From: Syntrophomonadaceae bacterium
GTDB lineage: Bacteria; Bacillota; Dethiobacteria; DTU022
NCBI GenBank assembly: GCA_003567725.1
Contig: PWYU01000008.1
Location: forward strand, 1-47,912
Direction: 5' to 3'
Length of the DNA stretch: 47,912 bases
Part shown: piece by piece, positions 1 through 47,912 of the stretch
How the letters are laid out: each line of letters starts with the position of its first letter
Numbering within the stretch: the first letter of the stretch is position 1
The notes under the pieces: model-generated
Database searches by the model: none
The model's input: the letters and a program-made list of their open reading frames with translations, nothing else
What the model was told of the DNA's origin: nothing
Translations under genes and position numbers: made by a program

Positions 1-2
1 TA

Positions 3-422
3 CTATTTGTAATGATAATCAATTAAAGCAATTGCTTCTTTTGAGTGCATAACATTAATTATGGAGGCAATTTCTGAAGTGTGGAAATCGAGATTGCCAC
101 TAACAAAGATATCAGGTTTAACTTCTAAAACTGCTGCTAAAACAACAGTGTCATTTTGATTTCTAATAATAGACTCAGCTTCTTTAACTTTTTCATTTGA
201 AGGGAAATCTATAAGTTCACTTTGCACAAGATTTAAAAAGTCCTGGAAAGTCTGTTCTTTACCTGGAAATTTTATTTTAAGCACTATTCTTGTTTCTAAT
301 TCTACAAATTTACTTAAAACCAGGGCGGCATTTTTGCGGTAGATAATATCAAGCAGTTCCCTTTCGTTGCCCGTGAAGGCAATACCAGAAATAATGACAT
401 TTGTATCAAGCATTATTCTCAT
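3..422 (-). CDS. PIN-domain toxin of a toxin-antitoxin pair
   Basis: This 139-residue protein looks like a VapC-type PIN nuclease of the 'putative toxin-antitoxin toxin component, PIN family' group. The N-terminal LDTNVIISG motif carries the first acidic residue (Asp6). Other expected acidic positions are Glu41/Glu43 and Asp91 in NDTVVLAA. At the last site, usually TGD-x-D, the sequence reads SGNLDF, so one acidic position is Asn110 and only Asp112 remains. Activity may therefore be altered. The ATG overlaps the TAA stop of the antitoxin gene by one base (TAATG), so translation is probably coupled. The known family role is Mg-dependent RNA cleavage; the RNA target cannot be inferred. Confidence 0.85.
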   Translation of the reverse strand: MRIMLDTNVIISGIAFTGNERELLDIIYRKNAALVLSKFVELETRIVLKIKFPGKEQTFQDFLNLVQSELIDFPSNEKVKEAESIIRNQNDTVVLAAVLEVKPDIFVSGNLDFHTSEIASIINVMHSKEAIALIDYHYK

Positions 423-688
423 TATCGGTAATCCTCTTTCATTAATTTTTCTCTAACCATATCAATCTCTCGCCTCAGCTCTTCTTCCGTGTAGCATTTA
501 ACTTTGGCTTCTTCTTCGATATCTTTGAAAAGCAGATCAAGAGGGGAAACAGGCTCAACCACAATCTTATCATCTTCTACATATATCTTAAGCTTTGTTT
601 CAGGAGTTATACCCAGTTTATTGCGAATTTCTTTAGGAATTGTGATTTGACCATGAGCGGTTGCATGGATATCTTTTTTAGTTAACAT
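422..688 (-). CDS. AbrB/MazE-type antitoxin
   Basis: This is an 88-residue swapped-hairpin AbrB-family DNA-binding protein. The N-terminal half holds the family signature ATAHGQITIPKEIRNKLGI, and the C-terminal half is charged and helical, as expected for toxin binding. I chose the ATG at 688 rather than an in-frame ATG at 709, because AAAGGA lies about 8 bases before 688. It forms a bicistronic unit with the PIN gene, antitoxin first. By family knowledge it should neutralise the toxin and repress its own promoter. A TATAAT box lies at 721-726 on this strand. Confidence 0.87.
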   Translation of the reverse strand: MLTKKDIHATAHGQITIPKEIRNKLGITPETKLKIYVEDDKIVVEPVSPLDLLFKDIEEEAKVKCYTEEELRREIDMVREKLMKEDYR

Positions 689-720
689 AGTACTTATCCT
701 TTCAGCCAAATTGTATTTAT

Positions 721-726
721 ATTATA
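721..726 (-). promoter_or_regulatory. Candidate -10 box for the antitoxin-toxin operon
   Basis: A perfect TATAAT on the minus strand lies about 33 bases upstream of the antitoxin ATG at 688. A convincing -35 box is not visible at the usual distance, so this is only a candidate. Confidence 0.4.
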
Positions 727-777
727 TCAAAATTTTGTATTGTTTGTAGTATCAATCACTAGATTTGCAAAAAAAGA

Positions 778-922
778 GTAACTACTCAGGTCCAGCCCGC
801 TAAGCCACGGGGACGGTTCCATCGTCTTCCCTTCGGCCTACGCCTGCGCTTCGGGACGATGGAACCGTCCCCGTGGCTTAGCTTATCATTCAACAAGGGC
901 AATAAATAGGCTGAGTAGTTAC
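778..922. mobile_element. Complete MITE/REP-like palindromic element, copy 1
   Basis: A 12-bp perfect terminal inverted repeat, GTAACTACTCAG (778-789) and CTGAGTAGTTAC (911-922), encloses a perfect 27-bp stem with arms at 800-826 and 855-881. The stem core reads GGGGACGGTTCC. An 11-bp direct repeat, AAAAAAGAGTA, flanks the element at 770-780 and 923-933, as a target duplication would. It carries no coding capacity, so it must be moved by an enzyme encoded elsewhere. Related copies lie near 5217, 10366, 28072, 34520 and 41556. The rest of the 689-1131 gap, after the element, is AT-rich DNA with no gene that I can support. Confidence 0.8.
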
Positions 923-1131
923 AAAAAAGAGTAATGCCTGGTGACATAAAGTCCTGGTCAATCATAAAACATGGTAATAATGTAATGATTTGGCATATAG
1001 TTTAGAGTGATTGGTAAACTGCTGCTATGAGCTGTTTTGATCGATGCGCTTAAAAGGGCAGAGGGCTAAGTGCAGCCACTTTTGCTATAAAGCCGGTTCA
1101 TTACAGGTCTATTATTATAATCTGCCCTTAA

Positions 1132-2199
1132 TTAGTACTTAATCCAGTCAATTCTGGTTACTGCATCTTGCTGCGGTTTAATTCCGTCTAACCAGTCGGG
1201 GAACCAGGAGTTGATCATTAGCTTCATAGGTTGATCGGTTAGCCCCTCTTTAAAAGTTTTGAGCAGTTCTCCGTCAACGTAAAAGCTTACTTCCCCCGGA
1301 TAATAGTCGAAGCGGTATTCGTGAAACTCTTCAGTTGGATTAAAGTCAAGGATTTTTTCATGGTGGCTGCTAACGCTTCCGTCAGCGTAAGTTGTGAACC
1401 AGATTGTTCCAGAGCAGTCGTTCACTATCTCGATATCGATTTCATGGTAATAATCAGGCTGCCGGTAGAGGAAAAAACCTGTTATAGAAGAAGGGGCTTC
1501 GGGCAGTTTCATACGAACCTGGTATGAGCCGTAAAGGTGGTCATATTCTCTTGATTCTATCTGCCCGCCGTCCAGGGTGCCGGCAGGCAGGGTTATTTCT
1601 AACTGCTCATTGTTTATGGTCACATTGCCGGGTTCTAAGTTACTGCGGCCCAGCTGATGGCTGCTTCTTCGCCACAGCTCTTCGCTGAAAACTGTAAAAT
1701 CTTCATGGTGCCTGATCACTTCAAAGGCGGCATTTGTTTCAACTGAATCAAGCTTCTCGGCGCCTATTTCTCCCGGTTTATCAGACCAGAGGGCCATCAC
1801 TTTCGTATAAGGCCCGCTGCTTAAATCTGCTTTGTCTTCTTCCAGTGGAATCTGCCAGTTGAAAGAAATATCTGTGCTTTGCTTACTGTCAAGTGTAACC
1901 GCAATTGAAGGCAGGTCGTAGTAGTGCCCAAGGGGGTCGCGGATGCTGCAACCGGCCCAGAAGGTGCCGCTTTCTAAGGTGTCGTTTAAAATGGTCAGCT
2001 TAAAAGCAACCTCATCGCCCCTTTTGTATTCACCGCCGGATACAAAATGATCAGATATGATTATGTCTCCTGTACACTCGATTTGCTCAGGTGTGGAAGG
2101 ACAAGCTTTAGATTCTTTATTAATCTCGCACGCTGAAAAAATGGCTGCGGCAAATAGCGATGCTCCAGCAGTAATTAAAAGGAACTTAGTAATATTCAT
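1132..2199 (-). CDS. GH16-family glycoside hydrolase lipoprotein
   Basis: This 355-residue protein begins with a lipoprotein signal ending at IFSAC (Cys24), so it should be anchored on the outer face of the membrane. Residues 45-160 look like an Ig-like beta domain. The C-terminal half is a GH16 jelly roll with the diagnostic EIDIE motif at residues 253-257; its two glutamates are the catalytic nucleophile and acid/base in this family. GH16 enzymes cut or transfer beta-1,3/1,4-glucans and related polymers. A GAAGGAG ribosome site precedes the ATG. It is the last gene of the polysaccharide module, just after the glycosyltransferase, which suggests that it trims or releases the polymer. The substrate is inferred only. 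Confidence 0.85.
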   Translation of the reverse strand: MNITKFLLITAGASLFAAAIFSACEINKESKACPSTPEQIECTGDIIISDHFVSGGEYKRGDEVAFKLTILNDTLESGTFWAGCSIRDPLGHYYDLPSIAVTLDSKQSTDISFNWQIPLEEDKADLSSGPYTKVMALWSDKPGEIGAEKLDSVETNAAFEVIRHHEDFTVFSEELWRRSSHQLGRSNLEPGNVTINNEQLEITLPAGTLDGGQIESREYDHLYGSYQVRMKLPEAPSSITGFFLYRQPDYYHEIDIEIVNDCSGTIWFTTYADGSVSSHHEKILDFNPTEEFHEYRFDYYPGEVSFYVDGELLKTFKEGLTDQPMKLMINSWFPDWLDGIKPQQDAVTRIDWIKY

Positions 2200-2248
2200 C
2201 TTTTTTCTCCTTCAAAACCTTGTAGTAGGCATTGTAGCGCTAGTTCAG

Positions 2249-3685
2249 TTAACTGGCCGTTTCTTTTTCGCTTTGTTTTGCGGTTCCGGTGAAACTTCTT
2301 CTTTCCAGCACACCCCAGTTGCGTTTTTTGAAGAAAAAGTCGATCAGGCCGAGGAAGCGCCACCAGGTATGAAGCTGCCGGTAGAACAGGTTTTCCATGA
2401 TGGCAAATCCGAACAGGGTAATTATGTCTCGCAGGCGCGGGTAACGGCGGTAATAGAGTTCTTCCATAAAAAGGGCCGAGGTAGAGAGTAGTATGCCGAG
2501 CAGGATTGCTGCTGTAAAAAAGAGGATGGCAAACGGTGGATTGATTATGCCGACAAAAACCGAAAAGATAAAAACCAGGTAGCCGGTGATTTCGATCACC
2601 GGACCCAGGAATTCATAAAAAATGAAAAAGGGATAACTGATCATACCGGTTGTACCGTACTGGGGATTTAAAAATATTTCTAAATTACCGAACAGGCTTT
2701 CTGCCAGCCCCCTTTGCCAGCGGCGCCGCTGGGTTTTCAGGCTTCTATAAGTCTCCGGAACCTGGGTCCAACAAACCGGGTCGGAAAGAAATACAACCCT
2801 GTATTGGCGGTTATTTTTTTGCAAAGTCCGCTTGACTCTAAGCACCAGTTCCATGTCTTCTCCTACTGTGTCAACGCGGTATCCGCCGGTTTCAACCACA
2901 GCCCTGCGCCGAAAAACACTGAAAGCGCCTGAAAGGATCATGACCCCCCCGATAGAGGACCAGCCGGCTCGCCCAAACAGGAAAGCGCGCAGGTATTCAA
3001 CGATTTGAAAGCGGACCCAGAATTTAGGCGACAGATTGACTTCTGTAACCTTGCCGTCTTCAATACGGCAGTGGTTGGCAGCAGTGATTGTGCCACCTGC
3101 CGCAACTATGCGCCAGTCCTTGGCAAAAAGATCGACTATCTTTAGCAGGGAATCTGTATCGATCAGGGAATCAGAATCGATGTTACAGAAAAGCGGAAAT
3201 TGAGAAACGTTTATCCCGGCGTTAAGGGCATCTGACTTGCCCCCGTTGTCCTTGTCCACTACAAGCAGGTTGGGATAGTCTCTCGACCGGTAAGTTGACC
3301 GGATTGTGCTGCAGGGTATATCAAGGTTATAGTCGCGGGCATATTCCTCTAAGTTGAAATGCTCTTTTAGCACCCCCAGGGTGTCGTCCCGGGATCCGTC
3401 GTTAACGAGAATAATTTCATATTCAGGATACCGCAGAGCAAGAGCGGAATAAGTTGTTTCAGCAATAGTTGATTCTTCGTTATAAGCGGGAATAATGATC
3501 GCCAGCGGCTTGTAAAATTCGGAGCGAAAAGGCTGGTGACGATCGGTTGCCTTTTCAATATGCTTCTGGCTTCGTAAACCGCCAAAAGAAATTAACACCA
3601 GCAGCAGGTAAAAGCCGTTTATGCTGATAAAATAAAAGATCACAAAGATATTATAGAAAATAAGGATAATCATCCAGGTGCTCAT
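2249..3685 (-). CDS. Processive family-2 glycosyltransferase, membrane bound
   Basis: This 478-residue protein has the layout of PgaC/cellulose-synthase-like polymerases. Two hydrophobic N-terminal segments (residues about 5-37) are followed by a GT-A domain. That domain has PAYNEE near 66-71, VNDGSRDDT near 94-102, an NIDSD metal site near 168-172, GED at 275-277 and the processive Q-x-x-R-W motif at 319-323 (QRRRW). Several more membrane spans lie beyond residue 345. Such enzymes polymerise sugar nucleotides and pass the chain through the membrane. Its ATG overlaps the stop of the HEAT-repeat gene by 3 bases. No PilZ-type c-di-GMP domain is visible. Sugar specificity is not determined; the GH16 and TIM-barrel neighbours hint at a beta-glucan. 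Confidence 0.88.
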   Translation of the reverse strand: MSTWMIILIFYNIFVIFYFISINGFYLLLVLISFGGLRSQKHIEKATDRHQPFRSEFYKPLAIIIPAYNEESTIAETTYSALALRYPEYEIILVNDGSRDDTLGVLKEHFNLEEYARDYNLDIPCSTIRSTYRSRDYPNLLVVDKDNGGKSDALNAGINVSQFPLFCNIDSDSLIDTDSLLKIVDLFAKDWRIVAAGGTITAANHCRIEDGKVTEVNLSPKFWVRFQIVEYLRAFLFGRAGWSSIGGVMILSGAFSVFRRRAVVETGGYRVDTVGEDMELVLRVKRTLQKNNRQYRVVFLSDPVCWTQVPETYRSLKTQRRRWQRGLAESLFGNLEIFLNPQYGTTGMISYPFFIFYEFLGPVIEITGYLVFIFSVFVGIINPPFAILFFTAAILLGILLSTSALFMEELYYRRYPRLRDIITLFGFAIMENLFYRQLHTWWRFLGLIDFFFKKRNWGVLERRSFTGTAKQSEKETAS

Positions 3686-4779
3686 ATTTGCATTTGCACC
3701 TCATTTCGGTTTAAAGCATAAATGCTGATGGCCGCTGCTTTTTGATCCGGATCTGCCGTTTTTCTATTTAATATTTTTAAACCGGGCTCGCCTGCGCTGC
3801 GCAGGGCTTCAGCAGCGTGAAAGCGAACCCACCAGTGCTTGTCAGATAGTAATTTTTCCAGGATTGGCAATGTTTCCCGGTCGCCGGTTAGCTTCCAGGC
3901 CTGGGCGCTAAAATTACGTACCACCCAGTAGGGATGTTCAAGATAGGGTTTCAGATCAAGATTAGGTGGTACTGACTTCATGTTGAGGAAAGCTTTAAAA
4001 ATATGAACAGAGGTTTCATCATCAGCGTCTTTAAGCATTTCTTTTAAGAAAGGCAGCGCTTCCCGGTATTTAAAATAGCCGAGTAAATTGATCATTAGTG
4101 ACCTGTAAACAGAAAGGTTGATTTTATCATTGCCGGTTGCCTGCTGCATGGTGGGATTTTTTAAAAAACTGAGGGCATCCGGGCATATTCTTTCACCATA
4201 GATGGTCAACATTTCAATAATCCCCTCATAAGTAAAATAAGTGCTGTTGAGCAGGGCTTTTACTGCCGGTATAAAAGAGCTTTTTTCTCCCGACCTGGCC
4301 AGGCCGTATACGGCTGATTGGATCAGGAGTTGATTGTCGCTTTGCAGTAACTTCTTCATTTCAGGTACTGATTGCCAGCAATGCATTGTACCTAAGGCTT
4401 TTGCAGCGATTGCTTTACCTGCTGTGCTGCTGTAAAACAGTATTTTTCTGTAATGGTCAATTAAACCAATCTCCCGGCAGAGCGCTTTTGTCTTTTCAAA
4501 ATCATTACCGGTTAATACTTCCAGGTAGGGGGCAAAGAATGTCCAGAGCCAGTAGTAGCGGTTTTCGCCTTTTATCAGCCCGGCCGCTTTTTCGAGGTCT
4601 ATATCGCCAAGCAGGTAATTTAAATATATATCTTGCCATTCCTGTTCTTTCTGCTTATATTTATGGTTGTTGATGGAGGTAATAAAACGGATCCAGATCA
4701 TGGCTAAAAGCATCACTGCTATAGCCGCGGCGATGATAGTGATGATGACTAGCAAAGTTCGAAGATAAGGATCGATCAT
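3682..4779 (-). CDS. Membrane-anchored HEAT-repeat protein
   Basis: This 365-residue protein has one long hydrophobic N-terminal segment (about residues 8-35) and then a mostly helical cytoplasmic region. The region contains repeated HEAT/PBS-lyase-type units, for example around LQSAVYGLARSGE-like, YWVVRNFSAQAWKLTGD and HWWVRFHAAEALRSAGE sequences. HEAT solenoids bind proteins; no catalytic motif is visible. It lies directly between the response regulator (its start abuts that stop codon) and the glycosyltransferase, with which it overlaps. I infer an adaptor that could pass the regulator's phosphorylation state to the synthase. That role is a hypothesis from gene order. Confidence 0.75.
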   Translation of the reverse strand: MIDPYLRTLLVIITIIAAAIAVMLLAMIWIRFITSINNHKYKQKEQEWQDIYLNYLLGDIDLEKAAGLIKGENRYYWLWTFFAPYLEVLTGNDFEKTKALCREIGLIDHYRKILFYSSTAGKAIAAKALGTMHCWQSVPEMKKLLQSDNQLLIQSAVYGLARSGEKSSFIPAVKALLNSTYFTYEGIIEMLTIYGERICPDALSFLKNPTMQQATGNDKINLSVYRSLMINLLGYFKYREALPFLKEMLKDADDETSVHIFKAFLNMKSVPPNLDLKPYLEHPYWVVRNFSAQAWKLTGDRETLPILEKLLSDKHWWVRFHAAEALRSAGEPGLKILNRKTADPDQKAAAISIYALNRNEVQMQI

Positions 4780-5151
4780 TTAATCATTCTCCATAATTTG
4801 TTTCAGCCTGGTGATCAGATCATCAGGCTGAAAGGGTTTGGTCATATAATCCTTGGCTCCCAGTTCCAAAGCCTGGTGCAGGTCGTTCTCCCGGCTTTTG
4901 ATCGAAAGAATTAGCACGGGTAACTGCGGTTTTGCGGAGTGGACTTTTTTTAAGACCTGGATTCCATCCAGAAAAGGCATCATGATATCGAGAATGATGG
5001 CTTTGATGTCTTCCTCCAGGGCTGTTTTAAGGGCAGCTTTACCGTCAAATACTGACAGGGCTTTAAAACCTTCTTTTTCCAGCTTAAAAGAAATCAAACG
5101 GTTTAAGCCGGGGTCATCTTCAGCTACCAGGACTTGCTTTAAATCTGTCAT
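4780..5151 (-). CDS. Single-domain response regulator (CheY-like)
   Basis: This is a 123-residue receiver domain with nothing attached. The acidic pocket is VAEDD near residue 10, the phospho-acceptor is Asp55 in IILDIMMP, and the conserved Lys lies in KPF. I chose the ATG at 5151. The reading frame is open upstream to 5319, but that extension is an arginine-rich translation of an inserted palindromic element. An AGGAGGT site lies about 14 bases before the chosen ATG. Since it lacks an output domain, it should act by protein contact. The histidine kinase is encoded just upstream, across the inserted element, and the HEAT-repeat protein just downstream. Confidence 0.88.
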   Translation of the reverse strand: MTDLKQVLVAEDDPGLNRLISFKLEKEGFKALSVFDGKAALKTALEEDIKAIILDIMMPFLDGIQVLKKVHSAKPQLPVLILSIKSRENDLHQALELGAKDYMTKPFQPDDLITRLKQIMEND

Positions 5152-5216
5152 AACTGTATTGTTTGACCTCCTCTGGACAGTCTTTGGATTTATTGTTAAC
5201 CAGTCCTGCTTAATTA

Positions 5217-5336
5217 TTAAGCCACGGGGACGGTTCCATCGTCTTCTCTTCGGCCTACGCCTGCGCTTCGGGACGTTCGAACCGTCCCCATGGCGCCGCT
5301 TATCATTCAACAAGGACAATAGGCTGAGTAGCTACA
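5217..5336. mobile_element. MITE/REP-like palindromic element, copy 2, left end lost
   Basis: This copy is nearly identical to the one at 778-922 over its hairpin (core GGGGACGGTTCCATCGTCTT) and over the right-hand tail. It keeps the right terminal repeat (CTGAGTAGCTAC, 5324-5335, one mismatch). The left terminal repeat seen in copy 1 is absent. It lies between the histidine kinase and the response regulator, so it is transcribed within the module and would form an RNA hairpin there. Confidence 0.75.
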
Positions 5337-5342
5337 ACTGTT

Positions 5343-6506
5343 TTAATCTATTATGAAGCCTGGCAGGGACACAGTGAAAACACTTCCTTCACCGGGAGCG
5401 CTTTCTAAGCTGATCTTCCCGTCATGGCGCCGGATTACTCTTTCGACAATATACAGGCCAACGCCGGTGCCGCCTTTATTGCGGACACCGGGATGTTCAA
5501 CCCGGTAGAACATTTCAAAAATGTTCTTTAGGTCTGTTTCCGGGATGCCGATGCCGCTGTCGCTGATCTTAACTATCAGCTCTTTTTCTTCCCGGTCAAA
5601 CCATGCTTCTATACTGACAGTGCCTGCCTCGGTATATTTAATGGCATTACCGATGAGGTTGCTGAAGGCCTGGCTGAGGCGTTCTTTGTCTCCCAAAAGG
5701 CCTAAACCGGTTGCAATATTGTGGTTTAAAACCAAGCCTTTTTTTGCGGCTTCATTTTTAAAACTGCGGATGAGGCTTTTAATAAGCGCAGACAGGTTCG
5801 TAACGTTCTGCTGGTAGGAATAATCGGTTCCTTCAAAGCGACCCATTTCAAGCAGGTCTTCGATATAGTTGGCCAGTTTTTGTTCTTCGTTGTAGATAGT
5901 ATTTAAAAATTCTTGCTGCAATTCATTGATCTCTCCGGCATCCCCGGACAAAATGAGATCCAGGTAACCCTGCATGTTAGCAAGCGGAGTTTTTAATTCG
6001 TGGCTAAGTGAGCTAAAAAACCGGGCTTTTTGTTCTTCCAGTTCAACTTTGGCGCTGACATCGCGAAATATTTCAATTCCCCCGATTAAGGTACCGGAAA
6101 TGCTGTGCAAAGGGGTAATGCCAACCTCCACTATAACCAACCGGCCCTCTTTGTGGAGGGCTTTTAGAGTCAGCGGTTCAGAGGGGACTTTATTACTGTG
6201 CATTGCTTTGTGCAGGGGGCACAGTTCTGTGCTGCATAGCTTATTACCGGCCAGATCAGTATGTTCCAAAATGCTATCGGCACAGCGTTTTCCCAGCACC
6301 TCTTCCTGCTTGTATCCGGTAATGGTTTCAGCGGCTTTGTTCCAGTACATAATTTTTCTTTCGGGATCGGTGATATAAATACCATCGCTGATCTGGTCTA
6401 AGAGGTTAATTAAAAAAGAGACTTCTTTGGGGAAAGTGCTTTGATATTTAAGTAGGGAATCTGGTTTTTGATCTTTTTGGTTTTTTTTGGTTTTTTTATC
6501 AGTCAT
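5343..6506 (-). CDS. PAS-domain sensor histidine kinase
   Basis: This is a 387-residue kinase without membrane spans. A PAS domain fills about residues 33-150 and has three cysteines (75, 91, 96) that could hold a cofactor or sense redox; this is speculative. The H box is SSLSHELKTPLANMQG with phospho-acceptor His169. The N box (NLIGNAIKYTE), G1 (DSGIGIPE), F (MFYRV) and G2 (GGTGVGLYIV) boxes are all present, so the kinase should be active. It probably phosphorylates the single-domain regulator encoded next in the operon. A GAGGGG site precedes the ATG and overlaps the stop of the preceding gene. The signal is unknown. Confidence 0.9.
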   Translation of the reverse strand: MTDKKTKKNQKDQKPDSLLKYQSTFPKEVSFLINLLDQISDGIYITDPERKIMYWNKAAETITGYKQEEVLGKRCADSILEHTDLAGNKLCSTELCPLHKAMHSNKVPSEPLTLKALHKEGRLVIVEVGITPLHSISGTLIGGIEIFRDVSAKVELEEQKARFFSSLSHELKTPLANMQGYLDLILSGDAGEINELQQEFLNTIYNEEQKLANYIEDLLEMGRFEGTDYSYQQNVTNLSALIKSLIRSFKNEAAKKGLVLNHNIATGLGLLGDKERLSQAFSNLIGNAIKYTEAGTVSIEAWFDREEKELIVKISDSGIGIPETDLKNIFEMFYRVEHPGVRNKGGTGVGLYIVERVIRRHDGKISLESAPGEGSVFTVSLPGFIID

Positions 6507-6508
6507 TT

Positions 6509-7660
6509 TTACCCCTCATTTTCTGCGCTTTCGAGAATATTTTTTAAAACCGGCTCATACCACTGGAAGTAGAAGCGATATTCTAAGGGGAGGCCGGGAA
6601 GATATGAAAAAAAGCGCTGTAAAGCTGCGCTACCGGACAGGCAGGCAGGCAAAAGGGCGGGGAGCTGATCGGCAAAGTCTCCGGCAAAATATATCCGCTT
6701 TGCCTTGCCGGGCGGGTCATGTTTGATCATGGCCGGAAATCGGTGGGAAAGGCCCCTGGCCTCGAGGGCTTCGCGGTTTTTTTCTGCTATTGGCAGCTCG
6801 TAGTAGGCAAGGATTTCTGCATGTTCATTGTCTTCATCAAATTTAAGCAGCTCCACCCAGTAAAGATAAGGCGCTTGCCGGGATGTGCCCTGGAGCAGTT
6901 CGTGGTTGCCGCTTCTAACAACCGGCCAGGGGTAATTAAACTGCTCTTCTTTGATGATCACCAGGTCGGTGTACCAGCCCAGGCCGGTAACATCTTCGCG
7001 CACAAAAACCATCCCTGCTCCTGTTAAATCCCACTCCAGACCGTAGATCCGGCTGTAGAGTTCTTTCATCCAGAAAGCAGTTTCATCAAGATCGGCATAA
7101 TAGCGGGCTAACCAGCCATCATAGGTTACTGCAAAAAGCTCTTCTAAAATGCCGGCAGCTTCTGGATCAAGGTAGGTAGGATAGCCGAAGATATTGTGTT
7201 CGCCGATTAAGATGCGGCCCTCTGTGGCAGCAAAATCTTTGATTGCCTTTGATTCGTTTTTAGTAAAACCGCCGTAGATTAAATCGATATCCTGGTGTTC
7301 ATGAGGAAGCCTTTCTTCGTATAGCTCAAGGCCTTCTTCATAATCGTAAATACCATAGGTGTCTGCAAGGTAGAGCAGATCCACATCGGTCAGGTCTTCT
7401 TCTGCCAGGATATCTTTGGCGCCGGTTTCGGGATGGTAACCCAGGTAATCTTCATCTTTTTGATAGAAATGACCTCCTGAATCGGTAAAGCGGCGATGTT
7501 CGGCAATCCAAAAGATAGCGCGGTGCTCGCGGTAATCAGGCTCGGGTACCGTTTTATCGACCACGAGGAGGTTTATCTTCCCGGTCGGTAAAAGATGCCA
7601 GGTTGAAATGTAGCCTCCGATTAAAACGGCGATAATAAGTAAAACATGCCAGCGCTGCAT
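6509..7660 (-). CDS. Unrecognised anchored extracytoplasmic protein
   Basis: I do not recognise this 383-residue protein. An uncleaved signal or anchor (about residues 5-25) is followed by a soluble part with no membrane spans. Alternating hydrophobic strands and acidic loops (INLLVVDKT near residue 30, DVDLLYLADTYG near 115, GRILIGEHN near 150, KRIYFAGDF near 320) suggest a Rossmann-like or glutamine-amidotransferase-like fold, without a clear Cys-His-Glu triad. It lies between the glycosidase-like lipoprotein and the histidine kinase, and its stop is 2 bases from the kinase ATG. A role in processing or sensing of the polysaccharide is an inference from context. Confidence 0.6.
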   Translation of the reverse strand: MQRWHVLLIIAVLIGGYISTWHLLPTGKINLLVVDKTVPEPDYREHRAIFWIAEHRRFTDSGGHFYQKDEDYLGYHPETGAKDILAEEDLTDVDLLYLADTYGIYDYEEGLELYEERLPHEHQDIDLIYGGFTKNESKAIKDFAATEGRILIGEHNIFGYPTYLDPEAAGILEELFAVTYDGWLARYYADLDETAFWMKELYSRIYGLEWDLTGAGMVFVREDVTGLGWYTDLVIIKEEQFNYPWPVVRSGNHELLQGTSRQAPYLYWVELLKFDEDNEHAEILAYYELPIAEKNREALEARGLSHRFPAMIKHDPPGKAKRIYFAGDFADQLPALLPACLSGSAALQRFFSYLPGLPLEYRFYFQWYEPVLKNILESAENEG

Positions 7661-7900
7661 ATCTTTTACCTTTCTTAAATAATTGCTTGTATTAAAAAAT
7701 CCGGCTTATCTTTCTTGATCTTCTTTACAAGTGGGTATAATTCCTTTTAAGATTATGGTATGAGGGAAAACATTTTTGTCTTTTCTATGATTCGGGGCGC
7801 TCTATAGAAGGATAAAGGTTTACACTGGTATGTTTTTTCAGGTGGACCGGTGCGGTCAAAGCAGGCCGGCATACTTTTTTAAGTTTAAGTCTGGTAATGA

Positions 7901-10153
7901 TTATTTCAAGGTGCCGAAATAATCGGCAATAAGATCATAACTGTCTTTCAACCTGAAGCGGTGCCGGGGTTCCTCCCAACCGTCCCAGAGATAAGGCGAA
8001 ATGCTTTCTGTAAAACGGTTTTCTATACGCGGTTCAAAATCGATCACCTCCGGTTCTCCTTCCGGGAATGTCTTTTCCTTTTCTTTGCTGTAAGTGGCAG
8101 CATATAAGATGAAGCCCTCTGTTGATTGATAGGATAGTTCATCACGCGCCGGATGTTCCAGATACTGACCGGTATCATTGATAATCTTATGTTCCGAAGG
8201 ATCTGAAACATTAAGGAGCATCCAGGGCAGGCGGATCTTTATCCGGCCGGTTTCACTGTCGAAATACCAGTGAGCCAGCGAATTGTAGTCTTCCTCCCCC
8301 GGGTTGTAGCTGCCGTAATTTAATGTACTTTCATCTGCATAAAGCGCTTCAAAGATTCTCCCATCGGCGGTAATCCGTTCACGATTGACAAGAGTTTCAA
8401 TGCGGGTAAACCTGCCTTCATGGGTTGGTTCAGGGTTAAAATTAAACTTTCCCCGGTTGTAAGAAGGCACTGTTAACAGGGAGGCCTCCTCTGGTGAGGC
8501 AATGTGGAGCAGGAATACTGCACCTGTAGGTAGTTCAGGAAGGCCGCTAAACGGAATTTGAAAATCGCCGGCGTCCCGGAAACCGGTGTCAATGCCCACA
8601 GCAAAACCCAGGTCCTCCCAGGGGATTTCTTCTCCGGAAGCCTGATTTTCAAAATCTATGGCGATGGACAGGTAAAAGAAAGCTTCATCTGCCCCTGTAT
8701 CTATGGCTATGATTTTACCAAAAGAGGCGGGTTGGCCTTTAACGGGCTGGAAAACAGTTTGATTGGAAGCAGAGATCCAGTTTGTGTAAAGCTGATCATG
8801 GCTGCGCCCCGGAGGTTCCACTGCGACCAGCCCGTAATTCTGTTCCGGGCACATCGCGTTTTGCCACAATACCTGCCGTTCCCAGGGAACCATGTATGGT
8901 TCGGTGTTCCAGGTTTTTTTAGCCCATTCGTCAGTCCATTCGAATATGATCCCACCGGCATAACCTTCATCTAAAATGGAGCGCATCATGCGCACGGTCA
9001 TTTCTCCCTGGTCGGTTTCATCAAGTCCCCCATGGTGCAGCCCGTCCGGGCTTAAATGGGCGGTGTTCAGGGAAGTGGATATGCCGAATTCGGCGACCAG
9101 GGCCGGGTAGGATGGATGGATTTCCATAAACTTGTTCAAATAACCTTTATATCTAAATACCCCTTCGTCGTCTTCATATTCAGCAAAGGCTGGTTCGTTA
9201 TTCATGAAATCCGGATAGTTAGGGTAGATATGGTAAGCTCCGAAAAATCCGGACCTGTTAAGGGGGCCGGCTGAAAAAATATTAGGATCTACTGTCTCGC
9301 GCACGTTATAGCCGGGAGTACCGTCTGCCTCATATTCAGTTTTGTGATCTAGAGGATCGAGAGTCGGCCAACTGACAAAGCCGGCAGGATACTGCCAGCC
9401 GTACCGGTCCTGGCTGTGAGCAAGAGCCCGATCGCACATCTCGGCTATCCAGGTTTCGGTAGGGGAGGCTTTGCCGGGAGCTGCCCGGACGTAATCGCCG
9501 TCATATCCATCAAGCTCTGGATTGGCCCTGTCAGTAGCTTCTACTTCTTCTGGCTCCAGCTCGCGACCGATAAGAATCCCTAAAACGTAGGGTGAAACAT
9601 CGGCTGAATAATTGCCGTAAGCACGGTAAGGGCGGGCAGGGATGTCTGCATTACCGTGCAGGGCGTCGATAACCAGTTCGATTTCCTTTAAATATGCTTC
9701 CCGGTAATCTTCATCGTGAAAGTTCAGGCCAGGTACATCGTCGTGGGGCCAGATTTCCTGGATCAGGTAAATTTTTGCGTTGTCCGGATCAGAGTTGAAT
9801 TCTTTTAGAACACTGTAAAATGCGGGATCTAAAAGGGTATAGATGCGAACAGTGTTAGCGTTCATAGCAGCGATATCTTCCAGCCATGAACGGTAAAGCT
9901 CCCGGTCTGCAGGGAACTGGGTATACCAGCGCCCGGGCAAGGAGGTGCCTGCATTAACCCCTTTAACTATAAGATCCGACCAGCTTTCACCGTCATAAAC
10001 TTCAAAATAGCGCTCAGTGGTCCGCGCTATAAAGCTGGTATCGTTAACCTGGAAGTGGCCTATTTCGGGTGCTTCTTCTTTTTCACAACCCATCGAAAGG
10101 CTGATCATAAGGAAGATAACTATCATAACCAGGAGCAGTTTCTTTAAACCCAA
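7901..10153 (-). CDS. Large TIM-barrel glycoside-hydrolase-like lipoprotein
   Basis: This protein is about 750 residues, with a lipoprotein signal ending at SLSMGC (Cys23 from the chosen start). I prefer the TTG at 10153. GGGGGATG lies at a good distance before it, and an extended -10 box at 10190-10195 makes the upstream in-frame ATGs at 10204 and 10171 unlikely. The first part (GVNAGTSLPG, then NTVRIYTLLDPAFY) resembles clan GH-A TIM barrels such as GH2, GH17 or GH72 proteins. LVAEFGIS is a good nucleophile-strand candidate, and EWTDEW follows. The C-terminal 250 residues look like beta-sandwich domains. It is the first gene of the module. Glucan trimming or transglycosylation is likely, but the exact family is not certain. 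Confidence 0.75.
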   Translation of the reverse strand: MGLKKLLLVMIVIFLMISLSMGCEKEEAPEIGHFQVNDTSFIARTTERYFEVYDGESWSDLIVKGVNAGTSLPGRWYTQFPADRELYRSWLEDIAAMNANTVRIYTLLDPAFYSVLKEFNSDPDNAKIYLIQEIWPHDDVPGLNFHDEDYREAYLKEIELVIDALHGNADIPARPYRAYGNYSADVSPYVLGILIGRELEPEEVEATDRANPELDGYDGDYVRAAPGKASPTETWIAEMCDRALAHSQDRYGWQYPAGFVSWPTLDPLDHKTEYEADGTPGYNVRETVDPNIFSAGPLNRSGFFGAYHIYPNYPDFMNNEPAFAEYEDDEGVFRYKGYLNKFMEIHPSYPALVAEFGISTSLNTAHLSPDGLHHGGLDETDQGEMTVRMMRSILDEGYAGGIIFEWTDEWAKKTWNTEPYMVPWERQVLWQNAMCPEQNYGLVAVEPPGRSHDQLYTNWISASNQTVFQPVKGQPASFGKIIAIDTGADEAFFYLSIAIDFENQASGEEIPWEDLGFAVGIDTGFRDAGDFQIPFSGLPELPTGAVFLLHIASPEEASLLTVPSYNRGKFNFNPEPTHEGRFTRIETLVNRERITADGRIFEALYADESTLNYGSYNPGEEDYNSLAHWYFDSETGRIKIRLPWMLLNVSDPSEHKIINDTGQYLEHPARDELSYQSTEGFILYAATYSKEKEKTFPEGEPEVIDFEPRIENRFTESISPYLWDGWEEPRHRFRLKDSYDLIADYFGTLK

Positions 10154-10189
10154 AATATACATCCCCCGCATATCAGATAATTTACGCCT

Positions 10190-10198
10190 ATTATAACA
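10190..10198 (-). promoter_or_regulatory. Extended -10 promoter for the polysaccharide module
   Basis: On the minus strand the sequence TGTTATAAT combines a perfect TATAAT (10190-10195) with the TG of an extended -10 element. It should start transcription near 10183, about 30 bases before the preferred TTG start at 10153. The -35 region (CTGAAC) is weak, as is common with extended -10 promoters. Confidence 0.55.
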
Positions 10199-10365
10199 TA
10201 CCACCCGCTGCGTTCAGGGCCAGTTTTTCCTTAAGCCTTGCTATGCGGTAGTTGCTGTAGACCCGACCCCGCCCCGACTTTTACATTTAGTTTAGCAAAT
10301 TGACCTGGATTAACATAGAAAACTTTTTAAAGGCGCAGATTTTTGCGTTATTAGGTTTTTCTATT

Positions 10366-10403
10366 GTAACTACTCAGCCTATTGCCCTTAGCGTCCCCTG
10401 TGG
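10366..10403. repeat. Remnant of the MITE/REP-like element, copy 3
   Basis: GTAACTACTCAG (10366-10377) is the same 12-base terminal repeat as in the copy at 778-922. It is followed by CCTATTGCCCTT, the reverse complement of that copy's tail. Only a trace of the hairpin remains (TCCCCTGTGGC). It lies in the 10199-10630 intergenic stretch, between the divergently transcribed polysaccharide module and the catabolic island. The rest of that stretch is AT-rich and holds the repeats described next. Confidence 0.6.
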
Positions 10404-10490
10404 CTCTTTGATATGCCTCAACAGAAGTGAGGTGATGTTCTATGATCAAAAAGGCCTGAAGAAACGGGGCGGCGTAAAACCCAAAAGTAA

Positions 10491-10600
10491 TTTAATTCAC
10501 AATTTCTAAGTTTTAAAAAAAATTAAAAAGAAGGGTATTTTTAATTTATGGCGAATCTATATTTCATAATGGTAAATGAAGCTTCATATTGTGAATTTAA
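10491..10600. promoter_or_regulatory. Candidate operator region of the IclR-racemase gene
   Basis: TTTAATTCACAAT (10491-10503) and ATTGTGAATTTAA (10588-10600) are inverted copies with 12 of 13 bases matching, 84 bases apart. Between them lies the perfect 12-base palindrome ATGAAGCTTCAT (10576-10587). The second arm is about 30 bases before the TTG start at 10631. IclR proteins often repress their own promoters, so this is a plausible binding region. The half-site TTCACAAT recurs at 28323-28330, and TTCACATT at 15735-15742, both before other segments of the island. Confidence 0.35.
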
Positions 10601-10630
10601 TTTTCAATTTTAGGGAGACATAAAAATATA

Positions 10631-12286
10631 TTGAAAGCAAATCTTTCAAAAAAGCCAACCACCATTGCTTCTGTAAAGAAAGCAGTATCTATTTTGGATT
10701 TATTTATTGAAAACCAGCGCCCGCTGGGGGTTAAAGAAATTAGTAAAAACCTTGATCTGAATTTTTCTACTGCACATCACCTGGTGAGGACATTAACATT
10801 GGCGGGATATTTAAAACAAGAGAAAGAAACAAAAAAATACGGCCTGGGCGTTAAAACCCTGCAGTTAGGGGTGGCAAGCCAGGTATTTTTTCAACAGGTA
10901 GTTGAGAAGGCAAAACCGATTTTAAAAGAATTAGTTTCCAGGGTAAATGAAGATGTAAACCTTGCTATTTTGGACAACAACGATATTATTTATATTGGAA
11001 AAGAATCAAGTAATCATGCCATGCGTATTTTTACCCGCCTGGGAGCCAAGGCTCCTTTATATTGCACCGGGGTTGGTAAAGTATTTCTTGCCGAGAAAAA
11101 AATGGAAGAACTTAAGCAATATTTTGAAGAAGAACAGATAGTATCTAAAACAGAAAATACCTTAACCACATGGAACAGTTTTTTAAATGATATCAGAAAA
11201 GCTAAAAAAGATGGTTTTGCTCTAGACAGAGAAGAAATGGAGGAAGGGGTTGCCTGCATAGCTGTGCCAATTAAAAATTATGAAGGTGAAGTGAAAGCTG
11301 CTTTAAGTGTTTCCGGCTTGGCCTCTAGGGTTTTGGGTAACAAGGATTATTTAAAAGAGGAGCTTTTATCTTCAGCCAAAGCGTTATCTATCGAACTGGG
11401 CAGGGGCGTTTCTCCAGAGGTGGAAGAAGTTCAAGGCATTAGCAAAGATCAGGGCAATAATAAAGATACTAAAAAAAATGATCCAATAGGAATTTTTGAT
11501 TCGGGGATGGGCGGTTTTTCAGTTTTAAAGCCGTTATTGAAAAAATTACCCAATGAATCAATCTTGTATTTTGGTGATACTGAACGCAGGCCTTATGGTC
11601 CGAAACCGCTAAGCACAGTAAGAAAATATGTTTTAGAAATATGTAGCTACCTGGTTAATATGAATGCAAAGCTTATTGTTATAGCTTGTAATACAGCAAG
11701 TGTTGCTGGTGAGCGGGAAGCAAAACAAACTTACCCTCATATTCCGGTTATTGGTATGGTCGGCGCAGGTGTGAATGGTGTGTTGCGAAGAACTGTATCA
11801 AAAAAAATAGCTGTACTGGGAACAAAGTGTACCGTCGAAAGTGGTGTGTTTCAAAAGCAATTTTTCAACTTAGATCCTTTAATTAAAACTTATCCGGTGG
11901 CAACGGAAGATTTGCTGCGAATGGCGGAGCTGGGGGGAGAGTCAGCAGGTTTTTCCAGGGAAGAGATGATTTCTCTTGCCCAAGATGCTATTTGCCCGGT
12001 ATTAGAAGAAGGCGTTGATACTATCCTCTTAGCCTGTACTGATTTTCCATGTATTATGGATATTTTAGAAGAAGTTGTAAACAGGCAGGCTGTAATGATT
12101 GATCCTGCACCTGAAGTGGCAGTCCAGGTTGAAAAGTTGCTTAAAGATAATAACTTAAAGAAAGATGAAGAATTATCATCGGAACTTTTGTTTTTTATTT
12201 CAGGAGAAGATGTAAATGAGTTTAACAGCTTTGGGAAAGAGTATCTAAAGATAGATATATCAGCGAGTCAAATAGACTTAACCTAA
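10631..12286 (+). CDS. IclR-family regulator fused to an Asp/Glu racemase-like domain
   Basis: This 551-residue protein joins two normally separate proteins. Residues 10-75 form an IclR winged helix (ASVKKAVSILDLF, then FSTAHHLVRTL) and about 90-256 form the IclR effector-binding domain. After a polar linker (257-284), residues 285-540 form a glutamate-racemase (MurI)-type enzyme: IGIFDSGMGG with Asp290, YFGDTERRPYG near 313, first catalytic Cys353 in IACNTAS and second Cys469 in LLACTDFP. MurI normally has CTHYP at the last site; here Asp471 replaces the histidine, so substrate or stereochemistry may differ. The TTG start has AGGGAG 13 bases upstream; no earlier in-frame start fits. It heads the catabolic island and may couple gene control to an amino dicarboxylate that it also racemises. 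Confidence 0.9.
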   Translation: MKANLSKKPTTIASVKKAVSILDLFIENQRPLGVKEISKNLDLNFSTAHHLVRTLTLAGYLKQEKETKKYGLGVKTLQLGVASQVFFQQVVEKAKPILKELVSRVNEDVNLAILDNNDIIYIGKESSNHAMRIFTRLGAKAPLYCTGVGKVFLAEKKMEELKQYFEEEQIVSKTENTLTTWNSFLNDIRKAKKDGFALDREEMEEGVACIAVPIKNYEGEVKAALSVSGLASRVLGNKDYLKEELLSSAKALSIELGRGVSPEVEEVQGISKDQGNNKDTKKNDPIGIFDSGMGGFSVLKPLLKKLPNESILYFGDTERRPYGPKPLSTVRKYVLEICSYLVNMNAKLIVIACNTASVAGEREAKQTYPHIPVIGMVGAGVNGVLRRTVSKKIAVLGTKCTVESGVFQKQFFNLDPLIKTYPVATEDLLRMAELGGESAGFSREEMISLAQDAICPVLEEGVDTILLACTDFPCIMDILEEVVNRQAVMIDPAPEVAVQVEKLLKDNNLKKDEELSSELLFFISGEDVNEFNSFGKEYLKIDISASQIDLT

Positions 12287-12314
12287 AGAAGAAGAAATGG
12301 AGGTTGAAAATGAG

Positions 12315-13484
12315 ATGAAAAGCCGTACTGCCGAAAAAATGAATCTCATCCCCTTCTCAGGGATTCGCAAGGTTTTTGAAAAAGTGAATGAGCTAAAAAG
12401 CCAGGGGGAAGATGTTATAAACCTGTGTATAGGAAGACCTGATTTTGACACACCTGAACATATAAAAATCCAGGCAAAAAATGCTATGGATAATGGATTG
12501 GTGCACTACACATCGAATTATGGTTTGGAGGAACTACGAAATGTAGTTAGTGAAAAATTTAAAAAAGATAACGGGCTGAATATTGACGGATCTCAGGTTA
12601 TTATGACAGTAGGTGCCAACGAAGCTGTTTTTATTACAATGATGGCAACTCTTGATCCCGATGATGAAGTAATTATACCAAATCCCACCTGGCCTCATTA
12701 TGAAACCTGTGCAGTAATGACAGGTGCAAAACCGGTAAGCGTTCCTTTAAAGGAAAAGAATGGTTTCATTCTCGATCCCGCTGATTTAGAAGCTGCAATC
12801 TCAAATAAAACAAAATTACTTATTTTAAATACACCTGGGAACCCTACCGGTGGTGTATACAGTGAAAGTGACCTGGAAGCAGTTGCAGAAATAGCAAAAA
12901 AGCATGACTTGCTGGTTTTAAGTGATGAAATATATGAGCACCTTGTTTATGATCAGGCCAGGCATAATAGTATAGCTAAATTACCCGGCATGCAGGATAA
13001 AACCATTATCGTTAATGGGTTTTCCAAAGCTTACTCCATGACAGGCTGGCGCCTTGGCTATGTGGCAGCTCCCCCGGATATCATTTCAGCCATGATTAGA
13101 ATCCATCAATATACCGTGACTTGTGCAACATCATTTGTACAGGCCGGAGGTGTAAGTGCGTTAACCTCATCTCAGGAATGTGTTAATGAAATGAAATCAG
13201 CTTTTGATGAGCGAAGAAAAATGGTGGTTTCACGGCTCCAAAAAATAAAAGGCATCAATTGTAACAATCCCCAGGGAGCTTTTTATGTTTTTCCTAGCGT
13301 TAAAGAAACGGGTCTTTCTTCTGAAGAAGCTGCCTATCATTTTATTGGACATGGTGTCGCTATGGTTCCGGGTTCAGCTTTCGGGGAGTACGGGGAAGGT
13401 TATTTAAGGATTTCTTATGCCAGTTCATATGAAATCCTGGAAAAAGCGATGGATCGGATCGAAAAAGCCGTTGATCTTATATAA
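12315..13484 (+). CDS. Class I aspartate-type aminotransferase
   Basis: This is a PLP enzyme of fold type I, 389 residues from the chosen ATG at 12315. I prefer this start because GGAGGT (12299-12304) lies 10 bases upstream; an in-frame ATG at 12297 would leave the ribosome site inside the gene. Motifs include NTPGNPTGGV, the PLP-binding SDEIYEHLVYD, and the Schiff-base lysine in GFSKAYSMTGWRLGY. The family moves amino groups between amino acids and 2-oxoacids such as aspartate or glutamate. It lies 10 bases after the racemase fusion and 27 before the alanine:glyoxylate-type enzyme. I infer that it makes the 2-oxoacid for the aldolase two genes on. Confidence 0.88.
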   Translation: MKSRTAEKMNLIPFSGIRKVFEKVNELKSQGEDVINLCIGRPDFDTPEHIKIQAKNAMDNGLVHYTSNYGLEELRNVVSEKFKKDNGLNIDGSQVIMTVGANEAVFITMMATLDPDDEVIIPNPTWPHYETCAVMTGAKPVSVPLKEKNGFILDPADLEAAISNKTKLLILNTPGNPTGGVYSESDLEAVAEIAKKHDLLVLSDEIYEHLVYDQARHNSIAKLPGMQDKTIIVNGFSKAYSMTGWRLGYVAAPPDIISAMIRIHQYTVTCATSFVQAGGVSALTSSQECVNEMKSAFDERRKMVVSRLQKIKGINCNNPQGAFYVFPSVKETGLSSEEAAYHFIGHGVAMVPGSAFGEYGEGYLRISYASSYEILEKAMDRIEKAVDLI

Positions 13485-13511
13485 TAAAAAATTGAGGAGG
13501 AATTAATAACG

Positions 13512-14687
13512 ATGCAATTAAAAGAGCCACAGGAAGTTTTATTAATGGGACCCGGTCCCAGCCCGGTTCATCCAGAAGTGCTTCATGCCATGAGCTGGAA
13601 CACTTTGGGTCATCTTGATCCCGATTTTATGGAAATTATGAACCAAACCACAGATTTAATACGTTATGTTTTTGAAACCGAAAACCAGGTAACACTACCA
13701 ATATCAGGAACAGGCAGTGCCGGTATGGAAGCGGCTTTGGTTAATATGTTAGAACCGGGTGATAAAGCTATAATTTGTGTCAATGGTGTTTTTGGCACCC
13801 GCATGGCTGATGTAGCTTCCCGCTGCGGAGCAGAGGTGATCGAAGTAAAAGCGCAATGGGGCAGCCCTATCGAATATGAAGATGTAAAAAAAGCATTACA
13901 AGCTAATGATAATGTTAAGATTGTAGGCATTGTGCATGCGGAAACTTCTACCGGCGTTATGCAGTCACTGGAACCAATCGTTGAAGTAGCCCATCAATAT
14001 GATGCCCTGGTCATAGCCGATACTGTGACCTCACTGGGTGGATTACCGGTAAAAGTCGATCAGCGGGGGCTGGACGTAGTCTACAGCGGCACCCAAAAAT
14101 GTATCAGTTGTCCGCCCGGATTAGCCCCCTTGACTTTAAATGAAAGGGCTTTGGCTGCTTTTAAGGCGAGAAAAAACGCTGTTCAGAGCTGGTATCTTGA
14201 TCTTTCAATGCTTACCAGGTACTGGGGAGAAGAAAGATTTTATCATCATACAGCTCCTGTCAACATGATTTATGCTTTATTTGCTGCTTTGACTCTAATC
14301 AAAGAGGAAGGGCTGCAGGCTAGATTTGACAGGCATTTGTTGAACAGCAAGGCCCTTGTTAAGGGTTTTGAATCCCTGGGCCTGGAAATGTTGACCCCGG
14401 AAACTTATCGTCTGCCCAGTTTGCATGCAGTTAAGATTCCTGAAGGGGTAAATGACACTGATGTAAGAGGAAGGCTGCGTAAAGAGCATAATATTGAAAT
14501 CGGTGGCGGATTAGGCCCCTTCAAAGGCAATGTTTGGCGAGTTGGTCTTATGGGTCATGGTTCCCAACAGGCAAATGTTGAAAGACTGCTTAATTCGCTG
14601 GCAGAAGTGCTGCAATCTTTAGGTCATAATTGTTCCGGTAAAGAAGCGATAGCTGCTGCAGAACAAGTGTACAAAGCAGATAGCTAA
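13512..14687 (+). CDS. Alanine:glyoxylate-type aminotransferase (class V)
   Basis: This 391-residue PLP enzyme matches the AGT/serine-pyruvate aminotransferase layout over its whole length. It starts with LMGPGPSPVHP and has SGTGSAGMEAAL for cofactor phosphate binding, Asp170 in VIADTVTSLGG and the catalytic Lys196 in YSGTQKCISCPPG. Near the C terminus IGGGLGPFKGNVWRVGLMG is typical of AGT. The family converts glyoxylate plus alanine (or serine) to glycine plus pyruvate; PucG-type ureidoglycine enzymes are an alternative. GAGGAGG precedes the ATG. Being directly followed by a 4-hydroxy-2-oxoglutarate-aldolase-like gene, glyoxylate is the most likely amino acceptor. Confidence 0.88.
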   Translation: MQLKEPQEVLLMGPGPSPVHPEVLHAMSWNTLGHLDPDFMEIMNQTTDLIRYVFETENQVTLPISGTGSAGMEAALVNMLEPGDKAIICVNGVFGTRMADVASRCGAEVIEVKAQWGSPIEYEDVKKALQANDNVKIVGIVHAETSTGVMQSLEPIVEVAHQYDALVIADTVTSLGGLPVKVDQRGLDVVYSGTQKCISCPPGLAPLTLNERALAAFKARKNAVQSWYLDLSMLTRYWGEERFYHHTAPVNMIYALFAALTLIKEEGLQARFDRHLLNSKALVKGFESLGLEMLTPETYRLPSLHAVKIPEGVNDTDVRGRLRKEHNIEIGGGLGPFKGNVWRVGLMGHGSQQANVERLLNSLAEVLQSLGHNCSGKEAIAAAEQVYKADS

Positions 14688-14720
14688 GGAATAAATCCAA
14701 CCTGATGGAGGTATAAAACA

Positions 14721-15617
14721 TTGTTCAAGCTAGCAGGAATATATGCACCCATTGCAACGGCATTTAAGGATGGTGAGATAGCTTATGAGGAATTACGAAG
14801 TAATCTTGAAAAATGGGAAAAGACAAGCCTGGCAGGCCTGGTGGTTTTAGGTTCCAACGGAGAATTTGTATTGTTGGACGAAGATGAGAAAGTAAAGTTA
14901 ACAGCTTTTGTTAGGGAGAATTTTTCTTCTGAAAAACCAGTTATTGCCGGGACTGGATGTGAGTCCACCGGGGCTACTATCCGGTTAACAAAAAGTTGTG
15001 CTGAAGTTGGAGTAGATGCTGTTTTAGTTCTGACTCCTACATATTATAAGGGGAGTATGACCGATGAGGCTTTGAACGGGTTTTTCCAGGAAGTTGCTGA
15101 TGCTTCACCTGTGCCTGTGATTCTATATAATATGCCCAGAAATACCGGGGTCAATATGTCCGTCCCGCTTGTAACCGCACTTTCAAAACACCCGAACATT
15201 ATTGGTATAAAAGATTCATCCGGTAATATTGTTCAGATAGCCGGAATCTTGGCCGAGACAGATCCTGATTTTTCTGTTTTTGCCGGCTCAGGAAGCTTTC
15301 TTTATGCTTCGCTTTGCCTGGGGGCCACCGGTGGCACTTTGGCTGTAGCAAATATATTGCCCAACCAATGTCACCGGATTTTAGAATTATACAATGCCGG
15401 TGAGTATACGAAGGCTAAAGAAATACAATTTAGAATACTTGAAGCCAACGCAGCTGTGACCGCGAAGTGGGGCGTAGCAGGATTAAAGGCAGCTATGGAT
15501 ATGATGGGCTATTATGGTGGGGAGGTTAGAAAACCATTGCAGGAATTACTGGAAGACAATAAGAAAGAGCTAAAATTGATTTTAAAACAGTGGGATCCTA
15601 ACGATAAAAAAGATTAG
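14721..15617 (+). CDS. DHDPS/NAL-family aldolase, 4-hydroxy-2-oxoglutarate aldolase-like
   Basis: This 298-residue class I aldolase belongs to the dihydrodipicolinate synthase superfamily. The Schiff-base lysine is Lys164 in IGIKDSSGN, and the conserved tyrosine is Tyr136 in LYNMPRNTG. The binding loop reads LGSNGEF (44-49), like mammalian HOGA1, instead of the G-T-T-G-E of DapA. AGTGCEST (76-83), NAAVT and GYYGGEVRKPLQEL near the C terminus also recall HOGA1. This points to cleavage of 4-hydroxy-2-oxoglutarate to pyruvate and glyoxylate rather than lysine synthesis. The start is TTG at 14721, after GGAGG. The comparison is from memory of the family, not from an alignment. Confidence 0.8.
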   Translation: MFKLAGIYAPIATAFKDGEIAYEELRSNLEKWEKTSLAGLVVLGSNGEFVLLDEDEKVKLTAFVRENFSSEKPVIAGTGCESTGATIRLTKSCAEVGVDAVLVLTPTYYKGSMTDEALNGFFQEVADASPVPVILYNMPRNTGVNMSVPLVTALSKHPNIIGIKDSSGNIVQIAGILAETDPDFSVFAGSGSFLYASLCLGATGGTLAVANILPNQCHRILELYNAGEYTKAKEIQFRILEANAAVTAKWGVAGLKAAMDMMGYYGGEVRKPLQELLEDNKKELKLILKQWDPNDKKD

Positions 15618-15821
15618 GATTTGTTTTTCGGGCCCTGGCCCCGCCGGTAAACACTTTGTAAGGTTTTTGATAGATGAGATAACGCATATCATAAATGGTA
15701 AGTCAAGGATGCTTTGCAGTTTAAAAATTTAAATTTCACATTGTTAATATGCAAAATTTACATTTATGAGTGGCAGGAGTTTCTTGTTAATAGTGCAATA
15801 TTTATAAATACATTGTTATCT

Positions 15822-15833
15822 CTGATTAATCAG
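15822..15833. promoter_or_regulatory. Perfect palindrome upstream of the TRAP transporter
   Basis: CTGATTAATCAG is a perfect 12-base palindrome in the 325-base gap (15618-15942) before dctP. The gap is otherwise AT-rich and holds no gene I can support. A TTCACATT site lies at 15735-15742. These could be regulator sites for a second promoter of the island, but a chance palindrome in AT-rich DNA is possible. Confidence 0.3.
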
Positions 15834-15942
15834 GTTTTATCTTTATCAAAAATTTTTTAAATTGGTTTGGGAGGTGGTAATACGCATATCTGTTTTACTT
15901 TTTGTTGTTTTTGGTACTGAAAAATATTAAGGAGGGTATAAA

Positions 15943-17043
15943 TTGAGTAGAAAAAGAAGTTTATGGAGTTTTCTATTTGTTGGGTTACTTTTATTCGTGC
16001 TTATTTTTGCTGGCTGTGCAGATGAACCTGCAGAGGATCCCGTTGATGAGCCAGATGAAGAAGTGGACGAGGATGTGGATGAAGAAGAAGAAGCAGAACC
16101 GGACGAAGATCTATATGAGGGTGATTTGCTCGCCAACTCGGTTTGGCCGGAAGATAACCACCAAACCAGGGCTTTGTATGAGCTTTCTGAAAGGCTTCAA
16201 GCAGCTACCGATGGTAGGGTAGGCTTCAATATTCAGTCCGGTGGTGCTTTAGGCTACACTGACCCTGAGCTAATTACGGGCGTTAGAGACGGCATCGTTC
16301 CCGTATCAACTATTATGGCCAGCGGTGCTGCTGGAGAAGAGCCGCTTTTGGACGTAACTACCTTGCCGTTCTTGCTGCGGGATTATGATGAAGCCCGGCT
16401 ATTTTATGACACATATAAACCCTATTTCAACGAAATACTGGAAGATAAATGGAACCAGAAACTGCTTCTGGTATCACCGTGGCCTGGAGCCGGAATTTGG
16501 ACCCAGCATCCGGTTGAATCCGTAGATGATATGGTAGGTTTAGAAACTCGAACTTACGATAGAAATGGGGCGCTCGTAATGGAAGCAGCTGGCGGCACGC
16601 CTCATCCCCTGCCTTTCAGTGAGGTTTACTCATCACTGGCAACCGGAGTAATTGATTCTGTAATCACCTCAACACCAACAGCAGTTGATGCCAAGTTCTG
16701 GGAAGTACTGGACTATTATACTCCCATGTTTATGACACTTGGTATGGAGATGTTTGTAATTAACATGGATGAGTTTAACGCGATGGATTCAGGAACCCAG
16801 GAAACCTTGCTTTCAGTTGCAGCAGAGCTGGAAGATGATTTATGGAACAACATCGCAGAAATTGACCGTGAAAACGAACAAATCTGTGTTGATAACGGTA
16901 TCGAAGTAGTTGAACCGCCTGACCAATACTTTGAAGACATCGCGGCGGTAACTAGTGAAATTCGTGAAGAGTGGCTCCAGGAACAAGCTCCTCCCGAGGC
17001 ACAGCAAATAGTAGATGAATTTAATGAAAAAGTCGGTCGCTAA
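15943..17043 (+). CDS. dctP: TRAP transporter substrate-binding lipoprotein
   Basis: This 366-residue DctP-family protein is the external receptor of a TRAP importer. The signal ends at IFAGC (Cys25), so the protein is lipid-anchored. A run of Asp/Glu residues from about 27 to 57 forms an acidic tether. The binding domain has the expected ENHQTRALYEL-type start, QSGGALGYTDPELITGVRDG, and the long helix near the end. TRAP receptors bind organic acids, usually through an arginine; VGLETRTYDRNG contains the likely residue. The TTG start follows AAGGAGGG at good spacing. It precedes the dctQ and dctM genes, with a hairpin in between. Confidence 0.93.
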   Translation: MSRKRSLWSFLFVGLLLFVLIFAGCADEPAEDPVDEPDEEVDEDVDEEEEAEPDEDLYEGDLLANSVWPEDNHQTRALYELSERLQAATDGRVGFNIQSGGALGYTDPELITGVRDGIVPVSTIMASGAAGEEPLLDVTTLPFLLRDYDEARLFYDTYKPYFNEILEDKWNQKLLLVSPWPGAGIWTQHPVESVDDMVGLETRTYDRNGALVMEAAGGTPHPLPFSEVYSSLATGVIDSVITSTPTAVDAKFWEVLDYYTPMFMTLGMEMFVINMDEFNAMDSGTQETLLSVAAELEDDLWNNIAEIDRENEQICVDNGIEVVEPPDQYFEDIAAVTSEIREEWLQEQAPPEAQQIVDEFNEKVGR

Positions 17044-17059
17044 TTAGAGAATAATTTAA

Positions 17060-17099
17060 AAGCATAGGCCTGACTTAATTAATAGTTAGGCCTATGCTT
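17060..17099 (+). other. Intercistronic hairpin between dctP and dctQ
   Basis: AGCATAGGCCTGAC (17061-17074) and GTTAGGCCTATGCT (17085-17098) pair with one G-T wobble, and an additional A-T pair extends the stem to about 15 bp around a 10-base loop. No T-run follows, so it is not a standard terminator. Such hairpins often stabilise the upstream message or reduce read-through, so that more binding protein than permease is made. This role is inferred. Confidence 0.6.
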
Positions 17100-17120
17100 A
17101 GTAATGAAAAGGAGCAGGTA

Positions 17121-17651
17121 ATGATGGAAAAGTTTGTTAATTTTATAGACCGCCTTTCTAATTCTTTTGGTGTTATTGCTGCTATACTTGTTATGATTGG
17201 ACTGACCCTGATTCTTGTTGAAGTAGTAATTCGAGGGACTTTTGGAGGCACTCTTTACATTACCCTTGAATATGTCAGATACATTACCAGTGCCGTAACC
17301 TTTTTAGCGCTGGGATATACACTAAAAGAAAAAGGTCACATCAGGGTTAATTTCTTACATGAAAGACTAACCGATCGACAAAGAAATTTGCTTAATATGT
17401 ATGCTTTTTTGGTGGGCTTCATCGTAGCATCCTTACTGACCATCACCTCATTCGGTTTCTTTTACGGGCACCTACTAAGTGGAAGTACAGCTTATACTCT
17501 TTCCCAAACCCCTATGGCCATTCCGACGTTCTTTTTGCCGGTCGGTCTATTAATATTTACATTACAGTTTGTTGCGGAATTTTTCCGTTCCATAATACTT
17601 CTAAAGACCGGACAAACAAGCGAAGTTGAGTCAAGCGCTCTGGGGCGCTAA
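17121..17651 (+). CDS. dctQ: TRAP transporter small permease subunit
   Basis: This is a DctQ-type membrane protein of 176 residues with four hydrophobic segments. The conserved region around ITLEYVRYITSAVTFLALGYTLKEKGHIRVNF lies between spans 2 and 3 (family signature KGHIRV). I chose the ATG at 17121, with AAGGAGC just upstream. An earlier in-frame ATG at 17094 lies inside the right arm of the dctP-dctQ hairpin. It pairs with the large permease encoded next to make a sodium- or proton-driven importer. Confidence 0.9.
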   Translation: MMEKFVNFIDRLSNSFGVIAAILVMIGLTLILVEVVIRGTFGGTLYITLEYVRYITSAVTFLALGYTLKEKGHIRVNFLHERLTDRQRNLLNMYAFLVGFIVASLLTITSFGFFYGHLLSGSTAYTLSQTPMAIPTFFLPVGLLIFTLQFVAEFFRSIILLKTGQTSEVESSALGR

Positions 17652-17685
17652 GGCGAAACAGAGCTTACATCAGGAGGTTGAAATA

Positions 17686-18987
17686 TTGGATCCGATATAT
17701 GTAATTTCCCTTACTTTGATTGTAATCCTTGCTTTTTTTCTTGTAAGCACGGTCTGGATAGCGGTTACATTGTTTATTGTCGGCCTGCTCGGTATCACCA
17801 TTTTTACAGATTTTGATGCCATGAAAATAATGGCTAACATATTATGGGGCAGCACTGCTCAATCGAGCTTATTCGCACTGCCTCTGTTTGTTTTAATGGG
17901 AGAAGTAATTTTCCGCAGCAAAATGTCAGCAAACTTGTTTGCAGGTTTAAATCCCTTGTTACATAAACTGCCAGGCCGATTATTGCATGTTACTGTGGTG
18001 GCTTCTGCAATGTTTGCTGCAGTAAGCGGTTCTTCAGCAGCAACCTGCGCTACAGTAGGTAAAATTGTCTTGCCGGAAATGGATGCCAGAAACTATGACC
18101 GGAAAATGGTTTTTGCCATCCTGGGAGGCTCAGGTACCCTTGGCTTTCTAATTCCACCCAGTATGGTTATGATTGTTTACGGTATTACTGCTAATGTCAG
18201 CATCGGGCAGCTTTTTATTGCAGGGCTTATCCCGGGAGCTATGATAGCTGCCATCTTTATGCTTTATATAATCATTCGTGCCCTTATCAATCCTAATCTC
18301 GCTCCTGCCGACGATGCCACTTATACCGGGAAAGACTATCTCAGATCGATACCGCTGGTTCTGCCTGTTTTCCTGCTGATCGGAGCAGTCCTGGGCAGTA
18401 TTTATTTAGGATGGGCTACACCTACCGAAGCCGCTGCTGTTGGCGTTTTTGGCGCTTTCATATTCGCCTATTTCAACAAAGCTTTAAAATGGGATAATTT
18501 TAAGGAAGCATTAATGGGATCGATAAAAACAGCCTGCATGATTATGTTTATCGTGGCCAGTGCTTCTTTTATATCAGTGGTTGTAGGTTACCTGGGTATT
18601 CCCAGGATGTTAACTCAAACTATAGCCGAAATGGGTTTATCTCCTTACATGCTGCTTGTAATTTTATCGATAATGTATCTTATCCTGGGCTGCTTGCTGG
18701 ATGGTTTTTCCATGGTCGTTATGAGTATTCCTATCGCCCTACCCCTGATCACTTTTGCCGGCTTTGATCCACTTTGGTTCGGTATATATCTTGTTATAAT
18801 GATACAAATATCTCAGATTACGCCTCCTATCGGTTTTAACCTTTTTGTAATTAACGGAATTACCGACGAAAATATATTTAAAATTGCCCAGGCTGTGATT
18901 CCGGTTTTTATTTTAATGTTGGTGGCGGTTGCTATAATAGCTATCTATCCTGAAATTGTGTTGTTCTTACCAGGGTTGATGTGGTAA
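17686..18987 (+). CDS. dctM: TRAP transporter large permease subunit
   Basis: This 433-residue DctM protein is very hydrophobic, with about 11-12 spans. Family regions are visible: FALPLFVLMGEVIFRS, AAVSGSSAATCATVGKI, GGSGTLGFLIPPSMVMIVYG and QITPPIGFNLFVI. The preferred start is TTG at 17686, because AGGAGGT lies 7 bases before it. The open frame to 17626 would overlap dctQ and add a non-family N terminus. It completes a three-gene TRAP importer, which probably supplies the substrate of the surrounding enzymes. Confidence 0.93.
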   Translation: MDPIYVISLTLIVILAFFLVSTVWIAVTLFIVGLLGITIFTDFDAMKIMANILWGSTAQSSLFALPLFVLMGEVIFRSKMSANLFAGLNPLLHKLPGRLLHVTVVASAMFAAVSGSSAATCATVGKIVLPEMDARNYDRKMVFAILGGSGTLGFLIPPSMVMIVYGITANVSIGQLFIAGLIPGAMIAAIFMLYIIIRALINPNLAPADDATYTGKDYLRSIPLVLPVFLLIGAVLGSIYLGWATPTEAAAVGVFGAFIFAYFNKALKWDNFKEALMGSIKTACMIMFIVASASFISVVVGYLGIPRMLTQTIAEMGLSPYMLLVILSIMYLILGCLLDGFSMVVMSIPIALPLITFAGFDPLWFGIYLVIMIQISQITPPIGFNLFVINGITDENIFKIAQAVIPVFILMLVAVAIIAIYPEIVLFLPGLMW

Positions 18988-19085
18988 TGACAATTTGAGT
19001 GTTGCTGAATATGTTGCAATAGCTAAGTTATTCGTAACAGTATATCTGTAATAATTAATCTAAAGGAGGTTAAATTGGTTTAAAT

Positions 19086-21176
19086 ATGAATAATAATGGG
19101 ACCTATCGTTTAGGAGTTGACATCGGAGGCACATTTACAGATTTTGTTTTAATTAAGGAGGAGACCGGGGAAAACAGGATCGGTAAGAATTTAACCACGC
19201 CCGAAGATCCATCAGAAGGAGTAATTACCGGTCTTACGAACCTTATTGAAGAAGAGAAAATTGATCCCCACCAGATTTCAACGATAGTCCACGGGACCAC
19301 CCTGGTAACCAATGCTTTAATTGAGAGAAAAGGTTCGAAAACGGGCCTGCTTACCACGGAGGGATTTAGGGATACATTAGAAATTGCCAACCAGTACCGT
19401 TTTGATCCTTATGATGTGTACCTGGAAAAACCGGAGCCCTTGGTACCCAGGAACCTGCGTTTTACCTTGGATGAAAGAGTATTGGCGGATGGAACTGTTT
19501 CCAAGCCTTTGGATCGTGGTGAATTGGAAGAACGGGTTAGGAAGTTCCAAAAGATGGGTGTCGAAGCAATTGCTATTTGTTTTATGAACAGTTTCATAAA
19601 TGGTGTCCATGAAAAAGAAGCTCTAAAAATCATTAATGAAACTGCTCCTGAAATGTATGTTTCTATCTCTTCAGAGGTAATACCAGAAATACGTGAATAT
19701 GAAAGAACTTCAACAACAGTAGCTAACGTTTTTGTTAAAGCCACAGTAGAAAGATATTTACAAAAAGTAACCCAAAGATTACAAGAACTCGGATTTGAAG
19801 GCAATTTTTTCATGATGCTATCTAATGGTGGAATTTGTACTGTAGAAACTGCCTGTGAATTTCCTGTTCGGATATTGGAATCCGGCCCTGCTGCCGGTGC
19901 CCTGGCAGCTGCAATGTACGGTGAAAAAGGTTCTTTTCCCAACGTTCTTTCATTTGATATGGGAGGAACTACCGCTAAATCTTGTATTATCGAAAATAAT
20001 ACGCCATTAAAGGTTAACGAATTTGAAGTGGCACGAGTTTATCGCTTTAAAAAGGGAAGCGGTCTGCCAATTAAAGCTTCTGTAATAGAAATGATTGAAA
20101 TTGGAGCCGGGGGCGGCAGCATGGCCTATATTGATAAATTCGGACTATTGAAGGTAGGCCCTCATAGCGCCGGCTCCAATCCCGGTCCGGTAAGCTATGG
20201 GCTTGGTGGAACTGAACCTACGGTTACCGATGCTGATTTAATGTTAGGATATCTTGATCCAAATTTCTTCCTGGGTGGAAAGATGAAATTGGATAAAGAT
20301 GCGGCATATAAGGCTATGAAAGAAAAAATAGCTGACCCGCTTGGAATTGATCCTGTAGAGGCAGCATGGGGAATACACAAAGTAGTAAATGAGAACATGT
20401 CAAATGCCGCTCGAATTCATGCCATTGAATATGGCAAGGATCTGGCCCAGTTCCCCCTCTTTGCTTTCGGAGGGGCAGGTCCCGTCCATGCCTACAATGT
20501 TGCCAGAAATCTAGGAGTTGATGCAGTTGCTCTTCCTTTAGGTGCCGGGACCACCTCCGCACTTGGTCTTTTATGTGCTCCGCTTGCCTTTGATTATGTG
20601 CGCAGCTATTATGGGCGTTTAGATTCTATAGATTGGCAAGAAGTAAATCGCTTTTTTGATGAAATGATCAAAGAGGGTAAGGAACTTTTAGTTAAAGCAG
20701 GACTAAAAGAGGAGGATATTAAAGTTAGCAGATCTTGTGACATGAGATATGTCGGTCAGGGTCATGAGGCAAACGTGTTCCTGCCTGAAGGAGAACTGCA
20801 TGAAGGAAGAATTGAGGAACTGGAAGCTGTTTTTGAAAAAACTTATCAAGAGCTATACCACCAATCAGGCCCGGATATGCCGCTTGAAGCTTTGACCTGG
20901 CGTGTATCATTAAGCGGTCCCAAGCCTCAAATCCCATTAGAAAGTTTTAAAAAAGATGATTATGAAAAAGCCTTAAAGGGTGAAAGGGAAGTTTACTTTG
21001 ATGAACAGGGGGGTTTTATAAAAACCCCCGTATATGATCGTTATCTTTTGGGCTTTGGATTTCAAACTCAGGGGCCTGCTGTTTTTGAAGAACACGAGTC
21101 TACAGTTGTGGTAGGGATAGAAGCAAAAGACATAAAAATAGATGAACAAAATAATTTGATCGTGAGGTGGAGCTAA
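19086..21176 (+). CDS. hyuA: Hydantoinase A / oxoprolinase subunit (ATP-dependent lactamase)
   Basis: This 696-residue HyuA-family protein is the ATP-binding subunit of enzymes such as N-methylhydantoinase, bacterial 5-oxoprolinase-like proteins and acetone carboxylase. The ASKHA ATPase motifs are clear: LGVDIGGTFTDFV at residues 8-21, the HGTTLVTNALIERKG loop, FDMGGTTAK near 296, and IEIGAGGGSMAYID. The family opens a cyclic amide by phosphorylating its carbonyl oxygen. AAGGAGGT lies about 15 bases before the ATG. hyuB follows after 1 base. The separate pxpBAC-type genes downstream encode an unrelated solution to a similar reaction, so the two probably act on different lactams or steps. Confidence 0.9.
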   Translation: MNNNGTYRLGVDIGGTFTDFVLIKEETGENRIGKNLTTPEDPSEGVITGLTNLIEEEKIDPHQISTIVHGTTLVTNALIERKGSKTGLLTTEGFRDTLEIANQYRFDPYDVYLEKPEPLVPRNLRFTLDERVLADGTVSKPLDRGELEERVRKFQKMGVEAIAICFMNSFINGVHEKEALKIINETAPEMYVSISSEVIPEIREYERTSTTVANVFVKATVERYLQKVTQRLQELGFEGNFFMMLSNGGICTVETACEFPVRILESGPAAGALAAAMYGEKGSFPNVLSFDMGGTTAKSCIIENNTPLKVNEFEVARVYRFKKGSGLPIKASVIEMIEIGAGGGSMAYIDKFGLLKVGPHSAGSNPGPVSYGLGGTEPTVTDADLMLGYLDPNFFLGGKMKLDKDAAYKAMKEKIADPLGIDPVEAAWGIHKVVNENMSNAARIHAIEYGKDLAQFPLFAFGGAGPVHAYNVARNLGVDAVALPLGAGTTSALGLLCAPLAFDYVRSYYGRLDSIDWQEVNRFFDEMIKEGKELLVKAGLKEEDIKVSRSCDMRYVGQGHEANVFLPEGELHEGRIEELEAVFEKTYQELYHQSGPDMPLEALTWRVSLSGPKPQIPLESFKKDDYEKALKGEREVYFDEQGGFIKTPVYDRYLLGFGFQTQGPAVFEEHESTVVVGIEAKDIKIDEQNNLIVRWS

Positions 21177-21177
21177 T

Positions 21178-22875
21178 ATGAGCGATGTTAAACTAGATGC
21201 GATTCAACTGGAAATCCTCTGGAACAGGCTTCTTGCTATTGTCGAAGAGCAGGCCCGGGCGTTGATGCATACTGCTTTTACAACAATTGTCAGAGAATCT
21301 GGTGACTTGTCAGCTGGTATATTTGATCCCTCCGGGAATATGATTGCTCAGGCTGTGACAGGAACTCCCGGTCATATAAATTCAATGGCTATCTGTATAA
21401 ATTATTTTATGGATGCTTTTCCAGAAAGTGAACTGGAGCCGGGTGATGTTTTGATTACCAATGACCCCTGGTATACTTCCGGGCACCTTCATGATTTTAC
21501 AGTTGTCACCCCAATCTTTAAAGAGGGCAAGCTGGTTGCTTATTCCGCAAATACGACGCATGTTCTTGATATTGGGGGAATAGGTTTCAGTACTGATGCG
21601 CGGGATGTTTACCAGGAAGGGCTTTATGTCCCCATAATGAAAATCTATAAGGCCGGCAAGCGAAATGATGAGCTTTTTGAGATCATAGAAAAAAACGTAA
21701 GAGCTCCCAGACCTGTTTTAGGTGACCTGTATGCCCAGTTTGTTTGTAATAATGTGGGTGGAGCCCGCTTGCTGGAAATGATGGGCGAGTTCGGATTAGA
21801 TTCTATTCAGCCTTTAGGCAATGAAATTATTAAACGCACTGAAAAAGCGATGAGGGAAAGTATCCGTACTATACCTGACGGTGTATACACCCAAAATATC
21901 TTAACAGATGGTTTTGATACACCTATTGTTATAAATGCAACAGTAACTGTATCCGGTGACGAAATAACAGTTGATTATGATGGTTCTTCCCCTCAAAGCG
22001 ACCGGGGGATCAATGTTGTTTTAAATTATACAAAGGCATACACAACTTTTGGTTTAAAATGCCTGGTAAGCCCTGATGTGCCTAATAATGAAGGCAGTTT
22101 TCGCCCTATAAAAACTACGGCTCCCGAAGGTTCTATATTGAACCCAAAACGACCGGCTCCGGTCGGGGCGCGCCATAATATAGGGCATTTTCTTTCCGGT
22201 GTTGTGATTGGCGCAATTTCCAAGGCTCTACCTGAAAAAGGTATGGCCGATGGTTATGACAGCCTTTGGATTACCCAGCTAAGTGGAGTATCGGATAAAG
22301 AAGAACCTTTTTCGGCAGTTATTTTTTCTGTAGGGGGAACAGGGGCGTTGCCTGGTAAAGATGGCCTTTCTGCCACACCATTTCCCAGTAATGTTCGTGG
22401 TGTCTCTGCAGAAGTGCTTGAAAGTGTTTATCCATTGTTTATTAAACAGAAGGAATTGTGGCCGGATTCCGCCGGGGCTGGTTGTTACCGGGGTGGATTC
22501 GGGCATATCATGGAAATATATGTTAACAGTGATAAGCCTTACTTGTTGGCACCCATGTACGATAGAACTGAACATCCAGCGCAGGGCATTGTTGGAGGTA
22601 AAGAAGGAAGTCCGGGAATAGCCATGCTTCATACCGGGGAAAAATTACATCCCAAAAGAAGGCTTGATGTTGAACCTGAAAAGGGTATTATTATAAAACT
22701 TCCAGGCGGGGGAGGTTACGGTAATCCTTATGAACGTGACCCTTACAAAGTCTTAGAAGATGTAATCAGTGAAATGGTATCAATTGAGAAAGCAGCCGAA
22801 GACTACGGTGTGGCAATTAATCCTCAAACCCTTGAAATAGACTGGGGAAAAACCAAAAAGATAAGAAACGGCTAG
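21178..22875 (+). CDS. hyuB: Hydantoinase B / oxoprolinase subunit
   Basis: This 565-residue HyuB-family protein is the partner of HyuA and carries the hydrolytic site in this enzyme group. Family features include TNDPWYTSGHLHDFTVV near residue 97, GTPGHINSM, the ARHNIGHFLSG region and PGGGGYGNPYER near the end. Its length is normal. The start ATG is right after the hyuA stop, which suggests equimolar synthesis. Known members open hydantoins, N-methylhydantoin or 5-oxoproline with ATP. Which ring is used here cannot be told from the sequence. Confidence 0.9.
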   Translation: MSDVKLDAIQLEILWNRLLAIVEEQARALMHTAFTTIVRESGDLSAGIFDPSGNMIAQAVTGTPGHINSMAICINYFMDAFPESELEPGDVLITNDPWYTSGHLHDFTVVTPIFKEGKLVAYSANTTHVLDIGGIGFSTDARDVYQEGLYVPIMKIYKAGKRNDELFEIIEKNVRAPRPVLGDLYAQFVCNNVGGARLLEMMGEFGLDSIQPLGNEIIKRTEKAMRESIRTIPDGVYTQNILTDGFDTPIVINATVTVSGDEITVDYDGSSPQSDRGINVVLNYTKAYTTFGLKCLVSPDVPNNEGSFRPIKTTAPEGSILNPKRPAPVGARHNIGHFLSGVVIGAISKALPEKGMADGYDSLWITQLSGVSDKEEPFSAVIFSVGGTGALPGKDGLSATPFPSNVRGVSAEVLESVYPLFIKQKELWPDSAGAGCYRGGFGHIMEIYVNSDKPYLLAPMYDRTEHPAQGIVGGKEGSPGIAMLHTGEKLHPKRRLDVEPEKGIIIKLPGGGGYGNPYERDPYKVLEDVISEMVSIEKAAEDYGVAINPQTLEIDWGKTKKIRNG

Positions 22876-22955
22876 TCATTAAATCCTAAATACTGATCAG
22901 TGATTGACTGGTTTCCAAAAAATGAAGGCGCAATTGGAATAGAGGTGGTATTGTA

Positions 22956-23717
22956 ATGAACTTAGAAGTAAATCTTACCGGGAAAACGGCTCTTGTTGTT
23001 GGAGGCAGTCGTGGGATTGGTAGAGCAATTAGCCTTAAATTAGCTGAGGCAGGCGCAGATGTAGCTGTAGCAGCTCGAACAAGCCAGGGGATAGATCATA
23101 TCAAAAAAGAAATCGAAGCACTAAGCGCCTCATTTTTGGGAATTCCTTGTGATATCAGGGAAACAAGCCAGATATCTAAGATGGTAGATGATGTTAATGC
23201 CTGGAAGGGTAGAATTGATCTCATGGTTAATTCTGCAGGCGTTAATATACCGACTCCAGTGCTTGAAGTTAACGAAGATATATGGGATAAAACTATCGAT
23301 ATCAACCTTAAGGGGGCTTTCTTCTGCTGCCAGGCTGTAGCTAACAAAATGGTTTCTCAAAAAACCGGAAAGATTATTAATATAACTTCGCAACTTGCTT
23401 TTGTGGCTTATGAGGGTAGATCGGTTTACTGTGCCAGTAAAAGTGGGCTGGCTCATATGTCCAAGGTTTTTGCCCTTGAATTAGCCCCTTATAACATACA
23501 GGTTAACTGTATAGCACCAACTTTTACCAGGACTCCCATGACTGAAGCTGTTTTTAATGATCCGGAAGCTTATCAAAAGGTAATTAGCCGTATACCATTG
23601 GGCAGGGCCGGGGAACCAGAAGATTATACCGGGGCAGTGTTATATCTTGCATCCGATTCTGCCAACCTGGTTACGGGAACAACTCTGCTAATTGATGGTG
23701 GTTGGACAATCGAATAG
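22956..23717 (+). CDS. SDR-family NAD(P)-dependent oxidoreductase
   Basis: This is a classical short-chain dehydrogenase of 253 residues. It has the GGSRGIGRA nucleotide motif at 16-24, NSAG at 92-95, and the catalytic Ser145-Tyr158-Lys162 triad (ITSQ, then VYCASK). The end, GTTLLIDGGWTIE, is typical of the FabG-like group. The gene sits between the two lactam hydrolase systems. It may oxidise or reduce a hydroxyl/keto group of the island's substrate. The cofactor preference is uncertain; FabG-like fatty acid synthesis is unlikely in this setting. Confidence 0.88.
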   Translation: MNLEVNLTGKTALVVGGSRGIGRAISLKLAEAGADVAVAARTSQGIDHIKKEIEALSASFLGIPCDIRETSQISKMVDDVNAWKGRIDLMVNSAGVNIPTPVLEVNEDIWDKTIDINLKGAFFCCQAVANKMVSQKTGKIINITSQLAFVAYEGRSVYCASKSGLAHMSKVFALELAPYNIQVNCIAPTFTRTPMTEAVFNDPEAYQKVISRIPLGRAGEPEDYTGAVLYLASDSANLVTGTTLLIDGGWTIE

Positions 23718-23782
23718 TGCTGAGTTTTGCTTCAATAATTCTGGTTTGTTACTCGGACAAGAAAATTTTGGGGGAAAGAAGA

Positions 23783-24487
23783 ATGGAAGAGGAAGTTAGG
23801 TACATTCACGCGAGTGATTGTGCTTTGATTGTTTCTTTTGGTGAGGATATTTATGAGACAGTAAATAAAAAAGTATTTGCATTATGGAAAGCGATCGAAA
23901 GAGAGCAAGTTAAAGGGGTAGTTGAAGTTGTTCCAACCTACCGGGATTTATGTATTTCCTACAATCCACTGGAACAAACTACTGATCATCTAATTGAAAT
24001 ATGTAATCATTTAATAAAGAATTTAAGTTATAAAGAAGAAAGTGAAAGAAGGGTCATTGAAGTGCCTGTTGTTTATGGGGGGGAATATGGGCCTGATTTG
24101 GAATATATTGCAGAACTACATAATTTAACTCCTGAAAAAGTAATAGAGTTGCACAGCGCTCCAGAATACAGGATTTACATGGTAGGATTTGCCCCGGGTT
24201 TTCCATACCTGGGTGGATTGGACGAAAGATTGCATACGCCGCGGCGTGAGGTGCCAAATCCCCGTGTTCCAACAGGTTCTGTGGGAATTGGCGGAAAGCA
24301 AACCAATGTTCTAACCATTACTGGTCCCAGCGGGTGGTGGTATATAGGAAAAACTCCCCTCGTCTTTGCCGATGTTAATAAGGATGATCCCACGTTAATA
24401 AAACCAGGAGATTATATAAAATTTGCTCCAATAAAACCAGAGGAATTTGAACTCTACGGTGATGAAAATAAAGGGAGTAATCATTAA
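23783..24487 (+). CDS. pxpB: 5-oxoprolinase subunit PxpB (KipI family)
   Basis: This 234-residue protein belongs to the KipI/allophanate-hydrolase subunit 1 family. It has MVGFAPGFPYLGG, TPRREVPNPRVPTGSVGIGG and the closing GPSGWWYIGKTPL. I chose ATG 23783, preceded by GGGGGAAAG; the open frame from 23702 overlaps the SDR gene and adds unrelated sequence. In known bacteria PxpA, PxpB and PxpC together hydrolyse 5-oxoproline to glutamate with ATP. Its stop overlaps the pxpC start. Confidence 0.9.
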   Translation: MEEEVRYIHASDCALIVSFGEDIYETVNKKVFALWKAIEREQVKGVVEVVPTYRDLCISYNPLEQTTDHLIEICNHLIKNLSYKEESERRVIEVPVVYGGEYGPDLEYIAELHNLTPEKVIELHSAPEYRIYMVGFAPGFPYLGGLDERLHTPRREVPNPRVPTGSVGIGGKQTNVLTITGPSGWWYIGKTPLVFADVNKDDPTLIKPGDYIKFAPIKPEEFELYGDENKGSNH

Positions 24488-25527
24488 TGAGTGTCCATTT
24501 TTTAGAAGTTTTACAACCGGGTATATTAACCACGGTTCAAGATACAGGTCGTTTTAAATATCAAAGACTTGGTTATACCCAATCAGGCGCAATGGATGAT
24601 TATGCACTGCGAGTAGGCAATCGGTTGGTTGACAATCCAGAAAATGAAGCCGGCCTTGAAATGACCTATGTCGGTGAGGAGTTTTTAATATTAACCGATG
24701 CAATGATAGCCATAACAGGGGCTGATTTTTCTCCTGAAGTTGATGGCACCGCTATACCGATGTGGCAATCTGTTAATGTTGAAAAAAACAGTTTTTTAAG
24801 TTTTAAGGAAAGGAAGTACGGGGTTCGAGCATATATATGCGTAAAAGGCGGTTTTGATGTACCGCGCGTTTTGGGCAGCAAATCTACTGATCTTAAATCT
24901 TCATTCGGTGGCTATGAAGGAAGGAAATTAAAAGCTGGTGATATTCTTTCCATTCCGAAAATGTCAGTGGATTCCGGAAATATCAATAATAAGTTTCCCG
25001 AGGAGCTGGTTGAACAAAATTACCGTTGGTATGATGAACCGCAAGAAATAAAAGTGACGCTGGGTCCGGATACGGATAACTTTACCGAAAAAGGTTATAA
25101 AACTTTACTGGAAAGTGAATATGAGATCAGTGAAAAACTGGATCGGCAGGGTTATCAATTGATTGGTTCCAAAATTGAACACAGTTCAAAAAGTCCCAAC
25201 ATAATAACAAATTTTACTTCACTTGGAGCTGTCCAGGTCCCGGGTGCAGGAACCCCTATAATTTTAATGAAAGACAGGCAAACTTCAGGTGGTTACGCAA
25301 AGATAGCTAATGTGATCAGCGCCGATATAAGTAAGCTTGCCCAGAGAGGGTTGGGGGAAAAAATATCTTTTACTTCGGTCGATATAAGCCGGGCGAGGGA
25401 ATTGTTTATTAATTACGAAAGCATTGTTAGTAAAACAAAGCTGGAACCCCTGGTGGACCATTTAATTTTTAGGGTCCAGGTAGATAACGAGAACTACATT
25501 GTTCATATTAAGGAGGTAGATAGCTGA
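24487..25527 (+). CDS. pxpC: 5-oxoprolinase subunit PxpC (KipA / carboxyltransferase-like family)
   Basis: This 346-residue protein matches the KipA/allophanate hydrolase subunit 2 family. It begins LEVLQPGILTTVQDTGR, then has GYTQSGAMDDYALRVGNRL near 35 and TDLKSSFGGYEGR near 130; the end contains VQVPGAGTPIILMKDRQT and GYAKIANVI. It works with PxpB and PxpA in ATP-dependent ring opening of 5-oxoproline. Start and stop overlap the neighbouring genes by 1 base each, a sign of tight translational coupling. Confidence 0.9.
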   Translation: MSVHFLEVLQPGILTTVQDTGRFKYQRLGYTQSGAMDDYALRVGNRLVDNPENEAGLEMTYVGEEFLILTDAMIAITGADFSPEVDGTAIPMWQSVNVEKNSFLSFKERKYGVRAYICVKGGFDVPRVLGSKSTDLKSSFGGYEGRKLKAGDILSIPKMSVDSGNINNKFPEELVEQNYRWYDEPQEIKVTLGPDTDNFTEKGYKTLLESEYEISEKLDRQGYQLIGSKIEHSSKSPNIITNFTSLGAVQVPGAGTPIILMKDRQTSGGYAKIANVISADISKLAQRGLGEKISFTSVDISRARELFINYESIVSKTKLEPLVDHLIFRVQVDNENYIVHIKEVDS

Positions 25528-26318
25528 TGACTTTGAAGATTGATATGAACTGTGATATGGGAGAAAGTTTCGGCCATTACGTGCTTGGCTTTGATGAAGA
25601 AATCTTGAAGAATGTTTCTTCTGCTAACATTGCATGTGGCTTTCATGCCGGTGATTATATGGTAATGGCGAAAACTGTGGAAATGGCTATCGAGAATGGG
25701 GTAGCTACCGGAGCTCATCCAGGATACCCTGATCTTCAGGGATTTGGAAGAAGGGCGATGGACATGACTTTTGCTGAATTTAAAAATATGATTCTTTATC
25801 AAATAGGTGCTTTAGATGCAATTGTAAAAGCCAGAGGTGGCAAGCTTGTTCATGTGAAGTGTCACGGGGCCCTGGGTAATGATGCTAACAACAGGGCCAT
25901 TAAGGGTGATTATGAAGTAGTTGAGGCCCTGGGCCAGGCAGTGTTGGAGTATAATGATAAACTGGCTGTTGTAGCTTTTGCAAAATCTGCCATGGTTGAT
26001 AAATTAAGAGAAATGGGCTTATATGTATTGGAGGAAGTTTTTGCGGATAGGGCCTATAACGTTGACTGCAGCCTTGTATCAAGGAAACTGCCCGGTTCCT
26101 TGATCACTGATCCCAGTGAAGTTATCGAACGAGTTTTAAAGATGGTAAAGGATGGAGTTATTATTACTAGTGACGGACAGGAAATTAAAGGCGTTAATGC
26201 GGATACGATTTGTTTTCACGGTGATACGCCTACGGCAGTAGAATTAACCAGGCAGGCAAGGGAAGCCTTTGAAAGGGAAGGAATTGAAGTTGGGAATCCC
26301 CTGCACCAAGATGCTTAA
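25527..26318 (+). CDS. pxpA: 5-oxoprolinase subunit PxpA (LamB/YcsF family)
   Basis: This 263-residue protein has the LamB/YcsF signature KIDMNCDMGESFG at the N terminus, then SANIACGFHAGDY near 32 and GAHPGYPDLQGFGRR near 60. HVKCHGALGN and VFADRAYN in the middle and CFHGDTPTAV near the end are also family features. PxpA is the hydrolase subunit of the bacterial 5-oxoprolinase. It is the last of the three overlapping pxp genes. An AAGGAGG site before the ATG supports the start. Confidence 0.92.
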   Translation: MTLKIDMNCDMGESFGHYVLGFDEEILKNVSSANIACGFHAGDYMVMAKTVEMAIENGVATGAHPGYPDLQGFGRRAMDMTFAEFKNMILYQIGALDAIVKARGGKLVHVKCHGALGNDANNRAIKGDYEVVEALGQAVLEYNDKLAVVAFAKSAMVDKLREMGLYVLEEVFADRAYNVDCSLVSRKLPGSLITDPSEVIERVLKMVKDGVIITSDGQEIKGVNADTICFHGDTPTAVELTRQAREAFEREGIEVGNPLHQDA

Positions 26319-26501
26319 ATAAAACAAGTTGTCAATATTAAAGGGATTTTAGCGGATAATGCTATCCTGAAACTTAAAAACTATCCCAATGAAAAATGGA
26401 TTTGAGAAAGATTTGTATTAAACACTTATAGCTTGAAGAGATATTTACATTATTTGTTATAGAATCTATGGATCTGAATTATATTAATGTGAGGAGAAAA
26501 A

Positions 26502-28058
26502 ATGTCATACAGTAAAGATTTAGGAAGCGCATTAACAAATACAAAATTGAGGACACCTAAAGACGTTTCAACTTTTTCCGGTATGTGTTCTGTATGTACT
26601 GCTACTTGTGCAGGTTCATGTGAAATTGGATTATCAGCGATTAGAGGTTCAGAAGCTATATTCCCCACTTCAACAAATAAAAATCAAATTGCATCTGAAA
26701 AAAACTATCCCCTGGATTTTTCCCACTTTAATATTAATGGCAGGGTTTTTGGTACTCAGGGTTGTAACGAAAACGTAAAAGAAGCCAGCTATCCAAATGT
26801 AAATATAGAAACAGGTTTAGGTAAAAGTAATGAGATTAGGTTAAAAGCACCAATTATACTTCCAGCTATATCTAAGCTTAACTGGAAAGACTATTATGCT
26901 GGAGCAGCTTTGGCGGGTGTTGTAGCAGTAATTGGTGAAGATGTTGTGGCCAAAGATAGTGAACTCATTTTAGAAGGCGGAAAAGTTAAGTCTTCCCCAT
27001 TGCTAAAAGAGATGGTGTCAGCTTATAGAATTTATCAGCAGCAGGATTTTGGTGATATTGTACTCCAGGCAAACATAGATGACGATTATCTGGGTGTTTT
27101 AGAGTATGCCATAAAGGAACTGGATATCAAGTCGGTTGAAATTAAGCTGGGGCAGGCTGCAAAAGGTATACAAGGTTTGCGCAGGATCGAGGATATCAAT
27201 GAGGCCCTCAAATTCCAACAAATGGGATATATTATTTACCCGGATCCTTCTGATATTAAAATAGCTGAAAATTACAGAAAAGGGAACGGTCCGGTATTTG
27301 AAAAGATAGGCAAGCTTCCATTGTGGAATGAGGATACGCTGAGGGATAGAATAGAAGACTTGAGAAAATGTGGAGCTGAACGAATTTGTTTAAAAGCAGG
27401 ACCATATGATCCTAAAGATTTAATAAAAATTATAAAAATTGCATCTTTGGCCAAAGTTGATCTAATTACTTTTGATGGATCCGGTGGAGGAAGTGGCAAC
27501 AGCCCTGTTAAGATGATGAATGAGTGGGGTATTCCAACTGTTTATCTGGAAAAAATTGTTTATGATATAATGTCGAAACTTGATGAAAAGGGTTATGATT
27601 TGCCCCATGTAGCTATAGCCGGTGGTTTTGCCATGGAAGATCAGGTTTTTAAGGGATTATCCCTCGGAGCTCCATATATCAATCTGGTGGGGATCGGCCG
27701 AGCTGCGATGGCAGCTGCAATGGTGGGCAAGCATATGGGTGATTTAATCAGGCAAAAAAAGGTTCCTAAAGAATTTAAACAGTTTGGCAGTTCATTAGAG
27801 GAGATATTTGAAGATGCCAAAATAATTAAAGAAATTTATGGACAAAAAATCTCCAACATACCTCCCGGTGCAATTGGTTTATACTCATATATTCAAAGAA
27901 TCTCGGTGGGGCTCCAGCAATTGATGGCCCTTAATCGAAAATTCTCTCTCAAATATATAGATAGAGAAGATATTATTCCCTTAACTGATTTAGCGTCCCA
28001 AATAACTGGATTGGAAACAGCTACAGCAAGATTACAAAAAGAGTTAAGGAACATATAA
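26502..28058 (+). CDS. FMN-binding glutamate-synthase-like protein with N-terminal Cys cluster
   Basis: This 518-residue protein matches the FMN/synthase domain of glutamate synthase (GltB2-like) but has no glutaminase domain. The N terminus carries CSVCTATCAGSC (Cys29, 32, 36, 40), which could hold an iron-sulfur cluster. The TIM-barrel core has VEIKLGQAAKG near 210, DLITFDGSGGGSGNSP near 320 and IAGGFAMEDQ. Relatives include archaeal-type stand-alone glutamate synthase proteins and MgsC of N-methylglutamate synthase. Without an amidotransferase partner nearby, ammonia, an amine or an imine may be the nitrogen donor. A GltD-like partner domain is present in the fusion protein at 31190. GTGAGGAG precedes the ATG. 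Confidence 0.8.
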   Translation: MSYSKDLGSALTNTKLRTPKDVSTFSGMCSVCTATCAGSCEIGLSAIRGSEAIFPTSTNKNQIASEKNYPLDFSHFNINGRVFGTQGCNENVKEASYPNVNIETGLGKSNEIRLKAPIILPAISKLNWKDYYAGAALAGVVAVIGEDVVAKDSELILEGGKVKSSPLLKEMVSAYRIYQQQDFGDIVLQANIDDDYLGVLEYAIKELDIKSVEIKLGQAAKGIQGLRRIEDINEALKFQQMGYIIYPDPSDIKIAENYRKGNGPVFEKIGKLPLWNEDTLRDRIEDLRKCGAERICLKAGPYDPKDLIKIIKIASLAKVDLITFDGSGGGSGNSPVKMMNEWGIPTVYLEKIVYDIMSKLDEKGYDLPHVAIAGGFAMEDQVFKGLSLGAPYINLVGIGRAAMAAAMVGKHMGDLIRQKKVPKEFKQFGSSLEEIFEDAKIIKEIYGQKISNIPPGAIGLYSYIQRISVGLQQLMALNRKFSLKYIDREDIIPLTDLASQITGLETATARLQKELRNI

Positions 28059-28071
28059 CAAATATAATAAT

Positions 28072-28190
28072 ATTAAGTACTACAGAGAAATATTAACAGT
28101 TAAGCTGTGCCTGAGGGGGCGATTCGCTTAGCACCGGAGCGAAGCAAAGGCTCAGAGAAGATAAAGGAACCGCCCCCCCCCGGTAGAGTG
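28072..28190. repeat. Divergent MITE/REP-like element, copy 4
   Basis: The left part (ATTAAGTACTACAG, then GTTAAGC-GTGCC) matches the left part of the copy at 34520. The hairpin core differs: GGGGGCGATTC (28115-28125) pairs with GAACCGCCCCC (28167-28177) with one mismatch. The right terminal repeat is not recognisable. The remaining 28191-28507 stretch is very AT-rich, contains a TTCACAAT site at 28323-28330 and likely holds a promoter for the kor genes, though no clear -35/-10 pair stands out. Confidence 0.5.
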
Positions 28191-28507
28191 ATTTATTAGA
28201 GGTGTAGGACCCATTTCGCTTTAATACAAGTAAATAAACTCAATTTCTAGTTAATAATAACTTTCCAACCCCAATTGCCAAATATGATCGGTTTACAGGG
28301 TAAATAATAAATATTTATCTGGTTCACAATGGTAGAAATATCGACATATCCTATTATTGATATGCAAATTATTCATTTTACTATATATTCATGTTGATAT
28401 AAGATTTAATTAGATAATATTTGAAGTGACTGCATAAGCTAAATTATGTAGTTTTTTAAGGGCTTAAATGAATGATTTAAGAAACAACATAAATGGAGGG
28501 AATAATA

Positions 28508-29662
28508 TTGGGAAAAGGGCGAGTTGCAGTTCTCTCGGGAAATGATGCTATAGCTGAAGGAGCTTTAGCGGCCGGTATGCGTTTTTTCGCCGGATATCCT
28601 ATAACTCCTGCAAGCGAAATTTCTCATTTTTGTGCTGACGAATTGCCAAAATATGGCGGTAAGTTTATTCAGATGGAAGACGAAATTGCCAGTATGGCCG
28701 CCATAATTGGAGCATCTATGGCAGGCGGAAAATCAATGACTTCTACCAGCGGCCCAGGATTTTCCTTGATGCAGGAAAATCTGGGTTTTGCCATAATGGC
28801 CGAAGTGCCCTGTGTGGTTGTGGATGTAATGCGATTTGGACCCAGCCAGGGAGTTGCTACTGTGCCTGCGCAAGCTGATGTTATGCAGGCGCGATGGGGG
28901 ACCCATGGTGATCATCCCAGTATAACCCTGGCTCCATCAACTGTAGAGGAAGCTTATCATGTGACTGTGCGCGCTTTTAATCTGGCGGAGAAATACCGGA
29001 CCCCGGTAATTATTTTATCTGATGCCACCCTATCTCAAATGAGTGAAAAAATAAAAATTCCTGATCCTGATAGTTTGGAAATCTTAAATAGGAAAAAAGC
29101 AACAGTTGACCCTCAACAATTTAAACCATATCAAGATGATGGTACAGGAGTATGCCCCTTTGCCTCTTATGGTGATGGGTACATATGGTATACAACGGGC
29201 ATTGTGCACGATGAAACAGGGTTTCCGGCTACCGGTGATCCTGACAAATTAACGATACAAATTAATAGGTTGCATGACAAGATCAACAAAAACCTGGATG
29301 ATATTATACAGGTTGATGAATACATGACAGAAGATGCGGAAATTATTATCTTGGCTTATGGTTCTGTAGCCAGATCAGCTTTTGCCGCAGCCGATAAAGC
29401 CCGCAACGAAGGCATCAAGGTAGGAGTAGTAAAACCAATAACAATATGGCCCTTTCCTGAAGAGGTAATTAAGAAAGTCAGTGAAAAAGTTGAATCAATA
29501 CTCGTTTGTGAAATGAACCATGGTCAATTATTTGAGAAGGTAAAAGAAACTGTTGAAGGCAAAGCAAAGATGGCTTTTCTTGGTCAGTATAATGGTAAAT
29601 CAATTAAGCCAGACAAAATATTGGCAGCAGTCAAGGAGGTTTCAAGTGGTGTCTTCCAATAG
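28508..29662 (+). CDS. korA: 2-oxoacid:ferredoxin oxidoreductase alpha subunit
   Basis: This 384-residue protein fits the alpha subunit of the KorA group. It has AVLSGNDAIAEGALAAG, FFAGYPITPASEI, QMEDEIASMAAIIGASMAG and TSTSGPGFSLMQE near the N terminus, and the domain II motif VGVVKPITIWPFPEE near residue 320. I chose TTG 28508, with GGAGGG 7 bases before it; an in-frame ATG at 28493 overlaps that ribosome site. The complex converts a 2-oxoacid plus CoA to acyl-CoA, CO2 and reduced ferredoxin. 2-Oxoglutarate is the closest guess, but a different 2-oxoacid of the island is possible. No separate ferredoxin (delta) subunit is present. Confidence 0.88.
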   Translation: MGKGRVAVLSGNDAIAEGALAAGMRFFAGYPITPASEISHFCADELPKYGGKFIQMEDEIASMAAIIGASMAGGKSMTSTSGPGFSLMQENLGFAIMAEVPCVVVDVMRFGPSQGVATVPAQADVMQARWGTHGDHPSITLAPSTVEEAYHVTVRAFNLAEKYRTPVIILSDATLSQMSEKIKIPDPDSLEILNRKKATVDPQQFKPYQDDGTGVCPFASYGDGYIWYTTGIVHDETGFPATGDPDKLTIQINRLHDKINKNLDDIIQVDEYMTEDAEIIILAYGSVARSAFAAADKARNEGIKVGVVKPITIWPFPEEVIKKVSEKVESILVCEMNHGQLFEKVKETVEGKAKMAFLGQYNGKSIKPDKILAAVKEVSSGVFQ

Positions 29663-30476
29663 TATCGTTGAAAAATATCTTCGAACAGATAAACTTCCAC
29701 ATATCTGGTGTCCAGGCTGTGGTAATGGGATAGTAATTAATTCTTTGATCCGGGCCATTGATAATGCAGGCCTGGAACAAGAAAAAACAGTGATAATTTC
29801 TGGGATTGGCTGTTCGGGTAGGGCTTCGGGTTATTTAAAGTTTTGTGCTTTTCAACCTGTTCATGGTAGAGTTTTAGCTTACGCAACAGGTATCAAGTTA
29901 TTTAAGCCTGAATTACATGTTATTTGTATTATGGGAGATGGCGATTGTGCCTCAATAGGGGGAAATCACCTGATTCATGCCGCCAGAAGAAATATTGGTG
30001 TAACAGCAGCTGTGCTTAATAATAGTAACTATGGGATGACAGGTGGCCAGTATTCCCCCACAACTCCTGAGGGAGCAAAAACCAGGACCTCTCCATATGG
30101 AAATATAGAACCGCCTTTTGATATATGTGATCTTGCGAAAGCCTCAGGAGCGACCTACGTTGCCAGATCTCATACCTACAAACCGCGGATCTTAACCAAA
30201 TACTTTCAAAAAGCTTTAACTCACGACGGATTTGCACTGGTAGAGGCCATGTGTGATTGCCCTACCCTGTATGGCAGGTTGAATAAGAAAGGCGCAGGAA
30301 AGGAAATGCTTATGAATCAAAAAGACAGGGCTGTCCCGCTGGAAAAAGCAAAAAATAAGAGCAGTGAGGAACTGGAAGATAAGTTTGTGGTTGGTGAGTT
30401 TGTAAACAAAACAAGACCCGAATATACAAAACAGTATACAAAAATGATCGAAAAAGTAAAACTGGAGGCCGATTAG
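29649..30476 (+). CDS. korB: 2-oxoacid:ferredoxin oxidoreductase beta subunit
   Basis: This thiamine-diphosphate subunit is about 275 residues. It begins LRTDKLPHIWCPGCGNGIV, with the CPGCG cluster/cofactor motif, and has the TPP motif GDGDCASIGGNHLIHAARR and NNSNYGMTGGQYSPTTP. I chose GTG 29649 (another GTG is at 29646), since AGGAGGT lies 8 bases before it; the open frame starting at 29553 overlaps korA and is not family-like. The gene overlaps the end of korA by 14 bases and is followed at once by the gamma gene. Confidence 0.9.
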   Translation: MSSNSIVEKYLRTDKLPHIWCPGCGNGIVINSLIRAIDNAGLEQEKTVIISGIGCSGRASGYLKFCAFQPVHGRVLAYATGIKLFKPELHVICIMGDGDCASIGGNHLIHAARRNIGVTAAVLNNSNYGMTGGQYSPTTPEGAKTRTSPYGNIEPPFDICDLAKASGATYVARSHTYKPRILTKYFQKALTHDGFALVEAMCDCPTLYGRLNKKGAGKEMLMNQKDRAVPLEKAKNKSSEELEDKFVVGEFVNKTRPEYTKQYTKMIEKVKLEAD

Positions 30477-30477
30477 A

Positions 30478-31047
30478 ATGTCTGAATATTTTGAAGTAAG
30501 ACTGAGTGGATCTGGCGGGCAGGGCATGATGCTTGCGGGAATTTTTTTAGCTGAAGCAGCTGGAATATATGATGACAAAAATATTGTTCTTTGTAAATCT
30601 TATGGACCTGAAGCCAGGGGAGGGGCCTGTCGTTCAGAGGTTATTATTAGTGAGGAACCGATCGTGTATCCGGAAGTGCAAGAACCTGATTTGGTTCTCG
30701 CTATGACCCAAGAAGCTTGTAATAAATATTATAAAGATTTGAAGCCAGGGGGAATTATGATCGTTGATCCTGAATATGTTCGGGAAATTCCTGATGCCAA
30801 TATTGAGATCTTCCAGGTTCCTCTTACCCGGATAGCAAGGGAAGAAATTGGATATGAAATCACGGCGAATGTTGTTGCCCTTGGAGCTTTTGCGGCCATC
30901 GTTGACTGGGTAGCCATAAACTCTATTAGAAAAGCTATTCTTGATAGGACTCCCCAAAGTACTGATGCTTTAAATAAGAAAGCTTTTGATTGTGGGTACA
31001 CTTATGTAATCAATAATTATAAGGAAAAAGCAAGGAAAATTGGATAA
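30478..31047 (+). CDS. korC: 2-oxoacid:ferredoxin oxidoreductase gamma subunit
   Basis: This 189-residue gamma subunit has the opening RLSGSGGQGMMLAGIFLAEAA and the conserved KSYGPEARGGACRSEVIIS stretch. It completes a KorABC-type enzyme encoded without a fused or adjacent ferredoxin subunit. The ATG is one base after the korB stop, with GGAGG upstream. The 31048-31189 spacer after it holds only a weak inverted repeat (GCGGC...GCCG) and no gene. Confidence 0.9.
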   Translation: MSEYFEVRLSGSGGQGMMLAGIFLAEAAGIYDDKNIVLCKSYGPEARGGACRSEVIISEEPIVYPEVQEPDLVLAMTQEACNKYYKDLKPGGIMIVDPEYVREIPDANIEIFQVPLTRIAREEIGYEITANVVALGAFAAIVDWVAINSIRKAILDRTPQSTDALNKKAFDCGYTYVINNYKEKARKIG

Positions 31048-31189
31048 GAGCTAATTGTTAAGCGGTGCTATATATTATAAATTTAGCTAATAGAGCGGCA
31101 TTAATTAAGCCGTCTTCATGTTTCCAGCTTTTGTTTATATAACCATGCCAATATTTCTTATCGTTATCTGTTAGGAGAGGGGTAGTAGG

Positions 31190-33796
31190 GTGAGCGAAAA
31201 CTTTGAAGCTGAAGAAAGCAGGCTGTTTTCACCTTTAAAAATCAATAGTGTCTGGGTTAAAAACAGGCTGATGCGCTCAGCTATGGCTGAGGCTATGGCC
31301 GACCAAGACGGTTTTATTACGAACGATTTGCTCAACTTTTATAAAATTGCTGCAGAGGGCGGGGTTGGTTTAATAATAACAGGTGCTGTCTCTGTTCACC
31401 CGAAGGGTAAGTTCTTCAACCAGCAAATAGTGGTGCATAACGATCAGTATATTCCAGGTTTGAAAAAGCTCTCTGATACTATCCATCGTTATGGAGATGG
31501 AGTTAAGGTATGGCTTCAACTTCATTGCGGCGCCGTGCAGCATTGGGAGGATTCAAGCGGACATCGTAATCCGGGGCTGGATGTTGACAATTTAGGCGAG
31601 CGAGATATCTATACCATTATCAATGCTTTTGGCGATGCAGCCTTGAGAGCTAAAAAGGCGGGTTTAGACGGTGTACAGATTCACGGTGCTCACAGGTATT
31701 TGGTGGCTCAGTTTTTAAGTCCTGCTACTAACTCAAGGAGCGATAAGTGGGGCGGTTCCCCGGAAGATAGAATGCGCCTGGTGCTGGAAATATATAGCAA
31801 CATTAGAGAAAAAGTGGGACCAGAATTCCCGGTTGGCATTAAAATGAATACTGCTGATTATCTTCACGGTGGTAACTGGATCGATGACACTGCTGTTTAT
31901 GCTAAGCATTTTTCCCGGGCAGGATTTGACCTTATTGAAATGAGTGGCGGTCTATTTTATATCACCGAGCTGCGGGAAGAATTAAGAAAAAAAGTTGGAG
32001 CAAGAGAAGCTTATTTCCGCGATGCTATTCCTAAGTTTAAAGAAGCTGTCGCCGAACACACTGTTTTAGCAATAGCCGGAGGGATTCGTACTCCTGATGT
32101 AATGGAAAATATTCTAAATGAGGGTGTAGATCTTGTTTCTTTGGCCAGGCCTTTTCTTGCGGAGCCTAACTTGCCGAATCGTATTATTGAAGGTGATATA
32201 AGGCCTTCAAAGTGCGTTTCCACTTATTCTTTATGCAACCTGTGTCGAACTAAAGTGCTCAGGGGTTCTGTGACCTGCGTAAACTATTTTCCAGGGGATT
32301 GTGTCCATCATTGTCCGGTAGGGCAGGATGTTCCTAATATTCATAAATTGCTGGTCCAAAATAGATATGAAGAAGCTTTGTCTTTGATCAAGAAAGACAA
32401 TCCTCTGGCAAATGTGCTAAGTCGGGTTTGCCACAGCCCCTGTGAAAGAATATGCCGCGGTGAAGACGGTGAACCTTTAGCAATTAGGCAGCTCAAAAAG
32501 CATGTTACTAATTATGGGCTGCAAAATAATTTATGTATGGAAGCGGCTCAGAAAGTACTGCAGGATGGGGAAAAAGTGGCTATTGTCGGCTCAGGTCCTG
32601 CTGGTCTGACCTGTGCCTACTTTCTGGCTCAAATGGGTTATAACCCAACAATTATAGAAAAAGAAGATTATATCGGGGGCAAGTTAAATTACATTCCTTC
32701 TTACCGGCTGCCGCAGTCATTTATAGATGCTGATATAAAATATATTATTAGCTGCGGAGTTGAAATCAGAAATAATACGACGTTAGGGAAGGATATTTCA
32801 ATACAGGAATTGTTTGATCAACAATTTAAGGCTGTTTTTTTAGCTACTGGTGCCTCTGTGCCCAACCATTTGAATATTGAAGGAGAAAGATGCGAAGGAG
32901 TATACAACGGGCTGGAATTTTTAAAAAGGGCCGAGCAGGGGAACATGCCATCAATTGGGGAAAAAGTGGCTTTAATAGGTGGTGGCAATGCTGCAGTTGA
33001 TAGTTCCCGGTCAGCACTGCGTTTAGGTGCACAAGAAGTAGTAATATATTATCGTAGAAATCATTTAGAAATGCCTGCTATTAAAGGCGAAGTTAGGCAA
33101 GCATTAGAAGAAGGGGTTAAAATAGAGGACCAGACTGCCCCCGTTAAAATTAAAGAAAAAAACAACAAGCTGGAGGTTACTTTTTGCAAAACCAGGATGG
33201 AGTCAAAGAATGGAAATGTTGATTCCCAGGTGGTTCCAGTTACAGGGAGTGAATTTATAAAGGTTTTTGATCGCGTTATTATTGCTACGGGTCAATCAAG
33301 CAATTTGAACATAATTGATCAAAAGTTAGAGCTTTCTTATATAACCTGGGGGAATCCGGACCTAAAACATTATCCCCTGCTGACTAATATCCCGGGTGTT
33401 TTTGCCGGCGGAGATTTAACATCAGAGGCGGGCACTGTTGTAGAAGCTGCAGGAGTAGGCAAAAAAGCAGCTTATTATATAGACGATTATCTTCAGGGGA
33501 GATCGATAGAGAGCGAGAAGGAAAGTGATTATTATATCAGGGTTACAAGGGAGGATGCATTTCGTGATCCCGGGGAAGTAATTGATTGGGAAAATCCCAG
33601 GCGGGTAAAAATACCCCTTGATTCTATTAAAAAGCGAATCAGTAATTTTAATGAGATTGAAGGAAATCTTGAGAGTTCGGAAGCCGTTCTTGAAGCAAAA
33701 CGGTGTTTAAAATATGACCTTGATCTGATCGAAAAAACCCAGGCAAAAATGGCCCGGATGAGTAAAGATACCTTTATTTTGGAGCCGAAGGACTAA
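31190..33796 (+). CDS. Old Yellow Enzyme fused to a GltD-type NAD(P)/FAD/Fe-S module
   Basis: This is an 868-residue two-part flavoprotein. Residues 10-340 are an OYE barrel with the active-site stretch VQIHGAHRYLVAQFLSP near 162 and NSRSDKWGGSPEDR near 181. Cysteines at 342, 349, 352 and 363 form an Fe-S site. From about 365 a GltD-like module follows: CVHHCPVGQDVPNIH, VCHSPCERICRG, the FAD motif VAIVGSGPAGLTCAYF near 463, the NAD(P) motif VALIGGGNAAVDSSRSA near 590 and VFAGGDLTSEAGTVVEA near 740. Usual OYE-type dienoyl-CoA or trimethylamine enzymes have a different second half, without the GltD Fe-S domain. It may reduce a C=C or C=N bond and also serve as electron donor to the GltB-like protein. 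The start is GTG after AGGAGAGG. Confidence 0.87.
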   Translation: MSENFEAEESRLFSPLKINSVWVKNRLMRSAMAEAMADQDGFITNDLLNFYKIAAEGGVGLIITGAVSVHPKGKFFNQQIVVHNDQYIPGLKKLSDTIHRYGDGVKVWLQLHCGAVQHWEDSSGHRNPGLDVDNLGERDIYTIINAFGDAALRAKKAGLDGVQIHGAHRYLVAQFLSPATNSRSDKWGGSPEDRMRLVLEIYSNIREKVGPEFPVGIKMNTADYLHGGNWIDDTAVYAKHFSRAGFDLIEMSGGLFYITELREELRKKVGAREAYFRDAIPKFKEAVAEHTVLAIAGGIRTPDVMENILNEGVDLVSLARPFLAEPNLPNRIIEGDIRPSKCVSTYSLCNLCRTKVLRGSVTCVNYFPGDCVHHCPVGQDVPNIHKLLVQNRYEEALSLIKKDNPLANVLSRVCHSPCERICRGEDGEPLAIRQLKKHVTNYGLQNNLCMEAAQKVLQDGEKVAIVGSGPAGLTCAYFLAQMGYNPTIIEKEDYIGGKLNYIPSYRLPQSFIDADIKYIISCGVEIRNNTTLGKDISIQELFDQQFKAVFLATGASVPNHLNIEGERCEGVYNGLEFLKRAEQGNMPSIGEKVALIGGGNAAVDSSRSALRLGAQEVVIYYRRNHLEMPAIKGEVRQALEEGVKIEDQTAPVKIKEKNNKLEVTFCKTRMESKNGNVDSQVVPVTGSEFIKVFDRVIIATGQSSNLNIIDQKLELSYITWGNPDLKHYPLLTNIPGVFAGGDLTSEAGTVVEAAGVGKKAAYYIDDYLQGRSIESEKESDYYIRVTREDAFRDPGEVIDWENPRRVKIPLDSIKKRISNFNEIEGNLESSEAVLEAKRCLKYDLDLIEKTQAKMARMSKDTFILEPKD

Positions 33797-33840
33797 AAAG
33801 ATCTGAGATTTAACATTTAAAAGAAATGGAGGTTAATCTG

Positions 33841-34524
33841 GTGTTTATAAAAGCGCAGTGTGCAAAATGTGCTGTAAAGCCTGAAAAAAAAGCGTGCAGG
33901 GTTGAAGATGGAAATGGCCCTGATTTTTGTCCAACAAAATACGGGCAGGAAATAATTGAGCGGGCTAATAAACAGTATCAGAACCCTGACGTTTATGAAT
34001 TTGCCCGTCAATCATCTATCCAGGAGGCCCAATGTTATGCGAACCGTGATAGAAAGCCTCCTGTACGTCAGCCGACAAAGCCAAGAATTAAAGAGATAAT
34101 TGAGTTTGCAAAGAAAATGGAATATAAGAAATTGGGCTTGGCTTACTGTGCAGGCCTCCAATCAGAGGCCGGTAAACTGAACAAAGTGTTAGAATTTCAT
34201 GGGTTTGATGTGGTCTCTGTTGTTTGTAAAGTTGGCTGTACACCTAAAGAAGCGATAGGCATTAAACAATCAGAAAAAGTTCGCATTGGAGAATATGAGA
34301 GTATGTGCAGTCCTATAACACAGGCAAAAATCTTAAATGAAGCTAAGACAGATTTTAATATCCTGCTTGGTTTGTGTGTGGGGCATGATTCATTGTTTTT
34401 TAAAAACTCTGAAGCAATGGCTACTGTATTTGCAGTTAAAGACAGGGTCTTGGGGCATAATCCACTTGCCGCACTTTATACCCTGGATTCATATTATGAA
34501 GGATTAATAAAAATTCAGGATTAA
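33841..34524 (+). CDS. DUF1847-family cysteine-rich protein
   Basis: This 227-residue protein matches the DUF1847 family, whose function is unknown. The N terminus has CAKCAVKPEKKAC and FCPTK; later AYCAGLQSEAG, VVCKVGCTPKEAIG, ESMCSPI and LLGLCVGHDS give a rich set of conserved cysteines, probable metal or Fe-S ligands. GTG 33841 is chosen because GGAGGT lies 7 bases before it; the ATG at 33826 contains part of that site. The stop codon lies inside the left terminal repeat of the inserted element at 34520. It follows the OYE-GltD gene and may serve as a metal or electron carrier, which is only a guess. Confidence 0.78.
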   Translation: MFIKAQCAKCAVKPEKKACRVEDGNGPDFCPTKYGQEIIERANKQYQNPDVYEFARQSSIQEAQCYANRDRKPPVRQPTKPRIKEIIEFAKKMEYKKLGLAYCAGLQSEAGKLNKVLEFHGFDVVSVVCKVGCTPKEAIGIKQSEKVRIGEYESMCSPITQAKILNEAKTDFNILLGLCVGHDSLFFKNSEAMATVFAVKDRVLGHNPLAALYTLDSYYEGLIKIQD

Positions 34525-34673
34525 TACTACAGCGAAAGATCAAGAGTTAAGCGGTGCCATGGGGACGGTTCGAGCGTAAAGAAGCGCAGCGTAGGCCGAA
34601 GGGGAGACGATGGAACCGTCCCCGTGGCTTAGCGGGCTCTGGTACACGACATAAGTTTTGCTGTAGTGTTAAT
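34520..34673. mobile_element. MITE/REP-like palindromic element, copy 5 (inverted)
   Basis: Terminal repeats ATTAATACTACAGC (34520-34533) and GCTGTAGTGTTAAT (34660-34673) match at 13 of 14 positions. Inside, GCCATGGGGACGGTTCGA pairs with TGGAACCGTCCCCGTGGC. Compared with the copies at 778 and 5217 the hairpin is in reverse orientation. The element separates the DUF1847 gene, whose stop codon lies in the left repeat, from the CoA-transferase gene, and adds a strong hairpin to the message. Confidence 0.75.
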
Positions 34674-34713
34674 AAGTTTTTTAAGAAAAATATTTTTGAG
34701 AGGATGATCATTG

Positions 34714-35919
34714 ATGCAAGAAAATAATATGCCGCTGAGAGGAGTTAAAATATTAGACATTGGAACGATGATGTCTGCACCATGGGCAGCAGCGTTTTTA
34801 GGTGATTTTGGAGCTGAAGTGATTAAAATTGAACATCCCCAAAAAGGAGACAATTCCAGGCACTTTGGGGACTCAAAAGATGGCAAAGGTGTATTTTGGA
34901 AAACCCTTTCCAGAAATAAGAAATGCATAACTCTAAATATAAATACTGAAGAAGGAACTGAAATTTTCCTAAACCTAATCAAACAATGCGATGTACTTAT
35001 TGAAAACTTCCGCCCCGGAACCATGGAAAAATGGGGTTATGATTGGAATAAATTAAGTTCTGTTAATCCAGGCCTTGTTTGGTTAAGGTGTAGTGGTTTT
35101 GGTCAGGAAGGACCTTATGCCCACAAGGGGGGATTTGGTACTATTGCTGAAGCAATGAGCGGTTTCGCGTCTTTGAACGGTTATCCTGACACACCACCAA
35201 CTGTTCCCCCTATTGCTTTGGCCGACGGTATCGCCGGAATGGCAGGTATGGGAGTTATACTTACAGCCTTATACGAAAGAGACGCACAGGGAAGCGGTAA
35301 AGGGCAAGTAATTGATATCACTCTTTATGAGCCAATTATGCGTCTGATGGAAGTACAGCTTATGGAATATGATGTATTGAACAAACTGTCTCAAAGAATG
35401 GGCAGCGGGATTGCTTCTGCTGCCCCAAGAAATGTGTATCAGACCAAAGAAGGCAAATGGATAGCTCTTTCTGCCAGCAACCAACCGGTAGTAGAAAAAT
35501 TATTTAAAGCCATGGGTAAAGAAGATTTAATAGATGATCCCCGTTTTGTCGATAATGCGTGCAGAATACGAAATGTTGATCAACTTGATGAAATTGTAGG
35601 GGGCTGGATTAAACAATTTGAACAAGATGAGGTATTACAAATTTTGGGCGAAGCTGGTGCTGTAGCCGGCCCCGTATATGATATTGATCAAATCTATGAA
35701 GACCCTCATTTTAATGAAAGGGCCTCTTTTGTAGAGCTTGATGATCAGGATTTTGGCACTATGCGGTTGCCCAATGTACTGGCAAAGCTTTCCAGAACAC
35801 CGGGGAAAATTCGTTTTACCGGCAGAGACAAAGGCCAGGATAACCAGGAAACATATGGCGAGTTGCTGGGCATTTCGGAAGAAAGATTGCAGGAACTTAA
35901 AGAAAAAGGCGTTATTTAA
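34714..35919 (+). CDS. Class III CoA transferase (CaiB/BaiF family)
   Basis: This 401-residue protein fits formyl-CoA/carnitine-type CoA transferases over its full length. Features are GVKILDIGTMMSAPWAAAFLGDFGAEVIKIE, ENFRPGTMEKWG, SGFGQEGPY and the probable catalytic Asp172 in PIALADGIAG (numbered from the TTG at 34711). I prefer the ATG at 34714, after AGAGGA. The family moves CoA between carboxylic acids; known substrates include malate, citramalate, mesaconate, itaconate and succinate. Followed by a CitE-like lyase gene, a malyl- or citramalyl-CoA-forming role fits best. The precise acid is not proved. Confidence 0.88.
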   Translation: MQENNMPLRGVKILDIGTMMSAPWAAAFLGDFGAEVIKIEHPQKGDNSRHFGDSKDGKGVFWKTLSRNKKCITLNINTEEGTEIFLNLIKQCDVLIENFRPGTMEKWGYDWNKLSSVNPGLVWLRCSGFGQEGPYAHKGGFGTIAEAMSGFASLNGYPDTPPTVPPIALADGIAGMAGMGVILTALYERDAQGSGKGQVIDITLYEPIMRLMEVQLMEYDVLNKLSQRMGSGIASAAPRNVYQTKEGKWIALSASNQPVVEKLFKAMGKEDLIDDPRFVDNACRIRNVDQLDEIVGGWIKQFEQDEVLQILGEAGAVAGPVYDIDQIYEDPHFNERASFVELDDQDFGTMRLPNVLAKLSRTPGKIRFTGRDKGQDNQETYGELLGISEERLQELKEKGVI

Positions 35920-35942
35920 AGATATGAAGGTAGGTGTGCATT

Positions 35943-36818
35943 GTGCTGCGGACTCTTTTATTTGCACCGGCTAATGTAACCAGGCGGGTGGAAAAGGCAC
36001 TTGGCCTTCCAGCTGATGCAGTTATTCTTGATTTGGAAGATTCAATTCCAATATCAGAAAAAAGCATGGCCCGATCTATGGTTGTGGAAGCGTTGCAAAA
36101 ACCGAGAAAACCATTTGCTTATGTCAGGGTGAACGCTTTAAGCACAAAAATGACTATAGATGATCTAAATGAAGTGGTTTGCCCTGAATTGGACGGTATA
36201 ATGTTAACCAAAGTTGAAGAACCGGCGGACCTGCAAAAAGTTGACTGGTTAATAGAACACCTTGAAGAAAACCAATCAATACCTACCGGTTCCTTAGATT
36301 TAATACCATTGATCGAAAATGCCCGGGGTGTTCATAATGCTTATGAAATCGCCCAGGCGGTACCAAGGGTTAAAAGACTATGCTTCGGAGCAGTGGATTA
36401 TAGCGCTGACCTGGGGGTTAAATTAACTGAACAAGGCAGTGAGTTGTTTTATGCTCGCTCGTATTTGGTTAATGCATCACGGGCAGCTGAACTGGAACCT
36501 CCAATTGACACTGTTTATCCAGATATCAAAAATCAAGAAGGCTATAAAAAAGATCTCCAGGTGGCGGTTGATTTAGGCTTTCAGGGCAAACTGGTGTTAC
36601 ATCCTGATCAAGTTGAAGAGGCAAACAAAGGCTTTTCTCCTTCAGAGGAAGATATTGAATTTGCAAAAAATGTGATAGCTGCATTTAAGGAGGCTGAAGC
36701 CCAGGGTCGAGCGGCTATAACCATGGATAATGGTAAATTTATAGATTATCCTGTAGTCAGCAGTGCCCGCAGGGTATTAAATTTGGCAGAAAAAATAGCT
36801 AAAAAAGGTGAAAGTTAA
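35943..36818 (+). CDS. CitE / malyl-CoA lyase-like aldolase (HpcH/HpaI family)
   Basis: This 291-residue CoA-ester lyase belongs to the HpcH/HpaI-CitE superfamily. It opens LLFAPANVTRRVEKAL. The metal and substrate residues appear in VILDLEDSIP, AYVRVNAL, LIPLIENARG and FGAVDYSADLG, and the C-terminal KLVLHPDQVEEAN is typical. Members cleave malyl-CoA, methylmalyl-CoA or citramalyl-CoA to acetyl- or propionyl-CoA plus glyoxylate or pyruvate. The GTG at 35943 has an AGGTG site 6 bases before it; a GTG at 35934 is also possible. Next to the class III CoA transferase gene it suggests use of glyoxylate or pyruvate through a CoA ester. Confidence 0.85.
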   Translation: MLRTLLFAPANVTRRVEKALGLPADAVILDLEDSIPISEKSMARSMVVEALQKPRKPFAYVRVNALSTKMTIDDLNEVVCPELDGIMLTKVEEPADLQKVDWLIEHLEENQSIPTGSLDLIPLIENARGVHNAYEIAQAVPRVKRLCFGAVDYSADLGVKLTEQGSELFYARSYLVNASRAAELEPPIDTVYPDIKNQEGYKKDLQVAVDLGFQGKLVLHPDQVEEANKGFSPSEEDIEFAKNVIAAFKEAEAQGRAAITMDNGKFIDYPVVSSARRVLNLAEKIAKKGES

Positions 36819-36846
36819 GTAGGATGAGTAAGGTGGGGGTAGGATA

Positions 36847-38187
36847 ATGCAAATGATCACAAAAGCATTAAGTAAATATGTTGCCGGGTTGGAGTATGGC
36901 CATCTACCGCCCCGGGTAATAAATATGACCAGGGTAGCCGTTATGGACTGGATGGGCTCGGTTTTGGCCGGTTCCCAGCAGGAACCTGCCCGGATAGCGG
37001 CCGGTGTTGTTCGAAAAGAAGGCGGCAATCCCCAGTCTACCATGATCGGTTTTGGAGAGAAAACTTCAGTGAGTAGAGCAGCTTTGGTAAATGGTGTTTC
37101 CTCTCACATTCTTGAAATGGATGACTTGCATAAGGATTCGATCTTGCATCCGGCAGCCCCGATTATTTCGGCGGCAGCGGCGATGGCAGAAAGTGAAAAC
37201 TCCGATGGGAAAAGGTTTATTACCGGGGTAGTTGCAGGCTATGAAGCCGGTATCCGTATAGCGGAAGCTATTTCACCTTCACATTACTATTACTGGCATA
37301 CAACTGGAACTTGTGGGACTTTTGGTGCGGCAGCGGCAGCGGCAAATATTGCTTCTTTGAACGAAGAAGAAACCTTAAACGCTATGGGAAGCGCAGGAAC
37401 ACAGGCAGCAGGGTTATGGGAATTTCTGCAGGACGGAGCGATGAGTAAACACTTACACCCCGGCAAGGCGGCCATGAATGGTATTTTGTCTGTTGTGTTT
37501 GCCCGGGAAGGTTTTACAGGGGCCAGAAAAATCCTTGAAGGCGAAAAAGGTTTTTTTAAAGCGATGGCTGCTGAAATTGATGAAAGCAAAATTGTTCAGG
37601 GTTTGGGTGAAGAGTATAAAATACTAGGCAACAGTTACAAGATTTATCCCTCTTGTCGTCATACTCATGGCATTGTGGATTTGGCTGTTGAACTGGCCGA
37701 AGAAGGAATAAACATAGATGATATTGTCAAGATTGATGTAAAAACCTATAACGTTGCCAAAGATATTGTAGGAAATCCCAGGCCGCAAACACCATTTGAA
37801 GCAAAATTCAGTCTTCGCTTTTGCCTGGCCAGGGCCCTTATGGACGGTAAACTTGTCCTGGAGAGTTTTGATCACAATGCAATAAATGATCCCAAAGTAA
37901 AAGAGCTCATGTCCAGGTGTACAGTCGATGATGATCCTCAAATTAGTGCACTTTACCCGGCCAGTTGGTCCAGCCGGATAGAAGTTGCACTTAGGAATGG
38001 CCAGGTTCTTAAAAAAGAAACCGGCTACCCTAAGGGAGATCCTGAAAATCCAGCCACAGAGAATGAGTTGAAGTTAAAATTTAAAAGGCTGGCCTTACTA
38101 ACCGTGGATGAAAAAAGAGTGGGGGAAATTATGGATAACCTGGAGAATTTAGAACAGATGGATAATATTAGCAGTTTATTGTTTTAG
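36847..38187 (+). CDS. MmgE/PrpD-family protein
   Basis: This 446-residue protein belongs to the MmgE/PrpD family, which includes 2-methylcitrate dehydratase, cis-aconitate decarboxylase and iminodisuccinate epimerase. Typical features are AVMDWMGSVLAGSQQEPARI, LVNGVSSHILEMDDLHKDS, HPAAPIISAAAAMAE, KHLHPGKAAMNGI and the YPSCRHTHGIVDLAVEL region. The chemistry centres on proton abstraction next to a carboxylate. In this set it could dehydrate, isomerise or epimerise a branched or amino dicarboxylate. The family is clear but the reaction is not. Confidence 0.87.
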   Translation: MQMITKALSKYVAGLEYGHLPPRVINMTRVAVMDWMGSVLAGSQQEPARIAAGVVRKEGGNPQSTMIGFGEKTSVSRAALVNGVSSHILEMDDLHKDSILHPAAPIISAAAAMAESENSDGKRFITGVVAGYEAGIRIAEAISPSHYYYWHTTGTCGTFGAAAAAANIASLNEEETLNAMGSAGTQAAGLWEFLQDGAMSKHLHPGKAAMNGILSVVFAREGFTGARKILEGEKGFFKAMAAEIDESKIVQGLGEEYKILGNSYKIYPSCRHTHGIVDLAVELAEEGINIDDIVKIDVKTYNVAKDIVGNPRPQTPFEAKFSLRFCLARALMDGKLVLESFDHNAINDPKVKELMSRCTVDDDPQISALYPASWSSRIEVALRNGQVLKKETGYPKGDPENPATENELKLKFKRLALLTVDEKRVGEIMDNLENLEQMDNISSLLF

Positions 38188-38211
38188 ATTTATAATTGGA
38201 GGGGAAGAGGA

Positions 38212-38889
38212 ATGGCTGAATCAATCCCTATTTTTTTTATGGGAAAAAAATATACGGTCCCGGAAGGCTCAACTATTTTAAGTGCTATTGAATTTGCCGG
38301 TTATAAGCTGATCCGGGGCTGTGGTTGTCGTGGCGGATTTTGCGGTGCCTGCGCTACTGTTTATCGAACTCCTGATGATCATCAGATAAAAGTTGGATTG
38401 GCCTGTCAAACTCAGGTGGTAGAAAACATGACTTTAACTATTTTACCAGGTTACCCTGCCAACAAAGCATTATACAATTTGGAAAATATCAAAGAACCTG
38501 TTACTGCCTTATGGCAGTCCTATCCAGAAATATTTAGGTGTCTTGGTTGCAGTGCTTGCACAAAAATATGTCCCCAGGATATTGCTGTGATGGATTACAT
38601 TGCGTCTGCACAAAGGGGAGATCTTGAAAAGGTTGCCGAACTTTCTTTTGATTGTATAATGTGCGGTCTTTGTGCGTCTCGATGTTTGGCACAAATGGTC
38701 CCTTATAATGTGGCCATTATGGCTCGTCGCCTTTATGCAAAAAGCAATCTCATAAAGCCGGATTATGTTATGAGGCGAATTGAGGAAGTAGAACAAGGCC
38801 GATTTAGGAACGAAATAGATGAACTAATTGGTAAAAACACTGAAGAACTAAGGACCATTTACGCCAACCGGGAAATTGAAGAGATATAG
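38212..38889 (+). CDS. Fumarate reductase/succinate dehydrogenase-type iron-sulfur subunit
   Basis: This 225-residue protein has a plant-type [2Fe-2S] domain (Cys37, 39, 44, 47 and 65 in RGCGCRGGFCGAC and LACQT). Two CxxCxxCxxxC-type sites follow in CLGCSACTKICPQD and CIMCGLCASRC. This matches the B subunit of the SDH/FRD group, with a short helical C terminus. No membrane anchor subunit gene lies nearby and there is no HdrB-like CCG domain. It is therefore probably part of a soluble enzyme with the flavoprotein encoded 12 bases later. GGAGGGG precedes the ATG. Confidence 0.85.
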   Translation: MAESIPIFFMGKKYTVPEGSTILSAIEFAGYKLIRGCGCRGGFCGACATVYRTPDDHQIKVGLACQTQVVENMTLTILPGYPANKALYNLENIKEPVTALWQSYPEIFRCLGCSACTKICPQDIAVMDYIASAQRGDLEKVAELSFDCIMCGLCASRCLAQMVPYNVAIMARRLYAKSNLIKPDYVMRRIEEVEQGRFRNEIDELIGKNTEELRTIYANREIEEI

Positions 38890-38901
38890 GAGGGTAAGGA
38901 T

Positions 38902-40500
38902 ATGCCATATCCATCGGACTTTCAAGAATCTCTTGCCAAACTAAAGACAAGCAGGTCATTTAGAAAAAAACAGACCATAAAAAGGCTTACTGATCAAGAG
39001 CGGACCGAGCTTATTGAGGCCTTCCATCCCGATTACAGGGATGAAGGGATGGAGGAATTAAAGATTGGTGTCAGTAAAGGGCAGCGGGTTCCTCTTGAAT
39101 TTGCACGTGTTGTTGAATCTTACAGCCAGGTTAACCCGGATAAAATAGATTTGGAGAATCCAGACTATTGTGTTGATATTCTGGTAGTTGGCGGTGGTGG
39201 TGGAGGAAGCGCAGCGACGCTGACAGCTCATTCTATGGGGGCCGATGTATTACTTACCACGAAATTAAGATTGGGTGATGCCAACACATTAATGGCAGAA
39301 GGCGGGATCTGTGCACCCCTTCGCCCGGGCGATGATCCATACAAGCATTTCCTTGATACCCTGGGAGGCGGACACTATACAAACGTACCGGAAATTGTAA
39401 AAGCGCTGGTTTTAGACGGTCCCAAAACTGTTAACTGGTTAATAGATTTAGGAGTGATGTTTGATTTTGAGGAAGACGGTACTCTTAAAGTCAATCATTG
39501 TGGCGGACACTCTAGAAAGCGATTATTGTCATGTAAGGATTTAACCGGGTTGGAATTAATGCGAGTGCTACGAGATGAAATTAAAAATCGTGAAATTCCT
39601 TATCTTGAATTCAGTCCTGCGGTAGAAATTATTTTAGATACTGAGGGCCGTTGTAGCGGAGCCATCCTGTATAATATGGAAACAGAAGAATATTTCGTGG
39701 TTAAAGCCAATGCTGTTATACTGGCAAGTGGAGGAATCGGACGTTTACATGTCCAATCATTTCCCACTACCAATCATTATGGCGCTACCGCCGATGGTCT
39801 GGTTATCGGGTATCGGGCCGGGGCAGAATTGCTCCATATGGATAGTATTCAGTACCACCCTACAGGCGTAGTCTGGCCGGATCAGCTATTGGGTCAGTTG
39901 ATAACAGAAGTTATGAGAGGGCATGGAACTCACCTGGTTAATGTAGATGGAGAACGCTTTATAAATGAACTGGAGTGCAGGGATACTTGTGCTTCGGCGT
40001 TAATCCGGGAATGTGTCGATCGAGAAAAGGGCGTAGTTACTCCAACCGGTATGGTAGGCATCTGGATGGACACTCCCCTGGTTGAAGGTATAGAAAAACA
40101 TTTTGTTGGTATATATCAACGTTTCAAAAAATATGACATCGAAATTAGTAAGGAACCAATTTTGATATTCCCCACCCAGCATTATCAAAACGGGGGACTC
40201 AAAATTAATCCTCATGGTGAAACCACTATACCGGGCTTATTTGCTGCAGGAGAAGTTTCCGGAGGAGTGCAAGGTAAAAACCGGCTGGCAGGAAACAGCT
40301 TGCTCGATATTTTTGTTTTCGGAAGACGTTCTGCTTTGCGAGCAGTGGAATTAATGGGAGAAAATAAAAGCAAACTCACCTTGGAGCATGTTATTGATTA
40401 CCAAAACAAGTTGAAAGAAATTGGGATAGAAGAAAACCGAAAATCACCGATACTTTTACCCGATTATACCAGGGATGAAACCAAAGCCAGGAGGGCATAA
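38902..40500 (+). CDS. Fumarate reductase/succinate dehydrogenase-type flavoprotein
   Basis: This 532-residue FAD subunit has the dinucleotide motif DILVVGGGGGGSAATLTA near residue 93 and GDANTLMAEGGICAPL. Active-site blocks YHPTGVVWPD, EVMRGHGTHLVN, QHYQNGGLKIN, LFAAGEVSGGVQG and KNRLAGNSLLD contain the His and Arg residues typical of fumarate reductases. It carries a 90-residue N-terminal extension rich in charged residues. With the iron-sulfur subunit it may interconvert succinate and fumarate, or act on a related dicarboxylate of this island. GGAGGG precedes the ATG. It is the last gene of the island and converges with the LysR gene. Confidence 0.87.
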   Translation: MPYPSDFQESLAKLKTSRSFRKKQTIKRLTDQERTELIEAFHPDYRDEGMEELKIGVSKGQRVPLEFARVVESYSQVNPDKIDLENPDYCVDILVVGGGGGGSAATLTAHSMGADVLLTTKLRLGDANTLMAEGGICAPLRPGDDPYKHFLDTLGGGHYTNVPEIVKALVLDGPKTVNWLIDLGVMFDFEEDGTLKVNHCGGHSRKRLLSCKDLTGLELMRVLRDEIKNREIPYLEFSPAVEIILDTEGRCSGAILYNMETEEYFVVKANAVILASGGIGRLHVQSFPTTNHYGATADGLVIGYRAGAELLHMDSIQYHPTGVVWPDQLLGQLITEVMRGHGTHLVNVDGERFINELECRDTCASALIRECVDREKGVVTPTGMVGIWMDTPLVEGIEKHFVGIYQRFKKYDIEISKEPILIFPTQHYQNGGLKINPHGETTIPGLFAAGEVSGGVQGKNRLAGNSLLDIFVFGRRSALRAVELMGENKSKLTLEHVIDYQNKLKEIGIEENRKSPILLPDYTRDETKARRA

Positions 40501-40512
40501 AGTCAGATGGTT

Positions 40513-41439
40513 TTATCTTAGACTTTGCTCTAAGTCAGGGCTCCTATTCAAAGATTTATCAAAATATTTATTTAAGTAATCGCTAATGAGCTTTGTTTTC
40601 TGAATGACAATATTATTTGGATATCTGTGTGTTATTTTGTAGCAGACACGGTCGGGAGGTGGATCAGTTAGTTCAAACATATACTGGTTATGTGAAAGCA
40701 AAGTATGGTGGGCGACAGATTTTGGGACTATGGACCAGTGATTGGGGTTTTCTTTAAGGATTTCCACAATTATAGAGGTTGTATCCACTTCTATTCGCCC
40801 TGAGATGTAAGGATCCCACCAGTAGTTATGCCAAATCATGTATGTAGGACTCCAGTTTAATAGAATTTCATTGTGGGGATCTAATTGTGAGGGGTGAATT
40901 TTTTCTTCTGAAACGGCAAATTTAGTTTTACTGATTACAACCATCGGCTCGTTGAAAACCTCTTCGCTGATTATATTATTAAAATTCATTTCACGAAGTA
41001 CAAAGCCGATATCTATTTCGTGTTTTTCCAGCAGTTCATATAGTTCCGGCGAAGTACTGGTTAAAATTTTCATCTTGCATTTAGGGGAATGTTTAATTAA
41101 TTTTTGATAGAGGGGCAAAAGAAATGTGGTATTTAAACTGTCTACAGAACCTATAGATAAGGAAAGATGAGGATCGGTGGTCTTTAAGGAATATATCTCC
41201 TGCCAGAGGGTACTCCATCTCTGAGCTATAAATATAAATTGTTGTCCTTTAGGTGTTATTTTTATTTTTTTCTGTCCCCGTTTCCTTTCAAACAGCTTTA
41301 TACCGATATTGTTTTCAAGCACGGCCAAACGACGACTGATGGTAGACTGCGAGAGGTGGAGCTGTTCAGCCGTCTTTGAAAGGTTGTATGTTCTTACCAA
41401 AGTGAGAAAAATTTCTATATCATCAATGTACAATGACAT
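40513..41439 (-). CDS. LysR-family transcriptional regulator
   Basis: This is a 308-residue LysR protein. Its winged helix (residues 1-65) contains NLSKTAEQLHLSQSTISRRL and the effector domain fills the rest. It is transcribed towards the island's last gene and away from the TOBE-YeiH pair. A YeiE-YeiH arrangement, with a LysR gene divergent from the YeiH transporter gene, is known in enterobacteria, so the transporter genes are its more likely target. Control of the island itself cannot be excluded. Confidence 0.88.
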   Translation of the reverse strand: MSLYIDDIEIFLTLVRTYNLSKTAEQLHLSQSTISRRLAVLENNIGIKLFERKRGQKKIKITPKGQQFIFIAQRWSTLWQEIYSLKTTDPHLSLSIGSVDSLNTTFLLPLYQKLIKHSPKCKMKILTSTSPELYELLEKHEIDIGFVLREMNFNNIISEEVFNEPMVVISKTKFAVSEEKIHPSQLDPHNEILLNWSPTYMIWHNYWWDPYISGRIEVDTTSIIVEILKENPNHWSIVPKSVAHHTLLSHNQYMFELTDPPPDRVCYKITHRYPNNIVIQKTKLISDYLNKYFDKSLNRSPDLEQSLR

Positions 41440-41555
41440 CCGTCCTCTATGAAATATTTAGTAATCAGGTTATTTGCTTATAAATTATTCAGCTTTTTAT
41501 AAACTCATAATACTATAGACTAGCTCTTAAGTAAATATCAAAAAAAATAGGGAAA

Positions 41556-41672
41556 CTTAAGCCACAGGGGACGGTTCCACCGTCTCCCTTTCGGCCTTAA
41601 AGCTATACTTTAAAGGACGTTCGAACCATCATGGCGCCGCTTATCATTCAACATGGGCAACAGGCTGACCTG
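41556..41672. mobile_element. MITE/REP-like palindromic element, copy 6 (decayed)
   Basis: The hairpin core (CTTAAGCCACAGGGGACGG, later GAACCATCATGGCGCCGCTT) and tail (TATCATTCAAC-GGGCAA-AGGCTGA) match the copy at 5217, but the terminal repeats are degraded and the stem has several mismatches. It lies in the 41440-41822 spacer between the LysR and TOBE genes. The rest of this spacer holds a TATAAT (41788-41793) about 30 bases before the TOBE gene start and an imperfect inverted repeat (41672-41723). Confidence 0.65.
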
Positions 41673-41822
41673 TAATCCTTAAAGGGGCCCAGCCGGCCGT
41701 CATCAAATCAGGCTGCGGATTACCCTGTTTAAGGCTTTGTCCGGTGGTAAGCTTGAGCAAAAGGTCGCTGCCTGTGATAATATAGATTATAATCAGTTAA
41801 TTATTTGAAAGGGGTGCAAGAA

Positions 41823-42032
41823 ATGAAGTATGGCGCAAGAAACAAGATTAAAGGGAAAGTAAAGAAGATCGAGGAAGGCAATATCATGTGTGAAGTGCTG
41901 GTGGAGCTTCCGGGTGGTGGAGAAATGACCTCGGTAATGACTATGAGCTCATTGAAAGAATTGGATCTTAAAGTTGGCGAAGAGGTTAAGGTTGTTGCCA
42001 AAGCAGTAAATGTTTTGCTGGTGAAAGAATAA
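41823..42032 (+). CDS. Molbindin-like TOBE-domain protein
   Basis: This 69-residue single-TOBE (Mop) protein has the family start MKYGARNKIKGKVKKI and the closing VGEEVKVVAKAVNVLLVK. Such proteins bind molybdate, tungstate or similar oxyanions in oligomers. I chose ATG 41823, with AAAGGGGTG about 10 bases before it; an in-frame ATG at 41805 sits next to that site. The transporter gene begins one base after its stop, so oxyanion handling and transport may be linked. Confidence 0.85.
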   Translation: MKYGARNKIKGKVKKIEEGNIMCEVLVELPGGGEMTSVMTMSSLKELDLKVGEEVKVVAKAVNVLLVKE

Positions 42033-42033
42033 A

Positions 42034-43032
42034 TTGCATAAAGTAAAAAACATAATCCCCGGGATTATGATAACTGCTGCGCTTGCAGGTATAGCCTTTT
42101 TAATAAATAATTACTATTCTCCTTTAAGCCCGGTAGTGATCGCAATTATCGCAGGATTGTTGATCAGTAATTTTATTGGCACACCGGCAGCTTGCAAACA
42201 GGGCATTGATTATTGCGCAAAAAAGCTGCTAAAGCTGGGGATTGTCTTTCTCGGGATCAGGCTTAGCTTTTATGAAATCCTTGATTTAGGGGCAAACTCA
42301 CTGGCTATTATTATAACCTGTATCATTTTAGCTTTAACGGTGGTGATTAGTTTATCCAAAAAGTTTGGTGTGCCCCCAAGGCTTGCCACCTTAATTGCCG
42401 TCGGAACGGCAATATGTGGTAATAGCGCTATAGTAGCAACTTCTCCTGTGATTAAAGCTAAAGAGGAGGAAGTGGCCTTTGCTGTAGGTACTATTACAGT
42501 CTTTGGGTTAAGCGCAATTGTTTTTTATCCGGTGATCGGAGCTTATATGCATTTGTCCCCGGTTGAATTTGGCACCTGGGCTGGCACAGCTATCAATGAT
42601 ACCGGACAGGTTGTAGCAGCAGGATTTCAATACGGCATAACTGCAGGAGAAGCGGCCACGGTCGTCAAGCTGACCAGAAATTTATTTATTGCTCCCGTAG
42701 TGGTTTTGTTTGCCTATTTAACGGCAAAAGAAGAGGCAGGGCAGAGTTCTTTCCATTTTAAAGGCTTAAACCTTTTTAGAATATTTCCCTGGTTTGTGCT
42801 GGGGTTTTTAGTGATGGCATTCCTGAGGACCGCTGATCTGCTGCCCGACCTGGTTATCGGCCTGCTCAGTTTTACCTCTGCTTTTTTGCTGGTAATGGCA
42901 CTCGGCGGTATTGGCCTGTCGATAAACCTGGCTTCCATGAAAGGACTGGGTTTGAAGGCTTTTCTGGCCGGTTTGCTGGCAGCGGTTGTCATGGGGACAA
43001 CAAGTTTGCTGCTAATATTGTTAATTCTTTAA
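42034..43032 (+). CDS. YeiH-type transporter (UPF0324, putative sulfate/sulfite exporter)
   Basis: This 332-residue protein has about 9-10 membrane spans. Family blocks are IAGLLISNFIGTP, KKLLKLGIVFLGIRLSFYEI, AVGTAICGNSAIVATSPVIKA, WAGTAINDTGQVVAAG and TAVVKLTRN-type sequence near residue 210. UPF0324/YeiH proteins are annotated as anion exporters, mostly from context. The TTG start lies 1 base after the TOBE gene stop. The divergent LysR gene supports a YeiE-YeiH-type locus. Confidence 0.87.
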   Translation: MHKVKNIIPGIMITAALAGIAFLINNYYSPLSPVVIAIIAGLLISNFIGTPAACKQGIDYCAKKLLKLGIVFLGIRLSFYEILDLGANSLAIIITCIILALTVVISLSKKFGVPPRLATLIAVGTAICGNSAIVATSPVIKAKEEEVAFAVGTITVFGLSAIVFYPVIGAYMHLSPVEFGTWAGTAINDTGQVVAAGFQYGITAGEAATVVKLTRNLFIAPVVVLFAYLTAKEEAGQSSFHFKGLNLFRIFPWFVLGFLVMAFLRTADLLPDLVIGLLSFTSAFLLVMALGGIGLSINLASMKGLGLKAFLAGLLAAVVMGTTSLLLILLIL

Positions 43033-43102
43033 GCTTTAAACAGTTTTGACACTCTTTTGATCCGGGTAAAAGATTTATTAAATCTTCCAGGAGGTTTTTA
43101 TC

Positions 43103-43476
43103 ATGAAGGGAGACATTATTAATTAATGAAGCACCTCAGGACTAATTGCCATGCTTCCCGGAACAACGGAAATTGCTCCGGAATGTGAAGGTAATATTGC
43201 TAATCAAACCCGGCAGACTTTAGAAAATTTAAAAGCAGTTCTTAAGGCAGCAGGGTGCCCTTTCAGGGATGTTATATTTGTCAAAATTTACATCACAGAC
43301 ATGAAGTATTACAAAGACATGAATAAGGTTGATGAAGAATATTTTCCTGAACCGGCTAACCAGTGCCCGGTCAGAACTTGCGTTGCTGTTCATCAGCTGG
43401 CCAGGCCGGATCTGTTGAACGCCTCCTGCCGCAGATAGATATTGTAGCAATCTGTGCTGAAGGTATCCTGGATTAA
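43103..43476 (+). pseudogene. Decayed RidA/YjgF-family gene
   Basis: AGGAGG precedes ATG 43103, which opens the RidA-like start MKGDIIN, but two stop codons follow at once. In the same frame TSGLIAMLPGTTEIA resumes the family sequence, so roughly 25 codons (the usual G-P-Y-S-Q region) are missing. The middle, QTRQTLENLKAVLKAAG and KIYITDMKYYKDMN, is well conserved. Near 43410 the frame shifts: LLPQIDIVAICAEG continues in another frame up to the stop at 43474-43476. RidA proteins hydrolyse reactive enamines/imines made by PLP enzymes. With a deletion and a frameshift it should be non-functional. Confidence 0.8.
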
Positions 43477-43477
43477 T

Positions 43478-44017
43478 TTAACGTCTCCACGGGCTAAAGA
43501 GCCTGGTTAAAGTAGTTAAATCTCTTTCCAGCAGGTTGTTAAGCTGGTCAATGTTTGCGGCCATCTTTTTTATTTTTTTTGAAGAAAGTTTGGGGCCATG
43601 ATGGTGGAAATTGAGATAGAGGATGAGGTAGTCTTCCAGTAAAAAAGCGGTTTCCGGTGAGAGGATAGGAGGTCTTTTATCAGGGAAAGGACTTTTCATT
43701 AACTTGAGCAGGCGCGCATGCCAGTCCAGGCTGGCAGGAATCCATTTATCAATGGTTCTGGCAATATGCAGCAGGCAATCTTCGACATGGAGATAGAAGT
43801 CGAATATCAGGCAGCCAAAAGAAAATAAATTGTATTTGTCTGTATGCTTATCAAGCAGAGCCTTGTTTTTGTTTACTTCTGCAGCAATTTGTTGCATTTC
43901 AGCAAGGTTGGAATCAATCATAATGCAGAGCCTGGCCAGGTCTTCTTTTGAGGGTGCCGGGTTTTCATGCCGGTATTTTTTAATGTCGATTGTTTGTACC
44001 TCCTCTCCCGGGTCCAC
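43478..44017 (-). CDS. HepT-like (HEPN-fold) protein with unclear start
   Basis: This all-helical protein of up to 179 residues resembles the HepT-like ribonuclease toxin group, mainly at PPILSPETAFLLEDYLILYL, where such proteins read 'ETA-LL-EYL'. The usual R-x4-H catalytic motif after it is not intact; NFHHHG lies at that place. The frame is open to a GTG at 44017, but AGGAGG lies inside the frame, at about 43999-44005. No ATG, GTG or TTG follows at normal spacing; only ATC or ATT codons do. No MNT antitoxin gene is adjacent. It may start at an unusual codon, or be inactive. Confidence 0.5.
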   Translation of the reverse strand: MDPGEEVQTIDIKKYRHENPAPSKEDLARLCIMIDSNLAEMQQIAAEVNKNKALLDKHTDKYNLFSFGCLIFDFYLHVEDCLLHIARTIDKWIPASLDWHARLLKLMKSPFPDKRPPILSPETAFLLEDYLILYLNFHHHGPKLSSKKIKKMAANIDQLNNLLERDLTTLTRLFSPWRR

Positions 44018-44197
44018 TTATTTTCAAGCTGAAGCTAAAAATTTTATTTTCCACCGCTGTTTATAATATATACCAAAATTTTGCCGGCGGAAACGGGGCG
44101 GAGGGAACCGGAAAGGCAATATTTTAGTTGCTGCCATTGTCCGCGATGAGTCTTAACCAATCCAAAATGCAGCATGGCTGAGAAGAGACCTATTTTA

Positions 44198-45988
44198 TTA
44201 CATAAAAAGAGCTCCCAACCGGGCGATTACTCCGCCAACTATAAAAGCCAGACCTGTTGTTAGTAAAAGAATAAAAAGGGCGAACAGGGGCTTAAATTCA
44301 CGGGCCACAGTGGCTAAAATGGCAATACAGGGCACATAGAAAAGGCCGACGATGGCCCCGGTGAAAAGCTGCAGGGTAGTAAGATCAAGATCTATAAGAG
44401 GCAGCACTGACAGCTCACGGCGCAATATGCCCAGGACCAGGGGAGCAGCCGCTTCTTCGGGCAGCCTGAGCCAGCCGGTAACCAGGGGGCTTATTGCCCT
44501 GCCCAAGGCAGCCATTATCCCGGTTTCATAGAGGACTGCTGCGACGGCAACCGCTCCGATCATCGGTAAGGCTCCATCAGTGATATACAGTTTCAAGCGT
44601 AAATAGAGTTTTTTCATAATCCCATCCAACCGGGGCAGGAGCAGGTCGGGGATTTCTACCATGCTCTCAAGCTGTTCGCCTTTAATGAAGCGATTCATAA
44701 TCAGGCCGGCAGTGATCATAACCAGCCAGCTGAATAAGAACACAGAAATCATAACAGCTGCGGAGCGGGCTGCCAGTAAAGCTATAAAGGCTCCGGTTTG
44801 AGAAATACAGGGTACTGCCAGGCAGACCAGGATTGTAACTATAAGTCTTTCTTTGCGAGAAGAAAGCGATCTGCTGGCCATAATGGCCGGTATACCGCAG
44901 CCGTAGCCAAGGGTAAGAGGAATAATGCCCGAACCGGCCAGGCCAATTCTGTTAAATAACCCGTCCAGTAAAATAGCAAGGCGCGGCATATAGCCGCTGT
45001 CCTCTACCAGGTTCAATACGGTATAAAAGGAAAGCACGTAAGGAAGAACGAGGGTAAAAGGCCACTCCAACCCTTTGACAAGAAAGCCGTACTCGCCAAT
45101 AAAAATATTTTGGATGATACCGGGTGGTAATAGTTCTGAAACCAGCATGACCAGGGGAGGAATAATTAAACCCCGAAATAGCGGTAACAGCAGAAACTGG
45201 CGCAGTCCCATTCCTATTCCGACTATACCCGCAAAAATTACCAGCATAATTACAGCCGCAAGCGGAAGCCCTGGCCAGGGCCTGGTTAAAAGCTGATCCC
45301 ATTTATCCCTGTTCGAATTTACCGGCGGTTCTCTTTTAAAGAAGACCTGGTCGACTATCTTCTCGACATTATCCCACGTTGCTTTCAGCTGTTGCTTTTC
45401 TGTTCTTTTTTGTTCATTAGAGCCAAGGCTTGCAAGTATTTTTTCCCGCAGGTGGTCCAAACCATCGCCCGAGACTGCAATGGTGGGGACAACCGGTATA
45501 TTCAATTGTTCGGATAAAGCTTCGATATCGATAAAATAGCCTTTTTCACGGGCCAGGTCACTGCGGTTCAAGGCGACCAGCAAAGGGGCTTCCAATTCTA
45601 AAAGCTGGAGTAGTAAATAGAGACCTCCTTCGAAATTACCGGCATCAAGCACATAAACGATCAAATCCGGAGGTTTGTCAAGATCCACTTCAACATTGCC
45701 GGAGTCGCAACAGCAGACTGGTGGGGCTGTTCGGGGGCAATCTTTGCCGGTTTTACCGCAAACCATTTCTACTGCTACTCTTTCTGCTTCACAGGTAGCA
45801 CATAATGAATAAGTACCGGGGACATCTATTAAATTGATGATTTCTGAATCCAGCTTCATGGTACCGCTGGCAAAATCCACGGTTGTTCCGGTGTAGTTGG
45901 CCACCCTGACGTTTAAACCGGTAAGGCGGTTGAAAATAGCGCTTTTCCCTACGTTGGGAGCACCCATCAGTAGAATTGTTTTGTTCAT
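44198..45988 (-). CDS. feoB: Ferrous iron transport protein B with Cys-rich G-domain insert
   Basis: This 596-residue FeoB has an N-terminal GTPase domain: G1 GAPNVGKSAIFN (9-20), G2 Thr around NYTGTTVD, G3 DVPG (55-58), G4 NRSD (141-144). The membrane part, from about residue 235, contains the Gate-type repeats and GYGCGIPAIMASRSL. After G3, where normal FeoB reads on to 'SEEE', there is a stretch with Cys63, 66, 77, 84, 92, 93 and 94, including VCCCDSG, roughly 25 residues longer than usual. This may bind metal or an Fe-S cluster and gate GTPase activity. It is the last gene of a minus-strand operon, 17 bases after feoA. Confidence 0.92.
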   Translation of the reverse strand: MNKTILLMGAPNVGKSAIFNRLTGLNVRVANYTGTTVDFASGTMKLDSEIINLIDVPGTYSLCATCEAERVAVEMVCGKTGKDCPRTAPPVCCCDSGNVEVDLDKPPDLIVYVLDAGNFEGGLYLLLQLLELEAPLLVALNRSDLAREKGYFIDIEALSEQLNIPVVPTIAVSGDGLDHLREKILASLGSNEQKRTEKQQLKATWDNVEKIVDQVFFKREPPVNSNRDKWDQLLTRPWPGLPLAAVIMLVIFAGIVGIGMGLRQFLLLPLFRGLIIPPLVMLVSELLPPGIIQNIFIGEYGFLVKGLEWPFTLVLPYVLSFYTVLNLVEDSGYMPRLAILLDGLFNRIGLAGSGIIPLTLGYGCGIPAIMASRSLSSRKERLIVTILVCLAVPCISQTGAFIALLAARSAAVMISVFLFSWLVMITAGLIMNRFIKGEQLESMVEIPDLLLPRLDGIMKKLYLRLKLYITDGALPMIGAVAVAAVLYETGIMAALGRAISPLVTGWLRLPEEAAAPLVLGILRRELSVLPLIDLDLTTLQLFTGAIVGLFYVPCIAILATVAREFKPLFALFILLLTTGLAFIVGGVIARLGALFM

Positions 45989-46005
45989 TTATTACCGGTT
46001 CTCCT

Positions 46006-46269
46006 CTAAACAGGTTGGATAGTTATTTTTTCTGCCAGTCGCCGGTGTAAAGCTATCTGGCGATCACCGGTTTTAATTACTACCGGGCCCCCAAAGAGTT
46101 GATGGCCCCGGCAGTGCAGCATTTTGCCCTTTCGAATGCCCAGTGTGGAAAGCATAATATTATCGGGAACATCTAAGACTATCCCGTTGTTTCCCGTTGA
46201 TAATTCCAGTAAAGATACCCGGTTATCACGCTCAACGTTTAATTTTAAATCTTCTACTTTTAGAGCCAT
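46006..46269 (-). CDS. feoA: FeoA-domain protein
   Basis: This 87-residue SH3-like FeoA protein has MLSTLGIRKGKMLHCRG in the middle and VVIKTGDRQIALHRRLAEKI near the end, typical of the family. It assists FeoB in ferrous iron uptake. GGAGGTG lies 8 bases before the ATG. The feoB gene follows after 17 bases, and a SAM-binding protein gene lies 25 bases upstream in the same direction. Confidence 0.9.
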   Translation of the reverse strand: MALKVEDLKLNVERDNRVSLLELSTGNNGIVLDVPDNIMLSTLGIRKGKMLHCRGHQLFGGPVVIKTGDRQIALHRRLAEKITIQPV

Positions 46270-46294
46270 TAAAAATCACCTCCGGCTGTTGTTC

Positions 46295-46846
46295 CTACAG
46301 GTTGGCATATAGTACAGAGCAATCAAATGTTGCCTGCTTCTGATCAATGCGCCTGTTAAATAAAGGTCTGGAAGGGAGCCTGTCATACTGGTGGGCCACT
46401 TCAGAACGGGGGCTTCGAAAGACCAGGCGCGCTTCATTTCCGCCTTTAGCAATCAGGCTATCCAGGATTTCTTGTTTCGGTTCTGCCTGAAGGGCGACCA
46501 GGGCAACGTCAAAGTCATAGGGAAAAGGATCCCGTCCATCATAATTTAATACGGAGATTAAATTATCCATGTTTTGAGCGGCTATACATTTACGGGCTAC
46601 ATTAACCGCATTTTGGTCGTTGTCAACCGCCCACACCCGGGCCCCGGTAAATTTGGCTATTAAAAGCGCTGTAAAAGGAATCCCCCCGCAGCCGATGTTA
46701 AGGACCCGGTCACTGGCGGTTATAGCGGCCAACTTGATTTCGTTATGCACTACTTCATGATATATCCTGGAGTAAAGTGAAACCAGCACCCTGCTGGAAG
46801 CAATCTTTTTTTCCATCATTGCCACTACCGGTGCAACTATCTTCAT
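46295..46846 (-). CDS. Nicotianamine-synthase-like SAM-binding protein, second copy
   Basis: This protein is 183 residues from ATG 46846, preceded by AGGTG at 6 bases. A Rossmann SAM-binding core begins DRVLNIGCGGIPFTALLIAKF, followed by VWAVDNDQNAVNVA. Later EARLVFRSPRSE recalls the 'VVRSAHG' block of nicotianamine synthases, which join aminobutyrate units from SAM. It overlaps the 3' end of the preceding similar gene by 92 bases in another frame. Standing directly upstream of feoAB, a metallophore or iron-related role is possible. An ordinary methyltransferase is the alternative. Confidence 0.65.
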   Translation of the reverse strand: MKIVAPVVAMMEKKIASSRVLVSLYSRIYHEVVHNEIKLAAITASDRVLNIGCGGIPFTALLIAKFTGARVWAVDNDQNAVNVARKCIAAQNMDNLISVLNYDGRDPFPYDFDVALVALQAEPKQEILDSLIAKGGNEARLVFRSPRSEVAHQYDRLPSRPLFNRRIDQKQATFDCSVLYANL

Positions 46847-47507
46847 CCACAACACCTGCCTGATCTGTAATGATTTTTTCGATAACAACACTCTCTGCAC
46901 CCAGCCTGGAAACAGCTTTTTTTGCGTTAAACGGGTATTTCCCCTCCACATTTACCTGTGATGACTTAAACAAAGCTTTTTCCAGCCATAGCGGGTTATT
47001 CCTGTAAATCAATTTCCCTCCCGGTTTTATTCTTTTCAGGGCTTGAAAAATAATATCTTCCTTTGGACATACGTTTAATGAAATCCAGACTGCATCATAA
47101 GTTGAACAATCTATACACTTTCCATTCTTGGGAAATAGCATGATTTTTGAAGAGTACCCTTCTTTTGCAACCAGGGCCTGCGCTTTATCTACTGCTTCAA
47201 TATTGCAGTCACAGGCATCAACGCGGCAGCCTTTTTGAGCCAGGTACAGAGCTGTACAGGGGTAGGATCCGCAGCCGATGTGTAGCACCGAGGCCCCTTC
47301 TTTGAGGTTGGTCAGGGCAAATTCTTTATCGAGCATGTCTGTGTAAAATAAATTTGCGTACAGGGAAGAGACTCTTCCGGAGCGGACCGCCAAAGCTTCC
47401 AAACGTTGAGCGATGCTGAAAAAAGGAGCCACCTGTTTTTTAAAACCGGGCTTCTTAGTATAACTTGGGTTACAACTGATATTAGTATGCGTGAGTAGAT
47501 ATTTCAT
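46755..47507 (-). CDS. Nicotianamine-synthase-like SAM-binding protein, first copy
   Basis: This 250-residue protein has a SAM-binding core, ASVLHIGCGSYPCTALYLAQKG, then VDACDCNIEAVDKA, and GGKLIYRNNPLWLEKALF near residue 180. It resembles the next gene product and the nicotianamine synthase fold. It is cysteine-rich (CNP, CDC, GKCIDC). Its last 30 residues (from about DEDSCTGSGND) overlap the start of the next gene and look like accidental coding, so either a true overlap or a lost stop codon is possible. The ATG follows GAGGTAA. Confidence 0.7.
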   Translation of the reverse strand: MKYLLTHTNISCNPSYTKKPGFKKQVAPFFSIAQRLEALAVRSGRVSSLYANLFYTDMLDKEFALTNLKEGASVLHIGCGSYPCTALYLAQKGCRVDACDCNIEAVDKAQALVAKEGYSSKIMLFPKNGKCIDCSTYDAVWISLNVCPKEDIIFQALKRIKPGGKLIYRNNPLWLEKALFKSSQVNVEGKYPFNAKKAVSRLGAESVVIEKIITDQAGVVDEDSCTGSGNDGKKDCFQQGAGFTLLQDIS

Positions 47508-47553
47508 TTTTATTTACCTCTTTTCTCGCTTTTTTCCTTCCCGTATACAGGGA

Positions 47554-47912
47554 TCAGCAGCGTATAAGGGCAGCCAAACCTTTTGTTCGGTTGTCACCCG
47601 CTTTTGTTGTGCTATCTGTTTCTGCAGGAGACTTATAAATAACCAGGTATAAAGCGCCCAGGGCAGACCAGAGCAGGGGAATCCAAAAGGTGATCAAGCG
47701 TGATATCAAAGCTACAGCCAGTCCTTCGGCAGGGGTTATTCCGAAAAAGGAAAACATTAATACCATTGTGCCTTCATATGACCCCAGCCCACCCGGGAGC
47801 ACAGGAACCATGCTGACCAGGTAAGCTGTAAAGGTAATGATCGCTACTGCCGGGAGGCCAATATTAAGATCAAGCATACCGGTAACCAGGAATACTTTTA
47901 ACGGATATAACA
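47554..47912 (-). CDS. UPF0104/LPG-synthase-type membrane protein, 3' part only
   Basis: The reading frame runs off the right edge of the window, so only the C-terminal 119 residues are visible. Spans with VSMVPVLPGGLGSYEGTMV and LISRLITFWIPLLW match the lysylphosphatidylglycerol synthase transmembrane family (also called flippase-like UPF0104). No synthase domain follows. An internal ATG at 47877 should not be taken as the start, because the frame is open and hydrophobic upstream of it. The hydrophilic tail is followed by the nicotianamine-synthase-like genes. Confidence 0.8.
   Translation of the reverse strand, partial: LYPLKVFLVTGMLDLNIGLPAVAIITFTAYLVSMVPVLPGGLGSYEGTMVLMFSFFGITPAEGLAVALISRLITFWIPLLWSALGALYLVIYKSPAETDSTTKAGDNRTKGLAALIRC

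Follow-up and report, generated by a model that had tools for sequence, protein, structure and literature searches.

The ATP site of the hydantoinase/oxoprolinase family is marked by the motifs DxGGTxxD, DxGGT and GxxPGP (PMC8453981). In Bordetella, the TRAP receptors DctP6 and DctP7 have been solved with 5-oxoproline, and both lie near a eukaryotic-type 5-oxoprolinase gene (PMC13274462). In the 4-hydroxy-2-oxoglutarate aldolase HOGA, Ser198 and Asn78 have been described as unique substrate-binding residues (PMC3188589). Here we analyze a 47,912-nt stretch of a Syntrophomonadaceae genome (contig PWYU01000008.1), hereafter the window, in which relatives of all these proteins are encoded together with a set of PxpABC type. 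The host is a soda-lake-type bacterium.

The genes hyuA, hyuB, an SDR gene, pxpB, pxpC and pxpA follow one another on the plus strand at positions 19086–26318, each intact and in the order described by the initial annotation, with Pfam scores (186–524 bits) far above cut-off (Table 1). As that annotation also held, HyuAB and PxpABC are unrelated and adjacent, and both are ATP-dependent by family. The gaps from dctP to pxpA are no larger than 98 nt, making a single operon plausible for this part. The HOGA-like gene precedes dctP by 325 nt, so that the two may be on separate transcripts; expression of the locus from a single transcript is presumed here. The scans for terminators and promoters were set aside, since the terminator count equalled that of shuffled sequence and candidate promoter sites were scattered on both strands.

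Table 1. Genes of the lactamase locus and its surroundings (positions in the window)
Feature	Positions	Strand	Assignment and scores
IclR-type regulator fused to glutamate/aspartate-racemase domain	10631-12286	+	IclR_C 158, HTH_IclR 49, Asp_Glu_race 62 bits
Aspartate-type PLP aminotransferase	12297-13484	+	best NCBIfam PRK08361 (aspartate aminotransferase), 395 bits, under cut-off
Class V aminotransferase, alanine-glyoxylate type	13512-14687	+	best solved match 1vjo, 375 bits
HOGA1-like 4-hydroxy-2-oxoglutarate aldolase (putative)	14721-15617	+	DHDPS superfamily
TRAP transporter dctP-dctQ-dctM	15943-18987	+	putative pyroglutamate-type binding protein
hyuA	19086-21176	+	ASKHA ATP-binding subunit, hydantoinase/oxoprolinase family; Pfam Hydant_A_N 186, Hydantoinase_A 286 bits
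hyuB	21178-22875	+	metal-site hydrolase subunit; Pfam Hydantoinase_B 524 bits
SDR dehydrogenase	22956-23717	+	adh_short_C2 221 bits; generic family match
pxpB (KipI-like)	23783-24487	+	ORF from 23702, probable start codon 23783; CT_C_D 229 bits
pxpC (KipA-like)	24487-25527	+	CT_A_B 295 bits
pxpA (LamB/YcsF)	25527-26318	+	LamB_YcsF 302 bits
Glutamate-synthase-like FMN-domain protein	26502-28058	+	Glu_synthase 43 bits
korABC-like 2-oxoacid:ferredoxin oxidoreductase	28493-31047	+	PRK08659 540 bits vs cut-off 411
CaiB-type CoA-transferase + CitE-like C-C lyase	34711-36818	+	possible glyoxylate or succinyl-CoA handling

All three ATP-site motifs are present in HyuA, as DIGGTFTDF at residue 12, DMGGT at 291 and GSNPGP at 363. 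In HyuB, the residues D43, H103, D106 and H128 align with the metal ligands of CapB and form the D-H-D-H site. Furthermore, among the relatives compared (76 aligned rows for HyuA, 82 for HyuB), every column with 95% or higher conservation has its conserved residue in the window protein. By family, HyuAB is predicted to open the ring of a cyclic amide at the expense of ATP. Among solved proteins, a fused N-methylhydantoinase is the best homologue for both subunits (HyuA 417 bits, HyuB 238 bits); scores against the CapAB equivalogs of NCBIfam (573.7 and 248.8 bits) fall short of the 1000-bit cut-offs. In addition, HyuB has Phe where CapB has Tyr136, and the stretch aligned with the vicinal Cys410–Cys411 disulphide of CapB contains no Cys pair. 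The low scores and the absent Cys pair rule out a caprolactamase. RraA-type proteins are found near the two nearest HyuAB sets (about 50% identity), whereas most other relatives (44–49% identity) have as neighbours TRAP genes, an FAD oxidase with an NAD oxidoreductase, or metC with a racemase; racemase genes flank HyuAB in Salipiger and Paracoccus. Because most relatives' neighbours differ, the substrate of HyuAB is not tied to aldolases, and an assignment from neighbour genes was dropped as these are too variable.

The PxpBCA set of the window exceeds the family cut-offs in each subunit (PxpB, TIGR00370, 222 versus 145.6 bits; PxpC, TIGR00724, 288 versus 230; PxpA, NF003814, 329 versus 226). 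The 500-bit cut-off of the PxpC equivalog NF045499 is reached neither by the window PxpC (222 bits) nor by the canonical PxpC of the same genome (228 bits), which belongs to an ordinary 5-oxoprolinase PxpABC encoded on another contig, C31. Comparison with 67–70 aligned homologues, from which near-invariant residues were defined, reveals changes at five such positions in PxpB (R186N, G202N, Y204L, P205T and G210S, numbered on the ORF from 23702) and at two in PxpC (M221Q and R224Q). PxpA shows few deviations, including G181C and a T at 234 where the consensus is N. The C31 set, by comparison, has the consensus residue at all seven altered PxpB and PxpC positions. A changed substrate of the window PxpABC is therefore likely, judging from residues lost here and kept in the ordinary copy. 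In the tree, the window PxpBCA forms a separate clade (support 1.0), which rules out a recent duplication of the ordinary set. The nearest outside relative (G113, C80) stands beside homologues of RraA-type aldolase and of threonine/3-hydroxyaspartate ammonia-lyase. An ordinary pxpABC is present both in the window host and in the sister MAG (G001), where it adjoins korABC, leaving the window pxpBCA free to specialise.

The arrangement is no assembly accident, since the order TRAP-hyuAB-SDR-pxpBCA-korABC is kept in the sister MAG, with proteins 75–87% identical. This copy (L003) lies on contig C46, where the segment from the TRAP through the flavoprotein genes begins near the contig end. The IclR-racemase fusion, both aminotransferases and the HOGA-like gene occur in the same order near the end of contig C6 of that MAG. 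The CaiB-type CoA-transferase and CitE-like lyase segment is conserved in the sister contig L008; the gene for the FMN-domain protein is not found at the corresponding place in L003. Close relatives of HyuB were limited, in a genome-wide search, to one sister MAG and one distant match.

Outside the window and the sister MAG, hyuAB-pxpABC adjacency is rare. In 299 Bacillota genomes, both families are present in 17 others and lie within 20 kb in one (about 0.3 expected under uniform placement); in 249 Pseudomonadota genomes, at least 40 others carry both and at least three have them this close (about 0.7 expected under uniform placement), co-localisation being judged by eye from match lists. The survey that the initial annotation had called for thus revealed no frequent chance adjacency: among the 57 other genomes listed with both families, 4 hold them within 20 kb, with PxpBC of the diverged type in each of the four. 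Both surveys rule out a common hyuAB-pxpABC unit. In three Pseudomonadota (G481, G454 and G348), a diverged pxpABC lies near hyuAB, in G481 also with biotin carboxylase; unlike the window, G481 and G454 have molybdenum-hydroxylase-type genes nearby. G217 carries pxpBC-hyuAB, both families lying within 20 kb as in the window, and no PxpA was found in this genome. The CT_C_D protein is of the diverged type in all four genomes, that of G217 being nearer to urea carboxylase.

The flanking genes provide further information on the probable substrates. The best solved matches of the window DctP are 2pfy (129 bits) and 2pfz (111 bits), which we take to be Bordetella DctP7 and DctP6, respectively. The carboxylate arginine is kept (Arg in ETRTYD, aligned with FRAYS), and the protein is a putative binder of a pyroglutamate-type ligand. 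The aldolase matches human HOGA1 best (3s5n/3s5o, 262 bits; the next match, DHDPS, scores 156 bits), and its S45, N46, Y136, K164, S166 and G189 correspond to S77, N78, Y168, K196, S198 and G222 of hHOGA, such that all tested HOGA residues are present. Elsewhere in the family, HOGA-like genes of 52–58% identity also exist unaccompanied by lactamases. Since this gene is the sole DHDPS-superfamily match in its genome (G000), a role of its product in lysine biosynthesis is conceivable. The racemase domain of the IclR fusion scores 169.5 against the TIGR00067 (glut_race) cut-off of 146.7 and has both cysteine motifs, IACNTAS and LLACTDFP, and the beta subunit of korABC matches 2-oxoglutarate ferredoxin oxidoreductase best. 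The SDR contains the glycine-rich motif GGSRGIG and the S/YxxxK catalytic motif and reaches no NCBIfam equivalog cut-off. This enzyme may interconvert a ring hydroxyl and a ketone; the hint of an oxidation or reduction between HyuAB and PxpABC comes from the position of its gene.

The reading we favour, tentatively and at a little less than an even chance, is that lactams of the 5-oxoproline type, 4-hydroxy-5-oxoproline among them, are taken up and opened with ATP, and that 4-hydroxyglutamate and then 4-hydroxy-2-oxoglutarate lead on to pyruvate and glyoxylate. The TRAP transporter would import pyroglutamate-type cyclic amides, and the two lactamases would open the imported rings, at least one of which would be a hydroxylated 5-oxoproline, most likely 4-hydroxy-5-oxoproline. 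HyuA would act on the lactam by phosphorylation or through carboxyphosphate, with hydrolysis at the HyuB metal site, while PxpBC would activate a related ring by phosphorylation so that PxpA can open it; the substrate and the division of work between HyuAB and PxpBCA are inferred. The aspartate-type aminotransferase, which we infer to act on (hydroxy)glutamate, would convert 4-hydroxyglutamate to 4-hydroxy-2-oxoglutarate for cleavage by the HOGA1-like aldolase, the class V aminotransferase would turn glyoxylate into glycine, and korABC would oxidise the 2-oxoacids. Speaking for this route are the HOGA1 and alanine-glyoxylate aminotransferase matches, the resemblance of DctP to the pyroglutamate receptors, the gene order kept in the sister MAG, the second, ordinary pxpABC in both genomes, the diverged PxpBCA clade, and the RraA-type proteins beside the nearest PxpBCA and HyuAB relatives. 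Weighing against it are the varied neighbours of most other HyuAB sets, the HOGA-like genes unaccompanied by lactamases, the conceivable lysine role and the 325-nt gap before dctP.

Several alternatives were weighed against this route. That HyuAB and PxpABC are isoenzymes, both plain 5-oxoprolinases yielding glutamate for the transaminase and korABC after TRAP import, is unlikely: the match of DctP to 5-oxoproline receptors, the canonical pxpABC beside korABC in G001 and the PxpA and PxpB scores above 5-oxoprolinase cut-offs agree with it, and halophilic and alkaliphilic methanotrophs can use 5-oxoproline as an osmoprotectant (PMC13274462), but a third oxoprolinase would be redundant beside the C31 set, the near-invariant residues kept there are lost in the window, and the HOGA-like and glyoxylate-type enzymes would be left unexplained. 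It is quite unlikely that the lactamases share out the D and L, or the cis and trans, forms of a single lactam, with the racemase domain converging the products to one isomer. Such a domain with both cysteine motifs does stand at the locus start, and racemase genes flank HyuAB in other genera as well; being fused to a regulator, however, it may be a sensor, and stereopreference has no counterpart in the sequence evidence. The fused N-methylhydantoinase as best solved homologue would suit a HyuAB of hydantoinase or N-methylhydantoinase type acting on a non-pyroglutamate ring, with two separate substrates sharing only transporter and regulator. This is decidedly improbable, as the window ORFs examined include no carbamoylase for amino acid release from an N-carbamoyl product, and the TRAP protein and aldolase are better suited to pyroglutamate-type acids.

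The initial annotation had offered two readings of the pair, two different ring substrates or two steps on one multi-ring compound. The former gains support: the two systems probably have different substrates, because a second, ordinary PxpABC exists and the window clade is distinct, with altered near-invariant residues. The latter, in which one lactamase, the SDR and the other lactamase act in turn on a compound with two amide rings, is very improbable. It accords with the gene order retained in the sister MAG and with the few genomes in which hyuAB lies near a diverged or biotin-linked pxpABC, two of them with molybdenum-hydroxylase-type genes, but the order of reactions cannot be read from that of the genes, and the downstream enzymes fit a single-ring C5 product; the pyroglutamate-type TRAP protein, two transaminases, HOGA-like aldolase and 2-oxoacid:ferredoxin oxidoreductase suit a C5 acidic amino-acid route. 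Mere chance neighbourhood, with no common pathway, is scarcely credible: the rarity of the adjacency elsewhere does argue against a standard unit, yet the spacing is tight on one strand and the order is conserved in the sister species.

Going beyond the favoured route, we consider it possible, though doubtful, that neither of the two unrelated lactamases is a plain 5-oxoprolinase, that both open hydroxylated pyroglutamates to feed a mammal-like route from 4-hydroxyglutamate to glyoxylate and pyruvate, and that the window PxpBCA clade represents a subfamily of PxpABC whose substrate is new. In the literature searched, no bacterial pathway from hydroxylated pyroglutamate to glyoxylate and pyruvate with two lactamases was found. 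If the favoured route is right, it would give a testable function to a diverged PxpABC clade and to one enzyme of the HyuAB family, which is large and for the most part uncharacterised, link the fate of hydroxylated pyroglutamate to a HOGA/AGT route familiar mainly from the breakdown of hydroxyproline in animals, and caution against calling every PxpABC a 5-oxoprolinase.

Our comparison with known systems reveals that HyuAB shares both subunits, the ASKHA motifs and the D-H-D-H metal site with N-methylhydantoinase and caprolactamase CapAB. Likewise, the window set resembles the prokaryotic 5-oxoprolinase PxpABC in its three contiguous subunits, with PxpA and PxpB over the curated cut-off, and differs from it in its separate clade, its altered PxpB and PxpC residues and the gene order B-C-A. 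The Bordetella pyroglutamate receptors DctP6 and DctP7 are the nearest solved relatives of the window DctP, and the window is distinct in coupling the TRAP transporter with both lactamase types. As to mammalian hydroxyproline catabolism, three successive genes match the aspartate aminotransferase, HOGA1 and AGXT types, while the route in the window would be fed by lactam hydrolases and not by hydroxyproline oxidation.

The genes hyuA, hyuB, SDR, pxpB, pxpC and pxpA lie on a single strand and are all intact, and the coordinates assigned to them in the initial annotation are correct. If pxpB is read from 23702, its first annotated start, it overlaps the SDR gene; translation likely begins at the ATG at 23783, 65 nt past the SDR end. 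With motif definitions taken from PMC8453981, HyuA and HyuB show no loss at any column at least 95% conserved among the compared relatives, including the ATP motifs, and a metal site was found in HyuB.

Coordinates of the lactamase locus and of other features in the window, in contig C31 of the same assembly and in the sister MAG
Feature	Location	Coordinates	Strand	Remark
hyuA, hyuB, SDR, pxpB, pxpC, pxpA	window	19086-26318	+	
IclR regulator–glutamate-racemase domain fusion	window	10631-12286		both cysteine motifs
Glutamate-synthase-like gene	window	26502-28058		
Old-yellow-enzyme domain fused to GltD-like NAD(P) flavoprotein domain, then DUF1847 protein	window	31190-33796		
Two overlapping ORFs resembling SAM-dependent methyltransferases	window	46295-47507	-	
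Two tandem proline-racemase/hydroxyproline-epimerase family genes	C31 (L015)	387-2437		
Homoserine-dehydrogenase-like gene	C31 (L015)	11125-12192		
Homoserine-dehydrogenase-like gene	sister MAG (L167)	10750-11811		

The organization is retained in the sister MAG Syntrophomonadaceae bacterium CSSed162cmA_245, which carries TRAP–hyuAB–SDR–pxpBCA–korABC in an order identical to that of the window, with identities of 87% for HyuB, 85% for PxpA and 75% for both PxpB and PxpC. The sister locus L003 and the one on sister contig C46 are the same contig, so this conservation counts as one independent witness. The window itself belongs to a MAG-like assembly of 2.39 Mb in 127 contigs. The glutamate-synthase-like gene of the window is absent from the sister locus L003, and the window genes from CoA-transferase through flavoprotein are also retained in the sister (L008). 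On sister contig C6, the IclR–glutamate-racemase fusion, AspAT, AGT and HOGA follow one another as in the window, with the lactamase genes on the separate contig C46. A homoserine-dehydrogenase-like gene follows directly 3' of HOGA, at the end of C6, and another such gene lies upstream of pxpA on contig C31 of the window's own assembly.

Contig C31 carries another pxpABC set, whose sister counterpart adjoins korABC; two tandem proline-racemase/hydroxyproline-epimerase family genes are located about 6 kb from it. In a concatenated tree of 58 loci, the sets of the window, the sister and contig C80 of genome G113, the closest set from outside, group together (support 1.0) apart from the C31-type sets (support 1.0). 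The window proteins depart from an 86–99% homologue consensus at R186, G202, Y204, P205 and G210 of PxpB and at M221 and R224 of PxpC, whereas the C31 proteins keep the consensus at every position where the window differs. Of these changes, G113 has some of those in PxpB and none of those in PxpC. Together, these findings support an altered substrate without proving it.

Among the products of the flanking genes, the aldolase has human HOGA1 as its top match among solved structures and possesses every tested HOGA residue, and the top match of the class V transaminase is alanine–glyoxylate aminotransferase. In the mammalian 4-hydroxyglutamate route, aspartate transaminase, HOGA and AGT act in series. 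The HOGA step of that route is described in PMC3188589. The HOGA-like gene is the single member of the DHDPS superfamily found in the window's assembly, from which the usual lysine-pathway member may be missing. The window DctP has top matches to 2pfy and 2pfz, which we take to be Bordetella DctP7 and DctP6, respectively. PMC13274462 reports 5-oxoproline as the ligand of both DctP6 and DctP7 and adds that halophilic and alkaliphilic methanotrophs can use it for osmoprotection.

Neighbours of the relatives were also compared. The G113 PxpBCA set lies beside homologues of an RraA-type aldolase and of a threonine/3-hydroxyaspartate ammonia-lyase. RraA-family genes are likewise close to the two nearest HyuAB sets, on Rhizobium and Bradyrhizobium plasmids, with an aspartate transaminase also close by in Rhizobium. 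This neighbour evidence is only suggestive, because further HyuAB relatives, at 44–49% identity, have varied neighbours.

The initial annotation had singled out the encoding of both hydrolases in one operon, and the pairing was surveyed in 299 Bacillota and 249 Pseudomonadota genomes, the phylum labels deriving from the search centres. HyuB occurs in 47 and at least 110 of these genomes and CT_C_D in 90 and 104, respectively; both are present in 17 Bacillota (the window's assembly excluded) and at least 40 Pseudomonadota. Pairs within 20 kb, counted by eye, were found in one Bacillota genome (G217) and, as a lower bound, in at least three Pseudomonadota genomes (G481, G454 and G348), against about 0.3 and 0.7 expected under uniform placement. 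On contig C43 of G217, hyuAB is adjoined by pxpBC of urea-carboxylase-like type, no pxpA was found beside them, and an EmrE-family transporter gene (Pfam PF13536) adjoins hyuB. In G502, a PxpA-like ORF adjoins hyuAB. The G481 locus has pxpA, biotin carboxylase and pxpBC close to hyuAB and a molybdenum-hydroxylase flavin subunit; diverged pxpABC also lies close to hyuAB in G454 and G348, and molybdenum-hydroxylase-type genes are close by in G454 as well. These three are possible N-heterocycle clusters. The two families thus meet occasionally elsewhere, but a canonical-looking pxpBCA beside hyuAB occurs, among the matches listed, in this lineage only.

Two explanations had been offered for the double system, namely two different ring substrates or two steps on one multi-ring compound, and we favour the former. 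In our preferred reading, the TRAP transporter would take up 5-oxoproline-type rings, and the two ATP-driven systems would open them, at least one of the rings being hydroxylated; transamination, HOGA cleavage and glyoxylate transamination would follow. We advance this complete route tentatively, as a reading that falls a little short of probable. As compared with known systems, the locus joins known kinds of enzyme in a new combination and does not represent a new kind.

Follow-up and report, generated by a model that had tools for sequence, protein, structure and literature searches.

A candidate metal-acquisition cassette joining short nicotianamine-synthase-like proteins to a variant FeoB in anaerobic Bacillota

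Nicotianamine synthase (NAS) makes nicotianamine, a plant molecule that binds metals. Known ligands of the NAS type pair with importers other than FeoB, which is usually viewed as carrying free Fe(II). Why, then, should genes resembling NAS stand directly before feoA and feoB? The question was raised by a stretch of 47,912 nucleotides from a Syntrophomonadaceae bacterium (hereafter, the window), which is contig C95 of a genome, G000, of 127 contigs. The first-pass annotation had described genes for two related SAM-binding proteins on one strand just before feoA and feoB, and this arrangement was confirmed: the two reading frames, here called g1 and g2, are of the Rossmann/SAM type and encode proteins that are about 30% identical, and the cassette lies on the minus strand in the order flippase-like gene end, g1, g2, feoA, feoB. 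Its features are as follows.

47554..47910, minus strand: 3′ part of an LPG_synthase_TM (flippase-like) gene that runs off the contig; PF03706, 66.7 bits against a cut-off of 33.4
46755..47507, minus strand: g1, NAS-like protein 1, a g1-type paralog of 250 aa whose last residues are indel-shifted; MtNAS is the top match of a seven-relative profile
46874..46879, no strand: T-run, one base shorter in the window than in L006 and C103 by three-copy alignment
46295..46846, minus strand: g2, NAS-like protein 2, 183 aa, a short form without the N-terminal domain; phmmer to 3o31, 1.8e-10
46006..46269, minus strand: feoA; PF04023, 43.2 bits against a cut-off of 23
44198..45988, minus strand: feoB of the NAS-linked variant clade; PF02421, PF07670 and PF07664; 886 bits to the clade profile; variant gate motif

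The range 46006-47507, given earlier for two NAS-like genes, does contain them and also takes in feoA. The g2 reading frame spans 46295-46951, with a likely start at 46846 (183 aa). The flippase part present in the window exceeded both cut-offs (PF03706 as listed; TIGR00374, 58.9 against 43.2). When contigs of the named genomes were scanned for relatives, one locus was found, L006, on the MAG contig SLHT01000187.1 of a Syntrophomonadaceae bacterium; the cassette order there is that of the window, and the flippase gene is complete (376 aa, 140.6 bits to PF03706). Comparison of the window with L006 indicated purifying selection on both g1 (dN/dS 0.20 over 210 codons, up to the indel) and g2 (dN/dS 0.15 over 183 codons). 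Both NAS-like genes are genuine, and their linkage to feoAB is strong. A gene for a HepT-like_2 protein lies 3′ of feoB on the same strand (window 43478-44017).

The frames of g1 and g2 had also been reported to overlap by about 92 bases. That overlap is present in the window, but it is not general: in both L006 and C103, a second cassette contig of 3616 bases in the window's genome bin (also listed as L028, G000:C103), g1 is shorter (223 aa), and its overlap with g2 is limited to the 4 bases ATGA. The window lacks one base at the T-run 46874-46879, and this deletion shifts the 3′ end of g1 into a longer frame and so produces the 92-base overlap. A sequence error could account for the missing base as well as a true mutation could; a functional overlap of the two frames was rejected. 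Given that C103 is 99.8% identical to L006, a contig from another bin, across its full 3616 bases, C103 was probably misbinned into G000, and two true cassette copies in the window genome were likewise rejected.

When the two window proteins were searched alone, they gave weak, mixed methyltransferase matches with NAS among the best. Their scores against PF03059 (NAS) were 25.6 bits for g1 and 22.1 bits for g2, below the curated cut-off of 27.1, which was exceeded by all three relatives tested (L113, 51.6; L114, 44.6; L115, 38.5 bits). The curated cut-off of the CntL family NF033601 (350) was reached by neither protein (g2, 38.5 bits; g1, 20.1). On its own, g2 matched the thermonicotianamine synthase MtNAS (3o31, by phmmer as listed), and in profile searches of solved structures MtNAS ranked first and CntL next, both for the g2 type (13 sequences, 2e-18) and for the g1 type (7 sequences, 1.2e-7). 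Moreover, an AlphaFold model of g2, built from a four-sequence input (mean pLDDT 70; residues 145-176 below 50), had MtNAS as its best match in Foldseek (E 2.1e-7), and VIA likewise ranked MtNAS first (Z 13.6, rmsd 3.7, 160 aligned; top non-NAS row, Z 11.8). The kinship of both proteins with NAS, as first proposed, is thus supported by the profiles and Pfam scores of their relatives and by the g2 model, the window's own two proteins falling below the Pfam cut-off.

Glu81 and Tyr107 of MtNAS, and Glu77 and Tyr106 of AtNAS1, are described as essential in PMC10248798 and PMC10491745. The tyrosine (MtNAS Tyr107, AtNAS1 Tyr106) is kept as Tyr29 of g2 and Tyr55 of g1, in 64/64 and 14/14 rows, respectively, with a letter at that position. 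Glu12 of g2 is invariant (63/63 and 13/13 rows). Aligned through CntL profiles it matches MtNAS Glu81, and by the VIA range the two are about one residue apart at most, but it is four residues off in direct profile alignment to the MtNAS-like group; the profiles of this comparison were built without certain rows, namely fragments and a small number of the g1 type. Glu12 probably corresponds to the catalytic Glu81. In two of three MtNAS rows, residue 1 of the g2 model aligned to MtNAS residues 69-71, and in the best VIA row to residue 71. Because the model starts at this point, the N-terminal helical domain of NAS is missing, and the sequence rows of the short proteins agree, with 8-20 residues preceding Glu12 in most of them.

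In a quick tree search with several long branches, run without the L032 fragment and the two L028 rows, the g1-type proteins formed one clade (14 rows, SH-aLRT 97). Thirteen of these 14 rows, including the window's, share a locus with the other type; for the exception, L159, the other type is found elsewhere in the same genome (L120). The g1/g2 duplication is ancient by this tree, and as a rule neither copy has been lost. The earlier idea of a tandem duplication that diverged thus holds for an ancient event, but not for a recent one, which the tree rules out.

To what extent is this arrangement shared? With the g2 profile at E values up to 1e-12, matches were found in 25 of 97 genomes of the class and in 47 of 398 genomes drawn from the phylum; the 398 are a sample from a larger group, for which the frequencies hold, and many are drafts, contig ends accounting for many incomplete cassettes. 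Five of the 47 were treated as having long NAS or CntL types only (G160, G201, G420, G423, G459), leaving 42 with short NAS. The count of short-NAS loci was 68, not including the window, the C103 twin or five loci of the long type. A FeoB of the variant clade described below lay within 4 kb on the same strand in 50 of these, FeoA was present in 51 and a flippase-like gene in 53, and at least one of the three in 62. Eight of the 50 loci with variant FeoB had no flippase nearby, three of them at a contig end. Among the 18 loci without variant FeoB, eight have a flippase, with FeoB absent from the stretch or fragmentary, and most of these are close to where a contig stops; in L131 and L134 the contig breaks off within feoB, L163 has a NAS fragment next to a FeoB of another type, and seven are stray copies (L130, L132, L140, L152, L153, L159, L161), of which L152 retains the flippase. 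By genome, short NAS and variant FeoB occurred together in 38, NAS only in four (G180, G352, G432, G448), FeoB only in two (G195, G353) and neither in 354 (Fisher 4e-46, uncorrected for descent). The linkage between NAS and feo is far above chance, and the NAS-like enzymes are very probably linked in function to the variant FeoB. The first-pass annotation, which knew of no link between NAS and FeoB, had named a lack of conserved linkage with feo as one refuting outcome; such linkage is found here, together with a flippase-like partner, an unusual FeoB clade and, in relatives, a PssA-like gene, all three of which had been missed.

Gene order within the cassette is highly variable, the commonest being feoA-feoB-NAS-flippase (24/60 loci by exact label). 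Two loci carry gene fusions, flippase-NAS in L113 (571 residues) and NAS-FeoA in L114 (300 residues), the NAS part falling in the g1 clade in both. A gene for a YibE/F-like membrane protein is next downstream of the cassette in L038, L039, L114, L120 and L122 (Pfam on three of the five). In L163 (G448), a 90-residue NAS fragment at 7157-7429 adjoins feoA and a FeoB outside the variant clade. Viral contigs were rejected as carriers of the cassette (47 pattern matches, no relatives), as were plasmids, in which there were only distant NAS-family and other matches.

The FeoB proteins of these loci were compared by means of a profile built from 16 cassette FeoBs. Complete members of the clade scored at least 756 bits and those cut short by a contig end 652 or more, compared with at most 561 for FeoBs outside it; two fragments beside NAS, in L131 (356 bits) and L110 (108 bits), were not placeable by score. 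The clade was present in 40 of the 398 genomes. In the window FeoB, the FeoB_N, Gate and FeoB_C domains all exceeded their cut-offs; against TIGR00437 (cut-off 315.65) it scored 303.6 and the relative L115 scored 324.9. In GxGCNVPA, which we take to be the FeoB Gate motif, Asn is replaced by Ala or Gly in every clade row that the pattern caught (it did not match L142 or L197), and the segment after the gate motif is PCxxQ. Outside the clade, GxGCNVP occurs in some FeoBs and SCGARLP in one. The window FeoB (44198-45988) also carries a cysteine-rich insert in its G domain, which is common to L029 and partly to L034 and is missing in many clade members. In L199 (G389), a second variant-clade FeoB at 6900-8675 stands in a stretch without FeoA, NAS or flippase.

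A further partner was found in relatives of the window. In 20 loci, a PssA-like CDP-alcohol phosphatidyltransferase gene lies directly behind the flippase gene (gap of at most 38 bases, or overlap). PF01066 was over its cut-off in the three such proteins tested, and what we take to be the catalytic motif of CDP-alcohol phosphatidyltransferases is kept in 19 of the 20. Many of them score at or slightly below the cut-off of the pssA model, so that serine as the alcohol is uncertain. Phosphatidylserine decarboxylase was found in none of the 20 genomes with a cassette-joined PssA-like gene, but in 12 of the 13 cassette genomes whose pssA stands apart from the cassette, and an ordinary role in phosphatidylethanolamine synthesis was therefore ruled out for the cassette gene; several cassette relatives have an ordinary pssA and psd elsewhere in the genome. 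G195 and G353 keep FeoB in a locus that otherwise corresponds but has lost NAS, flippase and PssA together (a broken NAS remnant persists in G353), and neither genome gives a pssA match. The three thus behave as one module added to FeoB.

No pssA-family match was found in the window genome G000. Across genomes, a pssA-family gene was present in 1 of 15 with a g1-type NAS, compared with 41 of 44 without; counted by family, the contrast was 1/7 against 19/20 (p 1.6e-4). In the window's own family, f1, pssA was found in none of the eight genomes lacking NAS. Given that f1 is without pssA even where NAS is absent, descent explains part of this exclusion.

The neighbourhoods of stray and long copies were also compared. 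Of the stray short NAS genes, that of L132 adjoins genes for ZnuA, an ABC-3 permease and an ABC ATPase (ZnuABC-type), a DtxR-type regulator and MFS proteins; that of L140 adjoins EamA and an ABC system with a family-5 solute-binding protein (peptide/nickel-type); and that of L159 adjoins DUF4198. Among the fetched loci searched, the opine dehydrogenase CntM was found only beside the long CntL-type genes of L165, L166 and L167, which have no feo nearby, and at no cassette locus. In L162 and L164, full-length NAS proteins of the phylum, neither CntM nor feo was found nearby; the L164 protein matched MtNAS at 1.2e-92. A search of 16 sources with Rfam for riboswitches that would name a metal yielded one cobalamin and one purine riboswitch, neither of them directly upstream of cassette genes, as well as tRNAs and a group II intron.

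What could such a set of genes do? At the level of sequence, one or two N-terminally truncated NAS proteins travel with FeoA, a variant FeoB, an LPG_synthase_TM protein and often a PssA-like enzyme. The cassette may well be a metal-acquisition unit, in which a NAS-like transferase would build a metal ligand, probably on a phospholipid, that is flipped out for a specialised FeoB. The enzyme would transfer a 3-amino-3-carboxypropyl group from SAM to an amine to form a nicotianamine-type metal ligand; the aminocarboxypropyl chemistry is likely, a metal ligand as the product is probable at a somewhat lower level, and chances are about even that this product is lipid-bound rather than soluble. The absence of the N-terminal domain, which holds the substrate, and the company of lipid enzymes make the head group of a phospholipid the likeliest acceptor; where a PssA is encoded, this could be phosphatidylserine. 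Once turned to the outer leaflet by the flippase-like protein, the product would keep Fe(II), or a metal like it, ready for the variant FeoB; Fe(II) is suggested by homology to FeoB. The phosphatidylserine version is not general, since G000 has no pssA match. In the window lineage, g1 may supply a starter that g2 extends, a guess from the distribution by which g1-type NAS and pssA would be alternative starters (pssA in 1/15 genomes with g1 against 41/44 without). To the complete reading, namely a membrane-anchored metallophore in which an aminocarboxypropylated phospholipid (phosphatidylserine from the cassette PssA, or an amino-acid lipid begun by g1) is flipped to the surface and gives its metal to the dedicated FeoB clade, we assign a probability of about 0.4. 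The varied substrates of the flippase family count against the metal-acquisition reading, as do the eight of 50 variant-FeoB loci with no flippase nearby, the four-residue offset of the catalytic Glu in one profile alignment and the ordinary pssA and psd that several relatives carry elsewhere.

Several other explanations were weighed against this one. The cassette could instead make a soluble nicotianamine-like metallophore, exported by the flippase-family protein, with metal or complex entering via the variant FeoB and PssA as a passenger. The known products of NAS and CntL are all soluble, according to PMC10248798 and PMC10491745, and the neighbours of stray short NAS genes include EamA or MFS transporters as well as metal-type ABC importers. 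However, the N-terminal domain is missing, the partner, which in L113 forms one protein with NAS, is of a family of lipid flippases, and PssA is joined to the module and lost with it; we consider a soluble product possible but unlikely. It is also conceivable, at clearly longer odds, that a lipid is modified without becoming a metal ligand and alters membrane charge or supplies the lipid surroundings of the variant FeoB. Both the flippase and PssA partners and the survival of FeoB without the module in G195 and G353 would fit, whereas the NAS family makes metal ligands and the stray copies lie beside other metal importers. A cytosolic chelator, comparable to the thermonicotianamine of MtNAS, that buffers incoming metal while the flippase serves another lipid appears improbable: although MtNAS is the nearest solved relative and the NAS-FeoA fusion of L114 places the enzyme on the cytosolic side of the transporter, NAS is tied to the flippase no less strongly than to FeoB, and its loss comes together with that of flippase and PssA. 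Least credible are ordinary methyltransferases with no functional relation to NAS, for although several generic methyltransferase families score near NAS for the window proteins, MtNAS and CntL clearly lead for the relatives' profiles and all three relatives tested exceed the NAS cut-off.

The cassette has parts in common with several known systems. With MtNAS (3fpe, 3fpf, 3fpg, 3fpj, 3o31), g2 shares the SAM-binding domain, the residue corresponding to Tyr107 and an AEPK block, but the cassette proteins lack about 70 N-terminal residues, occur as two paralogs together in the window and are tied to FeoB and the flippase. The FeoB has the G domain, the Gate domains and the FeoA partner of its family, but it belongs to a separate clade with an altered gate motif, the best-known motifs GxGCNVPA and SCGARLP not being kept. 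In MprF, a transferase domain lies behind the LPG_synthase_TM region; the region is shared, and the transferase domain fused behind it in L113 follows the same order, but the cassette transferase is NAS-like and the MprF model scores far below its cut-off. The opine metallophore clusters (staphylopine, pseudopaline) have a homologous transferase, CntL; in contrast, the cassette is without CntM and, as a rule, without an adjoining ABC importer, and identity with a known cluster of this kind was rejected because CntM was absent from the cassette loci among those searched. If the lipid reading is right, the betaine-lipid enzyme BtaA would carry out the same type of reaction (aminocarboxypropyl to lipid); PMC10491745 describes BtaA as lacking homology with NAS, MtNAS and CntL. 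No earlier description of the cassette was found in the open-licence literature; subscription journals are mostly outside this coverage, and an earlier note may exist. In its available text, PMC7438024 does not mention 'feo', and the available part of PMC12419801, relevant by its wording, does not treat the cassette. Taken together, the joining of one FeoB clade with an enzyme of the NAS type, a flippase-like protein and, in many cases, a phosphatidyltransferase suggests that metal crosses the membrane of anaerobic Bacillota by a new route, perhaps by way of a chelating lipid.
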